Below the pieces are notes generated by a model. It made no database searches. It saw nothing but the letters and a program-made list of their open reading frames with translations, and had not been told where the DNA came from. The position numbers were made by a program, and so were the translations under genes. This document shows, piece by piece, positions 1 through 64,000 of a stretch of 64,000 nt of DNA. The stretch comes from an uncultured Coriobacteriaceae bacterium (lineage in GTDB: Bacteria; Actinomycetota; Coriobacteriia; Coriobacteriales; Coriobacteriaceae), in contig CALUIM010000005.1 in assembly GCA_944320725.1 (NCBI GenBank), positions 62,001-126,000 of the forward strand. Direction: 5' to 3'. Every line of letters begins with the position of its first letter. Position 1 is the first letter of the stretch.

Positions 1-567
1 TACCAGCACGTCGCCCGGTTTGATGTTGAGGATGGCCTCCAGCTGGAGGTGGAAGTCCTCGTAGTACACCGTGGGGATGTCGAGGCGCATGAGCTTGATG
101 GAAAACGCCCGCGCAACCGTGCCCGACGCGCCGAGGCCTGCAAGATATAGCTTATGGCCCGAGGTATATGCCGTATCGATGATATCGACCGCGTGCTCGA
201 GTTCTTTGTGGTCGAGCACGTTGCCGGTGCTTTCAAGCGAGCTGATGGTATAGGCGGTGAGCTTGTTGGCGACTGCGGCAGGGGTATCGTCGGGGCGGAT
301 ATCGGCCAGATCGAGCCCTGCATGCTCGCGTACGGCATTTGCCGCCGAAAGCGAGATCTTGAAGTCGCGGTACCCGGTTGCACCCATCGTACGTGCAAAG
401 CGCACGATGGTCGCCTCGCTCACGTTGCAGGCGTTAGCGAGCTCCTCGGTCGACATCGAGGGTACCTCATAGCGGTGCTCGAGGATGTAGGAGCCGATGG
501 TGTGATAGGCGCCGGAAAGGGTGGGCAGCGACCCTTCGATCATCGAGATGACGTTCTGCTTACCCAC
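1..567 (-). CDS. MurR/RpiR-family transcriptional regulator (3' part outside window)
   Basis: This is the N-terminal 189 residues of a sugar-phosphate-responsive repressor or activator. Residues 1-77 form the RpiR helix-turn-helix, with the typical run STEELANACNVSEATIVRF. A SIS sugar-phosphate-binding domain begins near residue 107 with LYLAGLGASGTVA. The start is GTG at 567, preceded by AGAGAGGGG. No in-frame ATG with a ribosome site exists upstream. It is divergent from a Gfo/Idh dehydrogenase and a mannose-family PTS operon, so it probably controls them in response to the phosphorylated sugar. The family call is firm; the effector is unknown. Confidence 0.93.
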   Translation of the reverse strand, partial: MGKQNVISMIEGSLPTLSGAYHTIGSYILEHRYEVPSMSTEELANACNVSEATIVRFARTMGATGYRDFKISLSAANAVREHAGLDLADIRPDDTPAAVANKLTAYTISSLESTGNVLDHKELEHAVDIIDTAYTSGHKLYLAGLGASGTVARAFSIKLMRLDIPTVYYEDFHLQLEAILNIKPGDVLV

Positions 568-867
568 GTGAACCCCTCTCTCATGGTAGGGCAGTCCCTA
601 TAAGTTTACGTGGTTTATTGCGACTTCGCGCCCCTCAATTCCCCTAAAGATTGCCTCGTGTCATATGTCCGTACATTTCACCAGCTACATGGGGGTACCG
701 TGTGCCGCCCCGACCGCTCACCGGGCAAAATCTCTCCCGACATACCGTTCACGGCGCTAAAAATCTCGTTCACGGAAATTTTGTTACATAGAAATAGCCC
801 AATACGAAACTTTCCTACAAGTGTGTTTATTATGGAAGAACGTTCAAACTAGAGGAAGGGAGTTCGT
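568..867. promoter_or_regulatory. Divergent control region between RpiR regulator and sugar operon
   Basis: This stretch is noticeably more AT-rich than its neighbours from about 760 onward. GAAACTTTC at 806-814 is a GAAA-N-TTTC inverted repeat, and a related GGAAATTTTG lies at 774-783. TATTAT at 828-833 could be the -10 of the rightward promoter, placing GAAACTTTC across the -35 position where a repressor would act. The assignment as RpiR operators is inference. I see no convincing gene in this stretch. Confidence 0.4.
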
Positions 868-1890
868 GTGAACGACAAGCTGAAGATCGCCGTTGTCGGA
901 GCCGGCATCTACGGTAGGAACCACCTCAACGGATACACCTGGAACCCGCGCTCTGAGCTTGTGGCTGTCTGCGATCTTTCCGAGAAGATCCGCCAGCAGG
1001 TCGAGGCCGAGTATGGCGTCAAGGCGTATGCCGATCTTGACGAGCTACTCACCACCGAAGACGTCGACGCCGTCTCCGTGGCCACCCCCGATCCCTATCA
1101 CAAGGACCCCGTGCTGACCGCCATCAAGCATGGCAAGGACGTGCTGGTCGAGAAGCCGCTTGCCACCACGTCGGCCGATGCGCATGAGATCATCGACGCC
1201 GCCGAGAAGGCCGGCGTGCGCGTGATGGTCGACTATCACAAGCGCTGGGATCCTGCATCGATCGCCGTGAAGAACAAGCTCGCCGAGGAGGGCACCGGCG
1301 CTCCGCTGCGCGGCTACATGCGCATGGACGATATCATCGACGTTCCCACGAACTGGCTTAACTGGGCGCACGCTTCCAGCCCCGTGCACTTCCTGGGTAC
1401 CCATTGCTACGACCTCATTCGCTGGTATATGGGCTGCGAGGTCACCGAGGTCTATGCGCGCGGCCACAAGGGCCTGCTCCAGTCCATGGGCGTTGACACC
1501 TACGACACCGTGACCGCGATGCTCCAGTTTGAGAACGGCTGCACGTGGACGGTCGAGAACTCCTGGATCGTTCCGAACGGCTTTGCCAAGGCGGACGACT
1601 CCTGCACGCACATCATGTGCGAGAATGCGCTCATCCGCGTCGATTCCCAGCGCCGTGGCGTCGAGTTCTTCGACAGCCAGAAGGGCTACACCCCCAATAT
1701 CTGCTTCATGCAGGACAACGGCGGTCGTCTCGCGGGCTTCGGCATCGATCCTATGCGCGACTTCGTCGACTGCATCCAGACGGGCAAGCCGTTCCTCGCC
1801 GGCCTCACCGACGGCCTCCATGCCGAGCTCATCGCCGAGGCCGTTACCAAGAGCGTCGAGACGCACGAGGCCGTGAAGCTCGAGTACTAA
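868..1890 (+). CDS. Gfo/Idh/MocA-family oxidoreductase
   Basis: A 340-residue cytosolic NAD(P)-dependent sugar or polyol dehydrogenase. The Rossmann motif GAGIYG lies at residues 11-16, the family EKP motif at 95-97 (EKPLAT), and a G-x-H-x3-D active-site stretch at about 177-182 (LGTHCYDLIRW), supplying the usual His and Asp. It starts at GTG 868 behind AGGAAGGG. It leads a run that continues into PTS EIIB after 156 bases, so it probably oxidises or epimerises the sugar that the PTS brings in. The substrate cannot be read from sequence; inositol, glucoside or sialic-acid-type substrates are all possible for this family. Confidence 0.9.
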   Translation: MNDKLKIAVVGAGIYGRNHLNGYTWNPRSELVAVCDLSEKIRQQVEAEYGVKAYADLDELLTTEDVDAVSVATPDPYHKDPVLTAIKHGKDVLVEKPLATTSADAHEIIDAAEKAGVRVMVDYHKRWDPASIAVKNKLAEEGTGAPLRGYMRMDDIIDVPTNWLNWAHASSPVHFLGTHCYDLIRWYMGCEVTEVYARGHKGLLQSMGVDTYDTVTAMLQFENGCTWTVENSWIVPNGFAKADDSCTHIMCENALIRVDSQRRGVEFFDSQKGYTPNICFMQDNGGRLAGFGIDPMRDFVDCIQTGKPFLAGLTDGLHAELIAEAVTKSVETHEAVKLEY

Positions 1891-1908
1891 GCACGTCGTT
1901 CGGCGTTT

Positions 1909-1979
1909 CGGGAAGGCGGGCGCCAAACCGGCGGTACCGTCCCCCAACCGACCGCTTTGTAACGTCGGCCGCCTTCCCG
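1909..1979. repeat. Widely spaced 11-bp inverted repeat
   Basis: CGGGAAGGCGG at 1909-1919 is exactly complementary to CCGCCTTCCCG at 1969-1979, leaving 49 bases between them that contain further C/G-rich partial pairings. It sits between the dehydrogenase and EIIB genes. It may be a transcript-folding element (partial terminator or processing site) separating the two expression levels. No T-run follows. Confidence 0.45.
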
Positions 1980-2046
1980 CGTACCACGTCAAACGACACG
2001 GTATCTTGGATTTGTAGGGTTTCGTTATAAGAAAGGAATGGTGCTC

Positions 2047-2523
2047 ATGTCTACTATGAAGATGGTCCGCGTGGACTACCGCCTCGTGCATGGTCAGATT
2101 GTGGCGAAGTGGATCAAGTTCCGTCCCGTCGACCGCCTGATTCTCGTCGATGATGCGCTCATCAACGACGACTTCATGGCCGACATCTATCGCATGTCTG
2201 CGGGCGACAAGGAAGTCGACATCACCACCGTTGCCGACATCCAGCAGGCGCTGGATCGCAAGGACGACAACGTGATGCTCATCTTCAAGGATGTCGACAG
2301 CGCGTATCAGGCGTTCAAGAACGGCATCGCCATCCCCGAGCTCAATGTGGGTGCCGTGCAGTCGGCACCCAATCGCAAGAACGCGATGCAGGGCGTTGCG
2401 CTCTCGCCGGAGGAGTACGACAAGCTGGCCGAGATCAAGGCTTCGGGTATCAACGTCTACCTGCAGCCCATTCCCGAGACCTCGGCAAACAGCCTCGAAT
2501 CCGTTGAGGGCAAGGTTAAATAG
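2047..2523 (+). CDS. PTS mannose/fructose/sorbose-family EIIB subunit
   Basis: The cytosolic EIIB domain, 158 residues. It takes phosphate from EIIA and passes it to the incoming sugar. The N-terminus VRVDYRLVHGQIV carries the phosphorylated His (about residue 15) of the EIIB-man fold. I prefer ATG 2047, because AAGGA at 2032-2036 is 10 bases upstream; an in-frame ATG at 2038 lies too close to that ribosome site. The gene is followed 35 bases later by EIIC. The fold is clear, but the sugar specificity is not; mannose-family PTSs also carry GlcNAc, galactosamine, sorbose and fructosyl-lysine. Confidence 0.92.
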   Translation: MSTMKMVRVDYRLVHGQIVAKWIKFRPVDRLILVDDALINDDFMADIYRMSAGDKEVDITTVADIQQALDRKDDNVMLIFKDVDSAYQAFKNGIAIPELNVGAVQSAPNRKNAMQGVALSPEEYDKLAEIKASGINVYLQPIPETSANSLESVEGKVK

Positions 2524-2558
2524 GCAGGAAACTGCAAGTTAGAGAGAGGAGAGTCCTT

Positions 2559-3320
2559 ATGGAAGGCGCACAGCTTATTCTCATGGCGGTGGCTATGGGC
2601 GTGCTGTACTGGCTTGCGCGAGGCATGATCGGCGGTTACTTCGCCCTGTTCTTCTTCGCGAGCCCCATCTTCGTTGGCGTCGTTGCCGGCGCTATCTACG
2701 GTGATGTCGTCCAGGGCCTCATCATCGGTGGCGGTATCGCTGCCGTGTTCGCCGGTATCATCGCACCCGGCGGCAACCTACCGACCGACTCGGCACTTGC
2801 TGCAACAACGGTCATTCCCATTGCACTTGCAACCGGTCTTTCCGTCGAGCAGGCTATCGCGTTCGCGGTGCCCATGGGCCTCGTTGGCTCGCTCGTCACC
2901 ACGCTTCGCCGCTTCGTGAACATCATCTTCGTGCACCGTGCCGATGCTGCGGTTGCCAAGGGTGATACCGCCGAGCTTTCGCGCTGCGCGCTTATCTATC
3001 CTCCCATTATCGAGCTCCCCATCCTCTTCCTCCCGGTCTTCATCGTCGTGATGTTTGGCCAGGATGCCATGCTCGCTTTCATGAACGTCGTGCCCGACTG
3101 GGTCATGCAGGGCCTCTCCGTCGCCGGCGGCGTTATGCCCGCTATCGGCTTCGCCCTCATCATGAACATGATTGGTCAGCCCAAGATGCTGCCCTACACC
3201 GTGATCGGCTTCATCATGGTCCAGTGCCTGTCGCTGAACAACATCACCGCTGGCCTCGTTGCCGGCTGCGTAGCCGTTCTGGTTGTCATGGCAAAGCGCG
3301 ACGCTGCTAAGGAGGCGTAA
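2559..3320 (+). CDS. PTS mannose/sorbose-family EIIC membrane subunit
   Basis: A 253-residue, strongly hydrophobic integral membrane protein forming, with EIID, the sugar-conducting channel. Stretches such as GLIIGGGIAAVFAGIIAPGG and PTDSALAATTVIPIALATGL match the EIIC-sorbose family, and the length is usual. GAGAGGAGAG lies just before ATG 2559. The stop is four bases from the EIID start, so the two are translated together. Confidence 0.93.
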   Translation: MEGAQLILMAVAMGVLYWLARGMIGGYFALFFFASPIFVGVVAGAIYGDVVQGLIIGGGIAAVFAGIIAPGGNLPTDSALAATTVIPIALATGLSVEQAIAFAVPMGLVGSLVTTLRRFVNIIFVHRADAAVAKGDTAELSRCALIYPPIIELPILFLPVFIVVMFGQDAMLAFMNVVPDWVMQGLSVAGGVMPAIGFALIMNMIGQPKMLPYTVIGFIMVQCLSLNNITAGLVAGCVAVLVVMAKRDAAKEA

Positions 3321-3323
3321 CAA

Positions 3324-4148
3324 ATGGCTGAAGATACCAAGCGCATCTCCCTTACAACGGCTGATGTAAACAAGGTCATCGCTCGCTGGTACATCAACTG
3401 CGAGATCTCGCTCAACTTCGAGCGTATGCAGTCCATCGCGTTCACCGACGCGCTCCTGCCCGCGCTCAAGAAGCTCTATCCCAACAAAGATGATCTCAAG
3501 GACGCCATGACGCGTCACATGGAGCTCTTCAATACCAACGCCACCGCCGGCGGCCTCATCTTGGGTACCGTCCTGGCGATGGAGGAGGAGAAGGCGAACA
3601 ACATCGACGCCATCCCCGGCGAGTCGATCATCGCGGTCAAGACCGGCCTCATGGGTCCCTGCGCCGCATTCGGCGACTCGTTCTCTGCAGGCACCATCAC
3701 CACGCTGTTCATCCTCGCCGCGTGCTCGCTTGCGCAGCAGGGCAACTTCCTCGGCGTGCTCGTGCTGTTCCTCGGCACGATGGTGACGCTCTGCGAGCTC
3801 ATCCTCACCACGAAGCTCACCTACAAGCAGGGTCGCTCCGCCATTAAGAACGTGCTCGGCTCGGCGCTCATGAACTCCGTGACCGAGGGCGCCAACATCC
3901 TTGGCATGACCATGATGGGCGTGCTTACCTCTTCGATGGTGTCGCTGTCGCTGGCATTGCAGGTGACCTCGGGTGAGTCGACGATGGTCATTCAGGATCA
4001 GCTGGACACCCTCATGCCCGGTCTGCTCCAGATTGCCGTACTGTTCACCTACTATCTGCTCATCAGCAAGAAGAACGTGAGCATCGTCAAGCTCGTGCTC
4101 GGCACCCTCGTGGTTGCGCTCGTGCTCGCCTTCTTCGGCATCGTTTAG
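3324..4148 (+). CDS. PTS mannose-family EIID membrane subunit
   Basis: A 274-residue partner of EIIC. The N-terminal half is largely cytosolic with ARWYINCEISLNFERMQSIA, the characteristic EIID opening. The glycine-rich ALMNSVTEGANILGMTMMG and C-terminal helices ending LVLGTLVVALVLAFFGIV span the membrane. It follows EIIC by three bases. A strong double hairpin separates it from the EIIA gene, which may allow different amounts of membrane and soluble components. Confidence 0.92.
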   Translation: MAEDTKRISLTTADVNKVIARWYINCEISLNFERMQSIAFTDALLPALKKLYPNKDDLKDAMTRHMELFNTNATAGGLILGTVLAMEEEKANNIDAIPGESIIAVKTGLMGPCAAFGDSFSAGTITTLFILAACSLAQQGNFLGVLVLFLGTMVTLCELILTTKLTYKQGRSAIKNVLGSALMNSVTEGANILGMTMMGVLTSSMVSLSLALQVTSGESTMVIQDQLDTLMPGLLQIAVLFTYYLLISKKNVSIVKLVLGTLVVALVLAFFGIV

Positions 4149-4163
4149 GTCGCATGTGCGTCT

Positions 4164-4238
4164 GCGCTGCGGGGGCGGGCCCCTCGCAGCGCATCGGCGC
4201 ATGGCAGCCAGCCCCGCGCCGGCGCCATGCGCCTTTTT
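4164..4238 (+). terminator. Tandem hairpins with T-run between EIID and EIIA
   Basis: The first hairpin pairs GCGCTGCG (4164-4171) with CGCAGCGC (4185-4192) around a further GGGG/CCCC stem. The second pairs GGCGCATGGC (4196-4205) with GCCATGCGCC (4224-4233) and is followed by TTTTT (4234-4238), a good intrinsic terminator. Placed inside a PTS operon, it probably acts as a partial terminator or RNA stabiliser for the upstream message. Confidence 0.8.
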
Positions 4239-4278
4239 ATTACCTGTAACACATCAGCTCGATAACAAGGAGTCTGTT

Positions 4279-4695
4279 ATGAAAGGCATTGTTCTGGTAA
4301 GCCACGGCCACCTCGCCGAGGGCATGCTCGACGCCGTCAAGATGTTCGCCGGCGAGCCCGAGCAGATCGAGGCGCTGGGCTTCATGCCCGGTCAGGAGAT
4401 GGCCGAGTTTGCGCTGGCGCTCAAGCAGGCGGTCGAGAACGTCGATACCGGCGACGGCGTCGTGGTCTTCTGCGATCTGCTGTTTGGCTCGCCGTGCAAC
4501 TGCTCCGGCATGCTCCTGCGTGATCCCGAGAGTCTTGATCGGGTGCAGGTGGTGACCGGCGTGAACCTGCCTATGGTGATTGAATACGTGACCGCGCGCG
4601 GTTTTGGCATGGATGTCGAGACGCTCATTCAGACCGGTCGCGATGGCATCACCGACTACAACGAGCTGCATCGCGCGCGCATGGCGAAGGCATAG
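4279..4695 (+). CDS. PTS mannose-family EIIA subunit
   Basis: A 138-residue soluble EIIA that accepts phosphate from HPr. MKGIVLVSHGHLAEGM places the expected active-site His at residue 9, and CDLLFGSPCN matches the conserved D-L-x-G-x-P segment. Start ATG 4279 has AAGGAG at 4267-4272. The separate EIIA gene after EIIBCD is a known arrangement for this family. It follows the terminator hairpins, so it may also have its own promoter, though none is obvious in the short gap. Confidence 0.93.
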   Translation: MKGIVLVSHGHLAEGMLDAVKMFAGEPEQIEALGFMPGQEMAEFALALKQAVENVDTGDGVVVFCDLLFGSPCNCSGMLLRDPESLDRVQVVTGVNLPMVIEYVTARGFGMDVETLIQTGRDGITDYNELHRARMAKA

Positions 4696-4701
4696 CGCCC
4701 T

Positions 4702-5190
4702 ATGGACGAGAACGACATCAGGGAGCTCCTGCTGGGACGCGGCATCGACTTTGCCCATCATGCGACGCTGCTCGCCACGCTCAAGCCCACCGTGGGCGCG
4801 TACCACAACGGCATGGGCGACTACATGAACACGATGCGCGAGCACGTGCTGCATCTCAATAGTTCTGGCATCGCCATCATCCCCATTGACGATCGCCGCG
4901 GCAAGATGATCGAAGACGAGCTGCTGTTCATCCCGAACGAGAAGATCGCGCAGCTCAAGATGAACATGAAGCTCATGAGTCTCACGTTTACCATCGATAC
5001 CGAAGACGGCGAGCTTGTCTACAAGGTGCGGCGCAGTGTGTTGGGAGCGCCCTGGCACAAGGAAAACCTGGCGTTCATCCTGCTTCGCGCCGGCGCGGGC
5101 GACGCACAGGATGCCGCAGCTGCGGTAACGGTTGCCGAGCACGAGGCGGTACCTCGTGAAGACGATGCGTCCCACGGCACGGATGCGTAG
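4702..5190 (+). CDS. Conserved-looking protein of unknown function
   Basis: A 162-residue soluble protein starting six bases after EIIA, so almost certainly co-transcribed with the PTS. I do not recognise a family. The central part (about residues 45-115: IAIIPIDDRRGKMIEDELLF, then LTFTIDTEDGELVYKVRR) alternates strands and charged turns and could be a small beta-barrel such as a PH-like fold. The last 35 residues are Ala/Asp/Glu-rich and probably disordered. No signal peptide or membrane helix is present. The ribosome site is weak, which suggests coupling to EIIA translation. Any role in sugar uptake is inferred from position only. Confidence 0.7.
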   Translation: MDENDIRELLLGRGIDFAHHATLLATLKPTVGAYHNGMGDYMNTMREHVLHLNSSGIAIIPIDDRRGKMIEDELLFIPNEKIAQLKMNMKLMSLTFTIDTEDGELVYKVRRSVLGAPWHKENLAFILLRAGAGDAQDAAAAVTVAEHEAVPREDDASHGTDA

Positions 5191-5248
5191 CCTTTGATAC
5201 CATAGGCTTTCAAAGGAAGCGCAGGATTTTGGCAGAGCGGAGGCGCGC

Positions 5249-5848
5249 ATGACGCGCGACGAGGCGTTGCAGGTATTAGGGTTGAAGCAAGGCGCATCTC
5301 CTCGCGAGGTGCGCCTTGCCTATCGTGAGCTCGCCCAGATGCTCCATCCCGACAAATTCAACGACAACAAGAAGCTTCGCGCGCGCGCCGAGCAGCAGAT
5401 GCGTTCCATTAATGAAGCGCGGGACGTATTGCTCAAAGGTGTTTCCGCAACATCGAGCCATGCTGATGGCGCGGCCTCGCGCAGGACGCGTACCTCGGGT
5501 GCTTCCGCCTCGACACCCGCGGAGATCGCCTTTGAGGCCGAGGCTCGTGCACATGCCGCGGAAACTGCCCGCCTTACCGTGGTGGCTCAGGCACGCACGC
5601 TGCGCGAGCGCCGCGGGGGCATGGTGGGTATGATCGCCGTCGCCGCGCTGGTGCTGATAGTTACCTGGCGTATGAGCGGGCTGGTGGGAAGCGTGGTCTC
5701 GTCGGTGGCGCTCATGGTGACGGTGTGGGGCATCTTCGATGTCGTGACCCTGTCAAACCAGATGAAGGTGCTTGCACAGCGCGCCCGCGAACTCCAGCGG
5801 CAGCGCGATGCCGCACGCGATATTGCCCGCCGCGCCCGTGAGCTTTGA
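5249..5848 (+). CDS. DnaJ-domain membrane protein
   Basis: A 199-residue protein. Residues 1-65 are a J domain (EALQVLGLKQGASPREVRLA, with the Hsp70-stimulating HPD in MLHPDKF). A Ser/Ala-rich linker follows, then two hydrophobic helices (about residues 128-146, IAVAALVLIVTW, and 150-170, VALMVTVWGIFDVV) and a basic C-terminal helix. The J domain should face the cytosol, recruiting DnaK to the membrane. It lacks the Gly/Phe and zinc-finger regions of true DnaJ. GCGGAGG precedes ATG 5249. Confidence 0.85.
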   Translation: MTRDEALQVLGLKQGASPREVRLAYRELAQMLHPDKFNDNKKLRARAEQQMRSINEARDVLLKGVSATSSHADGAASRRTRTSGASASTPAEIAFEAEARAHAAETARLTVVAQARTLRERRGGMVGMIAVAALVLIVTWRMSGLVGSVVSSVALMVTVWGIFDVVTLSNQMKVLAQRARELQRQRDAARDIARRAREL

Positions 5849-5935
5849 GATCCTGCGCGTCGCGGCACACCTGGCCCGCGCGTGCGTAGCCGCCGTGCTA
5901 GAATGACCCTCAATCGTATGGAAGGGATGCACGAC

Positions 5936-6385
5936 ATGAGCAATGCGCAACAGCATACGGGCGCGGTGTCGCCCGAGCTCGATGAGATGGTGTGTGACCT
6001 CATCGGCTTCATGCTCGATGAGCTTGCCGAGGGTCGTGACCCCGGTGTGGTGGCGTGTGCCGAGGATGCGGCGTCCGGTCGCATCGAAGCGGCGTTTTCC
6101 GATGACGGTGAAGAGGCTTGTCTCGAGGCGGCGCAGGCGTTCATTATGCAACATGCGGCAGGCGTTCCTGCCGACGGCATGGGTACGATGGATCGATATG
6201 CCATCGCGTACGCCGGAGCCGTCGAGGTCGAAGGGGCGTATCACGACGCCGTGCTCGTAAGTTTCTTTGAACGCGCCTTGCCGGTGGGATACTCGGCATA
6301 CGTGCTGTTCGAGAACGCCGGTGCAGGCGATGCGTTCGGCTGGGCCGATCCCGAGCCCGCCGGCGAGGAGCCAGCGCTTATCTAG
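5936..6385 (+). CDS. Hypothetical acidic protein
   Basis: 149 residues, strongly acidic, with no signal peptide or membrane segment. I chose ATG 5936 (MSNAQQHTGAVSPEL) because GAAGGG at 5921-5926 is nine bases upstream; ATG 5927 directly abuts that ribosome site. The sequence reads as a small mixed alpha/beta domain (EGAYHDAVLVSFFERALP). I recognise no family. It precedes typA by 230 bases and does not appear to share its transcript. Confidence 0.7.
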   Translation: MSNAQQHTGAVSPELDEMVCDLIGFMLDELAEGRDPGVVACAEDAASGRIEAAFSDDGEEACLEAAQAFIMQHAAGVPADGMGTMDRYAIAYAGAVEVEGAYHDAVLVSFFERALPVGYSAYVLFENAGAGDAFGWADPEPAGEEPALI

Positions 6386-6414
6386 CGCGTCCCCGCGACG
6401 TGGAATTCTAGCGA

Positions 6415-6470
6415 TACAAAGCGCTTACAGCGTGAACTTAGCCGTTTACCTCTTTTTCGTTTACTATAAT
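6415..6470 (+). promoter_or_regulatory. Putative typA promoter with upstream 17-bp element
   Basis: TATAAT at 6465-6470 is a perfect -10; the -35 is weak (GTTTAC around 6444-6449). The 17 bases TACAAAGCGCTTACAGC at 6415-6431 recur with one change upstream of the giant surface protein at 8671-8687. A leader of about 140 bases would follow, containing the long-range pairing CATGCCG (6538-6544) with CGGCATG (6583-6589) just ahead of the ribosome site. Confidence 0.55.
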
Positions 6471-6615
6471 GGCTGTTTGCGCTAACGGATGCCCACCCGC
6501 CCCGCGCATCACGACCATATTCACATCATGACCCATTCATGCCGTATCGAGTCGAGGCGTCTCCCGCCGGAATCATCTCGTGCGGCATGTAGGACGAATA
6601 GGGGAGCAGAACACC

Positions 6616-8454
6616 ATGCGAGTCGATAATCTCAGAAACATCGCAATCATCGCGCACGTCGACCACGGCAAGACCACGCTCGTCGACAAGCTGCTGCGCG
6701 CAACGGATGCTTTCCGTGCCAACCAGCAGGTCGAGGAGCGCGTGCTTGACTCTAACGACCAGGAGCGCGAGCGCGGCATCACCATTCTCGCGAAGAACTG
6801 CTCCATCGAGTACAAGGGTGTCAAGATCAACGTCATCGACACGCCCGGCCACGCCGACTTTGGTGGCGAGGTAGAGCGCGTGCTCAAGATGGCCGACGGC
6901 GCCCTCCTGCTCGTCGACGCGTTCGAGGGCCCTATGCCTCAGACCCGCTTCGTGCTGTCGCATGCCATTGCCACGGGGCTGCGCGTCATGATCGTGATTA
7001 ACAAAATCGACCGTCCGGGCGCCGACCCCGAGCGCGCCTACAACGACTGCCTCGATCTTATGGCCGACCTTGGCGCCAACGACGAGCAGCTTGAGTTCGC
7101 CATGGAGCACGTGGTGTATGCAAGTGCTGTGAATGGCTATGCACGCTATCAGCCCGATGACGACAACCAGGATATGTATCCGCTGCTCGACATGATTCTC
7201 GCCGACATGCCCGCTCCCGAGGTCGACGATGCCGCGCCGCTCGCTATGCAGTGCGTTACCATCGATCACTCGAGCTATGTGGGCCGTATCGGCATCGGCC
7301 GTATCTACTCCGGCACGCTGCATTCCGGCGACAAGATTCTGGTGGTCAAAAACGATGGTAGTTCGAGCGTGCAGACCGTGAAGCAGCTTTTCACGTTCGA
7401 TTATCTCGGCCGCACCGAGTGCCAAGAGGTGCAGGCTGGTGATATCGCCGCGGTGGTGGGTATCGATCACACCGACATCGGCGATGTGTACACCGATCCC
7501 GATAACCCGGTGCACCTCGATCCCATCGAGATCGATCCTCCTACCCTCTCTGTCGTGTTCGAGGCGTCAACCTCGCCGCTCGTGGGGCGCGACGGCGACA
7601 TCGTGGGCGCGCGCCAGCTCAAAGAGCGTCTCGCTCAGGAAGCCGAGAACAACGTGACCATGAAGATCGAGGAGCTCGAGGACAAGAGCGGTGTCGAGGT
7701 TTCCGGCCGCGGCATCCTGCATCTTTCGGTGCTCATGGAGACTATGCGCCGCGAGGGCTATGAGTTCCAGGTGGGGCGCCCGCGCGTTCTCATCAAGAAG
7801 GATGAGAACGGCAACCGCATGGAGCCGGTCGAGCAGGCCGTGGTGGAGTGCCCCGACGAGTACTCGGGTAAGGTCATCGAGATCTTCGGCAATGCGGGCG
7901 GCACCATGACTAACATGCACGCCGGCAACACCGTGACGCATATCGAGTTCAAGATCCCCACGCGCGGCATCATGGGTCTCAAGAATCGCATCTTGAACGT
8001 TACCCATGGCGAGGGCGTTTTCTATCACACCTTCCTGGAATATGGTCCGTATGCCGGCGAGCTCGGTCAGCGCAACAACGGCGCCATGATCTCCATGACC
8101 ACCGAGAAAGCCGTGGCGTATGCGCTCGGAACGCTGCAGGAGCGCGGCCAGCTCTTCGTGGAACCCGGCACCGAGTGCTATGAGGGCATGCTCGTGGGCG
8201 AGCGCAACAAGCCGGGCGATATGGTGGTGAACATCGCGCGCACCAAGAACCTCGGCAACCAGCGCTCCTCGACTGCAGATATCGCCGTGCAGCTCACGCC
8301 GCCGCGCACCTTCACGCTCGAGGAAGCGCTCGAGTACATTGCCGACGATGAGCTTGTCGAGATTACGCCCAAGAACATCCGTCTGCGCAAGCGCATCCTT
8401 GATGCCACCGCGCGCAAGAAAGCTGCTGTTCGTGCTGGTCAGGTGAACAAGTAG
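6616..8454 (+). CDS. typA: Ribosome-associated GTPase TypA/BipA
   Basis: A 612-residue translational GTPase related to EF-G, acting in 50S assembly and stress-dependent translation. The P-loop [10 protein letters not shown] is at residues 14-23, the switch region at [16 protein letters not shown], and the G3 motif in [20 protein letters not shown] supplies the NKxD guanine-specificity box. The C-terminal RNA-binding part ends [23 protein letters not shown] 6616 with AGGGGAG at 6600-6606 is chosen over an upstream in-frame ATG. The length and order of domains match the family. Confidence 0.97.
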
Positions 8455-8529
8455 GCCGGTCGGCTAGGTTGGTGTTGCGAAGGGCTCTGCGCCTCCGCGC
8501 ATCTACCCAATAATAGTTTGAATGCACGA

Positions 8530-8552
8530 GCCCGTCGGACTTGCCGGCGGGC
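8530..8552 (+). terminator. Hairpin after typA
   Basis: GCCCGTCGG (8530-8538) pairs with CCGGCGGGC (8544-8552), nine pairs with one G-T, around a five-base loop. The following tract is only loosely T-rich. It is a likely terminator for typA. The rest of 8455-8666 shows no gene. Confidence 0.55.
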
Positions 8553-8666
8553 CGCTTGTATTTGAACTTACCATGGCTTGGGACACGCATCTCGTCCACA
8601 ACGGAGTATGGCAAGCAGTTCGCTATGCGGGAGGGCACGACGGCTCTTCCCAATGAAAAAAACGGT

Positions 8667-8748
8667 CCCTTACAAAGTGCTTACAGCAAGCCCCAATCCC
8701 TTACGGTGCCAACATAGTGCCTTACTGGAGCATAAAGCCTTGTTGACA
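8667..8748 (+). promoter_or_regulatory. Phased CTTAC repeat array and -35 box before giant surface protein
   Basis: CTTAC occurs at 8669, 8680, 8700 and 8721 (start positions), giving offsets of 0, 11, 31 and 52, near multiples of the 10.5-bp helical turn. The copies lie in CCCTTAC, GTGCTTAC, CCCTTAC and GTGCCTTAC. A perfect TTGACA follows at 8743-8748; the matching -10 is weak. An activator binding one DNA face would fit. The regulator is unknown. Confidence 0.5.
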
Positions 8749-8830
8749 CTGTGTTCCTACCCTTGAACATGGCGCGCACTAATCCTATGGGGGAGGCGTG
8801 CTTTTGTCTGAAATCGGAGGGGTGGAGTAC

Positions 8831-11800
8831 ATGTCGGGTTTGTGTGAGATGTTAGGTGAACGGTTGAGAAAGCTGCGAGCTGGCAATGCGCGACGTTCGT
8901 ATGCGCACATGCTTGCAGTCGCCCTAAGTTCGGTGCTGTTCTTGCAGACAGCCTTGATGCCGCTCACCGGCGTTGCTGCATATGCGGAGAGCTTGGGTAT
9001 TTTTGGTTTTGGGGCGGACAACCAGGCAGCCCCACAGGCGCTGGGCGAGAACGAGGACGAGATCAAGATCGCCGTCCTCTCCGACATGCACTACTATCCC
9101 GTGAACTTCGTGAGCGATTGCGACGACTACACCACCTACGTGGGCGGCGACCCCAAGATGCTCGAGGAGTCCGGTTCCATCGCCGATGCCGCGCTCAAGA
9201 TGGTGCGCGAGGACAACCCCGATATCCTCCTTGTCTCCGGTGACCTCACCAAGGACGGTGAGTATCAGGGCCATCAGGACCTGGCGGCCAAGTTCCAGGC
9301 GCTCGAGGACGACACCGATACCGAGGTCTTCGTCATCAACGGCAACCACGACATCTACAACTACGTCGACGCGTGCACTTTCCAGAACGGCTACAAGGAG
9401 AGCGCCCAGACCACCACGCCCGACGAGTTCAAAAAGATCTACGCGAACTTCGGCTACAACGGCGACTTCGAGGCCCAGTACTTCACGAACCCTGCTTTCA
9501 GCGAGCAGGCGGGCGGTCTCTCCTATGCCGTCGACCTCGGCCGGTTCACCATCGTCGCCATCGATTCCGGCATGTACAGCCCCGACGCCGGCACCGGCTA
9601 CGACACCAACGAGCACATAACCGCCGGCCGGGTTGACGAGGATCTGCTCCCCTGGGTGACCGAGCGCATCGAGGAGGCCGATGCTGAGGGCGACACCGTG
9701 ATCGGCCTCATGCACCACGGCCTCGTCCCGCACTTCGAGGGCGAGGAGGACATCCTCTCCGAGTACGTGGTCGAGGACTGGCAGAACACGGCGACCGCCT
9801 TCGCCGACGCCGGCATGCGCTACATCTTCACCGGGCACATGCATGCGAACGACATCGCCGAGTACACGACCGTCTCGGGCAACCACATCACCGACCTCGA
9901 GACGGGCTCGCTCTCCTCGTGGAGGAGCCCCATGCGCACGGTGACCATCACCAAGGGCGAGGCGCTGAACGACGGCACGAACCGCACCCATGAGACGTTC
10001 ACCGTGAGCTCGCGCGGCGTGACCTCGATCGACTTCACCGACCACACGGGCGCCACGACCCACATCGATGATTTCCTGACCTACACCCAGCAGAAGCTCT
10101 ATCCCGAGACGCTCTTCAACAACATGGCCAACGGCATGCTCAGGCCCATCCTGCAGGAGATCGGCGAGCAGGGTCTGCGCCCGTGGCTCGCGGAGAACCT
10201 GCCCGACGTCGATATCGACGCCCTGGTCCTCGACGCCGTGCCCGGCCTGCTCGAGGGCGGCATGGACATCGAGCTCGGCACCGGCATCGGCCGCGTGCAT
10301 GTCGAGTATCGCAACGGTGGCATCCAGCTGCAGCCCTCGGGCACGGCGGGGCTCATCGGTGACATGACCATCACCGACGCCCAGATCCTGCGCCTCGTGG
10401 ACGACGTCCTTGCTAAGATCGAGGCTCGCTACATCGACAACCCCGACTGGCTGCTCGGCAAGATCGACGAGATCGTCACAAAGGTCTCGAACTACGGTCT
10501 CACCTCGCTCGATGCCGAGGAGAAGACCATCTACGACCTGGTCTTTGTGATTCTGACCGGACATTACGCCGGCGCCGAGCATCCGCCTGCGTGGGTGGCG
10601 GACGCCGTGGCGACCATTCGTCAGGGCGACATCTTCCAGAGGCTCATCAATGACCTGCTCGACTCCCTCATGCCGATCGTGAACGACGTGCTCGCCAACA
10701 CCTCGATCGACACGAGCATCGCGTTCAGCGGCCTGTGGAAGACCGCGATCGACTCCATGACCAACGACGGCAATCTCAAGGCGACCCTCGAGACCTTCGG
10801 CTTTGACGAGACGGCCATCCGCGCGCTCATCGAGGGCCTCATCAACGAATACATGAGCCCGAGCTTCCTCACGGGCATGGGGAGTCTCGTGGGCAACATC
10901 TGCGACTCCATGCTCTATGACACCAACGGCGCCGACGACGTGATCGGGGGTGAGGGTCGCACCATCACCTTCGACGGCACCACCGAGGCGCCCGAACCCT
11001 CCGTGGAGAACGGGCTTTTGCCCACGCAGGTCACGATGACGCTCGGGCCCAATTCCAAGACCGACCGCGCCGTGCGCTGGTATACCGGCACCAATGTGAC
11101 CGAGGGCGTGGTGCAGGTGGCTACGGACGCGAGCTTCAGCGAGGACAGCCTGGTGAGCGAGGTCGATGCTACCTCTGAGGAGGTCACCAAGCCCAAGACG
11201 CAGCTCAATCTCGGCCTCGTCACCACGTACGGAACCCAGCAGGCGACCAAGCACTCCGCGACCATCCCGGGCCTCGCCGAGAACACCGACTACTACTATC
11301 GCGTGGGCGACAAGGAGCACGGCTATTGGAGCGACGCCATCCCCTTCACCACGGGCGCCGAGACCGATGACGCGGACACCTTCAGCTTCATCAACGTCAA
11401 CGACTCCCAAGGTATGGTCGAGTCCGACTACGACGTCTACCTGAATACGCTCGAGCAGGCGCACCAGACGTTCCCGGACGCCGCTTTCACCGTCCACGGG
11501 GGCGACTTTGTGGATGACGGCGCCAACGAGGACTACTGGACCTGGGCGCTCGATGACGAGAACAACGTGGCCCAGGGTATGGCCATGGCGCCCGCCGCGG
11601 GCAACCACGAGGCGAAGAGCGACGTCGAGGGCATCACGGACGCGAACCCCATCATCTCGCACTTCAACCTTGCGAACGTGCCCCAGGGCCAGGACCTCTC
11701 CACCGGCGTGTACTACTCCTTCGAGTACAAGAACGCCACGTTCGTCGTGCTCAACACCAATGACCTGGGCGCGGATGGCGGCATCTCGCAGGCGCAGTAC

Positions 11801-14800
11801 GACTGGGCTTACCAAACGCTCTCGACGGCCGACACCGAGTGGAAGATCGTTCTGCTGCACAAATCGCCCTATTCCAACGGGCCTCACCAGACCGACGAGG
11901 ACGTGGTGGCGATCCGCGGCCAGATGGATGCGCTCGCGGCCTCGTGCGACGTGGACGTGGTGCTCTCCGGCCATGACCACGTGTACAACCGCACGCCCTA
12001 CCTCATGCGCGGCGAGACCCAGACCGTCACGACCGAGACCCAGACCTACCAGGGCACCAATTACGAGACGGCCGTGAACCCCAACGGCACCGTCTTCATC
12101 ATCGCCGGCACCTGCGGCGTGAAGAACTACGTGCAGGACACCACGGGCGGCATCCCGAGCCAGGTCGCGCTCGACCTCTCGGTGCCCGTCTACACCGGGT
12201 TCACCATCGACGGCGACCACCTCTACTACCAGGCCTACACCGTGAGCGGGGATTCCTCCACCATGGTCGACAGCTTCGCCATCTCCAAGGCGGAGGAGGA
12301 GACCCCGGCCTGGCAGAAGGTCGAGGAGCAGATCGCCGCGTTGCCCGAGCAGTCCGAGGTGACGACGTCCGACAAGGCGGCCATCGAGGCGGCCCGCGCG
12401 GCCTACGACGCGCTCTCCGCCGAGGACCAGCAGCAGGTCTCCAACCTGGACCGCCTCGTCGCGGCCGAGCGTATGCTCTCGCTGCTTGAGAGCGTCTCGG
12501 GCAAGCGCACGGTGACCGTCTCGAACCACGACGACTTCACGAACGCGATCAATGATCCCAGCGTGGGCACCATCATCACCCAGGGCACCATCGAGTTCGA
12601 CGAGGGCGGCCTGTTCGATGACGGCGACCGCGAGATCTACGTCAGGCGCGACGTGGTGGTCCGCGGCTCGGGCGAGCTCAAGTACTGCCGCTTCCATGTG
12701 GAGAACGGTGCGACGCTCGTGCTCGCCGGCTCCGTCTACGTGAACGACACGCGCACGCAGGGCTCCTTCTACGACGCCCTCAACCCTGTCGAGGTCAACG
12801 CCGGCGGCACCCTCATCACGCAGGATGAGGTGTCGCTCCGCACCGAGTACGGCACCGGCGGCAGCGACGACGGCGTGGCCGTGAAGCTCATGGGCGCCGG
12901 CGCCACCGCGATCCTCGGCAGCTCGGGCACCTATTGGGGCTCCGAGGCGGCCGTGCTCTCCACCGCGAGCGGCACCACGCTCGTCATCAACGACGGCACC
13001 TTCAACGCCAAGAACAGCAACCGTGTCGTCATCGACACGCACGGCGACGCCACGGTGAACGGCGGCACCATCTCGAGCATGTGGATTTCGGGCACGCTGC
13101 GCGTGAACGGCGGAACCTTCGAGCACCAGGACTCCGCGTCGAGCAATTGGACCCCGCTCGCCGTCTCGGGTGGCAACGCCTATATCACCGGCGGCACGTT
13201 CGAAACCTACAACGGCCGCGATGGAATCGCCTCCATCAAGCTGGAGAACGGCGCCCGCATGCACATCCTCGCCGATACGAACGGCGCGGTGCAGATCGGC
13301 GGCGTGAACGCCTACGTGGGCTCGCCCTCCACGACCGACTACGAGAACGTGCGCCTAGGCTACGTGCGCGCAAACGGCTGGAACGGCTCCCAGGACGGCA
13401 TCTACCGTGTGGACGGCGCCGCGAGCGCGAGCTCCGTGGAGGATATCGCCGCGCTCAACGCCTCGCGCCTCTCTACCAACGACGTCTCCGACAACGGCAA
13501 CTACATGACCGCGGCGCTGCTCGACGGCACGAGCACGGTCTTTGGCAAGTACTGGCTCTATGGTGGCAGCAGCAGCAAGGGTGCGCCCTCCGGCTCCGGG
13601 ATCATCGGCTCCGGCGAAGTGATCGTCTATGGGCCCGTGCGCACGATCCAGAACAATCCCGTCACGGGCGTGACCATCGACGACGATGCCACGCGTCTCG
13701 TGGACCTCAACCAGGAGGGGGCCGACACCCTGCGCCTCACGGGCTACACCACTCCGGCAAACGCCTTCGACAACGGCATCACCTGGAGCTCGGACAACGC
13801 GCAGACCGCGTCCGTCGAGGAGCGCAACGGCCAGGGCGTCGTCACGATCAAGCAGCCGGGCGGCGCCAACATCACGGCGACCTCGGACTCCAAGCCGAAC
13901 CTCTCGGATTCCGTCGAGGTCATCGCAGTGCGCCCGACGCTTGGGGGCCCGGAGACGCTCGACGAGGAGACTTCGACCGCGACCTATGCGGCTGACAAGG
14001 GTTTCCAGAGCGACGCCTACGACAGCCGTCTCACCTGGCGGTACTCGGTGAACGACCAGACGCTCGCCACGATCGATGCCAAGACGGGCGCGCTCACCAA
14101 GCTCAAGCCGGGTACCGTCACCGTCACCGCGACGCTTTGCCTTGATGGCGAGCCCACGGCAATCACCATCACCAAGGACGTCGTGCTCAAGGCGGTGCCC
14201 GAGGCGCCCGAGGCCGACGTGGTGAACGGGCTCATCGACGTCCAGGTGAGCGACGCCAACACTGATATGGCGGCGACGCATACCGCACAGACCTTCGAGA
14301 CCCTCATCGACAACACCGAGGGCGAGAACGACTCCTACACGATCGGCGACGTCTACTCCGAGGATGCGGCCGCGAGCAACCCGATCGAGGGCATCACCAA
14401 CTTCCTCGGCATCACGCGTGCCGCGAAGATCTACAAGGTCGACGTGATTATCCAGGCTGCCCCTTACGTGGCTGCCTTCGATGAGGCGCTCAGGCTCGAG
14501 GCGGGCTCCCATGAGGTTTCGGGCGACGGGTCCAAGACCGTGACCCTGGTGTGGAGCGACGGCGATCCGTCTGCCGAGCCCGCTGTCTCGGCTGGCTGGA
14601 CGCTCGAGGATCCTGAGGCCACGCCCGTCACCTTCCAGGGCATGTGCATGGCAGCGCAGGCGGCGCCCGTCCTCACGGTGACCCCCGGTGCCGATAACGC
14701 GACGGTGACCGTTACTGGCGCTGACGGGGCTCAGCTCTACGGTGACATCCAGTGGTCCGATCACGAAACCGACTGGACCGCGGGCACGTTCCATACCCTC

Positions 14801-17800
14801 GAGCCCGGCATCAACGAGCTCCCGGTCAGGAGCGACGGCACCTTCTACATCCGCGCTGTGGGCGATGATACCCACGGCCCGAGCGAGGCCGCGAGCGTGA
14901 CCATCAACAAGGTGACCTTCAAGGTCAACGAGGGCGAGGGCTCGTTCGCGGAGGGCTCGCCTACTACGTGGTTCCTTAAGTCCGGCGAGGCAGTCGGTGC
15001 GGGCAACATGCCGACCGTGACCCGCGACGGCTACGTCTTCGCTGGCTGGAAGACCGCGGACGGCACCGAGTTCGATGGTGCGACCACCGTCAACGGCGAG
15101 ATGACGGTCACGGCGCAGTGGAGCGTCGACAATGCATCGGTGGCTCCTGTGGCGCCCACCCCTGAGGGCGTCGCAGAGCTGCTCGCCAACCAGCTGACCG
15201 TGAGTCTTCACGGCGTGAACGAGCTTCATAGCGAGGATGAGGGCGACGACTCCCATCCGGACGTGACCTTCGGCAACGGCGGCATGGCCCAGCTCCCCGC
15301 TGCCGCCTTCGAGGCGACCGCGCCCGCACCGGTCGACGGTCAGGATGGCGTCTATACCATGGCCGTCACCATGGGCGCCCAGGCATTCCTCGATGCCTAT
15401 TCCCAGATGGCGGATGCCGAGGGCGGCGAGCCCTACGGCGAGCATTTCCTTGCCAGCAAGGATGCCCAAGACGAGTTCACGCTCACGCTCGAGCTCGATA
15501 CCACCGATCTTGCCGAGGGCGAGCAGCCCGTGTGGAAGCTCTCCGATGACACGCCCGCAAGCTACACTTTCGACATCACCTGCCTGACCCTCCGTCCTGC
15601 CGAGGCCGAGATCTACACCGGAGGTGCGAGCGATACGGGCGGGCACTTCGTGGACCAGTACGTGATCGACGGGCAGGGCAACGCCTACGCTATCGAGGCG
15701 CTCAATGCCCTGCTCGATGAAGGCACCGAGGCGAGCATCAAGTACTATGCTGAGGACGGCACCGAGGTCACCGACGACACCGAGCCCGGCCATTACATCG
15801 CGCGCATCGATGTCGAGACCATCGGTGCCCAGACGCGCGCTGGGGGCGATGCGGACGAGTCGCTCGAGGTGACGGTCAACGGCAGCGAGTACACCTATGC
15901 GCTCGAGCCCTCTGAGCTCATCATCCGCAGCGTGTCCGATAGCGATAGTGCCGAGCGGGGCGACTGCAACGTCGACCTGCTGGACAACACCGATGCGGAC
16001 GTCATTAAAGCAGCGCTTGCCGAGGCAGCAGGCGGCGTCGTCGCCTCGCTTCCCGCGAACACGACCATCTACTTCAATGGCGATACCTCGATTCCTCTTG
16101 CAAGCACCGATGGCGTGACGCTATTCTCCGACGATCTTCTGCCCGGACAGCGCGAGGCCGAGCTCATCGACCACGCTGAGGAGCAGACGCAGACCACGAT
16201 TGGCGACACGTACGACTTCCAATACCTCGACCTTGTGGACGAGAGCCAATCCAACGCATGGGTGAGCTCGAGCGCAGGTACCACGGTGTACTGGCGCATC
16301 CCCGAAGGAGTGGATCCTGCGAGCGTGAAGGTCTACCACTTCACCGGCTTGCACCGCGACTACACCGCTACGGACGATGAGGTCTCCGACCTCATTGCTC
16401 AGAGCGCGGTCGAGCCCATGGAGCTCACCCCGGGTGACGGCTATGTGAGCTTCACGGTGCCTCCATCCGGCTTCAGCCCCTTCCTTATGGTCTGGGACAA
16501 GCAACAGGCACAGACTGCTACCGTGACCTTTGATGCCGGTGAGGGCCAGCTCGATCAGGGATACCAGGATACCCAGACGGTGACTGTTGGCTCCACGATC
16601 GCACAGTTGCCCACGGCGACACGTACGGGCTACGAGTTCGGCGGGTGGTACACCGACGAGGCCTGCAGCGACGCCAACGTATTCGTTGCCGGAACGACCC
16701 AGGTCACGGGCAGCATGACGCTCCATGCTAAGTGGACGCCCAAGACCTACACGGTCACACTCGATGCCGCCGGTGGCACCATTGAAGGCGCTGGCACAAA
16801 AGAGATCACGGCGACCTATGACATCAAGCTCGGTGTGCTGCCGGAGCCAACGCGTGCCGGATATACTTTCGACGGTTGGTTTACCGCGGCGACCGACGGT
16901 GATCAGGTCACGGCCGAGACCGTGTATACCATCGATGGCACCACGACCTACTACGCGCACTGGATGCTTGCGGCGCCTCAGACGGTGGAGCTTACCTTCG
17001 ACGCGAGCGACGGCATCTTCCCCGGTAATCCCGCGAGCACCACAGCGACAGTTGAGATTCCTGTGAACGGAACGCTGGCTTCCTCTCAGGCACCCGTGCC
17101 CGAGCGCGAGGGCTATGCGCTTGCCGGCTGGTATGTGGGCGACGATCCTGAGGTAGCGCTCGTTTTCTCCAATGAGGCCGATCCCGATCAGGGCATCACG
17201 GCGACGACCTTCGCTTCAGCGACTACGCTCCATGCCATCTGGCTTGAAGACCTCTCAAGTGATGACGACGTCAGCTTCGCCGGCATCAGCCAAGCCTACA
17301 CCGGTAATCCCGTCTTCGCGGCGCCTGTCTTTGGTGCAAGCTTCCCAGCTGAGGAGCAGGATGGCGTAGCGGTGTTCTACCGTCCGGCTGGCGCGTCCGA
17401 TAAGGAGTGGACTGGGGACGCGCCCGTGAACGCAGGTGCCTACGATGTGCGCTTCAGCTACCCGGGTACCGACGCGTACGCGAGGTTTGAGAAAGAATAC
17501 AGCGCCGGCATCGAGATCACGCCTGCAGATTTGAACCAGACCGGGCTGGCAGCTGAGCCGTCAACAGTTGCGGCAGGTACTGCGCTTGCCGACATCAATC
17601 TGCTGGGCGGTACGGTGTCGCTTGCGAGCGGTGTTGAGGTCACGGGCACTTGGCGATGGTCCGATCCTTCTGCTTTCGTAAATCAAGACGGTACTTATCA
17701 GGCAGTCTTTGTGCCAACTATCCCCGAGGGCGGCAGCGCGCATAACTATAACCCGCTCTATGTTGACCTGATGATTACCGTGAAATCCACCGATCCCGAC

Positions 17801-18070
17801 CAGCCTGGTGGGAACACCGATCCAGACGATCCAGATGTCACGCCAGAAGCCCCCGATGGCAATCCGGGTATTCCCAGCGGCAACCCAGACAACCAGGGTG
17901 GCGATGCCGGTAACCAAGGTGGCAATGTCGATGGCAGCCAGACCGAGACAGCACAGGGACTGCTTGTCCAGACGGGCGATAGCCAACTCCTCATCGCCGG
18001 CGCCATAACCATCGTTGCGCTCGTTGCAATAGCGGTCGGCGTCATGGTTCGTAGAAGGCGTCAGCCGTAA
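8831..18070 (+). CDS. Giant cell-wall-anchored protein with two metallophosphoesterase domains
   Basis: 3,079 residues. The start is ATG 8831 behind GGAGG at 8816-8820; GTG 8798 and TTG 8804 are alternatives. Residues 1-52 are a long signal peptide ending AYA. Residues 77-390 form a CpdA-like metallophosphoesterase (DMH at 85, GNHD 171-174, GHMH 335-338). Helical linkers follow to 720, then a purple-acid-phosphatase-like Fn3 domain and a second metallophosphoesterase, 851-1130 (GNHE 924-927, GHDH 1047-1050). A coiled region at 1157-1220 leads to a Gly-rich beta-helix-like part (1224-1607), Ig-like domains, one InlB-B repeat near 2027-2100, three more at 2561-2807, a MBG-like region and a Pro/Gly/Asp linker. 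The C-terminus has LVQTG (3045-3049), a hydrophobic helix and RRRR, a sortase-type signal with Val in place of Pro. It probably removes phosphate from extracellular nucleotides or sugar phosphates; substrates are not predictable. Confidence 0.9.
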   Translation: MSGLCEMLGERLRKLRAGNARRSYAHMLAVALSSVLFLQTALMPLTGVAAYAESLGIFGFGADNQAAPQALGENEDEIKIAVLSDMHYYPVNFVSDCDDYTTYVGGDPKMLEESGSIADAALKMVREDNPDILLVSGDLTKDGEYQGHQDLAAKFQALEDDTDTEVFVINGNHDIYNYVDACTFQNGYKESAQTTTPDEFKKIYANFGYNGDFEAQYFTNPAFSEQAGGLSYAVDLGRFTIVAIDSGMYSPDAGTGYDTNEHITAGRVDEDLLPWVTERIEEADAEGDTVIGLMHHGLVPHFEGEEDILSEYVVEDWQNTATAFADAGMRYIFTGHMHANDIAEYTTVSGNHITDLETGSLSSWRSPMRTVTITKGEALNDGTNRTHETFTVSSRGVTSIDFTDHTGATTHIDDFLTYTQQKLYPETLFNNMANGMLRPILQEIGEQGLRPWLAENLPDVDIDALVLDAVPGLLEGGMDIELGTGIGRVHVEYRNGGIQLQPSGTAGLIGDMTITDAQILRLVDDVLAKIEARYIDNPDWLLGKIDEIVTKVSNYGLTSLDAEEKTIYDLVFVILTGHYAGAEHPPAWVADAVATIRQGDIFQRLINDLLDSLMPIVNDVLANTSIDTSIAFSGLWKTAIDSMTNDGNLKATLETFGFDETAIRALIEGLINEYMSPSFLTGMGSLVGNICDSMLYDTNGADDVIGGEGRTITFDGTTEAPEPSVENGLLPTQVTMTLGPNSKTDRAVRWYTGTNVTEGVVQVATDASFSEDSLVSEVDATSEEVTKPKTQLNLGLVTTYGTQQATKHSATIPGLAENTDYYYRVGDKEHGYWSDAIPFTTGAETDDADTFSFINVNDSQGMVESDYDVYLNTLEQAHQTFPDAAFTVHGGDFVDDGANEDYWTWALDDENNVAQGMAMAPAAGNHEAKSDVEGITDANPIISHFNLANVPQGQDLSTGVYYSFEYKNATFVVLNTNDLGADGGISQAQYDWAYQTLSTADTEWKIVLLHKSPYSNGPHQTDEDVVAIRGQMDALAASCDVDVVLSGHDHVYNRTPYLMRGETQTVTTETQTYQGTNYETAVNPNGTVFIIAGTCGVKNYVQDTTGGIPSQVALDLSVPVYTGFTIDGDHLYYQAYTVSGDSSTMVDSFAISKAEEETPAWQKVEEQIAALPEQSEVTTSDKAAIEAARAAYDALSAEDQQQVSNLDRLVAAERMLSLLESVSGKRTVTVSNHDDFTNAINDPSVGTIITQGTIEFDEGGLFDDGDREIYVRRDVVVRGSGELKYCRFHVENGATLVLAGSVYVNDTRTQGSFYDALNPVEVNAGGTLITQDEVSLRTEYGTGGSDDGVAVKLMGAGATAILGSSGTYWGSEAAVLSTASGTTLVINDGTFNAKNSNRVVIDTHGDATVNGGTISSMWISGTLRVNGGTFEHQDSASSNWTPLAVSGGNAYITGGTFETYNGRDGIASIKLENGARMHILADTNGAVQIGGVNAYVGSPSTTDYENVRLGYVRANGWNGSQDGIYRVDGAASASSVEDIAALNASRLSTNDVSDNGNYMTAALLDGTSTVFGKYWLYGGSSSKGAPSGSGIIGSGEVIVYGPVRTIQNNPVTGVTIDDDATRLVDLNQEGADTLRLTGYTTPANAFDNGITWSSDNAQTASVEERNGQGVVTIKQPGGANITATSDSKPNLSDSVEVIAVRPTLGGPETLDEETSTATYAADKGFQSDAYDSRLTWRYSVNDQTLATIDAKTGALTKLKPGTVTVTATLCLDGEPTAITITKDVVLKAVPEAPEADVVNGLIDVQVSDANTDMAATHTAQTFETLIDNTEGENDSYTIGDVYSEDAAASNPIEGITNFLGITRAAKIYKVDVIIQAAPYVAAFDEALRLEAGSHEVSGDGSKTVTLVWSDGDPSAEPAVSAGWTLEDPEATPVTFQGMCMAAQAAPVLTVTPGADNATVTVTGADGAQLYGDIQWSDHETDWTAGTFHTLEPGINELPVRSDGTFYIRAVGDDTHGPSEAASVTINKVTFKVNEGEGSFAEGSPTTWFLKSGEAVGAGNMPTVTRDGYVFAGWKTADGTEFDGATTVNGEMTVTAQWSVDNASVAPVAPTPEGVAELLANQLTVSLHGVNELHSEDEGDDSHPDVTFGNGGMAQLPAAAFEATAPAPVDGQDGVYTMAVTMGAQAFLDAYSQMADAEGGEPYGEHFLASKDAQDEFTLTLELDTTDLAEGEQPVWKLSDDTPASYTFDITCLTLRPAEAEIYTGGASDTGGHFVDQYVIDGQGNAYAIEALNALLDEGTEASIKYYAEDGTEVTDDTEPGHYIARIDVETIGAQTRAGGDADESLEVTVNGSEYTYALEPSELIIRSVSDSDSAERGDCNVDLLDNTDADVIKAALAEAAGGVVASLPANTTIYFNGDTSIPLASTDGVTLFSDDLLPGQREAELIDHAEEQTQTTIGDTYDFQYLDLVDESQSNAWVSSSAGTTVYWRIPEGVDPASVKVYHFTGLHRDYTATDDEVSDLIAQSAVEPMELTPGDGYVSFTVPPSGFSPFLMVWDKQQAQTATVTFDAGEGQLDQGYQDTQTVTVGSTIAQLPTATRTGYEFGGWYTDEACSDANVFVAGTTQVTGSMTLHAKWTPKTYTVTLDAAGGTIEGAGTKEITATYDIKLGVLPEPTRAGYTFDGWFTAATDGDQVTAETVYTIDGTTTYYAHWMLAAPQTVELTFDASDGIFPGNPASTTATVEIPVNGTLASSQAPVPEREGYALAGWYVGDDPEVALVFSNEADPDQGITATTFASATTLHAIWLEDLSSDDDVSFAGISQAYTGNPVFAAPVFGASFPAEEQDGVAVFYRPAGASDKEWTGDAPVNAGAYDVRFSYPGTDAYARFEKEYSAGIEITPADLNQTGLAAEPSTVAAGTALADINLLGGTVSLASGVEVTGTWRWSDPSAFVNQDGTYQAVFVPTIPEGGSAHNYNPLYVDLMITVKSTDPDQPGGNTDPDDPDVTPEAPDGNPGIPSGNPDNQGGDAGNQGGNVDGSQTETAQGLLVQTGDSQLLIAGAITIVALVAIAVGVMVRRRRQP

Positions 18071-18116
18071 ATCATGTCCGTGCCGGGCGTGATGCTGGCG
18101 GGAATATAGACTTCTC

Positions 18117-18144
18117 AGCGGGGAGGCGATCGCGCCTCCCCGCT
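18117..18144 (+). terminator. Perfect 12-bp hairpin after giant gene
   Basis: AGCGGGGAGGCG (18117-18128) pairs without mismatch to CGCCTCCCCGCT (18133-18144); the GCGATCGC centre can pair further. It lies 46 bases past the stop. No long T-run follows, which seems common for hairpins in this window. Confidence 0.7.
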
Positions 18145-18162
18145 TCATCAGAAAACGGCAAA

Positions 18163-18185
18163 ACAGGTTCACTTACCGAAACCTG
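18163..18185 (+). promoter_or_regulatory. Inverted repeat upstream of transketolase
   Basis: ACAGGTT (18163-18169) and AACCTGT (18179-18185) form a perfect 7-bp inverted repeat with ten bases between centres. It lies about 130 bases before the transketolase start and after the preceding terminator, so it may be an operator. No regulator is assigned. Confidence 0.35.
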
Positions 18186-18313
18186 TGTGGTCTTTGTTCA
18201 TATAACCAGTGTGGATGCCGTATCTTATACTGGAAGTGCGTTGTGGCGCGAAGCGCGCCTTCGCCCGTGCGAACCCCCTTACCGCACCGGGCCCATGCGA
18301 GAAAGGGAACAAC

Positions 18314-19135
18314 ATGACAGATGATGAGCTCAGGCATGTCGCAAACGAGATTCGCAAGGGAGTGCTCGTGGGCACGCATGCCGCCAAATCCGGCCATCCC
18401 GGCGGCTCGCTTTCCGCGGCCGATATCTTCGCGTATCTGTACTTCGAGGAGATGAACGTCGATCCGGCAGATCCGCGCAAGGCAGATCGCGACCGGTTCG
18501 TGCTTTCCAAAGGCCACACAGCTCCGGGTCTCTATGCCACCCTTGCCGAGCGTGGCTTCTTCCCCAAGGAGGACCTCGAGACCCTGCGCCACATCGGCAG
18601 TCATCTGCAGGGTCACCCCAACATGAACGATACCCCCGGCATCGACATGTCTACCGGCTCGCTTGGTCAGGGTATCTCCACCGCGGTGGGCATGGCGCTC
18701 GCCGCCAAGCACTGGGGCGACAGCTATCGCGTCTACACGCTGCTCGGTGATGGCGAGATCGAGGAGGGTCAGGTGTGGGAGGCCGCCATGTTCGCGGGTA
18801 ACCATGCGCTTGATAATCTCGTGGTGATTGTCGACCATAACGGCTTGCAGATCGATGGCACCATCGAGGAGGTCAACTCCGCGATGCCCATTGCCGATAA
18901 GTTCCGCGCCTTCAAGTTCCATGTCATCGAGCTTGCTGACGGTAACGACATGGCACAGGTCCGCGCTGCCTTCGAGGAGGCGCGCGCCGTGAAGGGTGCG
19001 CCCGTGGCGATTGTTGCCGAGACCGTGAAGGGCAAGGGCGTCTCGTTCATGGAGAACCAGGTTGGGTGGCATGGCACCGCCCCGAATGACGAGCAGTTCG
19101 AGCAGGCTATGGCCGAGCTCGCGAAGGAGGCGTAA
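18314..19135 (+). CDS. Transketolase, N-terminal (thiamine-diphosphate-binding) subunit
   Basis: 273 residues. It binds thiamine diphosphate and, together with the next gene, moves two-carbon units between pentose, triose and hexose phosphates in the non-oxidative pentose phosphate pathway. It shows KSGHPGGSLSAADI near residue 20 and the thiamine-binding GDG...N motif in LLGDGEIEEGQVWEA and VDHNGLQIDG. ATG 18314 follows GAGAAAGGGA. The family is the split form common in gut anaerobes. The stop is five bases before the second subunit. Confidence 0.95.
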   Translation: MTDDELRHVANEIRKGVLVGTHAAKSGHPGGSLSAADIFAYLYFEEMNVDPADPRKADRDRFVLSKGHTAPGLYATLAERGFFPKEDLETLRHIGSHLQGHPNMNDTPGIDMSTGSLGQGISTAVGMALAAKHWGDSYRVYTLLGDGEIEEGQVWEAAMFAGNHALDNLVVIVDHNGLQIDGTIEEVNSAMPIADKFRAFKFHVIELADGNDMAQVRAAFEEARAVKGAPVAIVAETVKGKGVSFMENQVGWHGTAPNDEQFEQAMAELAKEA

Positions 19136-19140
19136 GCGCT

Positions 19141-20085
19141 ATGGCAGATGTGAAGAAAGTCGCTACGCGCGTCAGCTACGGCGAGGCGCTGGTTGAGCTT
19201 GGCGCCGAGCACGACAACTTCGTGGTGCTCGATGCCGACCTTGCTGCCGCAACGCAGACGGGCAAGTTCAAGGCGGCGTACCCCGATCGCTTCTATGACG
19301 TGGGCATTGCCGAGCAGAATCTCATGGGCGTTGCTGCTGGTATCGCCTCGACGGGCCACGTTGCCTTTGCGAGCACATTCGCGATGTTCGCCGCTGGTCG
19401 CGCGTTCGAGCAGGTGCGCAACTCCATTGGCTATCCGCACCTCAATGTGAAGATTGGTGCTACGCACGCCGGTATCTCGGTGGGCGAGGATGGCGCTACG
19501 CATCAGTGCAACGAGGACATCGCCCTCATGCGCACCATTCCGGGCATGACGGTGATCGTTCCTTCCGATGACACCGAGGCCAAGGCCGCCGTGCGCGCTG
19601 CCTATGCCATGGAGGGTCCGGTATACATGCGCTTCGGGCGTCTCGCGGTGCCCGTGGTCAACGATCCCGAGAACTTCGATTTCGAGATCGGTAAGGGTAT
19701 CGTCATGCGCGAAGGTACCGACGTCACGATCGTGGCGTGTGGTCTCATGGTGCAAGCTGCGCTCGAGGCTGCTGAAGCGCTTGCCGAGAAGGGCATCTCC
19801 GCCGAGGTTATCGATATGCACACGATCAAGCCTCTCGATGAGGAGCTCATCGTGAAGAGCGCTTCCAAGACCGGTCGTGTGGTCACGTGCGAGGAGCATT
19901 CGGTGATCGGCGGTTTGGGCAGCGCCGTATGCGACGTGCTCGCCGCGAAGTGCCCGGTGCCGGTTGAGAAGCTCGGCGTGAACGATGTCTTTGGCGAGTC
20001 CGGCCCTGCAGTCGATCTGCTAAAGAAGTACGGTCTCGATGCTGCCGGCGTTGAGGCAGCTGTCGAGAAGGTGCTTGCTCGCTAG
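19141..20085 (+). CDS. Transketolase, C-terminal (pyrimidine-binding) subunit
   Basis: 314 residues. The first part carries the pyrimidine-binding domain (FYDVGIAEQNLMGVAAGIA, with the catalytic Glu of the family in IAEQN). The second part is the transketolase C-terminal domain (VEKLGVNDVFGESGPAVDLL). It pairs with the product of the preceding gene to form a functional heterotetramer and is in the same operon. The reading frame is intact, with the usual length for split subunits. Confidence 0.95.
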   Translation: MADVKKVATRVSYGEALVELGAEHDNFVVLDADLAAATQTGKFKAAYPDRFYDVGIAEQNLMGVAAGIASTGHVAFASTFAMFAAGRAFEQVRNSIGYPHLNVKIGATHAGISVGEDGATHQCNEDIALMRTIPGMTVIVPSDDTEAKAAVRAAYAMEGPVYMRFGRLAVPVVNDPENFDFEIGKGIVMREGTDVTIVACGLMVQAALEAAEALAEKGISAEVIDMHTIKPLDEELIVKSASKTGRVVTCEEHSVIGGLGSAVCDVLAAKCPVPVEKLGVNDVFGESGPAVDLLKKYGLDAAGVEAAVEKVLAR

Positions 20086-20156
20086 CGTGATGCGCGCCTG
20101 AAGGGCGCGACGGCCACGTGCACACCATGCACGGCTGGTGGCACATAGAGCATTTG

Positions 20157-20186
20157 GGCGCTCGGTGTCTCACGACATCGAGCGCC
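20157..20186 (+). terminator. Terminator hairpin after transketolase
   Basis: GGCGCTCGGTGTC (20157-20169) pairs with GACATCGAGCGCC (20174-20186), 13 pairs with one G-T and a TCAC loop. A short TTG follows rather than a long T-run. Confidence 0.65.
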
Positions 20187-20287
20187 TTGCTGGTAAGGCA
20201 TGTTCGAAGCTGTGTAGGGACAACGGCTTGCGCGCGCCGCGCACGGTGCATCTTTTCGCAAGATAATCCGTCGAAATGTAAAGAGAT

Positions 20288-20346
20288 AGTGTCTGGTGAA
20301 CCATTAAGACCCCCAAAAAAGCGGTCTTAATGGTTCATCAGACACT
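20288..20346. repeat. Long inverted repeat between convergent genes
   Basis: The arms 20288-20311 and 20323-20346 pair over 24 positions with a single G-T, around an 11-base loop holding AAAAAA. The stem carries GTGAACC-ATTAAG-ACC. It lies between the transketolase operon and a convergent leftward gene. The stem is much longer than an ordinary terminator. A second, similar structure lies at 40942-40988. The rest of 20187-20458 shows no gene. Confidence 0.75.
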
Positions 20347-20458
20347 GTTAGTTCAGGGCAACTTTGTACCATAAGCGCCTGCAGCATCGATGCGGCGCGT
20401 TTGGTGGTGGCAGCGCGCGTGGGTGCGTGTGGTGTTAGCGCGGCGCCAGCGCACGCGC

Positions 20459-21349
20459 TTATTTTCCGCGGCGTTTTGCGATGTCGGCGAGGGTGCGCTT
20501 GTGGCGGCTTGCTAGCTCGTTGGCGCTCCGGTCGGGCTTGTCGATGCGCGGGCGTTGCGTAGGAGCATGTTCGCGCCCACTGTGGGTGTTGCCTGCATGA
20601 CCGCGCCGTGGCTTGGCCTTGACAAGCTCGACATGGGGCAGCTCGACGTTTTTGAGGTCAACTTTCGCGAGGTCGACTTCGGTGGGGGAGACAATATCGT
20701 AGTGCAGCGACAGGAAACGCAAGCCCATGGTCACCGCCACGCACACGCACACGGCGAAGACATGCGATATGCCATTCATAGCGATGAAGGTGTACGCCGC
20801 CGCACCTGCAATCGCGGCGAGTGCGTAGAAATTGCTGCGCTGGAAGATGTAGGGCGTTTGGCCGAGGAACACATCGCGGAGCATGCCGCCGCCAACCGCT
20901 GTGAAGAAGCCCATCATGATGCAGATCATGGGATTGAAACCGTATACCAGCGCTTTATCTGCTCCGGTTGCGGCAAACAGACCAACGGCGAAGATGTCGA
21001 AGATTGCGATGATGCGATCTTGTCGTTCGATGACCGAGGGAATAATGAACACCACGGCCGCGGTGATGACAGCCCCCGGAAGCGCGAGGTCCTGCTCCAG
21101 AATATAGACGCTGCCAACCTGAAGAATCATGTCGCGCAAAAGCCCGCCGCCCAAGCTGCAGGCAACAGCCAAGCAAACGGTTCCCACGGGATCGAGCTTG
21201 CGTTCGCGCGCGGTTAGGGCGCCAGAAATCGATGCTGCGACAATAGCCACGAGCTCAAGCCACACCGGTATGGCAACCGGCGCGGAAGCACCGCCGGCAG
21301 CAACGAATGCTGCAGCGGTGGAGATGGCTCCTGGATCTTGGGCCAGCAT
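20459..21349 (-). CDS. UPF0126/TRIC-like membrane protein
   Basis: 296 residues, seven predicted membrane helices. Two glycine-rich motifs, GGGLLRDM and GGGMLRDVFLG, mark the duplicated UPF0126 half-domains, a family related in fold to trimeric intracellular cation channels; a glycine-transport role has been proposed for relatives. The C-terminal 75 residues are a soluble, Lys/Arg/His-rich tail that most relatives lack. ATG 21349 is preceded by AAAGGA with seven bases between; longer upstream readings lack a ribosome site. Confidence 0.85.
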   Translation of the reverse strand: MLAQDPGAISTAAAFVAAGGASAPVAIPVWLELVAIVAASISGALTARERKLDPVGTVCLAVACSLGGGLLRDMILQVGSVYILEQDLALPGAVITAAVVFIIPSVIERQDRIIAIFDIFAVGLFAATGADKALVYGFNPMICIMMGFFTAVGGGMLRDVFLGQTPYIFQRSNFYALAAIAGAAAYTFIAMNGISHVFAVCVCVAVTMGLRFLSLHYDIVSPTEVDLAKVDLKNVELPHVELVKAKPRRGHAGNTHSGREHAPTQRPRIDKPDRSANELASRHKRTLADIAKRRGK

Positions 21350-21440
21350 CACGGTCCTTTCGTGCGGGCGATACGCGTGCGCAAGGGCACCTGCTAATAG
21401 TACACGCTCATGCGCCGCTCGCGCCCGACGAAGTGCTGCC

Positions 21441-22292
21441 TCAACTTCCAGCGTTCTCGCGACGCCATGCACGCGGCGAAAGCCCGTATTCCTTCTTGAA
21501 AGCACGAGAGAAATGCAGCTGATCGGGGTAGCCGACGGACTTCGCCACATCGCCAATGGAAAGCGCGGTGAGCTTGAGCAGCTCGGCGGCCTTGGTCATG
21601 CGATAGCCGATAAGGTACTGCTGTGGCGACAGTTCGGTGGCGTTCTTGAAGACCTTGCCGAAATAGCTTCGATTGAGGCCCGTCTGCTGCGCGATATCCT
21701 CGACGGAGATATCGCGCTCGTAGTTGTGCTCGATGAAGGAGATAGCCTCGCTGATATAGAAGTCCTGCAGCTTGCTAGGGGTCGCCGTGCCCACTTCAAT
21801 CGAGCGCAGCAGATAGTCGAAGAACAGGTAGGCATGGCCTACAAGGTGGAGTGGTGTTTCGTCGCGCTCATCCACCAAATGGCGCATCTCTGTCTCCATC
21901 TTGCTGCGCAGCTCGGGCGATGAGGAGCGATAAATGGGGGACGAAGGCGAGAGACTCACCTTCTTAAGGGCCTCCGATACCTGTAGGCCGTCGAATTCGA
22001 CCCAAATGTACTCCCAAGGGTCCTCGATGTCGGCAAAGTAGGTGTTCACCTGGCCGGGGAAGATGAGAAAGCCCTCGCCTGCATGCAGCTCGTAGCGGCT
22101 TTGCTCGCCCGCGCCCTCGGTCGCGATGAGCGTTCCTTTGCCCTTGATGATGTAGTGGAACAGATAGTGACGACGTTGCGCCGGTCCAAATGCATGGCCA
22201 GGCTCGCAGAGCTCGCGGCCGTACTGGAAGGGGTGAAGATCGATGAAATTACCTCCGGTGAAGGTAGAGAACACGATTTCATGCGAGGCCAT
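21441..22292 (-). CDS. AraC-family transcriptional regulator
   Basis: 283 residues. The N-terminal cupin-like sensor domain (RRHYLFHYIIKGKGTLIATE) would bind sugar, and the C-terminal two helix-turn-helix motifs end with the AraC signature (SIGDVAKSVGYPDQLHFSRA, FKKEYGLSPRAWRRE). GGAGGG precedes ATG 22292. It is divergent from an MsmK/E/F/G-like importer and alpha-galactosidase, the same arrangement as MsmR/RafR regulators, so it is probably their activator in response to melibiose or raffinose. Confidence 0.9.
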   Translation of the reverse strand: MASHEIVFSTFTGGNFIDLHPFQYGRELCEPGHAFGPAQRRHYLFHYIIKGKGTLIATEGAGEQSRYELHAGEGFLIFPGQVNTYFADIEDPWEYIWVEFDGLQVSEALKKVSLSPSSPIYRSSSPELRSKMETEMRHLVDERDETPLHLVGHAYLFFDYLLRSIEVGTATPSKLQDFYISEAISFIEHNYERDISVEDIAQQTGLNRSYFGKVFKNATELSPQQYLIGYRMTKAAELLKLTALSIGDVAKSVGYPDQLHFSRAFKKEYGLSPRAWRRENAGS

Positions 22293-22710
22293 AGGTACCG
22301 CCCTCCAATTTGGGAACACATATACATATATGGATAAATACTAGTTAGAGTGTAAATTAAGCCATAAATTATATCAATAAAAGAGTCATATATACATATA
22401 AAATGCTACCACCGCCTGTTGAGAGCTATATCGCGAGATTCTTGCCGACTATCCTAAACGAAGCAATGAACTGCGATAACAAGAAATCTCAATATACCGT
22501 TACCCCCTCAAAACCAACCGCTTAGCGATTTTGCATACGGAAATTGTAATCAAAATTTAAGCCAACTACCAGCGAAAAGCCAAACTCATCCATATAACAT
22601 TCCTGCATCATAATAAAACAGCGCAAATTGGCATCTTAGAATGAGGGCCACGGTAACGCTGAGCTGCCTGTATTCGCATGCGATACGGGCGCACGAGAAG
22701 GGGAAATGCC
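22293..22710. promoter_or_regulatory. AT-rich divergent control region of the alpha-galactoside locus
   Basis: 418 bases, far more AT-rich than the surroundings. CATATACATATATGG at 22319-22333 and CATATATACATATAAAATG at 22387-22405 are near-repeats about 68 bases apart and are candidates for AraC-type half-sites. Further right, the CATAATAAAAC tract around 22609-22619 could hold the -10 of the importer operon. I see no gene here. Confidence 0.4.
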
Positions 22711-23820
22711 ATGGCAGGACTTTCACTCGAACACGTGGGGAAGAAGTACCCGAACGGCTATGAGGGCGTCAAGGACTTCAACCTCGAGATTGCCGACAAG
22801 GAGTTCATCATCTTCGTCGGCCCGTCTGGTTGCGGCAAGTCGACCACGCTGCGCATGATTGCCGGTCTCGAGGACATCACCTCCGGTACGCTCAAGATCG
22901 ACGGAAAGGTTGTGAACGATGTCGAGCCCAAGGACCGCGACATCGCCATGGTCTTCCAGAACTACGCGCTGTATCCGCATATGACGGTGTACGAGAACAT
23001 GGCGTTCCCGCTGCGTCTGCGCAAGGTTGAGCAGAGCGAGATCGACAAGATCGTACGCGAGGCCGCCCGCATCCTCGACCTCGAGAAGCTGCTCGACCGC
23101 AAGCCCTCCGCGCTTTCCGGCGGTCAGCGCCAGCGCGTCGCCATGGGCCGCGCTATCGCGCGTCAGCCCAAGGTGTTCCTCATGGACGAGCCGCTTTCCA
23201 ACCTCGACGCCAAGCTCCGCGTTCAGATGCGCGCCGAGATTTCCAAGCTGCACGATCGCCTGGGCGCCACGATCATCTACGTCACGCACGATCAGACCGA
23301 GGCCATGACGCTTGGTACCCGCATCGTTGTCATGAAAGACGGCGTCATGCAGCAGGTCGATACCCCATCCAAGCTCTACAGCGAGCCCTGCAACCTGTTC
23401 GTCGCAGGCTTCATTGGCTCCCCGCAGATGAACTTCATCGATGCCACGGTGGGCGAGGCGGCCGGCAAGATCACACTCACCTTTGGCAGCAACACCGTCA
23501 CCGTGCCCGATTCCAAGGCCGCAGCGCTCAAGCCCTATGTGGGCAAGGTCGTTATCGCTGGCATCCGTCCCGAGGACGTGGTCGAGGAGCACGAGTACGC
23601 CGAGGGCAAGACGCTCAGCGAGAAGATTGATGCTACCGTCACGGTGTACGAGCTGCTGGGCTCCGAGGCCATGATCTACGGTGACGTTGACGGCGGCCAG
23701 ATTTCCGCGCACATCTCCGCCACCAACCCCGTGCGCACCGGCGACGCGATCAAGGTCGCTTTCGATGTCGACAAGCTGCATGTCTTCGACAAAGACACCG
23801 AGCTGGCCATCGTTCACTAA
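22711..23820 (+). CDS. ABC transporter ATPase, MsmK/UgpC type
   Basis: 369 residues. It energises carbohydrate import. Walker A is [10 protein letters not shown], the signature is [18 protein letters not shown], and Walker B is [16 protein letters not shown], followed by the H-loop in [15 protein letters not shown]. The C-terminal 120 residues form the TOBE/regulatory domain typical of sugar-importer ATPases. ATG 22711 follows GAGAAGGGG. Having the ATPase first in the operon is less common; in many relatives it is encoded elsewhere and shared by several importers, which may also be true here. Confidence 0.95.
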
Positions 23821-23841
23821 CTATCAGGAGGAGGGCAAAGC

Positions 23842-25125
23842 ATGCTCAATACGCCTATCACGCGTCGCTCGCTCCTGGGGCTTGGTGCCGCCGGGGCGGC
23901 GGGGCTGATGTTCAGCGGTTGCGCCACCGAGCGCGCCGACGGCAAGATCGAAGTGGAGATTGTCTCCTACAAGCAGGAGGCCGTGAGCATCTTCGAGCAG
24001 CTCATGGACGAGTTCAACGCCGCGCATGATGACATCTACCTCAACATCACGAGTCCTGCAGACGCCGTTACCATCATGAAGACGCGCTTTGTGCGCGAGG
24101 ATTACCCCGATGTCATCGGCATCGGTGGCGATGCCGACTACGCCAGTTTCGTCGATTCCAGCATCCTGGCAAACGTGAGCGACTGCGATACCATCAGCAA
24201 GGTTTCGCCGGCCTACCAGGACATCCTCAAGAGCGTTACCTACGTGCCCATGGACGGCATCTATGGCGTGCCGTATGTGGCCAACGCCGCCGGTATGCTC
24301 TACAACAAGGACATGTTCGCCGAGAAGGGCTGGACCATCCCCGAGACTTGGGACGATATGATCGCGCTTTTCGACGAGATTAAGGCCGAGGGCGAGGTGC
24401 TGCCCATCTATCTGGGATACCTCGACACGTGGACAATTCTTTCGCCGTGGAATTCCATTACCATCAACATGGTGCCGAGCGATCTGGCCCGTCAGGTCAA
24501 CGCCGGCGAAGCAAAGTTCTCCGATTATTACCGCGAGCCGGCCGAGCGTATGCTCCAGCTGCTCGAGTACGCTGAGGACGGTCCTTTCGCCTACAGCTAC
24601 AACGACGCGTGCACCGCGTTCGCGCGCGGCCAGAGCGCCATGTTCCCTTGCGGTTCGTTCGCCGTGCCCCAGATCCTCTCGGTCAATCCCGAGATGAACA
24701 TCGGCATGTTTGCCATGCCGTCCGCCGAAAATCCCGACGATCGTATCGTCGTGTCCGGCGTCGACTTGCAGTGGTGCGTTGCCGAGACCTGCGAGCACAA
24801 AGACGCCGTGTACGAGGTTATCGCCTTCTTGAATGAAGAGGCCAACGTCCAGACCTACATCGACGACCAGCGTGCCATTCCCTGCACCGAGGGTAACTAC
24901 ACGCTCGATCCGCTCTACGACGACATCCAGCCGTTCCTCGATGAGGGTAAGGTGCTCGACTACCTCGACCATTCCTATCAGTCTTCCATGGCTTGCGACG
25001 CCCAGATTCAGACCATGCTGCTCTCGGGCGATGTCGATGCGTTCCTCGAGAAGTGGGACACCGATTGGCAACGCTACAACCGCAGCGTTATTCGCAAGGT
25101 ACAGGACTACGAGAGCCAGCAGTAA
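23842..25125 (+). CDS. ABC sugar transporter substrate-binding lipoprotein
   Basis: 427 residues. The N-terminus combines a Tat-like TRRSLLGLG (Arg8-Arg9) with a lipobox LMFSGC (Cys27), so it is probably a lipoprotein exported folded. The mature part matches family 1 extracellular sugar-binding proteins (EQLMDEFNAAHDDIYLNITS, GMLYNKDMFAEKGWTIPETW). AGGAGGAGG precedes ATG 23842. Alpha-galactosides are the likely ligands because of the adjacent GH36 enzyme. Confidence 0.93.
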   Translation: MLNTPITRRSLLGLGAAGAAGLMFSGCATERADGKIEVEIVSYKQEAVSIFEQLMDEFNAAHDDIYLNITSPADAVTIMKTRFVREDYPDVIGIGGDADYASFVDSSILANVSDCDTISKVSPAYQDILKSVTYVPMDGIYGVPYVANAAGMLYNKDMFAEKGWTIPETWDDMIALFDEIKAEGEVLPIYLGYLDTWTILSPWNSITINMVPSDLARQVNAGEAKFSDYYREPAERMLQLLEYAEDGPFAYSYNDACTAFARGQSAMFPCGSFAVPQILSVNPEMNIGMFAMPSAENPDDRIVVSGVDLQWCVAETCEHKDAVYEVIAFLNEEANVQTYIDDQRAIPCTEGNYTLDPLYDDIQPFLDEGKVLDYLDHSYQSSMACDAQIQTMLLSGDVDAFLEKWDTDWQRYNRSVIRKVQDYESQQ

Positions 25126-25137
25126 GGAGGGTGCGAC

Positions 25138-26004
25138 ATGGCAAGTACGGCAGCAAAGGTCGGATCGGGTCGCAATAAGACCTTCATGGCGATCCTCATC
25201 CCCGTCCTGGTGCTTTTCTGCGCATTCAACACGTTCCCGCTTCTCACGGGATTCTTCTACAGCTTCACCGATTCCAAGGGATACGGTGCCTTTAACATCA
25301 TCGGCATCCAGAACTACCTCGACTTGTTCAGCGACGCACGTGTGCTGAACTCGTATCTGTTCACGTTCAAGGTGGCCGTGGTGGCAACGCTCGCCACCAA
25401 CATCATCTCGCTCATGCTCGCCATTGGGCTTTCGAGCAAGATCAAGTTCAAGAGCGCGCTGCGCGGCATCTACTTCGTGCCCCGCATCTTGGGCGCCTTG
25501 GTTGTTGGCTACGTGTTCAGTTACTTCTTCACCTACATCGTGCCGGCGATCACCGGCTCCGAGTCCATTCTCGCGAGCACCGAGTGGGCATGGGTAGCCA
25601 TCGTGATTGTCGTGGTGTGGCAGGCATGCGCCCAGACCACCATCATCTATATCACTGGCCTCTCATCGGTACCCGAGGATGTCTACGAAGCGGGCTCGCT
25701 CGACGGCGCCGTGGGCTGGGACAAGTTCCGCTACATCACGTTCCCGCTCATCATGCCGAGTGTCACCACGAACATGGTGCTCGTCATGAAGGACATGCTG
25801 ATGGTCTTCGACCAGATCGTCGCTATGACCAGCGGCGGCCCGGCGCAGTCCACCGAGTCCATTTCCTACCTCATCTACAACAACGGCCTGTCCGGCGGCC
25901 AGTTTGGCTACCAGTGCGCCAACGCGGTGATCTTCTTCATCCTCATCGCCGTCGTCTCCATCCTGCAGACCAAGTTCTTGAACAGTAAGGAGGAGCAGCT
26001 CTAA
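25138..26004 (+). CDS. ABC sugar transporter permease, MsmF type
   Basis: 288 residues with six membrane helices. The cytosolic EAA loop that contacts the ATPase reads VYEAGSLDGAVGWDKFRYIT. It is the first of two permeases and its stop overlaps the start of the second by one base (TAATG), so they are translated together. The membership and topology are clear. Confidence 0.94.
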   Translation: MASTAAKVGSGRNKTFMAILIPVLVLFCAFNTFPLLTGFFYSFTDSKGYGAFNIIGIQNYLDLFSDARVLNSYLFTFKVAVVATLATNIISLMLAIGLSSKIKFKSALRGIYFVPRILGALVVGYVFSYFFTYIVPAITGSESILASTEWAWVAIVIVVVWQACAQTTIIYITGLSSVPEDVYEAGSLDGAVGWDKFRYITFPLIMPSVTTNMVLVMKDMLMVFDQIVAMTSGGPAQSTESISYLIYNNGLSGGQFGYQCANAVIFFILIAVVSILQTKFLNSKEEQL

Positions 26005-26849
26005 TGGCTAAGGATAAAGTCAAGGAGCGGGTCAACTGGCCTGTGACCATTCTTCTCATCATCGGTCTTATCACCATCATCTTCCCGCTGTATATGGCGG
26101 TCGTCATCGCCTTCAAGGATCCCAGCGAGATGACGAACGACATCGCGGGCATCCTGTCGCTGCCCAGCACGTGGAGCCTCGATAACTTCATCGAAGCCAT
26201 CCAGGTGACGGACTTCTTCCACTCGTTCATGAACTCGCTCATCATCACCGTGGTCGCTGTGGTGGTGTCGGTGCTCGTGCACAGCCTCGCTGCGTATGCC
26301 ATCGGGCGCAACATGGACCATAAGCGCATCTTCAAATGGTCGTACTACTTCATCATCGCCGGTATGTACGTGCCGTTCGCGATTCTTATGATGCCGCTCG
26401 TGAAGCAGACCGCCGTCATGCATCTCGACAACATGGTGGGCGTCATGATTCTCTACGTGGTGTTCTACATGCCCATGAACATGATGCTTTACACCGGCTA
26501 CCTGCGCAACGTGCCCATCGCGCTTGAGGAGGCGGCGCGCGTCGACGGTGCCAGCACCTGGACCACGTACTGGAAGGTCATCTTCCCGCTTATGAAGCCC
26601 ATGCATGCCACCGTGGCCGTTATCACCGGCTTGGCAGTGTGGAACGATGTCATGACGCCGCTCGTCATCATGGGTGGCCAGGGCGTCAACACCCTGCCGC
26701 TCGCGCAGATGAACTTCCAGACGGCATTCTCCACCAACTATAACCTGGCGTTCGCCTCGTACCTGCTTGCCATGCTGCCTATGATCCTGTTCTATATCGT
26801 GGCGCAGAAGCAGATCATCGGTGGCGTCACCAACGGTGCTGTGAAGTAG
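26004..26849 (+). CDS. ABC sugar transporter permease, MsmG type
   Basis: 281 residues with six membrane helices. The EAA loop is ALEEAARVDGASTWTTYWKV. The C-terminus ends KQIIGGVTNGAVK, the typical ending of MalG/MsmG-type permeases. It completes the importer that starts at 22711. A hairpin lies between it and the alpha-galactosidase gene. Confidence 0.94.
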   Translation: MAKDKVKERVNWPVTILLIIGLITIIFPLYMAVVIAFKDPSEMTNDIAGILSLPSTWSLDNFIEAIQVTDFFHSFMNSLIITVVAVVVSVLVHSLAAYAIGRNMDHKRIFKWSYYFIIAGMYVPFAILMMPLVKQTAVMHLDNMVGVMILYVVFYMPMNMMLYTGYLRNVPIALEEAARVDGASTWTTYWKVIFPLMKPMHATVAVITGLAVWNDVMTPLVIMGGQGVNTLPLAQMNFQTAFSTNYNLAFASYLLAMLPMILFYIVAQKQIIGGVTNGAVK

Positions 26850-26890
26850 CGGATCGCCACATACACTTCCCGCACCACGTGCTATTCTTT

Positions 26891-26923
26891 CCCTGCTCGA
26901 GCCGCCTGTTGGCTCGAGCAGGG
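26891..26923 (+). terminator. Perfect 13-bp hairpin inside the alpha-galactoside operon
   Basis: CCCTGCTCGAGCC (26891-26903) pairs exactly with GGCTCGAGCAGGG (26911-26923), loop GCCTGTT. Only scattered T follows. Sitting between importer and alpha-galactosidase, it is likely an attenuator or a 3'-end stabiliser for the importer message. Confidence 0.65.
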
Positions 26924-26970
26924 CTGCGTTGTTCTCGTACCTGTAACCTCAACTACGATAGGGAGCCCCC

Positions 26971-29166
26971 ATGTCTTGCGCATATGACGCCGAGAGCGGT
27001 TTGTTCACGATCCACACGCAGAACAGCACATACCAAATGGTTGCAGACGAACACCGGTATCTGCTCCATCTGTATTATGGTGCCCGCACCGAAGGTGATT
27101 TGCGCTATCTCGTAACCTATGCCGATCGCAGCGGCATGTGCGCCAGCCCGCACGACGTGCAGGACCGCACCTACTCGCTCGATGTCCTGCCACAGGAATA
27201 TGCGTTCCAAGGCGGCGGCGACATGCGCAGCCCGCTGCTCGTGGTGCGCGATGCCCATGGTACGTTCGGCTGCGATTTGCGCTACGTGCGCCACGAGATT
27301 CGTGACGGCAAGTACGCGCTCAAGGGCTTGCCCGCGGTGTATTCGGATACCGAGGATGATGGGGCGCAAACGCTTTCCATCACGCTTACCGATGCGCGTT
27401 TGGGGCTCGAGGTGGAGCTGCTCTACGGCGTACTGCCCAAGCTCGATATCATCACGCGCGCCGCGATTATCAAGAATGCGGGTGCCGAGAAAATCGTGAT
27501 CAAGCGCGCTCAGACTGCGTGTCTCGATATGGTGCATGGCACGTTCGATGCCATCACCTTCTGCGGTCGCCACGCTATGGAGCGCCGCCCGTCGCGCCGT
27601 CACGTGGGCCATGGCTCGCTGTCGGTGGGCAGCCGTCGCGGCATGTCGTCCAACCAGTACAACCCGCTCATGATTCTCTGTGACCGTGATGCCACTGAGA
27701 CTTCCGGACGCGCATGGTCGATGAGCTTTGTGTACAGCGGTGGGTTTCTCGCCGAGATTGAGATGGACCAGTTCGATCAGGTGCGCATGCAGATGGGCCT
27801 CACCGACGAGCAGTTCTCCTATCCGCTCAAGCCTGGCGAGCAGCTCATTGCGCCTGAGGTGATTCTCACCTACTCCAATGCTGGCCTCGAGCGCATCTCG
27901 CACAACCTGCATCGCTGCATGCGCAAGCATGTGTGCCGTGGTCCATGGCGCGATCGCCCGCGTCCCATCCTTATCAACAGCTGGGAAGCCGCGTATTTCG
28001 ACTTCAACGGCGATAGCCTGGCGCGCCTGGCCGATAAGGCGGCCGAGCTGGGCATCGAGATGCTCGTGATGGATGATGGCTGGTTTGGCGAGCGCAAGGA
28101 CGACCTGCGCGCCCTCGGCGACTGGACGGTGAACGAGCAGAAGCTGGGCGGCCCCCTCAGGCAGCTCGCCGATTACGTGAACTCCGTGGGCCTCAAGTTT
28201 GGTATCTGGGTGGAGCCCGAGATGGTGAGCGAGGACAGCGACCTGTTCCGTGCGCACCCCGACTGGGCGCTTTCCATTCCCGGCAAGGATCCGGTGCTCG
28301 GGCGCGATCAGCTCGTGCTCGATATGTCGCGCAAAGATGTGCGCGACAACCTGTTTGAGCAGCTGTGCGGTATCCTCGACCAGGCGAATATCGAGTATGT
28401 GAAGTGGGATTACAACCGCAGCATTGTGGATGTGTATTCGCGTCTTGCCGAGGACCAGGGTCGCGTGCTCTACGACTATGTGCTCGGCTTGTACGATCTC
28501 TTGGAGCGCATCATTCAGCGCTACCCCACGTTGCTCATCGAGGGCTGCTCGGCTGGTGGCGGCCGTTTCGATGCGGGCATGCTCTACTACACCCCGCAAA
28601 TCTGGACGAGCGACAACACCGATGCGCACGATCGCATGACCATTCAGTATGGAACGTCGTTTGGGTATCCGTGCTCGTCGATGGGCGCCCACGTCTCGGC
28701 GTGCCCCAACGAGATCAATGGCCGCGAGGTGCCGCTCTCCTGCCGCGGTACCGTGGCGATGGCGGGCGGCGGCTTTGGGTACGAACTCGATTTGCTCGAG
28801 CTGCCCGAGCGCGCGTGCGAGATTATCAAGGGGCAGGTCAAGCGCTATCACGAGATTGAGCATCTCGTGCGCGAGGGGCTGTACTATCGGTTATCATCGC
28901 CACTTACCGACGCCATTGCAGCGTGGGGCTATGTGGCGGAAGACGGTTCGGAGGCGCTCGTGAGCGCTGTGGTCATGAACGTTGAAGGTTACGGCGTTGC
29001 CAACTACGTGGTGCCGCGCGGCCTCACGCGCGGCGCGCTGTATCACGAGGAGTATTCCGATACGGTCTACGCGGCAGATGCCATCATGGACATGGGTATT
29101 CCGCTGCCAGTGGGCAGCGCGCCGTATATGAGCCGCATGTATCATTTCGTGCGCATCGATGGATAA
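26971..29166 (+). CDS. aga: Alpha-galactosidase, glycoside hydrolase family 36
   Basis: 731 residues, cytosolic (no signal peptide). It releases galactose from melibiose, raffinose and stachyose taken up by the preceding importer. The nucleophile is Asp480 in KWDYNR and the acid/base is Asp548 in WTSDNTDAHDR. The upstream domain is the GH36 beta-sandwich, and the barrel opens with INSWEAAYFDFNGDSLARLA. The length matches bacterial GH36 subgroup I. Galactose then enters the galK-galT route encoded 3 kb away; the sucrose left from raffinose could be used by the GH13 enzyme. Confidence 0.96.
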   Translation: MSCAYDAESGLFTIHTQNSTYQMVADEHRYLLHLYYGARTEGDLRYLVTYADRSGMCASPHDVQDRTYSLDVLPQEYAFQGGGDMRSPLLVVRDAHGTFGCDLRYVRHEIRDGKYALKGLPAVYSDTEDDGAQTLSITLTDARLGLEVELLYGVLPKLDIITRAAIIKNAGAEKIVIKRAQTACLDMVHGTFDAITFCGRHAMERRPSRRHVGHGSLSVGSRRGMSSNQYNPLMILCDRDATETSGRAWSMSFVYSGGFLAEIEMDQFDQVRMQMGLTDEQFSYPLKPGEQLIAPEVILTYSNAGLERISHNLHRCMRKHVCRGPWRDRPRPILINSWEAAYFDFNGDSLARLADKAAELGIEMLVMDDGWFGERKDDLRALGDWTVNEQKLGGPLRQLADYVNSVGLKFGIWVEPEMVSEDSDLFRAHPDWALSIPGKDPVLGRDQLVLDMSRKDVRDNLFEQLCGILDQANIEYVKWDYNRSIVDVYSRLAEDQGRVLYDYVLGLYDLLERIIQRYPTLLIEGCSAGGGRFDAGMLYYTPQIWTSDNTDAHDRMTIQYGTSFGYPCSSMGAHVSACPNEINGREVPLSCRGTVAMAGGGFGYELDLLELPERACEIIKGQVKRYHEIEHLVREGLYYRLSSPLTDAIAAWGYVAEDGSEALVSAVVMNVEGYGVANYVVPRGLTRGALYHEEYSDTVYAADAIMDMGIPLPVGSAPYMSRMYHFVRIDG

Positions 29167-29198
29167 CGTACACAACATGTAGCGGATCCGCCTGGCAT

Positions 29199-29239
29199 AT
29201 CCTTCGAGACGCGCGCTTCGCGGAGCGTCTCGAAGGGAT
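29199..29239. terminator. Bidirectional terminator hairpin
   Basis: ATCCTTCGAGACGC (29199-29212) pairs with GCGTCTCGAAGGGAT (29225-29239) with one bulged base. It separates the convergent GH36 and GH13 genes, so it can serve both. Confidence 0.7.
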
Positions 29240-29255
29240 GCTGAGCGGAATTAGG

Positions 29256-30941
29256 TTACCGGGCAATCCAGGCCGCGGTGTCTTGAGGGAGCGCGCCCTG
29301 TTCGAGGGATGCGGATGCCATGATGAGTTCGCCTTGAGGCGCCTCGACGGGTGCGATGCCAAAGTTTGTGATGCAGGTGAGCGTGCGCCCGTCGGCAAGC
29401 GGTCGCTCGTAGGCAATCGCGTCGCCGCCGTTCATAGGCGCCCATGTGAGCTCAGCTGAGCCCGAGGCTGCGATGAGCCGTGCACGCAGCGCAAGGGCAT
29501 GCCGGTAATACGTGAGCATTGAGTGTGTGTCGGCCTCTTCTACGTCGGCAGCAAAGTCTGCAAACCATGCCGGTTGCGGCAGGTGTGGTGCCGCATGCTC
29601 GGCGGGTAGAGAGAACCCAAACGCTCCCGTTGGGTCTGCCGCGCGCCAGGGCAGCGGAACGCGGCACCCGTCGCGGCCTTTCAGCGCGTCGCCGTGTGCG
29701 GTCATGCGGGCCTGCGGGTCTTCGAGTGCGTCCCAAGGAAGATCGGCCACCTCAAAGAGCCCCAGCTCTTCACCCTGATACAGATACACCGAGCCCGGCA
29801 GCGCCAACTCCATAAGCAAGGCGGCACGCGCGCGGCGCGCACCCAGTGCCCGATCCTCCACATAGGTTGTGCCGTCGCGGAGCAGCCAGTCGTTAACCAG
29901 CTGATGGTGCACGCGGGAGGGCACCTGCGGCAGGGCGAAGCGTGTGGGGTGGCGCGGCAGGTCATGGTTCGAGAGCACCCATGTTGTGGTCGACCCCGAA
30001 CGCTCGGCGGCGTCGAGCCCTTCTTCGATGGCAAGCCGGAAGCTGTCGGCTGTCCAATTCGCTTTGGAGAACTCGAAGTTGAAGACCAGGCCCAGCTCAT
30101 CGGGCGAAGCATACATCCACTGATGGTCGGGGTGGACCCATGCTTCGGCCACAGCGAAGCGCGGCGGCTCGTACTCGTTGAACACCTGACGCCACGCGCG
30201 GTAGATGTCGTGCACCTCGGGCCGATCCCAGAGCGGGTTATCGCCATCGACCACGCCCTGCTCGGGATCATCGGTCCAGGCATCGAGCGGGCGGCTCTCG
30301 AGGTCTTTGGCCAGCGCATGCGCCACGTCAACGCGGAAGCCGTCGACACCGCGATCAGACCAGAACCGCAACGTGTGCTTGAAATCCTTTTGCACATCGG
30401 GATGCTTCCAGTTCAGGTCGGCCTGCTCTTTCGCAAACAGGTGCAAATACCAATCGCCGTCACCTACGGCCTCCCAAGCACCGCCGCCAAAGGTCGATTT
30501 CCATCCGTTGGGAGGCAGCTCGCCGGCATCGCCACGGCCAGGCCGGAAGATGTAGCGCTCGCGCTCGGGCGAGCCGGGACCGGCGGCGAGCGCAGCCTTG
30601 AACCATGTGTGCTCTGTCGAGGTGTGGTTGGGCACGATATCCACGATGACCTTGATGTGGGCTGCATGTGCGGCAGCGACCATCTCGTCAAAATCGTCGA
30701 GGGTGCCCAAGCGCGGGTCGACATTGCGGTAATCCGCCACGTCGTAGCCGCCGTCGATGAGCGGGGAGGGGTAGAACGGCGAGAGCCAGATGGCGTCGAT
30801 GCCTAGTGCGTGCAGGTAATCCATGCGCTCGGTGACGCCCCGGATATCACCGAGGCCGTCGCCGTTGCTGTCGCGGAAGCTGCGCGGGTACACCTGGTAC
30901 ACCACAGCCTGTTTCCACCAATCGTTGTCGATGCAAGTCAT
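29256..30941 (-). CDS. Glycoside hydrolase family 13 alpha-glucosidase
   Basis: 561 residues, cytosolic. The opening WWKQAVVYQVYPRSF is classic for the oligo-1,6-glucosidase/alpha-glucosidase subfamilies. Catalytic residues read as Asp205 (GFRVDVAHA), Glu266 (VAEAWVHP) and Asp327 (LSNHDLP). NGWKSTFGGGAWE resembles actinobacterial alpha-glucosidases of the GH13_30/31 type. It probably hydrolyses short alpha-glucosides or sucrose. AAGGAG precedes ATG 30941. It lies 18 bases after the LacI-type regulator and is co-transcribed with it. Confidence 0.93.
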   Translation of the reverse strand: MTCIDNDWWKQAVVYQVYPRSFRDSNGDGLGDIRGVTERMDYLHALGIDAIWLSPFYPSPLIDGGYDVADYRNVDPRLGTLDDFDEMVAAAHAAHIKVIVDIVPNHTSTEHTWFKAALAAGPGSPERERYIFRPGRGDAGELPPNGWKSTFGGGAWEAVGDGDWYLHLFAKEQADLNWKHPDVQKDFKHTLRFWSDRGVDGFRVDVAHALAKDLESRPLDAWTDDPEQGVVDGDNPLWDRPEVHDIYRAWRQVFNEYEPPRFAVAEAWVHPDHQWMYASPDELGLVFNFEFSKANWTADSFRLAIEEGLDAAERSGSTTTWVLSNHDLPRHPTRFALPQVPSRVHHQLVNDWLLRDGTTYVEDRALGARRARAALLMELALPGSVYLYQGEELGLFEVADLPWDALEDPQARMTAHGDALKGRDGCRVPLPWRAADPTGAFGFSLPAEHAAPHLPQPAWFADFAADVEEADTHSMLTYYRHALALRARLIAASGSAELTWAPMNGGDAIAYERPLADGRTLTCITNFGIAPVEAPQGELIMASASLEQGALPQDTAAWIAR

Positions 30942-30959
30942 TGTGAGCTCCTTATATCG

Positions 30960-31964
30960 CTAGCGAGCACAGACGGTTTCTTGTGCAATGAGTTCGTAGG
31001 GGACGAGTGTGTGCGCAGCTTCACCTCCCGCATCCATAAGCGAGCGCAACAGCTCGACGCTCTGTTGCGCAAGCGCCTCGGTGTCTTGCCGTACCGTTGT
31101 GATGCGCGGTATTGAGAACTGCGCGAGCGCCGTGCCGTCAAATCCCACCAAAGAAAGATCACGGGGAACCGCGAGCCCGCGGTCGACGGCGGCGCGCAGC
31201 GCACCGAACGCGATGACGTCGCCGAGCGCGAAGACCGCCGTGATATCGGGCGCGCGGTCAAGCAGGCGTATCAGCGCGGTATAGCCGTCCTGTTCCGAGA
31301 AGCGGCACGGCTCGTAGTCGCGCGCTGCATCAAACGGCGCATTGCGGTCGCGGAGAGCCTGCTCGGCACCTTTGAGGCGCATCCCTGCGGTCTGCTCGGG
31401 CGCATTCGAGCCACCGAGCAAACCGATGCGTCGATGCCCGCGGCTCCAAAGATAGTCGATGACCTCGGCCGCCGCCGCCTCATTATCAATCGTGACGCTT
31501 GAGAGGTTGGCAAAGCCAAGACCCGCCGCCGAATTGGTAATGAGTACGCTGGGCACCTCGATCTGGTCGAAGGCTTCCCTGAAATATGTGCGCTCGCCGC
31601 CCAAAAAGAGCATGCCCTTTGGTCGGCGTGCCTGTTGGTAGGCGATGGCGGCAGCAACCTCTTGTGCATCGTCGTCAAGATACGTCACCACGAGCTCCTC
31701 ACCGCTCGCTTCAAGCCGCGCCTGGATCGAGGCGAGTATGTCGCTGAACAAGCGGTTGCTCGTACCCATGACAAACGCTGCAACGGGCGTATGCTCGCGG
31801 CGCTTGAGATAGCGTGCGTTGCTGTTTGGCTCGTAACCGCATGCTTCGACAACGGCGAGAATGCGTGAGCGTGCTTGCTCACTGACATTGGCCTGCCCGT
31901 TGATGACGCGGGAAACGGTTCCCACGCCGTATCCGGCCTTCGCAGCAACCTCTCTGATGTTCAT
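30960..31964 (-). CDS. LacI/GalR-family transcriptional regulator
   Basis: 334 residues. The N-terminal headpiece MNIREVAAKAGYGVGTVSRV is followed by the hinge helix and a periplasmic-binding-like sugar sensor domain. It is transcribed with the GH13 gene and is divergent from galT-galK; the two palindromes between them fit LacI-family operators. It probably represses both directions until galactose or an alpha-glucoside appears. AAGGTGG precedes ATG 31964. Confidence 0.94.
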   Translation of the reverse strand: MNIREVAAKAGYGVGTVSRVINGQANVSEQARSRILAVVEACGYEPNSNARYLKRREHTPVAAFVMGTSNRLFSDILASIQARLEASGEELVVTYLDDDAQEVAAAIAYQQARRPKGMLFLGGERTYFREAFDQIEVPSVLITNSAAGLGFANLSSVTIDNEAAAAEVIDYLWSRGHRRIGLLGGSNAPEQTAGMRLKGAEQALRDRNAPFDAARDYEPCRFSEQDGYTALIRLLDRAPDITAVFALGDVIAFGALRAAVDRGLAVPRDLSLVGFDGTALAQFSIPRITTVRQDTEALAQQSVELLRSLMDAGGEAAHTLVPYELIAQETVCAR

Positions 31965-32009
31965 AGACCACCTTGTTTCACGTGGATCCTCTCAGGGAAC
32001 CCCCTGTAT

Positions 32010-32025
32010 ATGGAAACGGTTCCAT
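32010..32025. promoter_or_regulatory. LacI-type operator O1
   Basis: ATGGAAACGGTTCCAT has TGGAA/TTCCA half-sites around a central CG, the hallmark of LacI/GalR operators. It is 45 bases upstream of the regulator's own start and could give autoregulation. Confidence 0.75.
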
Positions 32026-32063
32026 TGAAGTGTAACGCGCTTTCGGCCGAAGGTTTCTCACCA

Positions 32064-32103
32064 TTTTGGAAACGTTTCCAAAAGATTGCTGATATGGTAT
32101 AAA
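32064..32103 (+). promoter_or_regulatory. LacI-type operator O2 overlapping galT promoter
   Basis: TTTTGGAAACGTTTCCAAAA (32064-32083) is a perfect 20-bp palindrome with central CG. TATAAA at 32098-32103 is a good -10 and the -35 position falls inside the palindrome, so binding would block rightward transcription of galT-galK. Its centre is 56 bases from that of O1. The remainder of 31965-32303 shows no gene; the leader to galT is about 195 bases. Confidence 0.8.
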
Positions 32104-32303
32104 ACCGCACGTAAACATGGAAAAATGCCGGTACCGCTAGGCTTGGAATATCGACCGTTTACCGACTGGGAACCCTCTGGTGCACCTCGTTGCGCGCGAT
32201 GTCGCGCCGCGTGCCAAAAAGGCTCGTAGGATGGTCTAAGATATCGTGTTTGGAGGGGGCAACCTCGATGGGTGAGACGAGCGCACCCGGGAAGGAGCGC
32301 ATC

Positions 32304-33884
32304 ATGGCAGATTCTCAGTCCGGTGTGGTCGAGCGAGGCATCGCCGATCTGGTGGCATTTGCGCTCGGGCGCGGGCTCATTGCGGAGGATGACATCACCT
32401 TCGCCTGCAATCAGCTGTTTGATGTACTGCACTACGAGCCTACGGGTTCGTTTGTTCCAACAGCCGCCGTGCGTCACGCCTTGCACGAGAAGCCGCATCC
32501 CCCGCTCGAGCAGATACTCGCCGCACTGCTCGACGATGCTGTGGCGCGCGGTATCATCGACAACGGTATCGCCAGTCGGGATCTGCTGGACACGCGGCTC
32601 ATGGGCGTGCTTACGCCGCGTCCCAGCCACGTGGTGCGCGGGTTCAAGCGGCGCTACGAGGAGTCGCCCGAGAAGGCGACCGACTATCTCTATCGCTTGG
32701 CGCTCGATTCCGACTATATTCGCACGTACCGCATTGCACGCGACCGCAAATGGGTCACACCCACGCGCTACGGTGATCTCGACATTACCATCAACCTCTC
32801 CAAGCCCGAGAAAGACCCCAAGGCAATTGCGGCGGCGCTTGAGCGCAAGGAGGGTGCCGAGCCATACCCGCGCTGCCAGCTCTGTTACGAGAACATTGGG
32901 TACGCAGGCCGCCTCGACCATCCCGCGCGGCAAACCATCCGCCTGGTGCCGCTTACGCTGGCAGGCGAGCGGTGGTATTTGCAGTACAGCCCCTATGTGT
33001 ACTACAACGAGCACTGCATTGTGCTGTCCGAGCACCATGTGCCCATGAAGATCGACCGCACCACGTTCGTGCGCCTCATGGAGTTCGTGGAGATGTTCCC
33101 GCACTACACCGTTGGCTCGAACGCCGATTTGCCCATTGTGGGCGGATCCATCCTTACGCACGAGCACTACCAGGGCGGGCGGTATACGTTTGCCATGGCG
33201 CGCGCGGGCTTGCGTGAGGAGCTTACGTTCCCCGGGTTTGAAGATGTCGCTGCCGGCATCGTGAACTGGCCGATGTCGGTCATACGACTCGACAGCCCGG
33301 ATCCCGCGCGCATCGTGGAGCTTGCCGATACGATCCTGCGCGCATGGCGCGACTATAGCGATCCGTCGGTGGGTGTGCTCGCCTACAGCGGAGCTACGCC
33401 GCATAACACGATCACCCCCATCGCGCGCCGCCGCGATGGACTCTACGAGCTCGATTTGGTGCTGCGCAACAATCGCACCACTGAGGAATTCCCCTTAGGC
33501 ATATTCCATCCTCACCAAGAGCTGCACCATATCAAGAAGGAGAACATTGGCCTTATCGAGGTCATGGGCCTCGCGGTGCTGCCGGCGCGCTTGCTGGGCG
33601 AGATGGACAAGCTCAAGCATGTGATCTTGGCTGGCGAGGACCCTGCAGCGTATCCGGAGATTGCAGCGCACGCCCCCTGGGCTGCCGAGATCATCGCGCG
33701 GCATCCTGCCTATGCGCCCGATGCGGTGGGTGCGCTGGACGAGGCGGACGCGCAGGCGCTCGATGGCATCATCGAGCAGGAGATTGGTGCGGTGTTTGCG
33801 CAGGTGCTCGAGCAATGCGCTGTCTTTGCCGACACAGACGACGGCGCGCGGGCATTCAAGCGGTTTGTCGACGGCGTGTGCTAG
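32304..33884 (+). CDS. galT: UDP-glucose--hexose-1-phosphate uridylyltransferase (GalT2 type)
   Basis: 526 residues, the longer GalT form found in Firmicutes and related gut bacteria. It exchanges UDP between glucose and galactose-1-phosphate in the Leloir pathway. The active-site stretch THEHYQGG carries His286, His288 and Gln290. ATG 32304 follows GGAAGGAG; an upstream in-frame reading lacks a ribosome site. It is under the LacI-type operator and is followed by galK. Confidence 0.96.
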   Translation: MADSQSGVVERGIADLVAFALGRGLIAEDDITFACNQLFDVLHYEPTGSFVPTAAVRHALHEKPHPPLEQILAALLDDAVARGIIDNGIASRDLLDTRLMGVLTPRPSHVVRGFKRRYEESPEKATDYLYRLALDSDYIRTYRIARDRKWVTPTRYGDLDITINLSKPEKDPKAIAAALERKEGAEPYPRCQLCYENIGYAGRLDHPARQTIRLVPLTLAGERWYLQYSPYVYYNEHCIVLSEHHVPMKIDRTTFVRLMEFVEMFPHYTVGSNADLPIVGGSILTHEHYQGGRYTFAMARAGLREELTFPGFEDVAAGIVNWPMSVIRLDSPDPARIVELADTILRAWRDYSDPSVGVLAYSGATPHNTITPIARRRDGLYELDLVLRNNRTTEEFPLGIFHPHQELHHIKKENIGLIEVMGLAVLPARLLGEMDKLKHVILAGEDPAAYPEIAAHAPWAAEIIARHPAYAPDAVGALDEADAQALDGIIEQEIGAVFAQVLEQCAVFADTDDGARAFKRFVDGVC

Positions 33885-33983
33885 GCGCGCACTACGGTGC
33901 GGGACGCCACGCTTCTTCGCGTCGAGCGCACCGAGACGGAAGAAGATACACACGCGCTGGGCGGCGCGAGAAGGGAGACAACG

Positions 33984-35225
33984 ATGGCGTTTCCAACGAA
34001 TGAGCGACTGCACGAGGTCTATGGCGATGCCGCGGACGCGGCGCAGCGCCGGCTCGAGGTACTCGCCGAGCGCTATACCGCACGGTTTGGCGCAGCCGAG
34101 CTCGACTTCTTCTCTGCCCCCGGGCGCACCGAGATCATTGGTAACCACACCGACCACAATGGCGGCAAGATTCTCGCTGCGAGCATCACGATGGATAGCG
34201 TGGGTGCCGCTGCAGCCAACGGCACGAGCGTCATCGAGATCGTGAGCGAGGGCTACGACGATCCCATCGTGGTCGACCTCGACAAGCTCGAGGAGGCGCC
34301 GCTCTGCCAGGGCAGCACCTCGCTCGTGGCGGGTATGGCGCGCGCGTTTCGCGAGCGCGGCTTTACGGTCGAGGGTTTCAACGCCGTGGCATCGTCCGAG
34401 GTTATCCCATCTGCCGGCGTGAGTTCCTCCGCGTCGTTCGAGATGCTTGTCTGCAGCATGATCAACCACCTCTTCAACAACGATGAGGTGACGGTTGCCG
34501 ACTACGCGCGCATCGGGCAATACGCTGAGAACGTGTATTGGAAGAAGGCGTCTGGCCTCATGGACCAGATGGCATGCGCGGCGGGCGGCACCATCATGCT
34601 CGATTTCTCGGAGGGCGTGAACTTTGAGCAGGTGGACTTTGGCTTCGACGCGCTTGGATGCGATGTGGTGATTGTGAACACCGGCAAGGGCCACGCCGAT
34701 CTTTCGGCCGAGTATTCTTCGGTGCCCGACGAGATGCATGCTGTGGCAAAGCTGCTCGGTGTTGAGAACCTCTGCCAGACCACCGAGCAGGCCGTGCTCG
34801 ATGCCCTGCCCGAGCTGCGCGAACGCGCTGGTTCAGACCGCGCCGTGCTGCGTGCGCTCCATTACTTCGAGGAGTGCAGGCGCGTTGAGGAGGCGGTGCG
34901 GGCGCTCCATGACGGCGACAAGGCGCGCGTGCTCGAGATGATTGAGGCCTCGGGCAACTCGTCGTGGAAGTGGCTGCAGAACGCCTATGTGCCGAGCGAT
35001 CCTGGCGAGCAGTCCATTCCCGTGGCGCTTGCGCTCACCGAGATCTTCTTGCGTCGCATCGGCGCAGGCGTGTGCCGTCTGCACGGTGGCGGCTTCGCGG
35101 GCGTCATCATGTGTGTGGTACCGCATGAGCACACAGATGCCTACGTTGCGTACATGACCCCGTATGTGGGTGCCGAGAATATCTATCGCACCAATATTCG
35201 CCAGGTGGGGGCTGTTTGCCTGTAG
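33984..35225 (+). CDS. galK: Galactokinase
   Basis: 413 residues of the GHMP kinase superfamily. It phosphorylates galactose at C1. The galactokinase signature reads GRTEIIGNHTDHNGG (about residues 47-61), with Asn and His where most relatives have Glu and Tyr (GEHTDYNGG). The ATP-binding motif is PSAGVSSSASFE and the C-terminal GHMP motif is RLHGGGFAGVI. AAGGGAG precedes ATG 33984. galE is not in this window. Confidence 0.95.
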   Translation: MAFPTNERLHEVYGDAADAAQRRLEVLAERYTARFGAAELDFFSAPGRTEIIGNHTDHNGGKILAASITMDSVGAAAANGTSVIEIVSEGYDDPIVVDLDKLEEAPLCQGSTSLVAGMARAFRERGFTVEGFNAVASSEVIPSAGVSSSASFEMLVCSMINHLFNNDEVTVADYARIGQYAENVYWKKASGLMDQMACAAGGTIMLDFSEGVNFEQVDFGFDALGCDVVIVNTGKGHADLSAEYSSVPDEMHAVAKLLGVENLCQTTEQAVLDALPELRERAGSDRAVLRALHYFEECRRVEEAVRALHDGDKARVLEMIEASGNSSWKWLQNAYVPSDPGEQSIPVALALTEIFLRRIGAGVCRLHGGGFAGVIMCVVPHEHTDAYVAYMTPYVGAENIYRTNIRQVGAVCL

Positions 35226-35246
35226 CGAGCGTGTACGCTGTGGCGC

Positions 35247-35894
35247 CTAGATGCGCTCGATGGGCCAAAACGATGTTTTTGACCGATCGGGGAGCGTTGC
35301 CTCATCGATGTCGAGCATCTGCCAGCCGCACGCATTGATGAGCGTGGTGCCGGCCGGATGCTCGCGCTTGCGCGCCACGCGGCCGTATTCCGGGTGAACG
35401 TGCCCGTGCAACAGATAGCGCGGATGCAGGCGCTCGACGAGCGTGTTGAGCGCCTCGAATCCTTGATGGGGTAGGTCGCTTAAATCGCCGTACCCGCGCA
35501 CGGGCGCATGGGTCACAACGAGATCGATACCGCCGGCCGCCTGCGCCGCCAGCGTCATCTTGACGACGCGCCAGCGCATTTCCTGCTCGGTAAATCCGTA
35601 GACCGTATGGTTATAGCGTATCGAGCCGCCCAGGCCCATGATGCGCAGTCCGTGGAAATCAACGATGCGCTCCTCTGTCGAGATGCATCCTTGCGGCGCA
35701 TGCTCCCGATAGGCGGTGTCGTGGTTGCCGGGTACGTAGATAAGCGGCACGTTGGCAAGCGTGACGATGTGCTCAAGGTAGCGTGCGGGAAGATCACCGC
35801 ACGAGATGATGAGGTCGACGCCCGCCATGCGCTCGCGGTCGTAATGGGTGGTGAGCCACGGCTCCTCGGTATCCGCAATCGCGAGAATCCTCAT
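35247..35894 (-). CDS. Metallophosphoesterase with altered metal site
   Basis: 215 residues. Metal ligands are seen in IISCGDLP, YVPGNHDT, VVTHAPV and LLHGHVHP, so this is a calcineurin-type phosphoesterase. The usual first DxH motif reads IADTEEP: Asp8 is kept, but His is replaced by Glu. Its ATG overlaps the stop of the preceding BMP-type gene (ATGA at 35891-35894), so the two are translationally coupled. Substrate unknown; cyclic nucleotides or nucleotides are plausible given the partner. Confidence 0.88.
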   Translation of the reverse strand: MRILAIADTEEPWLTTHYDRERMAGVDLIISCGDLPARYLEHIVTLANVPLIYVPGNHDTAYREHAPQGCISTEERIVDFHGLRIMGLGGSIRYNHTVYGFTEQEMRWRVVKMTLAAQAAGGIDLVVTHAPVRGYGDLSDLPHQGFEALNTLVERLHPRYLLHGHVHPEYGRVARKREHPAGTTLINACGWQMLDIDEATLPDRSKTSFWPIERI

Positions 35895-37849
35895 GAGGCG
35901 GTTCCATGATGCGGTAGCGTTGCAGGGTCGAGCGGGATGAGGCCGCTCACCTCGACCTGCTCGAGCCCGTCTTGCGAGAGTTCGCGCTGTTCCGGGAGGC
36001 GACCGATTACGTTCGCGTTGAGCCAGCGCATCCGCACAATCTCTTCGCTGGAAAGCCGGCCTTCACCGGTGTGCTGTACGGTACCGTCCTGGCTTACCAA
36101 CTCGCCTGCGAACGGTTCGGCGCGTCCGGTGAGCATCGCCTGTCGGATGATCTCAACGAGCCGGCGCTGCCCGTAGGGAAGCTCCTCGGACAGCCGTACG
36201 TCGAGGATGCCCGCCGACATGCCCCACCAGTAATTCAGCGCTTGGTCGCCCATGATGTCACGCTCGCGGTTCCAGGTGTCGTTGCGTATCGACTGCACGA
36301 TGAGCTCGTAATAGCGCCCCCACTTCCAGATGGGTTCGGCAAGGTGGGTGGTCGATCCATCGTGCTCGATGCGGTAGAGCCCCCATGCCTCATGGGGGAA
36401 CAGCGGGTCGTGGTAGTCGCGTCCTGAGACAATGCGCACGTCTTCTTCGGCCAGCTCGCGCTTCCAGTCGTAGTCTTTCGCGGTGAACCATTTGAGGTAG
36501 ATGGTGGCATGCGGGTCAATCATGGCGGCGCCAATTGCGAAGGCGTTGATCTCGGATACGCTGCCAAAGACCGGGGTGTCGGCCACATAGCCAATTTTGT
36601 GGTTGTCGGCCATGCTTGCCGCGAGCGCGCCTAGCAGGAACTTCGCCTCATACAGACGCCCCGAGAACGTGCGCACCGCGCTGTGCGAAAGGCTGACCGA
36701 GCAGTTGATGAAGGAAATCTCGGGGTGCGCGACGGCCCCGCGCAGCGCTTGGCGCATCTGCGTTGGGGAGACCGTCACCACAAGGTCTGCCTTCCAGCGC
36801 GCGGCTTCCTCGACCGCGAGATCGAAGTCGTCGTCATCAATGCAATCGAGAAACGCGCGGGTCGCAAGAGTCGCTCCGAGCTTCTGCTCGAGCTTTTTGC
36901 GCCCGCGATCGTGGAGCGCCGTCCAACCCGAGGTGAGCGGACCAAATTCGTAGATGAAGGCGGCGCGGAACGGCTTGGCGCGCAGCACATCTTTGTAGAC
37001 GCTTTTGAGCTCGGGGATGATCTTCGCCTTCGATGGACTGGGGTGTTCAAGGTAGGCAACCTTGCCGCCGTCGCGCGAGACCACGAACTCGTTCCATACG
37101 CGCGCAACATGCCCTGCAATCTCAGCGGGCGTAGCGTGCGCGATCTTCGAATACTGATAAATCTTGAGGAAAATGAGGAGGGCGTCGCCCGCGGTGAGGC
37201 CTAAGCGGGCGCCCCCGCGTTCGGCGAACGCGGCAGAGAACGAGTCGAACACGCTGCGCAGGTCGCGCACGTCTTCGTCTGGCCAGGGGGCGTCGAGCGA
37301 TTTGTCTACCAGCGCCGCAAGTTTTGCATAGGACCCCTCTTCCGAGAACACAATGCCGTAGATGGGGGCAACGTTGTAGAACTGCGTGAATTCCTGGTAG
37401 ATGCGAAATGCCTTGGTGTCGGACGGCATGGGTACCACGCGCGTGATTTTGGCAAGGATCGTGGGCATCTTGAGGTAGCGCATCACCGAGACACGCTTGT
37501 TGCCCTCCTGCACGTAGAAGCGCTGCATAAATTCGTAGACGATGATGGGCTCATGGAGGCCCTCCACGCGTTGCGAGTCGATAAGATCGCTCCACTTGCT
37601 CGCAAACTCCGAGCTGGATTCTGGCAGAGGCATGAACTCGCGCGAAAAGGTGTTCTGTCTGCCGCGCGTCTTGGTGCCCGCGATGAGCGCGATGTCGATC
37701 TCGGCCAAGCCCATGGGAATCTCGCCCTGGTAGCCCTGCCCTTTCAAGATGTCATCGAGTGCGGGGGGATAGGGGTAGTTACCAGCGGCAACGTCACGCT
37801 GAATCTGTTTGAGTCCAAGCTTGCGCGCCTTGCGGTAATCCTCGAGCAT
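35891..37849 (-). CDS. BMP-family binding protein with ParB-like N-terminal region, no signal peptide
   Basis: 652 residues. From about residue 292 (PFRAAFIYEFGPLTSGWTAL) to 620 it matches the BMP/PnrA/Med family, normally extracytoplasmic nucleoside-binding lipoproteins. Here there is no signal peptide or lipobox. The first 290 residues contain FYVQEGNKRVSVMRYLKMPT near 110-128, resembling the E-G-N-x-R-V motif of ParB/sulfiredoxin-like domains. The product should therefore be cytosolic, perhaps a ligand-sensing regulator rather than a transporter part. GGGGAGGA precedes ATG 37849. It is coupled to the metallophosphoesterase downstream. No permease or ATPase genes accompany it. Confidence 0.82.
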   Translation of the reverse strand: MLEDYRKARKLGLKQIQRDVAAGNYPYPPALDDILKGQGYQGEIPMGLAEIDIALIAGTKTRGRQNTFSREFMPLPESSSEFASKWSDLIDSQRVEGLHEPIIVYEFMQRFYVQEGNKRVSVMRYLKMPTILAKITRVVPMPSDTKAFRIYQEFTQFYNVAPIYGIVFSEEGSYAKLAALVDKSLDAPWPDEDVRDLRSVFDSFSAAFAERGGARLGLTAGDALLIFLKIYQYSKIAHATPAEIAGHVARVWNEFVVSRDGGKVAYLEHPSPSKAKIIPELKSVYKDVLRAKPFRAAFIYEFGPLTSGWTALHDRGRKKLEQKLGATLATRAFLDCIDDDDFDLAVEEAARWKADLVVTVSPTQMRQALRGAVAHPEISFINCSVSLSHSAVRTFSGRLYEAKFLLGALAASMADNHKIGYVADTPVFGSVSEINAFAIGAAMIDPHATIYLKWFTAKDYDWKRELAEEDVRIVSGRDYHDPLFPHEAWGLYRIEHDGSTTHLAEPIWKWGRYYELIVQSIRNDTWNRERDIMGDQALNYWWGMSAGILDVRLSEELPYGQRRLVEIIRQAMLTGRAEPFAGELVSQDGTVQHTGEGRLSSEEIVRMRWLNANVIGRLPEQRELSQDGLEQVEVSGLIPLDPATLPHHGTAS

Positions 37850-38000
37850 GCGTCCTCCCCGTTGTGCGCGTAGGTGGTAAGAAGGTGCGCCAAGGCGTGC
37901 CAAGAACACAACCATCCATGTTTCAGTATCTATTGTTGAGGTGTTGGTTGGTATGGAAAAGTGCTACGTACCGGCATGGCTTCGTGGTGCATGAACATGC

Positions 38001-38032
38001 AAAAAGCCCGGCTCCTGCAGGAACCGGGCTTA
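38001..38032 (-). terminator. Intrinsic terminator of the tRNA-Ser pair
   Basis: On the minus strand, a perfect 14-bp stem (38019-38032 with 38005-38018; AAGCCCGGTTCCTG on the minus strand, one G-A internal mismatch) is followed by a TTTTTG tail, just after the 3' end of tRNA-Ser(CGA). It is a textbook terminator. Confidence 0.85.
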
Positions 38033-38041
38033 TCTATCTGC

Positions 38042-38134
38042 TGGCGGAGGAGGAGGGATTCGAACCCTCGTACCCGGGAACACCGGATAAACGGTTTTCG
38101 AGACCGCCGCATTCAACCACTCTGCCACCCCTCC
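38042..38134 (-). tRNA. tRNA-Ser (anticodon CGA)
   Basis: 93 bases including an encoded CCA. The acceptor GGAGGGG pairs with CTCCTCC (one G-T), the discriminator is G as expected for serine, and the anticodon loop is CTCGAAA. A long variable arm is present. It reads codon UCG. Confidence 0.96.
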
Positions 38135-38186
38135 GCATGGGGTGAATCGGTGCGCAACAGGAGCTGCGCACCGCGTGACGTGCAAC

Positions 38187-38277
38187 TGGCGGAGAGTCAG
38201 GGATTTGAACCCTGGAGACGCTTTTGGCGCCTACACGATTTCCAATCGTGCTCCTTCGGCCACTCGGACAACTCTCC
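38187..38277 (-). tRNA. tRNA-Ser (anticodon GGA)
   Basis: 91 bases with encoded CCA. The acceptor GGAGAGT pairs with ACTCTCC, the discriminator is G, and the loop is TTGGAAA on a perfect CACGA/TCGTG stem. A long variable arm is present. It lies 52 bases upstream of tRNA-Ser(CGA) on the same transcript and reads UCC/UCU. Confidence 0.96.
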
Positions 38278-38294
38278 TAAAATAAGCACAGGAA

Positions 38295-38322
38295 ATTGTA
38301 CCGTATATCGCGCGGTATGCAA
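38295..38322 (-). promoter_or_regulatory. Promoter of the tRNA-Ser pair
   Basis: On the minus strand TTGCAT (38317-38322) and TACAAT (38295-38300) stand 16 bases apart, about 18 bases before the mature tRNA-Ser(GGA) 5' end. The position and quality fit a stable-RNA promoter. Confidence 0.75.
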
Positions 38323-38473
38323 CTGCGATTTTTTGTGTTTTCGTCTGCGGTGCTGCGCGTCGTGGCGCAATTGCTTAATTTGCACTTATAACGCGTCGTC
38401 CGCTTTCGGTTGTCGCGCCAAGAACGTACACTCATAGAACGTGATGCCACATGAATATGGCGGAAGGACGTCC

Positions 38474-39412
38474 ATGCTATCGCGGCAGCTTGGTTTTATC
38501 TCGTCTTGGAAGATGCTCACGCGCGACAAGGGCTGGCTCAAGCCGCTGTGCGTGCTTGCCTTGGTGGGCTGGATTCCCATTGTGGGCCAGATCGTTGTGC
38601 TGGGATACGGGTTTGAATGGGCGCGGTTGACCGCGTGGGGCATCGACGCTGCGCCCAAGCAGCACGGTGTCGACTACGGCAAGGTGCTCGCAACGGGTGG
38701 CAGGGCGTTTCTTGTGTTCATGAGCATGATGATCGCACTCGCGCTCATCTTGGGCCTTGTCTTTCGCGACGTCATCGTATCCTCGATGTTGCCCATCTAC
38801 ATTGCCTTCCACAGCGCCGGTGTGAGCTTGCCTATTGATCTGGGTGATGGCCTGCGCGTTGGGCTGATCGATGCCTTGATTGCTCTGGTCATCAACGGAT
38901 TCGCCATGGCGGCGGTGATGCGCACCATACTTTACGACAACTTTGCGGCCGGGTGGCGGCTGGACCGAATCTGCCAGATGATCGGGCGCGACCCGGGCGG
39001 ATTTTGCAAGATGCTGCTGGTATCGCTCGTTGGAGGTCTGGTGGGGTTTGTATATTCCGCGGTGATGTTTGTGCTGTCTGGCGCCGTGGTAGCAGGTGGC
39101 CTGCTGGCGTTTCTCATGGGCAGCCCCCATCTTATCGGTCATGTATCGGGCGAGTACCTCATTTCGCGCGCGCTTTCGATGGGCATCGGCCCCATCGCGC
39201 TTATCGTGGTGCTGGCCGTTGTGGTGCTTTTCATCTACGGCATCATCTCCGTTGCCATGCAGCTTGTAGCTATGAACGCGGCCGGCCAGTGGTTCTGCCG
39301 ATTCGAGGTGGGGCGTTGGGGCGTTTCGGCAGACCCGCTGCCCGACGGTGTCCCTGTGAAGGAGGTTCCCTCTTCGCAGCCGGAAGAGGGTTCGAACCCG
39401 TACAATAGATAG
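38474..39412 (+). CDS. DUF4013-type integral membrane protein
   Basis: 312 residues, about six to seven hydrophobic helices. The N-terminus (SSWKMLTRDKGWLKPLCVLA, then GWIPIVGQIVVLGYGFEWAR) matches the DUF4013 family, which has no known function. The C-terminal 45 residues are soluble and acidic. GGAAGGA lies five bases before ATG 38474. It is single-gene, with purB starting 114 bases later. Confidence 0.85.
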   Translation: MLSRQLGFISSWKMLTRDKGWLKPLCVLALVGWIPIVGQIVVLGYGFEWARLTAWGIDAAPKQHGVDYGKVLATGGRAFLVFMSMMIALALILGLVFRDVIVSSMLPIYIAFHSAGVSLPIDLGDGLRVGLIDALIALVINGFAMAAVMRTILYDNFAAGWRLDRICQMIGRDPGGFCKMLLVSLVGGLVGFVYSAVMFVLSGAVVAGGLLAFLMGSPHLIGHVSGEYLISRALSMGIGPIALIVVLAVVVLFIYGIISVAMQLVAMNAAGQWFCRFEVGRWGVSADPLPDGVPVKEVPSSQPEEGSNPYNR

Positions 39413-39526
39413 AGACCGCGGCGGCTGCGCGCAGGCGTCGGCGGCCAAATGGGAGTGCTACCGCGCGTCCAGCTGCGCTGCGCACCCCTATGCTACTGTC
39501 GATGCGTTTGAACAAAGGAGCCGCGC

Positions 39527-40873
39527 ATGATCGATCGCTACACCCGTCCTGAGATGGGGCATATCTTCTCGCTGGAAAACAAGTACGCCATCTGGCAGGA
39601 GATCGAGGTGCTCGCGTGCGAGGCGCAGGCAGAGATCGGCAAGATTGGCATTACCCACGAGGAGGCCGCGTGGATTCGCGAGCACGCCTCCTTCAATAAA
39701 GATGAGGTCGACGCCATCGAGGCCGTCACCAACCACGATGTCATCGCCTTCCTCACCAACATGGGCGAGTATATCGATGCTGAGGTGCCTGCAGGCGAGC
39801 CCAAGCCCAGTCGCTGGGTTCACTTTGGTATGACGAGCTCCGACCTGGGTGATACAGCGCTCTGCTACCAGCTCGTGCAGGCTTGCGACATCATCATCGA
39901 GGACATCAAGAAGCTCGGCGCCATTTGCAAGCGCCGTGCGTTCGAGGAGCGTGAGACGCTCTGCGCCGGGCGCACGCACGGCATCCATGCCGAGCCCATG
40001 ACCTTCGGCATGAAATTCGGCAGCTGGGCATGGGAGCTCAAGCGCGATCTCGACCGCATGATCGACGCGCGCGCGAACGTTGCGTTCGGCGCCATCTCCG
40101 GTGCGGTGGGCACCTATTCTTCGATTGATCCCGAGGTCGAGGAGTACGTTTGCGAGCATCTGGGCCTGGTGCACGATCCGCTGTCCACGCAGGTCATCTC
40201 CCGCGATCACCACGCCTATCTTGCCGGTGTGCTCGCCACCACGGCCGCTACCTGCGAGCGCATCGCGACCGAGATTCGCAACCTCCAGAAGACCGATACG
40301 CTCGAGGCCGAGGAGCCCTTCAAGAAGGGTCAGAAGGGCTCGAGCGCTATGCCGCACAAGCGCAATCCCATCACCATGGAGAAGGTCTGCGGCCTCTCCC
40401 GCGTGGTGAAGGCGAACGCGCAAGTCGCCTTCGACAACGTGGCGCTGTGGCACGAGCGCGACATCTCCCATAGCTCCGCCGAGCGCGTGGCGCAGGCCGA
40501 CAGCTTCATCGCGCTTGACCATATGTTCCAGTGCCTCACCCGCGTGGTCGACGGCCTCATCCTCTATCCCGAGCAGATGAAGGCGAACCTCAACAAGACG
40601 CGCGGCCTTATCTTCTCGTCCAAGGTGCTGCTCGCGCTTGTCGAGACCGGCATCACGCGCGAGGAGGCCTATGCCATCGTGCAGGAGAACGCTATGGCCA
40701 CGTGGCGCGAGGTGCAGCAGTGCGCCGGCGGCACCACGTTCCGCGAGAAGCTCGAGGCAGATCCGCGTTGCACGGTGAGCGCCGAGGAGCTTGACCAGAT
40801 CTTTGATCCGTGGGACTTCCTGACGCGCATCGATCGCGTCTTCGATCGCTTGGAGCAGCTGAGCTTCGAGTAA
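39527..40873 (+). CDS. purB: Adenylosuccinate lyase
   Basis: 448 residues. It catalyses two fumarate-releasing steps of purine synthesis (SAICAR to AICAR and adenylosuccinate to AMP). The fumarase/lyase signature GSSAMPHKRNP is near residue 272, with catalytic Ser in this loop; TSSDLGDTALCYQL and RTHGIHAEP are further conserved blocks. AAAGGAG precedes ATG 39527. purC lies 11.5 kb away, so the pathway is scattered. Confidence 0.97.
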   Translation: MIDRYTRPEMGHIFSLENKYAIWQEIEVLACEAQAEIGKIGITHEEAAWIREHASFNKDEVDAIEAVTNHDVIAFLTNMGEYIDAEVPAGEPKPSRWVHFGMTSSDLGDTALCYQLVQACDIIIEDIKKLGAICKRRAFEERETLCAGRTHGIHAEPMTFGMKFGSWAWELKRDLDRMIDARANVAFGAISGAVGTYSSIDPEVEEYVCEHLGLVHDPLSTQVISRDHHAYLAGVLATTAATCERIATEIRNLQKTDTLEAEEPFKKGQKGSSAMPHKRNPITMEKVCGLSRVVKANAQVAFDNVALWHERDISHSSAERVAQADSFIALDHMFQCLTRVVDGLILYPEQMKANLNKTRGLIFSSKVLLALVETGITREEAYAIVQENAMATWREVQQCAGGTTFREKLEADPRCTVSAEELDQIFDPWDFLTRIDRVFDRLEQLSFE

Positions 40874-40941
40874 CGGTTTCGCCGCCGTATCTATTGACGG
40901 CGTGCAGCTGCATCGGCAGCGCATGACCGGAGAAAACTGCC

Positions 40942-40988
40942 AAAGTGACCGCTAAGGACCGTATTTTGCGGCTCTTAGCGGTCACTTT
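40942..40988. repeat. Long inverted repeat / bidirectional terminator after purB
   Basis: AAAGTGACCGCTAAG (40942-40956) pairs exactly with CTTAGCGGTCACTTT (40974-40988), with an inner CCG/CGG pair. It lies between convergent purB and the LuxR-type gene and has A-rich and T-rich edges, so it can terminate both. The stem motif GTGACCGCTAAGGACC resembles that of the repeat at 20288-20346. The rest of 40874-41076 shows no gene. Confidence 0.7.
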
Positions 40989-41076
40989 TGCATAAAACAA
41001 CGTTGAGGTGGGTGGTTGGCGGCGCTGGCATGCGCGTGTGGCGGCACGGCTAACCAAATTGGAGTGACGCTCCCTG

Positions 41077-42687
41077 CTAGACACCGTACTCGGCGAGATA
41101 GTCGAGAATCTCCTGACGGGAATGCAGGTTGGTTTTGTCGTAGATGCGCTTGATGTGCGTATGCACGGTGTTTTGCGAGAGCTGCAGCTCTTCGCTTACG
41201 CGCGCTTGTGTATGGCCGAGAGCATAGAGCGTGAGCACCTCGATTTCGCGTCCCGTGAGGCCAAACTGCTGTCCCAGCGCGATAACCGACGTGGCGATGT
41301 GCACGTTCGCGGCGCCGCTGGGAAGCGTGCTCTGTCCCTCGGGGGGAACGCCCATCATGCTCATGAGCGGCAGGGCGTCTTTTTCCTCCGCCGAAGGCTG
41401 CTCGCCCGTGGTGCGATCGGCAGAATCGGCCGCGGCGTCGGCGCGCTCCCCGCGTACGGTGTCAGCACCGGTGCTGCCGCCTGGTGCGAGACTCGCTTGA
41501 CGCGATGGATCGCTCAACAGCTGCGTGAAGACCACCTGTGCGCTGGCGAGCACGCACAGCCCCATGATGGCCACCACAAGCGCCGTGTTGTGAGGGGCGA
41601 GCGTTGAGAGCGCGATGCCTGCGGCGCCGCCCACCGCCTCGAGCAGGCACATCGCCACCCAAACCACCGCGGTGTAGAAGTACGGGTCGCGCGTTCCAAA
41701 GCTTAAAAACGCTACGGAGAGATACCAGGCGAACGCCTGCAGAATGAGCGAGGTGGCAAGCGTTGCCGCACGACCTGCCAGCGCACCGCCGCCGCCGATG
41801 GCGATGAGGATCATGGCGCACGAGACCAGCAGCTCCATAACGAGCCACACGAGCGTGGTGAGCGCATGTCCCGTCGCCTTCTGCACGCGCCGCATGCCCA
41901 GGCCGGCGAGCGCAACGATGACGAGAAGCGTGAGGCAGCGTTCGGCGAAGTTGATGAACGGTGCGCTGGTGGCGGGGTCTTTGCCCAGCGGAATCGCAGT
42001 GCCCAAACCAAGCGGTACCGCCATGAAGCAAATGCCGAGTGCCGCCGCCGCAAGATATCCGCGGCTCGAAAAGCGCATCTCGCCCGTTCCGAAATAGGCT
42101 TCCGAGGCAGCAGGGTAAAAATCGCTGGGAACCTGCATCGCGCGCGACGCCTTCACGGCGGCGAACTGCACGAACGCAAACACGAAGGCAGCTCCATAAG
42201 CCACCGTGTCCGTCCAACCGAATACGAAGACGGCTATCTCGGAGCACGCCGCAGCGGCAAGCGCCACGAGGGCAACCTCGCGCGCTGCGGTGCCGCGGAG
42301 CTTGCGGAGCCAGAAGCATGCAAGTGCCGCATTGCCTCCGGCAACGATGGCCTCGAGGAGGGCCACTACGATACTGGGCAGCTGCGCCCCCATGATGCCG
42401 ATGAGCATGAGTACGAGCGCGGCGATGCCGGCGACATGAATCGAAAGAAACGTGAGGAGCGCCACGCGCGGCTTGGGAAGGCGTCCCGCGCGCTGGGCGA
42501 TGGCGCCGAGCAGGGCGATGAGCGCACAGCCGAGCACCATGGGGACAAAGTCGAGCGATGGCGCCGCACCGCCGCGATGGCCGTTGAAGAGCGTGAGGCT
42601 CAGGCAAGCAGAGGAGAGTGCAAGGCCCAGCACTGGCGGTATGAGCGAGCGCGTGCCCAGCGCATCGTCGCGAGCCTCTTCCGCCAT
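41077..42687 (-). CDS. LuxR-type regulator with multi-helix membrane domain
   Basis: 536 residues. Residues 20-400 hold about twelve hydrophobic helices. A linker rich in Ala/Asp/Glu follows, and the last 70 residues are a LuxR/FixJ helix-turn-helix (QFGLTGREIEVLTLYALGHT, then LSQNTVHTHIKRIYDKTNLH). Membrane-bound LuxR proteins of this plan are abundant in Coriobacteriia and often lie beside respiratory reductase genes they control. AAGGAGGTGA precedes ATG 42687. It is divergent from 42812 and 1.8 kb from the oxidoreductase operon, so it is the leading candidate regulator for both. Confidence 0.9.
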   Translation of the reverse strand: MAEEARDDALGTRSLIPPVLGLALSSACLSLTLFNGHRGGAAPSLDFVPMVLGCALIALLGAIAQRAGRLPKPRVALLTFLSIHVAGIAALVLMLIGIMGAQLPSIVVALLEAIVAGGNAALACFWLRKLRGTAAREVALVALAAAACSEIAVFVFGWTDTVAYGAAFVFAFVQFAAVKASRAMQVPSDFYPAASEAYFGTGEMRFSSRGYLAAAALGICFMAVPLGLGTAIPLGKDPATSAPFINFAERCLTLLVIVALAGLGMRRVQKATGHALTTLVWLVMELLVSCAMILIAIGGGGALAGRAATLATSLILQAFAWYLSVAFLSFGTRDPYFYTAVVWVAMCLLEAVGGAAGIALSTLAPHNTALVVAIMGLCVLASAQVVFTQLLSDPSRQASLAPGGSTGADTVRGERADAAADSADRTTGEQPSAEEKDALPLMSMMGVPPEGQSTLPSGAANVHIATSVIALGQQFGLTGREIEVLTLYALGHTQARVSEELQLSQNTVHTHIKRIYDKTNLHSRQEILDYLAEYGV

Positions 42688-42720
42688 GCTGTCACCTCCT
42701 TGAAGATCAGGGTGGATGCG

Positions 42721-42776
42721 GGTCACCTGTTTTAGGTCATTCCGCAGGTGAATAGAAGTATACCTTGTACTACACT
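42721..42776. promoter_or_regulatory. Divergent LuxR region with CAGGTGA boxes
   Basis: GTCACCTGTTTT at 42722-42733 (AAAACAGGTGAC on the minus strand) and CAGGTGAA at 42745-42752 are inverted relative to each other. TACACT at 42771-42776 could be the rightward -10, which puts the second box at the -35. The same AAAACAGGTGAC appears at 44295-44306 upstream of the oxidoreductase operon. Confidence 0.5.
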
Positions 42777-42811
42777 AGTTTTCGCAAAGAGGTGAACCGC
42801 GAGGGGGAGCG

Positions 42812-43591
42812 ATGGAAGATACGGACGCGCAGCGCGCATACGCTGAGGCTGACGTCGAGGCGATACCAGCGGATGGCGAAGACGCTGAGCGTGCGCTCAC
42901 TGAGGAGAAGCGTGCGGCAATACAGGCGCGCAACGCATTCATTCGCGCGGCAGACGCGGCGCTCACCGATATCCGCCAGCGTTCCTACGAGGGCAAGCTC
43001 ACCACAACGACGCGCTGGAAGAAGCGCGCTTTTGCCCCCGTGGGCATGGATGCCAAGACGTTCACCGAGCAGCTCATGATCTACATCCAAGATCGCGATC
43101 ACGCCGAGGCGAAGCCTGTGATGGGGCGTGTGGCTGCCCCGAAGCCCTTGGAGGTCGAGCTTGAAGGCGTCGAGCTTGCCGATACCGACGAGCTGCCCGA
43201 CCTCGATGTGAGCGACATCGCGTTCATATTTGGCAAGAAGGGCATCTACCTGTATTCGGTGGCGTTGCTCTCGCACAGCTTTGCCCGCGCGCTGTACCTC
43301 ACGGCCGAGGATAACGATATGGCGACGTTCGTCGATGTGGTGCGCACAGAATCGAGCACGTATCCGCGACCGGTAGGTATCGATGCCTTCATGAACCCGC
43401 CGTATCTCTGGCCGCGTTCCAAGACGCTTCGCGTGTTTGACGAGGTGGTTGCCACGGGCTCGTTCAACGATATCAAGCAGACTGCGACGTCGTTCGGCAC
43501 GCCGTATTTCTACTCGGATATGTATCTCAGCGAAGCGCAGGCTGCCTCGCTGGCGCAGTGGTATGGCGTCGAGCGCGGCATGAATCCGTAA
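42812..43591 (+). CDS. Protein of unknown function next to NifU-like gene
   Basis: 259 residues, soluble. The N-terminal third is acidic and helical (ALTEEKRAAIQARNAFIRAA). The C-terminal part (about residues 125-259) is a compact domain with many aromatics (GIYLYSVALLSHSFARALYL, NPPYLWPRSKTL). No Cys cluster, signal peptide or membrane helix is seen. I recognise no family. It is divergent from the LuxR gene and 35 bases upstream of the NifU-like gene, so it may assist maturation or regulation of the nearby metalloenzyme; this is inference. Confidence 0.75.
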   Translation: MEDTDAQRAYAEADVEAIPADGEDAERALTEEKRAAIQARNAFIRAADAALTDIRQRSYEGKLTTTTRWKKRAFAPVGMDAKTFTEQLMIYIQDRDHAEAKPVMGRVAAPKPLEVELEGVELADTDELPDLDVSDIAFIFGKKGIYLYSVALLSHSFARALYLTAEDNDMATFVDVVRTESSTYPRPVGIDAFMNPPYLWPRSKTLRVFDEVVATGSFNDIKQTATSFGTPYFYSDMYLSEAQAASLAQWYGVERGMNP

Positions 43592-43626
43592 TACCCATTT
43601 GCGTGAGACGTGGAGAAGGAGCAGCT

Positions 43627-44220
43627 ATGCCCAGACATCTTACCGAGGACGCGCCGTTTTTGCGGACGCCCGACATGTATCAGATCGAGCGCGACGCGCC
43701 CATCTCGGAATACCCCAAGCAGGCGATTGACCTGATTGCCGATGCGGTGAACGGCGGCGTGCCCGAGGGCGCCAATGCGTTCTGCAGTGTTGGCAAGGAG
43801 AAGCGCGGCACAGTGCAGATGCAGCTCTTCGCCGTCGTCGATGCGTCTGAAGATCGCTTCGTCGAGGTGGGCTTCCGAAGCCATGGGTGCCTTGCCGCCA
43901 TTGCCTGCGCCACGGCGATCGCGACGCTGCTGCGGGGCAAGACGATAGCAGAGGCGCTTGAGATCACCCGTGAGGACATCACGGCGCTTACCGGCGAGCT
44001 GCCCGAGAGCCGTGCCTACACCTATATCTTTGCCCTCGAGGCCATTCGCGCGCTGGTGGGCAACTACTGCTTGAAGCAAAAGGGGTACTCGATTGCCGAC
44101 CTTGATGCGTTCGCGCCCTGCCAGAAGCTCAGCGTTCCGTGCATGCTCACCGAGAACTGCTCGCTGCGCGACGATCGCGTGGAGCAAGAGCTCAAGGAGC
44201 GTGGCGAGCTCAAGGGTTAG
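43627..44220 (+). CDS. IscU/NifU-like iron-sulfur scaffold-related protein
   Basis: 197 residues. VEVGFRSHGCLAAIACATAI and LLRGKTIAEALEITREDITA match the core of IscU/NifU proteins, including the Gly-Cys loop. A first Cys is present in NAFCSVGK. The third cluster ligand, usually in an HCS motif before the final helix, is absent (ESRAYTYIFALEAIRAL). Extra Cys occur in the C-terminal extension (PCQKLSVPCMLTENCS). It may be a divergent scaffold or sulfur carrier. AAGGAG precedes ATG 43627. It sits 260 bases before the ferredoxin-oxidoreductase operon. Confidence 0.8.
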   Translation: MPRHLTEDAPFLRTPDMYQIERDAPISEYPKQAIDLIADAVNGGVPEGANAFCSVGKEKRGTVQMQLFAVVDASEDRFVEVGFRSHGCLAAIACATAIATLLRGKTIAEALEITREDITALTGELPESRAYTYIFALEAIRALVGNYCLKQKGYSIADLDAFAPCQKLSVPCMLTENCSLRDDRVEQELKERGELKG

Positions 44221-44280
44221 TGCGGGATTATGGAATCCGCGTGGGGTGTGCGGCATTTCTGCACCTAGACGCGGTGCGCT

Positions 44281-44384
44281 CAGGTGGGTACCCCAAAACA
44301 GGTGACAGGGCTTCTATGCTGGTAGCGACCTGAAAAGGCAAATTACCCAGAAGCAGGTGAAGCCGCGTGACCAAATAAGGTGAC
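44281..44384 (+). promoter_or_regulatory. Repeated CAGGTGA boxes upstream of oxidoreductase operon
   Basis: CAGGTGG begins at 44281, CAGGTGA at 44299 (in AAAACAGGTGAC) and at 44354 (in AAGCAGGTGA), and AAGGTGA at 44377 (in AATAAGGTGAC), all in the same orientation in the 260-base gap. They match the boxes at the LuxR gene. The -10/-35 of the operon is not clear. No gene is seen in 44221-44480. Confidence 0.5.
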
Positions 44385-44480
44385 AATGGTACACGGCGGA
44401 TTGCGCGTATCGCCCGCGCAGTCGTCGTACCAAGTACACGGCGGCCACGGGACCGCCGTACGATGTAAGGGGAGGGAACT

Positions 44481-45203
44481 ATGAAAGAGAACACCGCCTT
44501 GGAGCAGGTGGGCTCCGGCGCGGATCGCCTCAACTCCTTCTTTACCCGTCGCGGGTTTGTGAAGGTGTCGGGGGCGTTCGTGGCGAGCATGGTGGCTCTC
44601 GGCCTGCTCCCGGAGCCGGCGGCGGCAGCGCCGACGAGCTCGAACGGAGCGGTTGACTACTATGCGTGCCCCACGCACGTGCTCAAGGTGAACCGTGCCC
44701 GCTGCACGGGTTGCCAGCGTTGCGAGATGAGCTGCACGCTCACCAACGACGGCGTGTCCCAGCCTGCGGCCGCCCGCATCCACGTGCGCGACGGCTTCAA
44801 CTTCGGCGCCGGGCTCGACACGGCCGACGGCACCTTCTACTCGCAGGAGTGGCAGGTCCGTACGTGCCACATGTGCAAGACCGCGCTCTGCCAGACCGCA
44901 TGCCCGCATGGTGCCATCTTCACCAACGAGAACGGCGTGCGCGTGGTCGATGCCGAGAAGTGCGTCGGCTGCGGCAACTGCGTGTCTGCGTGCCCGTGGA
45001 ACATGCCCGTTGTGAACACCGTGACCGGCAAGTCCTCGAAGTGCGTCGCCTGCGGTCGCTGCGTCGAGCAGTGCCCCAACGGAGCCATCGAGCTCATCGA
45101 GTGGGAGGATGTCAACCATTCCTCCGGCCCGACTCGCTTCGAGACCACGTTCCCGCTGGTGAGCGAGACGCAGGACTTCGTCGGCGGCGGCCACGTCGCG
45201 TAA
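44481..45203 (+). CDS. Tat-exported 4x[4Fe-4S] ferredoxin subunit
   Basis: 240 residues. The N-terminus carries a twin-arginine signal (TRRGFVKVSG, Arg23-Arg24, then VASMVALGLLPEPAAAAP). The mature part has four cysteine groups of the DmsB/HycB type: CTGCQRCEMSC, CHMCKTALCQTAC, CVGCGNCVSAC and CVACGRCVEQC, enough for four [4Fe-4S] clusters. It is the electron-transfer subunit for the oxidoreductase 17 bases downstream, comparable to the E. coli ydhY-ydhV association. GGGGAGGG precedes ATG 44481. Confidence 0.93.
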   Translation: MKENTALEQVGSGADRLNSFFTRRGFVKVSGAFVASMVALGLLPEPAAAAPTSSNGAVDYYACPTHVLKVNRARCTGCQRCEMSCTLTNDGVSQPAAARIHVRDGFNFGAGLDTADGTFYSQEWQVRTCHMCKTALCQTACPHGAIFTNENGVRVVDAEKCVGCGNCVSACPWNMPVVNTVTGKSSKCVACGRCVEQCPNGAIELIEWEDVNHSSGPTRFETTFPLVSETQDFVGGGHVA

Positions 45204-45220
45204 GGTAAGGAGTAACTTAA

Positions 45221-47473
45221 ATGGCTGATACTGCCACTTTCGGTTCTTACGGTTGGATGGGCCAGATCGCCCGTGTCAACCTCTCGACCGGCGAGATCAC
45301 GGTCGAGTCCGACGAGGCCATGCAGAAGGACTACATCGGCGGCATGGGCTTCGCCAACAAGATCATGTACGACGAGGTGCCCGCTGGCACCGCGTGGGAC
45401 GCCCCCGAGAACAAGGCTGTTCTCGCCGTGGGCCCGCTCACCGCTTCCGGCGTGCCCCTGGCTGGTCGCTCCACGTGGGCGACGCTGTCCACCTTCTCGA
45501 AGGACTTCCTCATCGTCGACGCGCACTGCGGCGGCAACCTGGGCGCCCAGCTCAAGTTCTCGGGTCATGACGGCCTCATCATCGAGGGCGCCTCCGAGAC
45601 CCCGTGCTACATCCTGATCGACGATGACAAGATCTCGATCGAGGACGCCTCCGCCGTCTGGGGCAAGGGTACCCGCGAGACCACCGAGGCGCTCTGCCAG
45701 AAGCACGGTCTCGAGGCTTGCGTGGCCGCCATCGGTCCCGCGGGCGAGAACCTGCTCCCCTATGCGTGCGTCATGAACACCCGCAGCCACTCCGCGGGCG
45801 CTGGCCTGGGCGCCGTGCTCGGTTCCAAGAAGTGCAAGGCCGTTGTGGTCAAGGGCACCAAGGCTGTCAACGTTGCCGACCCGCAGATGGTCTCCGACCT
45901 CTCCGATTACATGATCGCCGAGGTCCTGGGATCCAACAACAACCATGTTGTGCCGTCGACCCAGCAGTCCTGGGCCGAGTACTACGACGCTGGTTCGCGT
46001 TGGACCGCCAAGAAGGGCCTGTACTGGGCAGCTGCCGAGGGCGGCCCCATCGAGACCGGCGAACCCAAGCCCTTCGAGCCCAACACCATGGGCTATCGCT
46101 GCATGAAGTCCACCAAGGACATGGGTCCCGAGGCCGAGAAGTACACCGTCAAGATGGCCGGCTGCCACGGCTGCCCCGTGCGCTGCTACTCGATGATTCG
46201 CGACCCGCGCGTCCTCGAGGCCACCGGCTACGCTTCTTCGGGCAACACCTGCGTGCCGAACTTCCCGTTCTCCACGTACATGCAGCCCATCATGAAGGCT
46301 CAGGGCATCATGAACGACGAGGTCAAGACCGATACCTCCGTCTTCTATGACCAGCTCATCTCCGCCACGGTCGATGACCTTGGTCTGTGGTGCAACTACG
46401 CGCAGCTCTACCGCGACATCGCCTGGACCTATGCCCAGGGCATCCTCGCCGAGCACGTGCCGGCCGAGCAGATGGCCGAGTACAACTTCGACGCCATCGT
46501 GAACAACGGCGACCCCACCTCCTTCATCAAGATCCTGGTGGACATCGCCTCCAACGACGTCGAGAACAAGCCCATCGCGCTGCTGGGTCACGGCCCGATG
46601 GTGTGGTGCAAGGAATGGAACCACATGGAGTGGTTCGACACCACCGCCTCCACCCTCATCAACTACCGCGGCTGGCCCGTGCACCACGCGCACGAGTGCT
46701 TCGGCCAGGTGGGCGCGCTCTACAACATGGTCTTCAACCGCGACGACATGATTCACTCCGCGGTGAACTTCCAGGGCTGCGGCCTGCCCATCGACCTCAA
46801 GAAGGAGATGGCCGAGGAGATGTGGGGCTCGGCGGACGCGGTCGACCCCAACAAGGACTACACGCCCATGAACGAGGCCAAGGCCGAGTTCTGCTGGTGG
46901 TCCATCGTCACCGACGTGCTGCATGACTGCCTGACGCTGTGCAACTGGGTGTGGCCCATGGCCATGGCGCCCGCCAAGGAGCGCAGCTACCGCGGCGACC
47001 TCGACCTCGAGGCCCAGTTCTACACCGCGGTCACCGGCCAGGAGATCACGATCGACGATCTCTACAAGGCCGCCGAGCGCGTCATGACCCTCCAGCGCGC
47101 CAACACCGCGCGCGGCATGACTGACGCCGATGGCAACATGGGTTGCAACGACTTCCGCAACATCCATGACACCATTACCGAGTGGCCCTTCACCAAGGAT
47201 CCGGACATCGAGCCCTTCACCGCCGGCACCGACAAGATGGAGAAAGAGGACTGGCAGACGGCCCTCACCATGCTGTACAAGCGTTTCGGCTGGGACGAGG
47301 AGCTGGGCTGCCCCACCAAGGAGTGCCTCGAGGACCTCGGTCTCGACGACGTTGCCTCCGACCTCGAGGAGCTCGGTCTCCTTACTGAGGGCGGCGCCGC
47401 GTACGACGATCGTACCCGCACCTACGCTGGTTGCCTTGCCGAGTACTGCGGCGACAACCCGGCGCTGGCCTAG
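45221..47473 (+). CDS. Aldehyde:ferredoxin oxidoreductase-family tungsto/molybdoenzyme
   Basis: 750 residues. The N-terminal domain (VNLSTGEITVESDEAMQKDY, then GPLTASGVPLAGRSTWATLS) binds a bis-pyranopterin cofactor in this family. The [4Fe-4S] ligands read Cys315, Cys318, Cys322 (GCHGCPVRCYS) and Cys574 (CLTLCNW). It is longer than archaeal AORs (about 600) and close in length to YdhV-type enzymes. It has no signal peptide, although its ferredoxin partner has a Tat signal, so it may be exported as a passenger or act at the inner face. The substrate is unknown: aldehydes, carboxylic acids or aromatic compounds occur in the family. TAAGGAGTAA precedes ATG 45221. Confidence 0.93.
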   Translation: MADTATFGSYGWMGQIARVNLSTGEITVESDEAMQKDYIGGMGFANKIMYDEVPAGTAWDAPENKAVLAVGPLTASGVPLAGRSTWATLSTFSKDFLIVDAHCGGNLGAQLKFSGHDGLIIEGASETPCYILIDDDKISIEDASAVWGKGTRETTEALCQKHGLEACVAAIGPAGENLLPYACVMNTRSHSAGAGLGAVLGSKKCKAVVVKGTKAVNVADPQMVSDLSDYMIAEVLGSNNNHVVPSTQQSWAEYYDAGSRWTAKKGLYWAAAEGGPIETGEPKPFEPNTMGYRCMKSTKDMGPEAEKYTVKMAGCHGCPVRCYSMIRDPRVLEATGYASSGNTCVPNFPFSTYMQPIMKAQGIMNDEVKTDTSVFYDQLISATVDDLGLWCNYAQLYRDIAWTYAQGILAEHVPAEQMAEYNFDAIVNNGDPTSFIKILVDIASNDVENKPIALLGHGPMVWCKEWNHMEWFDTTASTLINYRGWPVHHAHECFGQVGALYNMVFNRDDMIHSAVNFQGCGLPIDLKKEMAEEMWGSADAVDPNKDYTPMNEAKAEFCWWSIVTDVLHDCLTLCNWVWPMAMAPAKERSYRGDLDLEAQFYTAVTGQEITIDDLYKAAERVMTLQRANTARGMTDADGNMGCNDFRNIHDTITEWPFTKDPDIEPFTAGTDKMEKEDWQTALTMLYKRFGWDEELGCPTKECLEDLGLDDVASDLEELGLLTEGGAAYDDRTRTYAGCLAEYCGDNPALA

Positions 47474-47493
47474 TTGCCTGAGAGGAGATAGCA

Positions 47494-48162
47494 ATGGCTG
47501 ACGAGAAGAAGGAGACCACGGGTACCACCGAGGCCGCTCCTAAGAAGAAGAATTGGAAGGCGAAGCGCCTGCCCATCGTGATCGCCGCCGTCGTGGTTGT
47601 CACGGTGCTGGGCGTCGCCGGCTGGGCCTGGCGCGCCACGCCCGAGTACTGCGACTCCATGTGCCACAGCACCATGGGCAAGTACTACAACTCCTACATG
47701 AACGACACCGAGTCGCTCGCCTATGCGCACAAGGGCGTTGTCGAGGGCGACTGCCTGGGCTGCCACGAGCAGACCCTCTCGCAGATGGGCAGCCAGATCT
47801 CGGCGCAGCTCTCCGGTAGCCACGAGACCCCGCTTGCCAAGGAGACCTACTCCAACGAGTTCTGCCTGCAGAGTGGTTGCCACGCGGGCGCCGGTGTGAT
47901 GCCGGGTGCCTCTGAGTCGTCCACGGCCGACCTCAGCTTCGATCCGCACAGCGATTACCACGGCGTGCAGCAGTGCAACTCCTGCCACCGCTTCCATGAC
48001 CAGAGCGTCTTCACTTGCGCTACCTGCCACCAGGTTGGCGCCTGGGAGGGCGAGGGCGGCGTGCCTGAGGGCTGGACCGTCCAGGATCTTGGTTACGGCA
48101 AGGAGGGCGCTGTGCCCGACGGCTGGACCACCCCCGACCTGTTCGAGACCGCGTCCGAGTAG
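47494..48162 (+). CDS. Membrane-anchored multihaem cytochrome c, NapC/NirT-like
   Basis: 222 residues. Residues 27-46 are a single N-terminal helix; the rest is outside the cell. Canonical CxxCH haem sites are at Cys87 (CLGCH), Cys161 (CNSCH) and Cys175 (CATCH). Two atypical sites, CDSMCH at 53-58 (C-x3-CH) and CLQSGCH at 124-130 (C-x4-CH), stand where the other haems would be expected. The tail repeats G-V/A-P-E/D-GWT twice. It is probably a quinol-linked electron carrier for the preceding two subunits. GAGAGGAGA precedes ATG 47494. Cytochrome c maturation genes are not in the window. Confidence 0.9.
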   Translation: MADEKKETTGTTEAAPKKKNWKAKRLPIVIAAVVVVTVLGVAGWAWRATPEYCDSMCHSTMGKYYNSYMNDTESLAYAHKGVVEGDCLGCHEQTLSQMGSQISAQLSGSHETPLAKETYSNEFCLQSGCHAGAGVMPGASESSTADLSFDPHSDYHGVQQCNSCHRFHDQSVFTCATCHQVGAWEGEGGVPEGWTVQDLGYGKEGAVPDGWTTPDLFETASE

Positions 48163-48201
48163 CAGGACACGGGTCTTGATCTAAGCTCATACGAGCGCCT
48201 T

Positions 48202-48240
48202 CGATGTCCCGAGCGGACGTGTTCTGCTCGGGGCATCGTT
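48202..48240 (+). terminator. Terminator of the oxidoreductase operon
   Basis: CGATGTCCCGAGC (48202-48214) pairs with GCTCGGGGCATCG (48226-48238), 13 pairs with one G-T, then TT. It ends the ferredoxin-AOR-cytochrome unit 40 bases after the stop. Confidence 0.7.
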
Positions 48241-48347
48241 ACATGTATATCGTGTGCGCGGCGCGCGGTCTGGGCTGCAAACGGGGATAATGGCTAGGAC
48301 CAACTCGATATATCGGCCGCGCGCTGCGCGCGGGCAGGGGAGGACCT

Positions 48348-48614
48348 ATGGTTTCGATCGATTTCACGCCGCGCGGGGTGTGCTCGCGCAGCATCCATGT
48401 TGACCTGGACGATGCGGGCCAAGTTGTCGAGGGCTGCTCGTTTGTGGGCGGCTGCAACGGTAACCTTAAGGCTATCTCGAAGCTCGTGAAGGGTATGCCG
48501 GTTGAGCAGGTTATCGCTGTGCTCGATGGCAACACCTGCGGTGCTAAGCCCACCTCGTGCGCCGATCAGCTGTGTCGCGCCCTCGAGGCGGCACGCGCGC
48601 AGGCGCAGGCATAA
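48348..48614 (+). CDS. TSCPD-domain protein
   Basis: 88 residues, a small Cys-rich protein of the TSCPD family (TIGR03905-like). Seven Cys are seen: GVCSRS, GCSFVGGCNGN and GNTCGAKPTSCADQLC, the last containing the name-giving TSC.D pattern. The domain resembles the C-terminal zinc-binding part of class II ribonucleotide reductases; the stand-alone function is unknown. GGGGAGGA precedes ATG 48348. Confidence 0.9.
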   Translation: MVSIDFTPRGVCSRSIHVDLDDAGQVVEGCSFVGGCNGNLKAISKLVKGMPVEQVIAVLDGNTCGAKPTSCADQLCRALEAARAQAQA

Positions 48615-48634
48615 CAAGGCGGTAGCAACCACCC

Positions 48635-49894
48635 ATGTTCGGACGCAGACGGGACAACCAGCGACAGGGTACGGGCGCCGCCGCAGCGGCAGATGGGCGC
48701 GGTATCACGCGGCGTCGTTTCGCGACGGGCACCGCGCTCGCCATCGGCGCCGGCATTGCGACGATCAGCCTGACGTCGTGCGGTAACGACAAGAAGAAGC
48801 AGACAACGGGCGAGCCCCAGGTGGTGACCGATGATTCGCAGGTCATCTCGGTGCTCGACGGCGACTATGCCAACGTCGATAACCCGCTGGTGGAGTCTGG
48901 CAGCTGGACGCTCCCCTTAGGCACGCTGCTGTTTCACACCGGCGGCACGTGGGCAGCGGCGATGCTCACGCCCGAATCGTCGCTCCATATCAATACGCTG
49001 GGAACGCTCAGCCTCTCGAGCGGGAATATGGTCACGCTGCTCGAATCGCCGGCGCAGGGGCGCGGCTTTGACTTCTTCGACGTGCGCTGCTCGGACGAGG
49101 TCTATGCGTGGGTCGAGATCAACTACACCGATCGTTCATGGGCGCTCTTGGGTCAGGGATTTTCTTCCGGCAGCCTCACCGGCGACCCCGTTCAGCTCGA
49201 TTCAGGCGATGTCGATTGGGAGCCGCCGCGCTTCACGGTGTGGGGCTCGAGCGTGATCTGGCAGAAGATGCCGCTTGCAACTGGCGAGGCGTCGTCTGAA
49301 GACTCGCATTGCTATCGCTGGACGCTCGGCGATACCGAAGGTTCCGATCTGTGGACGTCGCACGGGCGCTTTGCCACAAGCCCGCGCGTCTCGAACGGAA
49401 TTCTCACCATTGCCCCGCGCGTGCGCGGCGATGAGGGCGTGTACTACGGCATGACCGCCATCGACCTTACCGATGACAACAACACGCAGGTCGACCAGCT
49501 CGTATTGCCACGCACCGTGGCGCCATTTACGGCCGACTATATGAACGAGTCGTTCGTCTTCTCCATCGAGGCAAGCTACAACGGCTTAGGGAGCCTAGGC
49601 AACATGGGCACCTTCGTGGGACGCGAGGGCGGGCCCTACACCTATGTGCGCCGAGAGCCGCTCTCGGCCGCGGTGGGCAACGGGTCGCGGCTGCTTGTTA
49701 AGGCGCAGGCCTCGAATTTCGTCATCGACCTCGAGGAGCATACGTACGCTACCCTTCACGCCCCCGATCGATCGCTCGATTTTGGTGAGTGGCCGGCAAC
49801 CGAGGGTGCCAGCGAGCGCTTCCTTTCGTATGCCACCGTGCGCAACGACCAAGGCGTTCCCGAGAGCGTGGTGGCGCGCGTCTTCAGTATCTAA
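48635..49894 (+). CDS. Tat-exported lipoprotein of unknown function
   Basis: 419 residues. The N-terminus has a Tat motif ITRRRFATGTALAIG and a lipobox LTSC (about Cys49), so it is a lipid-anchored surface protein. The mature part is rich in beta strands with repeated aromatic-aspartate turns (LWTSHGRFATSPRVSNGILT), suggesting a beta-propeller-like fold. I recognise no enzymatic motif. It starts 21 bases after the TSCPD gene. A two-component system follows after 163 bases. Confidence 0.8.
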   Translation: MFGRRRDNQRQGTGAAAAADGRGITRRRFATGTALAIGAGIATISLTSCGNDKKKQTTGEPQVVTDDSQVISVLDGDYANVDNPLVESGSWTLPLGTLLFHTGGTWAAAMLTPESSLHINTLGTLSLSSGNMVTLLESPAQGRGFDFFDVRCSDEVYAWVEINYTDRSWALLGQGFSSGSLTGDPVQLDSGDVDWEPPRFTVWGSSVIWQKMPLATGEASSEDSHCYRWTLGDTEGSDLWTSHGRFATSPRVSNGILTIAPRVRGDEGVYYGMTAIDLTDDNNTQVDQLVLPRTVAPFTADYMNESFVFSIEASYNGLGSLGNMGTFVGREGGPYTYVRREPLSAAVGNGSRLLVKAQASNFVIDLEEHTYATLHAPDRSLDFGEWPATEGASERFLSYATVRNDQGVPESVVARVFSI

Positions 49895-49990
49895 TTGATG
49901 CGCCTTGGAAGAAATTCCGGCAACTGGGAATAATGAGAGACAGTAGGCGCCGGCGCGCTGTCTTGGCATGCGTCGACCGCCTGCCGCTCT

Positions 49991-50022
49991 TTGCATCATG
50001 AATGTGTTGCATGCGGTACAAT
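49991..50022 (+). promoter_or_regulatory. Putative promoter of the two-component operon
   Basis: TACAAT at 50017-50022 is a good -10. TTGCAT occurs at 49991-49996 and again at 50007-50012; neither is ideally spaced as a -35, so the pair may be a binding site for the downstream regulator. Confidence 0.4.
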
Positions 50023-50057
50023 ATTCGAGTTGCAAGCGGTAGATGAGGAGGCCGACT

Positions 50058-50795
50058 ATGGCTTCAGACGCAAGAAGCATTCTGCTCGTAGAAGACGAGA
50101 AGGCAATCCGCGATGCCGTCGCGGCGTACCTCGATCGCGAAGGTTATTGGGTCGTGGGCGTGGGAGACGGCCAGTCGGCGGTCGAGGAGTTCGAGAAGCA
50201 CCACTTCGACCTTGTGATTCTCGATTTGATGCTGCCCAAGCTTTCCGGCGAGCGTGTCTGCCGCGCTATCCGCGACAAGACCTCTGCGGTGCCCATCATC
50301 ATGCTTACCGCTAAGGGCGAGGTTGAGGATCGCATCATTGGTTTCGAGCTTGGCGCCGACGATTATATCGTCAAGCCGTTCTCGCCGCGCGAGCTGGTGG
50401 CGCGTGTGCGCGCCATGTTCCGCCGCGCGCAGCGTGCCGAGGAGCCGCAGGTCGAGGTTCTCGACTTTGGCGATCTGGTTATCGATATCTCCGGACATAA
50501 AATTCTCGTTGAGGGCAAGCAGGTTGATCTCACGGCGTCCGAGTTCAAGTTGCTCGCAACGCTCGCGCGCCATCCCGGCCGCGTGTACAACCGCATGGAG
50601 CTCGTCGAGAAGGTTCTGGGATACGATTTCGAGGGCTATGAGCGCACCATTGACTCCCATGTCAAGAATCTGCGCGCCAAGCTTGGCGACGATCCCAAGA
50701 ACCCCAAGTGGCTCTACACCGTCCACGGCGTGGGCTATCGTTTCGAGGCGCCCGCCGCAGACGACGCCAAGGGTACGGGAGCAAGCGAGGGATAG
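50058..50795 (+). CDS. OmpR/PhoB-family response regulator
   Basis: 245 residues. The receiver domain has the acidic pocket (VEDE, residues 11-14), phospho-acceptor Asp56 in LVILDLMLP and the switch Lys in IVKPFSPREL. The C-terminal winged helix (DLTASEFKLLATLARHPGRV, then YERTIDSHVKNLRAKLGDD) binds DNA. GAGGAGG precedes ATG 50058. It is three bases from the histidine kinase gene and clearly its partner. The regulon is not known. Confidence 0.95.
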   Translation: MASDARSILLVEDEKAIRDAVAAYLDREGYWVVGVGDGQSAVEEFEKHHFDLVILDLMLPKLSGERVCRAIRDKTSAVPIIMLTAKGEVEDRIIGFELGADDYIVKPFSPRELVARVRAMFRRAQRAEEPQVEVLDFGDLVIDISGHKILVEGKQVDLTASEFKLLATLARHPGRVYNRMELVEKVLGYDFEGYERTIDSHVKNLRAKLGDDPKNPKWLYTVHGVGYRFEAPAADDAKGTGASEG

Positions 50796-50798
50796 TGC

Positions 50799-52400
50799 AT
50801 GCAGCCCGCTCGATTCGAAATAGGGCGCAAGCATAAGCAAGCAGGCGAGACGAGTTCGCGCGCAAGCTGGAACACGCCGCGCAAAGATGCGCGCGGCGGG
50901 ATGAGCTATGCCTCGCGCATGGCTATCGCCTTCGCGCTCACGTCGCTTATGACCGTGCTCATCTTGGTGGGCGTCGTCACCGTGGTGTGGAGCGGCGTGT
51001 TCACCGACTACACCCGTGCGAACATCCAGGATATGGCGGGCTTTACCGCGCAGCGTCTGGCGCTTTCCTATGAAGAGGATGGTCCTTGGACAACCGAGTT
51101 TATCGCGCAGGTTGCCGAGTCGAGCCTGGAAGACGATATCGGACTGCAGGTCATGGACCGCGGCGGCACCATCATCTATGACGATACCTGGCCGGCTGCC
51201 GGTGCTGCTGCCGAGGCGCAGCGCAGCGATCGGGCGCAGGGTACCACGGCGGAGCAATCTGCGGGGTCGTCTGCTTCGGGCAGCTCGTCGCGCACGATGA
51301 GCTCGCATGCGCTTACGTCAACGGCGCCCACCGGCACCGAGGCCTCGGTAACCCAGGAGATCACCACGTCAGACGGTACCAAAGTGGGTACCGTGCGCGT
51401 ATGGGTGATTGGCTCGGACGTGCTGCTCAGCAGGGCAGACCAGACGTTTCGCGACCGCACCTTCAACGCCATGATGCTCGCCGCGCTCATTGCGATTTGC
51501 GTATCCGTGATCGTGGGCTTTTTGGTTTCGCGCATGCTCACCAACCCCATCCGCCGGATTACCTCCACCGCAAAGCAGATTCGTGATGGTGACTGGTCGG
51601 CACGCACCGGCATGAAGGGCGACGACGAGATCGATCGTCTTGGCGAAACCTTCGACGAGATGACCACCTCGCTCGAGCGTGACCTCAAGCATGAGAAGCG
51701 TATCACCTCCGACGTGGCGCACGAGCTGCGCACCCCGCTCATGGGCATGCTCGCCACGGTTGAGGCCATGCAAGATGGTGTGATGGAGCCCGACGAGGAG
51801 CATCTCGAGACAGTTGCCTCCGAGACACGCCGCTTGGCACGCTTGGTGCAGCAGATGCTCGATCTGTCCCGCATGGAGACGCGTACCACACCGTTGCATA
51901 TCGAAGAAGTCGAGATGGTGCCGTTTGTGCAGCGTATCGTGTCCGGCCAGCAGCAGCTGTTCCAGGACCACGATTTGAGGCTGCGCTTCGTCGACGACAC
52001 GCAGGGGCGCTCGTCCACCGTTGAGTGTGATCCCGATATGATTACGCAGGCGATCATCAACATCATGAGCAACGCCATGCGCTACACGCCGGAAGGCGGT
52101 TGGGTTGTGGTGTCGGTGCTCGCCGATCGCAAGGAGGTCATGATCTCCATCTCGGATACGGGTATCGGCATCGCAAAAGATGACCTCGCGCGCATCTTCA
52201 GCCGATTCTGGCGCGCCGATGCGAGCCGTGCGCGTGAAGCCGGCGGCCTCGGCGTGGGCCTTTCGCTCACCAAGCACATCGTCGAGCGGCACAAAGGCTA
52301 CATCGCCGTTGAGTCGGAACTTGAAAAGGGTACGACTTTTACGATTCATCTGCCGCGGGAGCACACGCCAGAAGCTTCATCATCTACAATGAACAATTAG
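50799..52400 (+). CDS. Sensor histidine kinase
   Basis: 533 residues. Helix 1 is at about 41-63 and helix 2 at about 225-247. The extracellular part between them (160 residues) includes a Ser/Ala-rich low-complexity insert (SAGSSASGSSSRTMSSHA). HAMP, dimerisation domain with the phospho-acceptor His in SDVAHELRTPLMGM, N box (INIMSNAMRYTPEGG) and G boxes (SDTGIGIAKDD, GGLGVGLSLTKHI) follow. ATG 50799 has GAGGG eight bases upstream. The ligand sensed is unknown. Confidence 0.94.
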   Translation: MQPARFEIGRKHKQAGETSSRASWNTPRKDARGGMSYASRMAIAFALTSLMTVLILVGVVTVVWSGVFTDYTRANIQDMAGFTAQRLALSYEEDGPWTTEFIAQVAESSLEDDIGLQVMDRGGTIIYDDTWPAAGAAAEAQRSDRAQGTTAEQSAGSSASGSSSRTMSSHALTSTAPTGTEASVTQEITTSDGTKVGTVRVWVIGSDVLLSRADQTFRDRTFNAMMLAALIAICVSVIVGFLVSRMLTNPIRRITSTAKQIRDGDWSARTGMKGDDEIDRLGETFDEMTTSLERDLKHEKRITSDVAHELRTPLMGMLATVEAMQDGVMEPDEEHLETVASETRRLARLVQQMLDLSRMETRTTPLHIEEVEMVPFVQRIVSGQQQLFQDHDLRLRFVDDTQGRSSTVECDPDMITQAIINIMSNAMRYTPEGGWVVVSVLADRKEVMISISDTGIGIAKDDLARIFSRFWRADASRAREAGGLGVGLSLTKHIVERHKGYIAVESELEKGTTFTIHLPREHTPEASSSTMNN

Positions 52401-52437
52401 TCTCATTGCAGCGCTACGGCATAAGGAGTTGACTCAC

Positions 52438-53322
52438 GTGGCAACTATGGAGCGTCGTCCCGATTCTCAGGGCAAGGTCCGCGACATCTACCAGGCAGGA
52501 GACAACCTGCTCATGGTTGCGACCGATCGTATTTCGGCATTCGATTACATCCTGCCCGACGAGATCCCCTTCAAGGGCGAGGTCCTGAACCGCATCTCTG
52601 AGTTCTGGTTCAAGAAGTTCGCCGATATGGTGCCCAACCATCTCGTCTCGATTGACGTCAACGAGTTCCCGGCAGAGTTTGCCGAGTACAAGGATTACCT
52701 TGCCGGCCGCTCGATGCTCGTGCGCCGCGCCGAGACGCTGCCTATTGAGTGCATCGTGCGCGGGTATCTTACCGGTTCGGGCAAGAAAACCTACGACGAG
52801 GACGGGACCGTCTGCGGCATCAAGCTGCCCGCTGGGCTCACCGAGGCGTCCAAGCTTCCCGAGCCCATCTTTACGCCGTCCACCAAGGCGGCCATTGGCG
52901 ATCACGACGAGAACATCTCGTTTGAGCGCTGCGCCGATATCGTGGGCACCGAGATTACCGAGCAGCTTCGCGACCTCTCGCTCAAGATTTACACCGCTGC
53001 CGCTGAGTATGCGGCAACCCGCGGCATCATCATCGCCGATACGAAGTTCGAATTTGGCATCATCGATGGGAAGGTCTCGCTGATCGACGAGTGCCTGACC
53101 CCCGATTCGAGCCGTTTCTGGCCCGCCGACACCTACGAGGAGGGCAAGGTCCAGCCGAGCTACGACAAGCAGTATGTCCGCAATTGGCTTAAGGCCAACT
53201 GGGATATGACCGGCGAGCCGCCGCATCTTCCGGCCGAGGTGGTCGAGGGTACGTCTGCGCGCTACCGCGAGGCGTATCAGATCATTACCGGCACCGATTT
53301 CGTGAGCATGAAGGAGAACTAG
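52438..53322 (+). CDS. purC: Phosphoribosylaminoimidazole-succinocarboxamide synthase
   Basis: 294 residues. It joins aspartate to CAIR in purine synthesis. RRPDSQGKVRDIYQAGDNLL is the glycine-rich ATP-binding start, and LPIECIVRGYLTGSG and LIDECLTPDSSRFW are PurC signatures. I chose GTG 52438, nine bases after AAGGAG; TTG 52429 overlaps the ribosome site, and ATG 52447 is a little far. It is close to the actinobacterial/eukaryotic PurC length. Confidence 0.95.
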   Translation: MATMERRPDSQGKVRDIYQAGDNLLMVATDRISAFDYILPDEIPFKGEVLNRISEFWFKKFADMVPNHLVSIDVNEFPAEFAEYKDYLAGRSMLVRRAETLPIECIVRGYLTGSGKKTYDEDGTVCGIKLPAGLTEASKLPEPIFTPSTKAAIGDHDENISFERCADIVGTEITEQLRDLSLKIYTAAAEYAATRGIIIADTKFEFGIIDGKVSLIDECLTPDSSRFWPADTYEEGKVQPSYDKQYVRNWLKANWDMTGEPPHLPAEVVEGTSARYREAYQIITGTDFVSMKEN

Positions 53323-53325
53323 TAC

Positions 53326-53985
53326 ATGAGCATGCGCAGTGCTACCAACAAGCGCACGCAGAACCGTGAGTATGCGGGTGCGACGCGCAAGTCCGCCGCA
53401 TCGGCGAAGCCCGCCCGCGCGGCAGCAGGTTCCGTACGCGTCGTTCCGGCGTCTGCCAAGGAGCGCCGCCGCGAGGCGGAGCGTGGGGAGTCGCTCGAGG
53501 GTCTTTCGCGCGAGGAGAAGAAGGCTCGCAAGCGCGAAGCGCGCATTCGCGAGGACCGGCTGTACTCCGTGGCGTCGATCATGATGAAGGACGACCCCGA
53601 CTACAAGCGTTTGCGCCGTGTGTTCTGGGTGCTGCTGGCGCTCGGCATGGTTGCCATCCTCGTGATTTGGGTTTTGCTGTTTGGCTTGTCGGACTCCACC
53701 GGTGAGATGACGTCTGCTGCGCAGCTTGCTGGTGTTGTCGTTGCGTATGCCCTTGTCATCGGCGCGTTCGTGTACGACTTCGTGAAGATTCGTCCGCTGC
53801 GCAACTACTATCGCGCGCAGGCTGAGGGCATGACCGACCGTAAGCTCGTTGAGATCATCGAGCGCGATGCCGCCAAGCGCGACAAGAAGGACGCTAAGAA
53901 GGACGAAGCTGCCACGGCTCCCGTTGCCGAGAGCGCAAAGCCCGCAAAGAAGAAAAAGTACAAGAACAATCGCTCGCGCCACTAG
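53326..53985 (+). CDS. Highly basic two-helix membrane protein
   Basis: 219 residues. The first 90 residues are Lys/Arg/Ala-rich (SREEKKARKREARIREDRLY). Two hydrophobic helices follow (about residues 105-124, WVLLALGMVAILVIWVLLFG, and 135-155), then a charged tail with Lys/Asp repeats ending YKNNRSRH. The ends should be cytosolic and could bind nucleic acid or ribosomes. I do not recognise a family. It begins three bases after purC and ends at a terminator. Confidence 0.75.
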   Translation: MSMRSATNKRTQNREYAGATRKSAASAKPARAAAGSVRVVPASAKERRREAERGESLEGLSREEKKARKREARIREDRLYSVASIMMKDDPDYKRLRRVFWVLLALGMVAILVIWVLLFGLSDSTGEMTSAAQLAGVVVAYALVIGAFVYDFVKIRPLRNYYRAQAEGMTDRKLVEIIERDAAKRDKKDAKKDEAATAPVAESAKPAKKKKYKNNRSRH

Positions 53986-54034
53986 CGCGCACTTGTCGCA
54001 GATGGGGTTCTCAGCCACCTGCATCAGTAATGTG

Positions 54035-54058
54035 AAGGGCCCCGCGCAAGGGGCCCTT
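54035..54058 (+). terminator. Terminator hairpin after the purC transcript
   Basis: AAGGGCCCC (54035-54043) pairs exactly with GGGGCCCTT (54050-54058), loop GCGCAA, followed by TTCC overlap of the T-rich edge. Confidence 0.75.
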
Positions 54059-54108
54059 TCCATGTGGCGGTAACGAATGCCGTCATCGAACCAGAACAGG
54101 ATGAGCAC

Positions 54109-55389
54109 ATGATTCGAGCAGCATTGACCGTGGAAGACGCGCGTGCCGGCATGCGCGCGCTCGCGCCTCAGATCGAGCGCTACGCAAAGTTAATCGTCGA
54201 GAAGGGCGTGAACGTGAAGCCAGGGCAGGAGCTCGTGATTAATGCTCCTGTTGAGAGCGCGGCGTTCGTGCGGCTGCTTGTTCGGTGCGGCTACGAGGCC
54301 GGTGCGGGGCATGTGACCGTTATCTGGTCGGACGATCAGGTTGGTCGTCTAACCTATGAGCATGTAGACACCGCGTATTTCGAGACTACGCCCGAGTGGC
54401 AGCGTGTGCAGCTTGATTCGCTCGCTCAGATGGGCGCGTGCTTTGTGTTTCTTGAGGGAGCCGATCCCGAGGCGTTGCGCGGCATCGATCCGGCGAAGCC
54501 CGCCGCGGCGTCGCGGGCGCGCAATACGCAGTGCAAGGATTTCAGGCGAGGACTCGATTTCAATCTCAATCCGTGGTGCATTGCCGGCGCACCCATTGCT
54601 GCGTGGGCGCGCCATGTGTTCCCCGGAGTCGACGATGAGGTGGCAATCTACCAGCTCTGGTGCGCCATCCTTTCGACCGCCCGTGCCAACGGCGAAGATC
54701 CCGAGAGCGATTGGGAGTTGCATGACGCGACGTCCGACAAGAATCTGCGCTTCTTGAACGAGCACCATTTCGATGCGCTGCGCTATACCGCGTCGAATGG
54801 CACCGATTTCGTGGTAGGCATGACCGACCGTCATGTGTGGGCCGGCGGCAAGAGCGAAACGCCCGATGGACATCCGTTCTTCCCCAACATTCCCACCGAG
54901 GAGGTCTTTACCTCGCCCGATTGCCGGCGCGTTGATGGCGTGGTGCACTCCGCCATGCCACTCATTCACCATGGCAACAAGGTAGATGGATTCTGGCTCA
55001 AGTTTGAGGGCGGCGCTGTGGTCGACTACGGAGCGCAAGTGGGGCTCGATACGCTGCGCAGCATTATCGAGACCGATGAGGGCGCGCGCCGCTTGGGCGA
55101 GGTCGCACTCATTTCCAAGAACACGCCGATCCGCGAGAGTGAGATTCTTTTCTACGATACGTTGTACGACGAGAACGCAAGCTGCCACTTGGCGCTGGGC
55201 GTTGGCTTTCCGGAGTGCTATGAGGGCGGTGCCGATATGGCGCCCGAGGAGCTGCTCGAGCACGGTGTCAACATGTCGAGCACCCATGTCGACTTCATGA
55301 TTGGCTCAGATGATCTCGACATCACCGGCATCATGGCAGACGGCACCGAGGTTCCCGTGTTTACCAACGGTCAGTGGTGCTGGGAGTAG
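54109..55389 (+). CDS. M29-family aminopeptidase
   Basis: 426 residues of the thermophilic aminopeptidase T / AmpS (M29) family, a dimetal exopeptidase in the cytosol. Conserved segments include NVKPGQELVINAPVESAAFV near the N-terminus, the metal-binding region FTSPDCRRVDGVVHSAMPLI (with Glu in PTEEVF just before), and the C-terminal NMSSTHVDFMIGSDDLDITG. ATG 54109 follows an AGGA eight bases upstream; GTG 54064 in the same frame lacks a ribosome site and lies in the terminator tail. Confidence 0.92.
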   Translation: MIRAALTVEDARAGMRALAPQIERYAKLIVEKGVNVKPGQELVINAPVESAAFVRLLVRCGYEAGAGHVTVIWSDDQVGRLTYEHVDTAYFETTPEWQRVQLDSLAQMGACFVFLEGADPEALRGIDPAKPAAASRARNTQCKDFRRGLDFNLNPWCIAGAPIAAWARHVFPGVDDEVAIYQLWCAILSTARANGEDPESDWELHDATSDKNLRFLNEHHFDALRYTASNGTDFVVGMTDRHVWAGGKSETPDGHPFFPNIPTEEVFTSPDCRRVDGVVHSAMPLIHHGNKVDGFWLKFEGGAVVDYGAQVGLDTLRSIIETDEGARRLGEVALISKNTPIRESEILFYDTLYDENASCHLALGVGFPECYEGGADMAPEELLEHGVNMSSTHVDFMIGSDDLDITGIMADGTEVPVFTNGQWCWE

Positions 55390-55444
55390 TGATGCCTGCG
55401 TCGCGTTGTCTTGGGCTCTGCTGGCATACGGCTGACCTATTCGG

Positions 55445-56170
55445 TTAGTCGGTGTTGTTGGTCCTCCAGCGATTCAGGGCGAGGTCGATCGGCTCGTTGA
55501 TAGTTTCTCGTGGGCAACCGAGTCCATCGAGGAACGCGACGATGTCTTCCTCGTACACGTCTGCAAGTCCGAAGAGATCCGCGTTTTCGCCCACCTGCCC
55601 GTCTGTCTTATCGACGATGCTCTTGACGATGTTGCGGCGGTCCTCCCACGTGACATCATGGAACGTGAAATCGCGTACAGCCCCTTCGCTGGTGGCGACA
55701 ATCCAGGCGGTGTGCTCCTTTTCGTGGTAGAGCACCTTAATCGAGCCAAGCTGGGCGGCAGAGACTTCCATGTCGCCCAGATCTTCGCTGTCGGGTGTTT
55801 CGAACTCGTATTTCACCCATGCAGCATGGAGCACGTAGCCGCCGTACACCATGATGCAGCCGGGCGTGGATTGCTTGCAGTGCTTGAGGTGCACCGCGCG
55901 GGCGATGAGCAGCAGGATGCCGACGATGAGGAGCGGCAACATCGTAAATGCAAGCATGAAGGGAGGCGTATCGGGTCGCATGATCTGCTCGAATGGCGTG
56001 GTAATGCAGGTCCAGATGCCGCATCCCGCAATAATAAGGAAGGTTACGGCAAAAGCGACGATACCCATGACGGTGCTGTCGCGCAGCCAGCTCTTCCGCG
56101 CGAGCCGATAGCGCTTTTCTTCATCAATGGCGAGCTCACGTATGCGATCCTGAGTATGGTTCGGCAACAT
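55445..56170 (-). CDS. Hypothetical two-helix membrane protein
   Basis: 241 residues. Two membrane helices (about residues 34-56, VMGIVAFAVTFLIIAGCGIW, and 72-92, AFTMLPLLIVGILLLIA) are followed by a soluble domain of about 145 residues. That domain may be PH-like (YVLHAAWVKYEFETPDSEDL, then GSIKVLYHEKEHTAWIVATS, then DVTWEDRRNIVKSIVD). Proteins of this plan are membrane-bound PH-domain proteins, but no partner is visible. It is convergent with the aminopeptidase gene. Confidence 0.8.
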   Translation of the reverse strand: MLPNHTQDRIRELAIDEEKRYRLARKSWLRDSTVMGIVAFAVTFLIIAGCGIWTCITTPFEQIMRPDTPPFMLAFTMLPLLIVGILLLIARAVHLKHCKQSTPGCIMVYGGYVLHAAWVKYEFETPDSEDLGDMEVSAAQLGSIKVLYHEKEHTAWIVATSEGAVRDFTFHDVTWEDRRNIVKSIVDKTDGQVGENADLFGLADVYEEDIVAFLDGLGCPRETINEPIDLALNRWRTNNTD

Positions 56171-56305
56171 GCTTACTCCTCGTATCCGCGCCCCCTCCTA
56201 AAACCTATGGTACGCCAACGGGCATCATGAGACCGTGGCGTATAGGTTGGATGCGAGGTTGTGCTCAAAGTGGGGTATAGGGTACGCATTGTTGCGGCGA
56301 ACTGC

Positions 56306-56311
56306 TACAAT
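56306..56311 (+). promoter_or_regulatory. -10 box of tRNA-Lys
   Basis: TACAAT, ten bases ahead of the mature tRNA 5' end. The same hexamer is used by the tRNA-Ser pair. The -35 is not clear (TACGCA at 17 bases). Confidence 0.55.
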
Positions 56312-56320
56312 AGCTCGCAC

Positions 56321-56396
56321 GGGCCGTTAGCTCAGCTGGCAGAGCAGGGGACTTTTAATCCCAAGGTCTAGGGTTCGAACCCCTAACGGCCCACCA
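56321..56396 (+). tRNA. tRNA-Lys (anticodon UUU)
   Basis: 76 bases with encoded CCA. The acceptor GGGCCGT pairs with ACGGCCC, discriminator A. The D-arm TAGCTCAGCTGGCAGAGCA, loop CTTTTAA and T-loop GGTTCGAACCC are all standard. The anticodon stem closes with one G-A mismatch at its top. Confidence 0.97.
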
Positions 56397-56408
56397 CTGT
56401 TTACCTGC

Positions 56409-56436
56409 GGGAATGTCGAAAGACGTTCCCTTTTTT
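56409..56436 (+). terminator. Intrinsic terminator of tRNA-Lys
   Basis: GGGAATGTC (56409-56417) pairs with GACGTTCCC (56422-56430), one G-T, GAAA tetraloop, followed by TTTTTT. A textbook terminator. Confidence 0.93.
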
Positions 56437-56487
56437 AGTGCCGATAACCCGAAATTTGGCAAATATGTAGCTGCTGTTTTCTTCTAG

Positions 56488-56541
56488 TAACCTGTTATAA
56501 CCTGTTATGAAAAGATGCATAAGGGTTAACTCCCTTATGCA
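56488..56541. repeat. Tandem 10-mer and adjacent palindrome
   Basis: TAACCTGTTA occurs twice without a gap (56488-56507). Nine bases on, TGCATAAGGG (56516-56525) and CCCTTATGCA (56532-56541) form a perfect 10-bp inverted repeat with loop TTAACT. This lies in a non-coding, lower-GC stretch between tRNA-Lys and the 192-bp element. Confidence 0.6.
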
Positions 56542-56629
56542 ATTGCGCCCATTTGGGGGGTGCGCGCCATGATGAACATGGCGATCATCATGGCGTGATG
56601 CGAGTTTTCCTGCGTTTCGAGACAAAAAT

Positions 56630-56821
56630 TGTCATTTAGTTCAGATTCCGGAGCGTTTGCCGCTTTCGAAGGGGCTGGGAAGCATCGATTTGGCGTCTTG
56701 ACCATTGTCCGAAGTCGTAAAAATCAATAATACATAGACTATTGAGCGCTTTTTAGCGCGTTGAGATGTTGCGAGAGACCTCGGATCAGCAGGCGTGCTC
56801 CGGAATCTGAACTAAATGACA
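56630..56821. mobile_element. Putative 192-bp miniature inverted-repeat element
   Basis: Bases 56630-56654 and 56797-56821 are perfect 25-bp inverted repeats (outer end TGTCATTTAGTTCAG). Similarity continues imperfectly inward (GAGCGTTTGCC against GAGCACGCCTG). The 142-bp interior has no coding potential, is AT-richer than the host and contains a small hairpin GCGCT-TTTT-AGCGC at about 56746. No clear target duplication is visible. This is the structure of a non-autonomous transposon (MITE). It accounts for much of the 695-base gene-free stretch 56397-57091; I see nothing definite in 56822-57091 except the likely promoter of the next gene. Confidence 0.65.
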
Positions 56822-57091
56822 CATAACGCGGATAATTCTAAAAAAATTTTCAAACCGATGCGCTGCCGCATGTGTTGCCGGCGCATGAGCACCGCGAAGG
56901 CATGCCGTGGAAAGCATCTGTCCATACGGTTACGCCGCGTCCTACCTTTCTTTCCCATACGCTTACCGGTAAGTCGCGTCCGAGTGCCCATGTTTGCCGT
57001 ATGATGCACATAACATGACGCTTCGGCGTTCCCTTGCCCCTGCCGCGCGGTGGTGGCAATGACCTGCAGGTTCGATAGAAAGGCAACACAG

Positions 57092-58786
57092 ATGGCAGAC
57101 GTACATGAGCTCCTCGACACATGGCTTGCCAACGTTAAGGACGAAGACCTTCTGACCGAGCTCAAGGCGATGAAGGAGGCTGGTGACGAGGACGCTATCA
57201 CCGACGCGTTCTTCCAGGATCTCGAGTTTGGTACCGCAGGTCTTCGCGGCACGCTTGGCGCTGGTACCAATCGCATGAACATCTACACTGTCGGCCGTGC
57301 CACGCAGGGATTTGCCGAGTATCTCGTGAAGAACTTCGAGAATCCCACGGTTGCCATCGCGCGCGATAGCCGCAACAACGGTGAGCTGTTCGTCAAGACC
57401 GCCGCAGCGATTTTCGCTGCCAACGGTGTTGTTGCCAAGGTGTATCCCAAGATTTCCCCGGTGCCTACGCTCTCGTGGGCCGTTCGCGACCTGAAGTGCT
57501 CCGGCGGCGTGTGCGTGACCGCCTCGCACAATCCGGCGCAGTACAACGGCTATAAGGCCTATGGTCCCGACGGATGCCAGATTGCGTCCGAGGTAGCCGA
57601 CGCTATCTCTGCTGCCATCGCCGGCGTTGACACCTGGAACGGCATCAAGACGATGGACTTCGACGAGGCATTGGCTGCAGGGAAGATCGAGTGGATCGGC
57701 GATGACTGCCTCGATCGTTACTACGACGCGGTTGCCGACAAGTCGGTGAGCAACCTGACCCCCGAGCAGGTCGCCGAGGCGCCGCTCAAGCTCGTCTACA
57801 CCCCGCTCAACGGTACTGGTCTCATCCCGGTAACCACCGTGCTCAACAAGGTGGGCGTTACCGACATCACCATCGTGCCCGAGCAGAAGGATCCGGACGG
57901 CAACTTCCCCACGTGCCCGTATCCTAACCCCGAGATCCGCGAGGCCATGCAGAAGGGCATCGACCTGTGCGAGCAGGTTCATCCCGACCTTTTGCTCACA
58001 ACCGACCCCGATGCCGACCGCGTAGGCGTTGCCTGCAAGGACGGCGACGACTACACGCTGCTCACCGGCAACGAGATGGGCGTGCTGCTGCTCGACTACA
58101 TCTGCAAGATGCGCGCCGAGCGCGGTGAGAACCTTGCCGAGAAGGTCGCGGTGACCACCATTGTGTCCTCTGCTATGGTTGACGCGCTTGCCGCCGAGTA
58201 CGGGTTCGAGATGCGCCGCTGCCTCACCGGCTTCAAGTACATCGGTGACATCATCACGTCGCTTTCCGATGCCGGCCAGGTTGACCGCTTCATCTTCGGT
58301 TTCGAGGAGTCTTATGGCTACCTCTCTGGCGACCACGTGCGCGACAAGGATGCCGTGAACGCCTCCATGCTCATCTGCCAGATGGCGCAGTACTACAAGC
58401 TGCAGGGCAAGAACCTCGCCCAGGCCATGAGCGACCTGTACGAGAAGTATGGGTACTACCACAACAAGACCATCTCGCTGTCCTACCCCGGCGCCGACGG
58501 TGCCGCGAAGATGGCGGGCATTATGGCCGGGCTGCGTGAGACCGCGCCTGCAGAGATTGCCGGCAGCAAGGTTGAGGCTGTGCTCGATTACAAGGACGGC
58601 GTAAACGGCCTGCCCAGGGCCAACGTCATCGAGTTCGATCTCGAGGGCGGCAACAAGGCAATTGTGCGCCCCTCTGGTACCGAGCCCAAGATCAAGCTCT
58701 ACATCTTCGCTAAGGGCGAGGATGCTGCTTCGGCCGATGCCCTCATGGACAAGATCGAGGAGGATGGTCGCAAGCTGCTCTCGTAG
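57092..58786 (+). CDS. Phospho-sugar mutase (phosphoglucomutase/phosphomannomutase)
   Basis: 564 residues, the long PgcA/PGM2-type alpha-D-phosphohexomutase. It interconverts hexose 1- and 6-phosphates and would channel the glucose-1-phosphate produced by galT into glycolysis. The phospho-serine loop is TASHNPAQYNG, the metal-binding loop is TTDPDADRVG, the sugar-binding loop is FEESYGYLSG and the phosphate-binding loop is RPSGTEPKIKLY. The opening DLEFGTAGLRG is typical of this subgroup. AGAAAGG precedes ATG 57092. Confidence 0.95.
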   Translation: MADVHELLDTWLANVKDEDLLTELKAMKEAGDEDAITDAFFQDLEFGTAGLRGTLGAGTNRMNIYTVGRATQGFAEYLVKNFENPTVAIARDSRNNGELFVKTAAAIFAANGVVAKVYPKISPVPTLSWAVRDLKCSGGVCVTASHNPAQYNGYKAYGPDGCQIASEVADAISAAIAGVDTWNGIKTMDFDEALAAGKIEWIGDDCLDRYYDAVADKSVSNLTPEQVAEAPLKLVYTPLNGTGLIPVTTVLNKVGVTDITIVPEQKDPDGNFPTCPYPNPEIREAMQKGIDLCEQVHPDLLLTTDPDADRVGVACKDGDDYTLLTGNEMGVLLLDYICKMRAERGENLAEKVAVTTIVSSAMVDALAAEYGFEMRRCLTGFKYIGDIITSLSDAGQVDRFIFGFEESYGYLSGDHVRDKDAVNASMLICQMAQYYKLQGKNLAQAMSDLYEKYGYYHNKTISLSYPGADGAAKMAGIMAGLRETAPAEIAGSKVEAVLDYKDGVNGLPRANVIEFDLEGGNKAIVRPSGTEPKIKLYIFAKGEDAASADALMDKIEEDGRKLLS

Positions 58787-58816
58787 CTTCTGCGCCACAT
58801 AGGCTGTTGCATGAAC

Positions 58817-58840
58817 GGGCCCCGCAGTGATGCGGGGCCC
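58817..58840 (+). terminator. Terminator hairpin after phospho-sugar mutase
   Basis: GGGCCCCGCA (58817-58826) pairs perfectly with TGCGGGGCCC (58831-58840), loop GTGA. Only a weak T-tract follows. Confidence 0.75.
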
Positions 58841-58932
58841 TGCTGGTGTGCGCCACGTTACGGCAGCGTGCATTTGCTACACTCAGAACGAGCGTGCTCC
58901 TGTTCAGCATCTCGGCATGAGGGGGTGGCGTT

Positions 58933-59412
58933 GTGGGAGGCATGTTGAGACGTTGCATAATCGGCGTGGTGGCGCTTGTCGTCGCCGTGATGCTTTCTGC
59001 TTGTGGCGGGCCTCCTGTATGGCTCGACGTCCAGTCGCCGCTTACCACGCGTGATATCGAGGTCGCTAAATCGCTCGCAACAGACTCGCTCACATGGGAT
59101 GCAACCGATGTCGCCGAGGTGCAAGAGCTGCAAGAACAAGGCAGCAGCCCGCGCGATCTTGGATCGTTTGGACATGCCATTCGCGGTGCCGAGGCAGCCG
59201 AGGATTACCTTGCCGCGCGCTACGGCGAGCAGTTTCGTGCCATAGCATTTTCTACGCCCTACGAATCGGCAATCGCGCCTGCATGGGGCGTTACGACGTG
59301 CGTCGTGGAATCGGGTCCGTATGAGGGCGAAACGTGCAAGGCGTCATATCGCCTGAAAGGCGCGATGACGTGGAAGGACGATTACGGCTCCATCTATCTG
59401 GGCGATGAGTAA
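58933..59412 (+). CDS. Small lipoprotein of unknown function
   Basis: 159 residues. The signal GVVALVVAVMLSAC ends in a lipobox (LSAC, Cys24), so the mature protein is lipid-anchored outside the membrane. The mature part has two Cys (TTCVVESGPYEGETCKASYR) that could form a disulfide. GTG 58933 is preferred because AGGGGG is eight bases upstream; ATG 58942 directly follows a purine run with no spacing. No family is recognised. Confidence 0.75.
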   Translation: MGGMLRRCIIGVVALVVAVMLSACGGPPVWLDVQSPLTTRDIEVAKSLATDSLTWDATDVAEVQELQEQGSSPRDLGSFGHAIRGAEAAEDYLAARYGEQFRAIAFSTPYESAIAPAWGVTTCVVESGPYEGETCKASYRLKGAMTWKDDYGSIYLGDE

Positions 59413-59432
59413 AACAGTATCCTTGGTATCAG

Positions 59433-60698
59433 TTAGATCGCGGCGCTGAGGCTGCGCGCGCGGCGGATGGCTTCGGGGACGCGAGCGGCTAGTAGGTCGA
59501 TATCCTTGGCACGCACATCATCGGCAAGCGAAAGACGCAGGCTGCCGCGCGCCCAGCGCGGATCGGTTATACCGAGCGCGGTGATGACATGCGAAGGCCC
59601 GGTCTCGCCTGTGGAGCAGGCTGAGCCCGTGGCGGCGGCAACACCTGCGCGGTCGAGCAGCACCACAAGTAGCTCGCCATCCACGTCTTTGCAAAGGAGC
59701 GAAGCAATGCCCGGTAGGCGACGGTCGGCATGGGGGTCGCCGGTTGCGCGCACGTCGGGAACAGTAGTAACAATGCGTTCGATGAGCTCGTCGCGAAGAT
59801 GCGCCACGCGTTCCATGCGCGCTGCTTGATCATTGAGCTCCTGCTCAAGTGCGGTCGCCATGCCAACGGCACCTGCGACGTTTTCGGTGCCGGCACGCAT
59901 GCCGCGCTCCTGAGCGCCCCCTTGGATAAGGGGCGGAATGGAGAACCCTTCGCGCAGGTAGAGCGCGCCGGTTCCGCGCGGTCCGTGGAACTTGTGCGCC
60001 GAGAGCGAGAGCGCGTCCACGTCAAGCTCCTGCACGTTTACCGGGATATGTCCTACCGCCTGCACCGCATCGGTGTGGAAGGGCACGTCATGCGCGTGTG
60101 TTATCTGAGCGAGCTGAGAGACCGGTTGGATTGTGCCCACTTCGTTGTTGGCGAGCATAATCGATACCAGCGCAGCAGGGGGAGCGTCGATCCCATCGGC
60201 ATCGTTGCGCTGCTGTAGCTGCGCAAGCGTTTTTGCGAGCGTTTCCGGCGCTACGTGGCATTGCGCATCGACGGGCAGGTAGATGGTCTCCACGCCGCTG
60301 CGTGCGAGTGCCTCGCAGGTATGGAGCACCGCATGGTGCTCGACAGCGCTGGTAATCAGGCGAACGGGAGCATCCGCTCCGTAGAGATCGCGAAACCGCT
60401 GCACGGCCCCGGTAAGCACCCATACATCAGATTCCGATCCACCGCTCGTGAAATAGATTTCGCGCGGCAACACCGCGCCAAGGCATGAGGCGATGCGCGA
60501 GCGCGCCGCCTCGAGTGCCTCCGCAGCTTCCCGCGAAATGCGATGGATGCCGCTCGGGTTGCCGTAGGCGGAGGTGAGATACGGCATCATGGCATCGAGC
60601 GCCGCGGGCGCAAGCGGTGTGGTGGCGGCATTATCTGCGTAGATGTAGGGCATATCGGCGGCGTGCGCCGCTGCTTCATGCGGTGTAGATTCGTTCAT
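59433..60698 (-). CDS. Cysteine desulfurase (NifS/IscS class)
   Basis: 421 residues, pyridoxal-phosphate enzyme that takes sulfur from cysteine for Fe-S clusters or tRNA thiolation. The opening YIYADNAATTPLAPAAL, PLP Lys236 in SAHKFHG, and persulfide Cys361 in GSACSTGE are visible. GAGGAG precedes ATG 60698. It could supply sulfur to the nearby redox module or to tRNA modification; the window gives no stronger clue. The gene is 26 bases downstream of a small membrane protein gene and may share its transcript. Confidence 0.95.
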   Translation of the reverse strand: MNESTPHEAAAHAADMPYIYADNAATTPLAPAALDAMMPYLTSAYGNPSGIHRISREAAEALEAARSRIASCLGAVLPREIYFTSGGSESDVWVLTGAVQRFRDLYGADAPVRLITSAVEHHAVLHTCEALARSGVETIYLPVDAQCHVAPETLAKTLAQLQQRNDADGIDAPPAALVSIMLANNEVGTIQPVSQLAQITHAHDVPFHTDAVQAVGHIPVNVQELDVDALSLSAHKFHGPRGTGALYLREGFSIPPLIQGGAQERGMRAGTENVAGAVGMATALEQELNDQAARMERVAHLRDELIERIVTTVPDVRATGDPHADRRLPGIASLLCKDVDGELLVVLLDRAGVAAATGSACSTGETGPSHVITALGITDPRWARGSLRLSLADDVRAKDIDLLAARVPEAIRRARSLSAAI

Positions 60699-60724
60699 GA
60701 TGGCTCCTCGCGACACCGAAGAGC

Positions 60725-61213
60725 TTACCGCAGAATGAAGAACCAAGCCACGACAGCGATGATAACTAGCAGCGCGACAAGCAGCACGATATGCGCGACG
60801 TGCCGGCGCGCTCGCGCCTGCCGTGCGGTGAAAATCGCCTTGCCGGGCTTGGGCGTTTGGAGGTAGCGCTCGTAATGAAGCGGCGCGTGTTGAGGTTGAC
60901 CGTCTGGTCCCGCGGTGCGCTGCTGGCGTGGATGGGCAGGATGCGTGGGCCGTGTGCGGGGCAGATATTGCGGGTCGGAGGTGGCGACGCCCATATGCTT
61001 GCGGCCACTGGGAGCATCTACGTGCACCTGGTCGTCTTGAATGGGCTCTTGGGTGACATGCTGTCGCGGTCGTTGGTACGGGGCGCTCGACGACGTATAT
61101 CGTGGGGTGTCCGCATGCGATGCGTGCGCAACATCGTGCAAGGGCGCACGCATTGCGTCAACGCCCTGCTCGCGTAGATAGCGCGATGCGTTGCTGTTAT
61201 TGGTGCCGGCCAT
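60725..61213 (-). CDS. Tail-anchored hypothetical protein
   Basis: 162 residues. The first 125 are hydrophilic and low in predicted structure, rich in His, Pro, Arg and Gln (HPAHPRQQRTAGPDGQPQHA). A single C-terminal helix (about 140-160, VLLVALLVIIAVVAWFFILR) anchors it. ATG 61213 follows GAAGGA. No family recognised. It is upstream of, and close to, the cysteine desulfurase gene. Confidence 0.7.
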   Translation of the reverse strand: MAGTNNSNASRYLREQGVDAMRAPLHDVAHASHADTPRYTSSSAPYQRPRQHVTQEPIQDDQVHVDAPSGRKHMGVATSDPQYLPRTRPTHPAHPRQQRTAGPDGQPQHAPLHYERYLQTPKPGKAIFTARQARARRHVAHIVLLVALLVIIAVVAWFFILR

Positions 61214-61390
61214 GGTGTCCTTCTCTGGAAATTGCCCGGAACGCATCCATTGTACGATGAAGTGAGGGGCCTGCAGAAGTGTTAGAGAAAATGCGAAGGC
61301 AATCATGGGCATTCCACAGGGGGCACGTGGTGCACCTGCTCGTTGGGGCGGCTCGGATGACCGAGCGAAGCAGCGCAAGGCGCGTACGCT

Positions 61391-61426
61391 AAATCTAAGT
61401 CTTGGCAACTTAGATTTGATGATACT
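61391..61426 (+). promoter_or_regulatory. HAIR-like inverted repeat at the hsp20 promoter
   Basis: AAATCTAAGT (61391-61400) and ACTTAGATTT (61408-61417) are a perfect 10-bp inverted repeat with a 7-base spacer. The AGT-N7-ACT core matches the geometry of the actinobacterial HAIR operator bound by HspR (CTTGAGT-N7-ACTCAAG), but the outer bases differ. TTGGCA at 61402-61407 and GATACT at 61421-61426 are candidate promoter elements nearby. The rest of 61214-61390 shows no gene. Confidence 0.55.
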
Positions 61427-61500
61427 GTGACGCTTAAAAAATCTGAATTAGTCCGTTTAGCGAATCGCGAGCGGGGCATAACAGAGATGTCCAACGAAGT

Positions 61501-61544
61501 CCCGGGTTCCACCACGAACGCCGGGCAATCACGAAGGAGTGATT
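61501..61544 (+). promoter_or_regulatory. Folded hsp20 leader; possible RNA thermometer
   Basis: Two adjacent stem-loops precede the start codon. CCCGGGTTC (61501-61509) pairs with GAAC-G-CCGGG (61516-61525, one bulge). AATCAC (61527-61532) pairs with GTGATT (61539-61544), enclosing GAAGGA, the ribosome-binding site. ATG follows four bases later. Small heat-shock genes are frequent targets of RNA thermometers; function here is inference. Confidence 0.45.
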
Positions 61545-61548
61545 TTTT

Positions 61549-61977
61549 ATGGCAAGCATGATTCCGTATCGTTCCGTTTTTGGTCTCCGTCCTACCACCA
61601 GCGCCCTGTTCGACGCGTTCGACGACATGATGGATTTCGCCAACAACTCGGTTGCCAAGGCGTTCCCCATGGATGTCGAGGACACCGGCGAGGGCTATGA
61701 GGTCAAGGCGTACCTCACGGGCGTGAATAAGGACGACATCGACGTTGAGCTCAACGAGGGCCGTCTCTCCATTTCGGTGAACGTTGAGGAGAAGGAGGAG
61801 GACAAGGGCAAGAACTACCTGCAGAAGGAGTTCAGCGCCTACAGCGCAACCCGCGGTGTCTACCTCAAGGACGCGGCAAGCGAGGGCCTTTCCGCTCGCT
61901 ATGCCGACGGCGTGCTCACCGTTACGGTGCCTAAGATCCAGGAGAAGAGCAACGTCACCAAGATCGCGATCGACTAG
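61549..61977 (+). CDS. Small heat-shock protein, Hsp20 family
   Basis: 142 residues, an ATP-independent holdase. Residues 40-130 are the alpha-crystallin domain (DVEDTGEGYEVKAYLTGVNK, LSISVNVEEKEEDKGKNYLQ, and the hallmark A-x-x-x-x-G-x-L in ARYADGVLTVTVPK). The C-terminus EKSNVTKIAID carries a degenerate I-x-I anchor. It stands alone behind the operator and folded leader described upstream. The family is certain. Confidence 0.95.
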   Translation: MASMIPYRSVFGLRPTTSALFDAFDDMMDFANNSVAKAFPMDVEDTGEGYEVKAYLTGVNKDDIDVELNEGRLSISVNVEEKEEDKGKNYLQKEFSAYSATRGVYLKDAASEGLSARYADGVLTVTVPKIQEKSNVTKIAID

Positions 61978-62023
61978 GGGAGCGATTCCAGAACATAGGC
62001 CGCCTCAACAAGGCGTGCTAGAC

Positions 62024-62061
62024 AGGGCGGCGCTCGGGCAAGATGGCTCGGGCGCTGCCCT
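62024..62061. terminator. Possible bidirectional hairpin after hsp20
   Basis: AGGGCGGCGC (62024-62033) pairs with GCGCTGCCCT (62052-62061), one G-T, with an 18-base loop. It lies between convergent hsp20 and MBL genes. No T-run; moderate support only. Confidence 0.45.
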
Positions 62062-62074
62062 CATGCGTACTGTG

Positions 62075-62893
62075 TTACCAGCAGCTGATGGGGCGATTCT
62101 GCCCAGCGGCACGGATATGCAGCGCAGGCGCGCCTGCTCCGCGCACAAGCGTGGCACTTGAGCCAAGTTCATTGTCGAGTGAGGCTCCGAGCGCTTCGGC
62201 GAGGGCGCGCACGGCAAGGCTCGGGCGATTGTTTTCCTGCGAGATGTGCATGGCGACAAGCTGCTCGGTACGCGCGGTTACCAGCTTGGGAACAGCTTCG
62301 GCCGCCTGCGCGTTCGAGAGGTGCCCGCGTTCCGAGATGATGCGATCTTGCAAGAACCGCGGGTAGGGGCCCGTGCGCAGCGTGGGAACATCATGGTTGC
62401 TCTCGAGCGCTAAAATGCGGCAATCGCGCAAAAGCTTCATCGCGCCAGGCGTGAGGACACCGGTGTCGGTGGCGAATCCAATGGCATCGCCGGCGCAGGT
62501 GAAGCGGTATCCAACGGGGTTTACCACATCGTGCGACGTGGGGAAGCTCTCCACGCGCACACCGGCGACCTCGAACACGGCGCCGGGGGCAAACGAAGTG
62601 AATGGCAGGCAGGCGAGATATGTTTTCGTATCGGCCGTCCCCAAGCTGGCGAAGAGCTCGCCTTCAAAACGTCGGCACCATACGGTGACGCCGCTTACGT
62701 GGTCGCCGTGCTCGTGTGTGAGCAAGAGCGCTCGAACCTTGTTCTCGTCGAGGTCAAGCTCGTGCATACGCGCGATCACCTCGCGACGCGAGAAGCCGTT
62801 GTCGATCATGATGAGCCCTTCGGGGCCCTCGACAAGCGCGCAGTTGCCCTTCGAGCCACTGCCGAGGATGTGAAGGTGAAGCGCGTGGGTCAA
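62075..62893 (-). CDS. MBL-fold metallohydrolase, WalJ/YycJ type
   Basis: 272 residues. The metal motif THEHGDH (59-65), SHD (about residue 119), ATDTG and the C-terminal HIS complete a two-metal beta-lactamase fold. The opening LHILGSGSKGNCALVEG is characteristic of the YycJ/WalJ group, double-strand-specific exonucleases with a proposed DNA-repair role. The start is TTG 62893, ten bases after AAAGGA; no ATG fits. It is divergent from tilS. Confidence 0.9.
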   Translation of the reverse strand: MTHALHLHILGSGSKGNCALVEGPEGLIMIDNGFSRREVIARMHELDLDENKVRALLLTHEHGDHVSGVTVWCRRFEGELFASLGTADTKTYLACLPFTSFAPGAVFEVAGVRVESFPTSHDVVNPVGYRFTCAGDAIGFATDTGVLTPGAMKLLRDCRILALESNHDVPTLRTGPYPRFLQDRIISERGHLSNAQAAEAVPKLVTARTEQLVAMHISQENNRPSLAVRALAEALGASLDNELGSSATLVRGAGAPALHIRAAGQNRPISCW

Positions 62894-62948
62894 TGTGGCC
62901 AGGTCCTTTCGAACGACTACAATGTCTACAGGTTTGAGGAGGTTGTCG

Positions 62949-64000
62949 ATGCCAACGGTCGCCCAGCATTATATCCAGCGCCATCCGTCCGCCGCACCGG
63001 CGGGCGCCTCGCGGCACGAAGGTCCTGCGGCGCCCGTCGTTCTCATGGTATCAGGCGGTGCGGACTCAACGGCGCTGCTCGTTATGGCGTGCTTGTCGAA
63101 GCTCGATATCGCCGATGGCCGCGGCGAGGCGCGCATCGCGCGTGAGCGCATCCACGTGCTGCACGTGAACCACCATCTGCGCGGCGCGGCCTCCGACGCC
63201 GATGAGGCGTTTGTGCGCCAGCTATGCGAACAGTTTGGCGTGCCCGTGTGCGTGGAGCACGCCGCGTTCGGCGACCTTCAAGGCCAGAATCTCGAAGGTG
63301 CTGCGCGCGAGGTGCGCTACCATGCCGCGCGCCGGTATGTGCGGGAACTGTGCCGCGAGGCGGGTTGTCCCCGCGCCTCGGCGCGTATCCTCACGGCTCA
63401 TACGGCAAGCGATCGCGCCGAAACCTTTTTCATGAACGCAATCAAAGGTGCCGGTCTCGCCGGGCTCTCAAGCATTCCGCGCCGCCGCAACATCATCGTG
63501 CGACCGCTCATTGGCTTTACGCATGAGGAGCTCTGTCGGTATCTCGAGGTGGCGGGCTACATGTGGCGCGAGGACGAAAGCAATCAAGATACCGCCTACC
63601 TGCGCAACTTTGTCCGGCACCAGATTGTGCCTGTAGCGCGCGAGCGCAATGGGAATCTCGACAAAACCATCAGCGCTACCTGCGATATTTTATGTGACGA
63701 GGATGCCTTCATGGAGCATCTTGCTGCGAATGCTCTGCGCAGCTGCACGCGGCGTCGCGAGGAAGGGCTCGTGGTTCTCGACGCGACGCGTCTTGCTGCG
63801 GCCGAGATAGCCATTGCGCGGCGCATGGTGCGCCTGGCTGTGAAGGCGCTCGATCCCGATGTGCGCCTTGAGATGCGTCATGTCGAGGCGGTGCTTGCGC
63901 TTGTGGCGGCGGGTTCTGGCTCGCTCACGCTACCTGCCGGCATCGATGTGCGCATGGAGTTTGGCACCTGCGCGTTGCGCACGCCCGATGCACGTGAATC
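62949..64000 (+). CDS. tilS: tRNA(Ile)-lysidine synthetase (3' end outside window)
   Basis: 350 residues are visible. It converts C34 of tRNA-Ile(CAU) to lysidine with ATP, changing its decoding from AUG to AUA. The P-loop SGGADS is at residues 35-40 (VVLMVSGGADSTALL), followed by VLHVNHHLRGAASDADEAFV and TAHTASDRAETFFMNAIKGA, all conserved in the PP-loop domain. A C-terminal TilS domain begins before the window ends. GAGGAGG precedes ATG 62949. It is essential in most bacteria. Confidence 0.95.
   Translation, partial: MPTVAQHYIQRHPSAAPAGASRHEGPAAPVVLMVSGGADSTALLVMACLSKLDIADGRGEARIARERIHVLHVNHHLRGAASDADEAFVRQLCEQFGVPVCVEHAAFGDLQGQNLEGAAREVRYHAARRYVRELCREAGCPRASARILTAHTASDRAETFFMNAIKGAGLAGLSSIPRRRNIIVRPLIGFTHEELCRYLEVAGYMWREDESNQDTAYLRNFVRHQIVPVARERNGNLDKTISATCDILCDEDAFMEHLAANALRSCTRRREEGLVVLDATRLAAAEIAIARRMVRLAVKALDPDVRLEMRHVEAVLALVAAGSGSLTLPAGIDVRMEFGTCALRTPDARE

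Follow-up and report, generated by a model that had tools for sequence, protein, structure and literature searches.

Organization of the ydhV locus

The window, that is, the whole 64,000-nt stretch of DNA that was analyzed, belongs to the genome of a gut Collinsella-like bacterium and carries three real and intact ORFs of 240, 750, and 222 aa, which run on the plus strand with gaps of only 17 and 20 nt. A preliminary description had read them as one operon for a Tat-signal protein with four [4Fe-4S] clusters, an AOR-family catalytic subunit with all four cluster cysteines, and a membrane-anchored multihaem cytochrome, and our analysis bore out these assignments and the arrangement. In particular, the order Tat-[4Fe-4S] protein, AOR-family subunit, and pentahaem cytochrome c was kept in 23/23 Coriobacteriaceae genomes with the catalytic subunit, with intergenic gaps of 9–36 nt. 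Hereafter, these Coriobacteriaceae (Collinsella-type) loci (n = 23) are called type A, and the Eggerthellaceae-type loci of Coriobacteriia are called type B. The proposed co-occurrence of the trio held throughout type A but did not extend across Coriobacteriia, as type B loci bear a MopB-FeS-NrfD module and no cytochrome.

As shown in table 1, the ydhV system, judged from its sequence, reaches about 3.4 kb further upstream than the trio, and the YdhW homologue, the NifU-like protein, and the divergent membrane LuxR regulator are new additions to it. All genes were under purifying selection, with dN/dS of about 0.05–0.4.

Table 1. Genes and operator-like dyads of the ydhV locus (positions within the window)
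Feature	Position	Strand	Length	Basis or remark
Membrane LuxR-type regulator	41077..42726	-		PF00196; about 11 TM helices and GerE HTH
Operator-like dyad (TACCCnnAAnCAGGTGA type)	42723..42739	-	17 bp	luxR/ydhW divergent promoter
YdhW homologue (accessory protein)	42812..43591	+		NF007411, 105.6 bits
NifU_N-like protein	43558..44220	+		PF01592, 1.5e-16
Operator-like dyad 1	44289..44305	+	17 bp	upstream of the catalytic operon
Operator-like dyad 2	44344..44360	+	17 bp	55 bp from dyad 1
YdhY/WorS-type Tat-signal protein	44481..45203	+	240 aa	four [4Fe-4S] motifs; PRK09898/NF007382
Catalytic subunit, YdhV/WorL clade-41 type	45221..47473	+	750 aa	NF007354
Membrane-anchored pentahaem cytochrome c, Cgr1-like	47494..48162	+	222 aa	PF14537

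The 17-bp dyads lie at both promoters, the divergent luxR/ydhW promoter and that of the catalytic operon. Scored with a matrix built without the window or its nearest relative, the dyad at 42723 was the third-best match in the 64 kb (18.1 bits), and the best score in 12 random 64-kb sequences was 13.9 bits. The tandem pair was observed in 20/23 type A loci, at a spacing of 54–57 in 19 of those, and a matrix trained on Collinsella-type loci found the dyad at the matching catalytic promoter in 42/52 Eggerthellaceae-type loci. LuxR orthologues in the ydhV loci of Coriobacteriia scored 83–178 bits, most above 110. Unrelated LuxRs scored 42 or less, the exceptions being two ORFs for a second LuxR, with 118 and 130. 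The true start of the regulator in the window is likely the ATG near 42687. Simple sigma-70 promoters were not found, and none were expected above chance.

The catalytic subunit and its partners

The catalytic subunit contains AFOR_N and AFOR_C domains (Pfam), and its four cluster cysteines (C315, C318, C322, and C574) are invariant in the alignment. It scored 964.8 bits against the whole-protein model NF007354/YdhV, over the curated cut-off of 868, and is 51% identical to E. coli YdhV. Assignment as an AOR sensu stricto was rejected on the catalytic glutamate that aldehyde oxidation would call for (Glu313 of Pyrococcus furiosus AOR), whose column is not Glu in the YdhV clade; according to a review (PMC12096430), this clade lacks the conserved second-shell AOR residues, and our alignment covered the Glu313 position. 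A further cysteine, C344, was invariant in 18 sequences and aligned with Cys336 of E. coli YdhV, a position computed from alignment and not from a structure; one ordinary AOR (9g7j) also has Cys in this column, and the clade cannot be recognized by this residue alone. Benzoyl-CoA reductase BamB, a reductase, likewise has an additional cysteine as metal ligand (PMC12096430), and this likeness was counted for a reductase reading of the catalytic subunit.

The FeS subunit bears the twin-arginine signal TRRGFVK and 16 cysteines forming four 4Fe-4S motifs, and scored 170.8 bits against PRK09898/NF007382, below the cut-off of 213. Its twin-arginine motif was conserved in the Coriobacteriia loci examined. 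As in clade 41, the locus has a WorS partner with a Tat signal and at least one further subunit. By its sequence characters, the catalytic subunit belongs with YdhV in clade 41 (Class V WOR) and differs from ordinary aldehyde:ferredoxin oxidoreductases. The earlier idea of a ferredoxin-type AOR newly wired to the membrane was thus superseded: a membrane-associated class is already known, namely the Class V WORs, which include E. coli ydhYVWXUT and its orphan molybdoenzyme YdhV and are without assigned activity or role (PMC13328260).

Two small proteins accompany the enzyme. The YdhW homologue fell below the cut-off of NF007411 (203 bits) and is 23% identical to E. coli YdhW; its structure model (pLDDT 92) is mixed alpha/beta and matched nothing in the PDB at E below 0.001. 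Weak winged-helix-like resemblances appeared in the fold search, the best over about 70 residues, all below significance. A TorD/NarJ-type chaperone was rejected for YdhW, which matched none of these families in Pfam and whose modelled fold is not all-helical. The NifU-like protein, which probably starts at ATG 43627, shares a single ORF with YdhW in 10 relatives. Its C188, C195, and C201 (ORF numbering) are invariant, but it does not keep the three cluster cysteines of a NifU/IscU scaffold: Cys76 and the third Cys of IscU are not conserved. No YdhW or NifU-like gene was found nearby in four loci (L045, L048, L049, and L053), which counts against the function proposed below. No chaperone for YdhV is known (PMC9103625), and YdhW together with the NifU-like protein is a candidate for this role.

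The pentahaem cytochrome and its genomic context

The cytochrome has a single TM helix, at its N terminus, and its five haem motifs (CX3CH, CX2CH, CX4CH, CX2CH, and CX2CH) are all kept in the 23 type A loci; its structure model was poor (pLDDT 47). PF14537 was its sole family match, and a match to the NapC/NirT family (NrfH/NapC quinol dehydrogenase) was not found. Against NF051471/Cgr1 it scored 88.4 bits, below the curated cut-off of 340; it was not classed as Cgr1, but by analogy may work in a Cgr1-like manner, Cgr1-type cytochromes being thought to supply electrons to a Tat-exported reductase (PMC5953540). The same genome encodes a pentahaem paralogue, which has a Tat flavoprotein and a further membrane LuxR as neighbours.

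The respiratory-type architecture suggested earlier was supported, and cytochrome c assembly genes (PF01578) were found only in those Coriobacteriaceae genomes with the enzyme (23/23 YdhV+ vs. 0/20 YdhV-); within one mixed genus, the counts were 11/11 YdhV+ and 0/18 YdhV-. The window genome carries CcmABCEF together, that is, system I; system II maturation was rejected, as ResB is absent. The description of the cytochrome as quinone-facing, on the other hand, gained no support, as neither the window genome nor its genus yielded a UbiA/MenA. MenA was likewise not found in 14/23 genomes carrying the operon, the window genome included, which counts against the function proposed below.

The YdhV-type enzyme was the only pterin Mo/W enzyme detected in the window genome, which has MoaA and MoaC-MobB genes, and in 9/23 genomes no other member of the DMSO-reductase, xanthine-oxidase, or AOR families was detected. 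Moco genes were rejected as a marker of ydhV alone, as MoaC also occurs in 16/20 YdhV- genomes; those with MoaC carry DMSO-reductase- or xanthine-oxidase-family enzymes instead. In E. coli, any effect of YdhV is masked by the many other Mo enzymes. A Mo/W-dependent phenotype in the nine genomes would therefore point to YdhV.

Proposed function and comparison with known systems

From the gene set, signals, motifs, conserved linkage, and shared dyads read in the sequences, and from its occurrence alongside genes for cytochrome c assembly and the Mo cofactor, we proposed that the locus encodes an anaerobic reductase of the YdhV (Class V WOR) type that is extracytoplasmic and induced by its substrate, with a probability of roughly 0.6. 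In the cytosol, the catalytic subunit would fold to enclose a Mo- or W-bis-metallopterin, with Cys344 as a ligand of the metallopterin metal, and one [4Fe-4S] cluster, while YdhW and the NifU-like protein may help to load or protect the cofactors. The catalytic subunit would then hitch-hike across the membrane with the FeS subunit, which bears the Tat signal, and dock on the membrane-anchored cytochrome. Electrons from a membrane donor (menaquinol where made) would reach the catalytic centre by way of the five haems and the four [4Fe-4S] clusters, and a compound outside the cell would be reduced there; the membrane LuxR would sense this compound and turn on both operons via the dyads.

The same chain could run in reverse, and the enzyme, which has the AOR family fold, might instead be an extracytoplasmic dehydrogenase that oxidizes an external donor such as an aldehyde, the electrons leaving via the cytochrome for quinone or some other acceptor, as characterized relatives outside the YdhV/BamB clades oxidize aldehydes (PMC12096430). 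We considered this unlikely, given the changed Glu313 column and the lack of second-shell residues stated for the clade in the review; moreover, the L subunit of CsWOR41 was inactive on 46 aldehydes, although assayed without its partners (PMC13328260). A third reading, somewhat more doubtful, is a detoxification or stress outlet, in which a toxic or oxidized compound is removed at the surface with electrons from the cytochrome. The patchy MenA, by which a proton-motive quinol cycle is not demonstrated, fits this reading, and so does the very high GC3 of the FeS, AOR, and cytochrome genes (0.88–0.90), which could mean strong expression; nothing specific stands against it, the enzyme anatomy being the same as for a respiratory reductase. 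Least probable to us was a catalytic subunit that remains in the cytosol and has soluble ferredoxin or some other cytosolic component as its partner, while the FeS protein that is exported and the cytochrome have a different task. The subunit has no signal peptide of its own, and a cytoplasmic YdhV was predicted in two Eggerthellaceae genomes, Gordonibacter and an Eggerthella (PMC4257093). However, the FeS and catalytic genes are always adjacent, in the same run in type A and divergent in type B, and share dyads; their protein distances correlate best among the three genes (r = 0.70); and the FeS subunit is the WorS/YdhY partner.

If the extracytoplasmic reductase is taken further, we may tentatively picture a regulon that is conserved in Coriobacteriia and centres on an exported metallopterin reductase, Cys-ligated and with new chemistry. 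This enzyme would respire one specific compound of the gut, have a dedicated assembly pair (YdhW plus the NifU-like protein with altered cysteines), and be plugged into the electron module of its lineage, several Collinsella species keeping the whole Mo/W cofactor pathway for one reaction. The dyads and the membrane LuxR provide a basis for a reporter screen for the substrate.

Compared with AORs sensu stricto, the locus shares the AFOR_N/AFOR_C domains and four cluster cysteines, but those enzymes use soluble ferredoxin, whereas an exported FeS partner and a cytochrome are present here and the Glu column is not conserved. With class II benzoyl-CoA reductase BamB it shares the AOR fold and the predicted extra cysteine ligand (PMC12096430); BamB, however, is part of a large electron-bifurcating complex, and our sequence search joined the two only by the common AOR family match. 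The Cgr1-Cgr2 digoxin reductase of Eggerthella lenta likewise combines a Cgr1-type membrane cytochrome, an exported reductase, and a nearby membrane LuxR (PMC5953540, PMC9734109), but its catalytic subunit is a flavoprotein in place of a Mo/W enzyme, and our cytochrome is below the Cgr1 cut-off. E. coli ydhYVWXUT shares the YdhV catalytic subunit, the YdhY-type FeS partner, YdhW, and the ligand cysteine; its cytochrome b YdhU, YdhX, and YdhT are not among the genes flanking our locus, which has instead the pentahaem cytochrome c, the NifU-like protein, and the divergent membrane LuxR with its own dyads. Type B loci share the catalytic subunit, the Tat FeS subunit, YdhW, the NifU-like protein, the orthologous LuxR, and the same dyad; however, their FeS and catalytic genes are divergent, and PhsA/QrcB-like MopB, FeS, and NrfD-type genes replace the cytochrome. 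Taken together, these gene contents indicate that the electron module is exchanged between lineages, being a cytochrome c in type A, an NrfD-type complex in type B, and a cytochrome b in E. coli.

An intact operon for a YdhV-type enzyme

ORF analysis confirmed the positions of the three genes in the preliminary description (44481–48162), and each product was as it had been described. In the first, a twin-arginine signal (FFTRRGFVKVSG) was accompanied by 16 cysteines arranged as four [4Fe-4S] motifs; the second contained both domains of the AOR family; and the third combined one N-terminal membrane helix with five haem motifs of unusual spacing (CX3CH, CX2CH, CX4CH, CX2CH, and CX2CH), which was the same in all 23 Coriobacteriaceae-type loci and in a paralogue from the window genome. 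The intergenic gaps were 17 and 20 nt (9–36 and 18–27 nt across loci), and dN/dS against four relatives was 0.05–0.4 for all genes. The GC3 of the three genes (0.88–0.90) was at the top of the window and may reflect strong expression. We concluded that the locus is real, intact, and functionally coherent. The two genes directly 3' of the operon lay outside the conserved cluster in locus maps. Elsewhere in the window, a 3090-aa ORF probably encodes a giant surface protein.

Features of the YdhV-type locus, its surroundings, and compared loci
Feature	Position	Strand	Remark
LuxR-type regulator	41077-42726	-	Multi-helix membrane domain; opposite strand
YdhW homologue	42812-43591	+	Same strand, upstream of operon
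NifU_N-like gene	43558-44220	+	Same strand, upstream of operon; ORF overlaps YdhW ORF
Tat FeS protein	44481-45203	+	Operon
Catalytic subunit	45221-47473	+	Operon
Pentahaem cytochrome c	47494-48162	+	Operon
TSCPD-domain protein (TIGR03905)	48348-48614	+	Directly 3' of operon
Tat-signal protein without family match	48635-49894	+	3' of operon
3090-aa ORF	8798-18070	+	
Cysteine desulfurase-like ORF	59433-60746	-	About 11 kb off operon
Second pentahaem Cgr1-like cytochrome, then Tat FAD flavoprotein, membrane LuxR	L123:7942-11895		Window genome, contig C2
NifU-like/YdhW in one ORF	L055, L056, L062, L064, L073, L093, L101, L103, L105, L106		NifU-like part N-terminal

The catalytic subunit scored 964.8 bits against NF007354, the E. 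coli YdhV family (curated cut-off 868, passed), and showed 51% identity to E. coli YdhV. In the alignment, its invariant C344 stood opposite YdhV Cys336, a metal ligand common only to the YdhV clade and BamB according to a 2025 review (PMC12096430); because one ordinary AOR also has Cys in this column, C344 alone is no proof of metal ligation. The YdhV clade is also without the second-shell residues that aldehyde oxidisers usually have (PMC12096430), and catalytic Glu313 of P. furiosus AOR, the sole second-shell residue mapped, faced a non-Glu column in the profile alignment. A 2026 survey named such enzymes Class V WOR, confined them to clade 41, listed Collinsella among their hosts, and noted that they have no assigned activity or role (PMC13328260). 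Given this survey and the YdhV identity, the enzyme class is already known, and the proposal that a membrane-wired AOR was a new type was not sustained; what is new is the variant, and its class is an orphan one. Two loci, L081 and L055, each contained two YdhV-family genes.

Upstream genes and the operator-like dyad

The system is larger than the three genes originally described, with YdhW, NifU-like, and LuxR genes added upstream. The fact that the NifU-like and YdhW parts formed one ORF in ten Eggerthellaceae-type loci suggests that they act together. The usual scaffold cysteines were absent from the NifU-like part, which had its own invariant C188, C195, and C201 instead. The YdhW model was confident (pLDDT 92) and had no significant match among solved structures. 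From the linkage, fusion, and shared dyads, our guess is that both proteins might take part in enzyme assembly, a role that fits the reported lability of the YdhV cluster and the reported absence of a known chaperone (PMC9103625). The window also contained a cysteine desulfurase-like ORF (YADNAATTPLAPAAL).

The catalytic operon promoter contained TACCCnnAAnCAGGTGA twice, the copies being offset by 55 bp, and this tandem pair was observed in 20 of the 23 Coriobacteriaceae-type loci, with a spacing of 54–57 in 19. When the 64-kb window was scanned with a matrix built leaving out the window and its nearest relative, these copies scored 24.8 and 24.1 and the luxR/ydhW promoter 18.1, compared with 14.1 for the fourth-best match and 13.9 for the top of 12 random same-length sequences. 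Across 52 Eggerthellaceae-type loci (737 kb), the same matrix, whose training set was Coriobacteriaceae-type promoters alone, matched the FeS/AOR promoter in 42, although the L055 interval is too wide to inform this count because of its second AOR copy; 26 had a match within 400 nt of a YdhW, NifU-like, or LuxR start, and two matches lay at other positions. The LuxRs of these loci formed one group: most scored over 110 bits against the window LuxR, compared with at most 42 for unrelated LuxRs, and two second LuxR ORFs within such loci scored 118 and 130 bits. We infer that the LuxR protein would bind the dyad, and the dyad promoter offers a route towards the substrate of the YdhV-type enzyme.

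Electron modules and genomic context

A YdhV-family protein over the cut-off was found in 74 of 300 genomes of the class. Co-occurrence of the trio, which the preliminary description suggested surveying across Coriobacteriia, held in the window's family, where the cytochrome gene followed the catalytic gene in 23/23 genomes, but not in order-mates, where the catalytic gene was divergent from the FeS gene, which was followed by genes for three proteins: a Tat MopB protein (PhsA/QrcB-like), an FeS protein, and a membrane protein of the NrfD type. Judged from gene arrangement, the electron module is exchangeable between lineages. The MopB protein encoded next to the FeS gene (e.g., L063:1588-5197 and L101:9902-13544) matched QrcB over nearly its whole length and is a candidate metal-cofactor binder or electron-transfer scaffold. 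The FeS subunits of the Coriobacteriia loci examined carried a twin-arginine motif, which argues against a 2014 prediction of a cytoplasmic location, made for two genomes of this kind (PMC4257093).

Within the window's family, we compared 23 genomes with the enzyme and 20 without; as they are related to one another, the counts are given without a p-value. Cytochrome c assembly (PF01578) was present in 23/23 and 0/20 (11/11 and 0/18 inside the sole genus having both kinds), MoaC in 23/23 and 16/20, DMSO-reductase-family proteins in 2/23 and 13/20, and xanthine-oxidase-family proteins in 13/23 and 16/20. CcmA, B, C, E, and F were grouped in the window genome (A and B from reading ORFs). All 39 MoaC-positive genomes had at least one of the YdhV, DMSO-reductase, and xanthine-oxidase types, and the four MoaC-negative genomes had none; YdhV was the sole one of these three types detected in nine, including the window's. 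YdhV-negative genomes (e.g., G107 and G141) encoded a 753–779 aa DMSO-reductase-family protein, mostly with one in-frame TGA, which is probably a selenocysteine formate dehydrogenase.

The cytochrome had been proposed to be quinone-facing. UbiA was detected in 9/23 enzyme-bearing family genomes (three of the nine matches were checked, all MenA), 0/20 others, and 12/12 order-mates tested; neither the window genome (99.5% complete; control positive in 14/14) nor its four genus-mates yielded a match. Because of this patchy distribution, the cytochrome may draw electrons from menaquinol in some hosts; a scavenged quinone or another membrane donor are candidates in the window genome.

Direction of the reaction and known systems

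The YdhV-type enzyme most likely works as a substrate-induced exported reductase. CsWOR41 L subunit, assayed without its partners, oxidised 0/46 aldehydes (PMC13328260). The reductive direction would follow by analogy with Cgr1-type cytochromes, proposed as feeders of reductases (PMC5953540), with the paralogous cytochrome of the window genome, paired with a flavoprotein and a membrane LuxR, and with BamB. The flavoprotein is of the vinyl-phenol-reductase/flavocytochrome c type. The chief value of the locus is that the YdhV question becomes testable in cultured strains, where there is little background, alongside the route to the substrate through the promoter. Compared with known systems, the E. 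coli ydhV system uses YdhX-YdhU as its electron module, whereas the window system has a pentahaem cytochrome; BamB is a reductase that has the cysteine ligand in common with the YdhV-type enzyme; and the predicted cytochrome-flavoprotein pair is Cgr-like.
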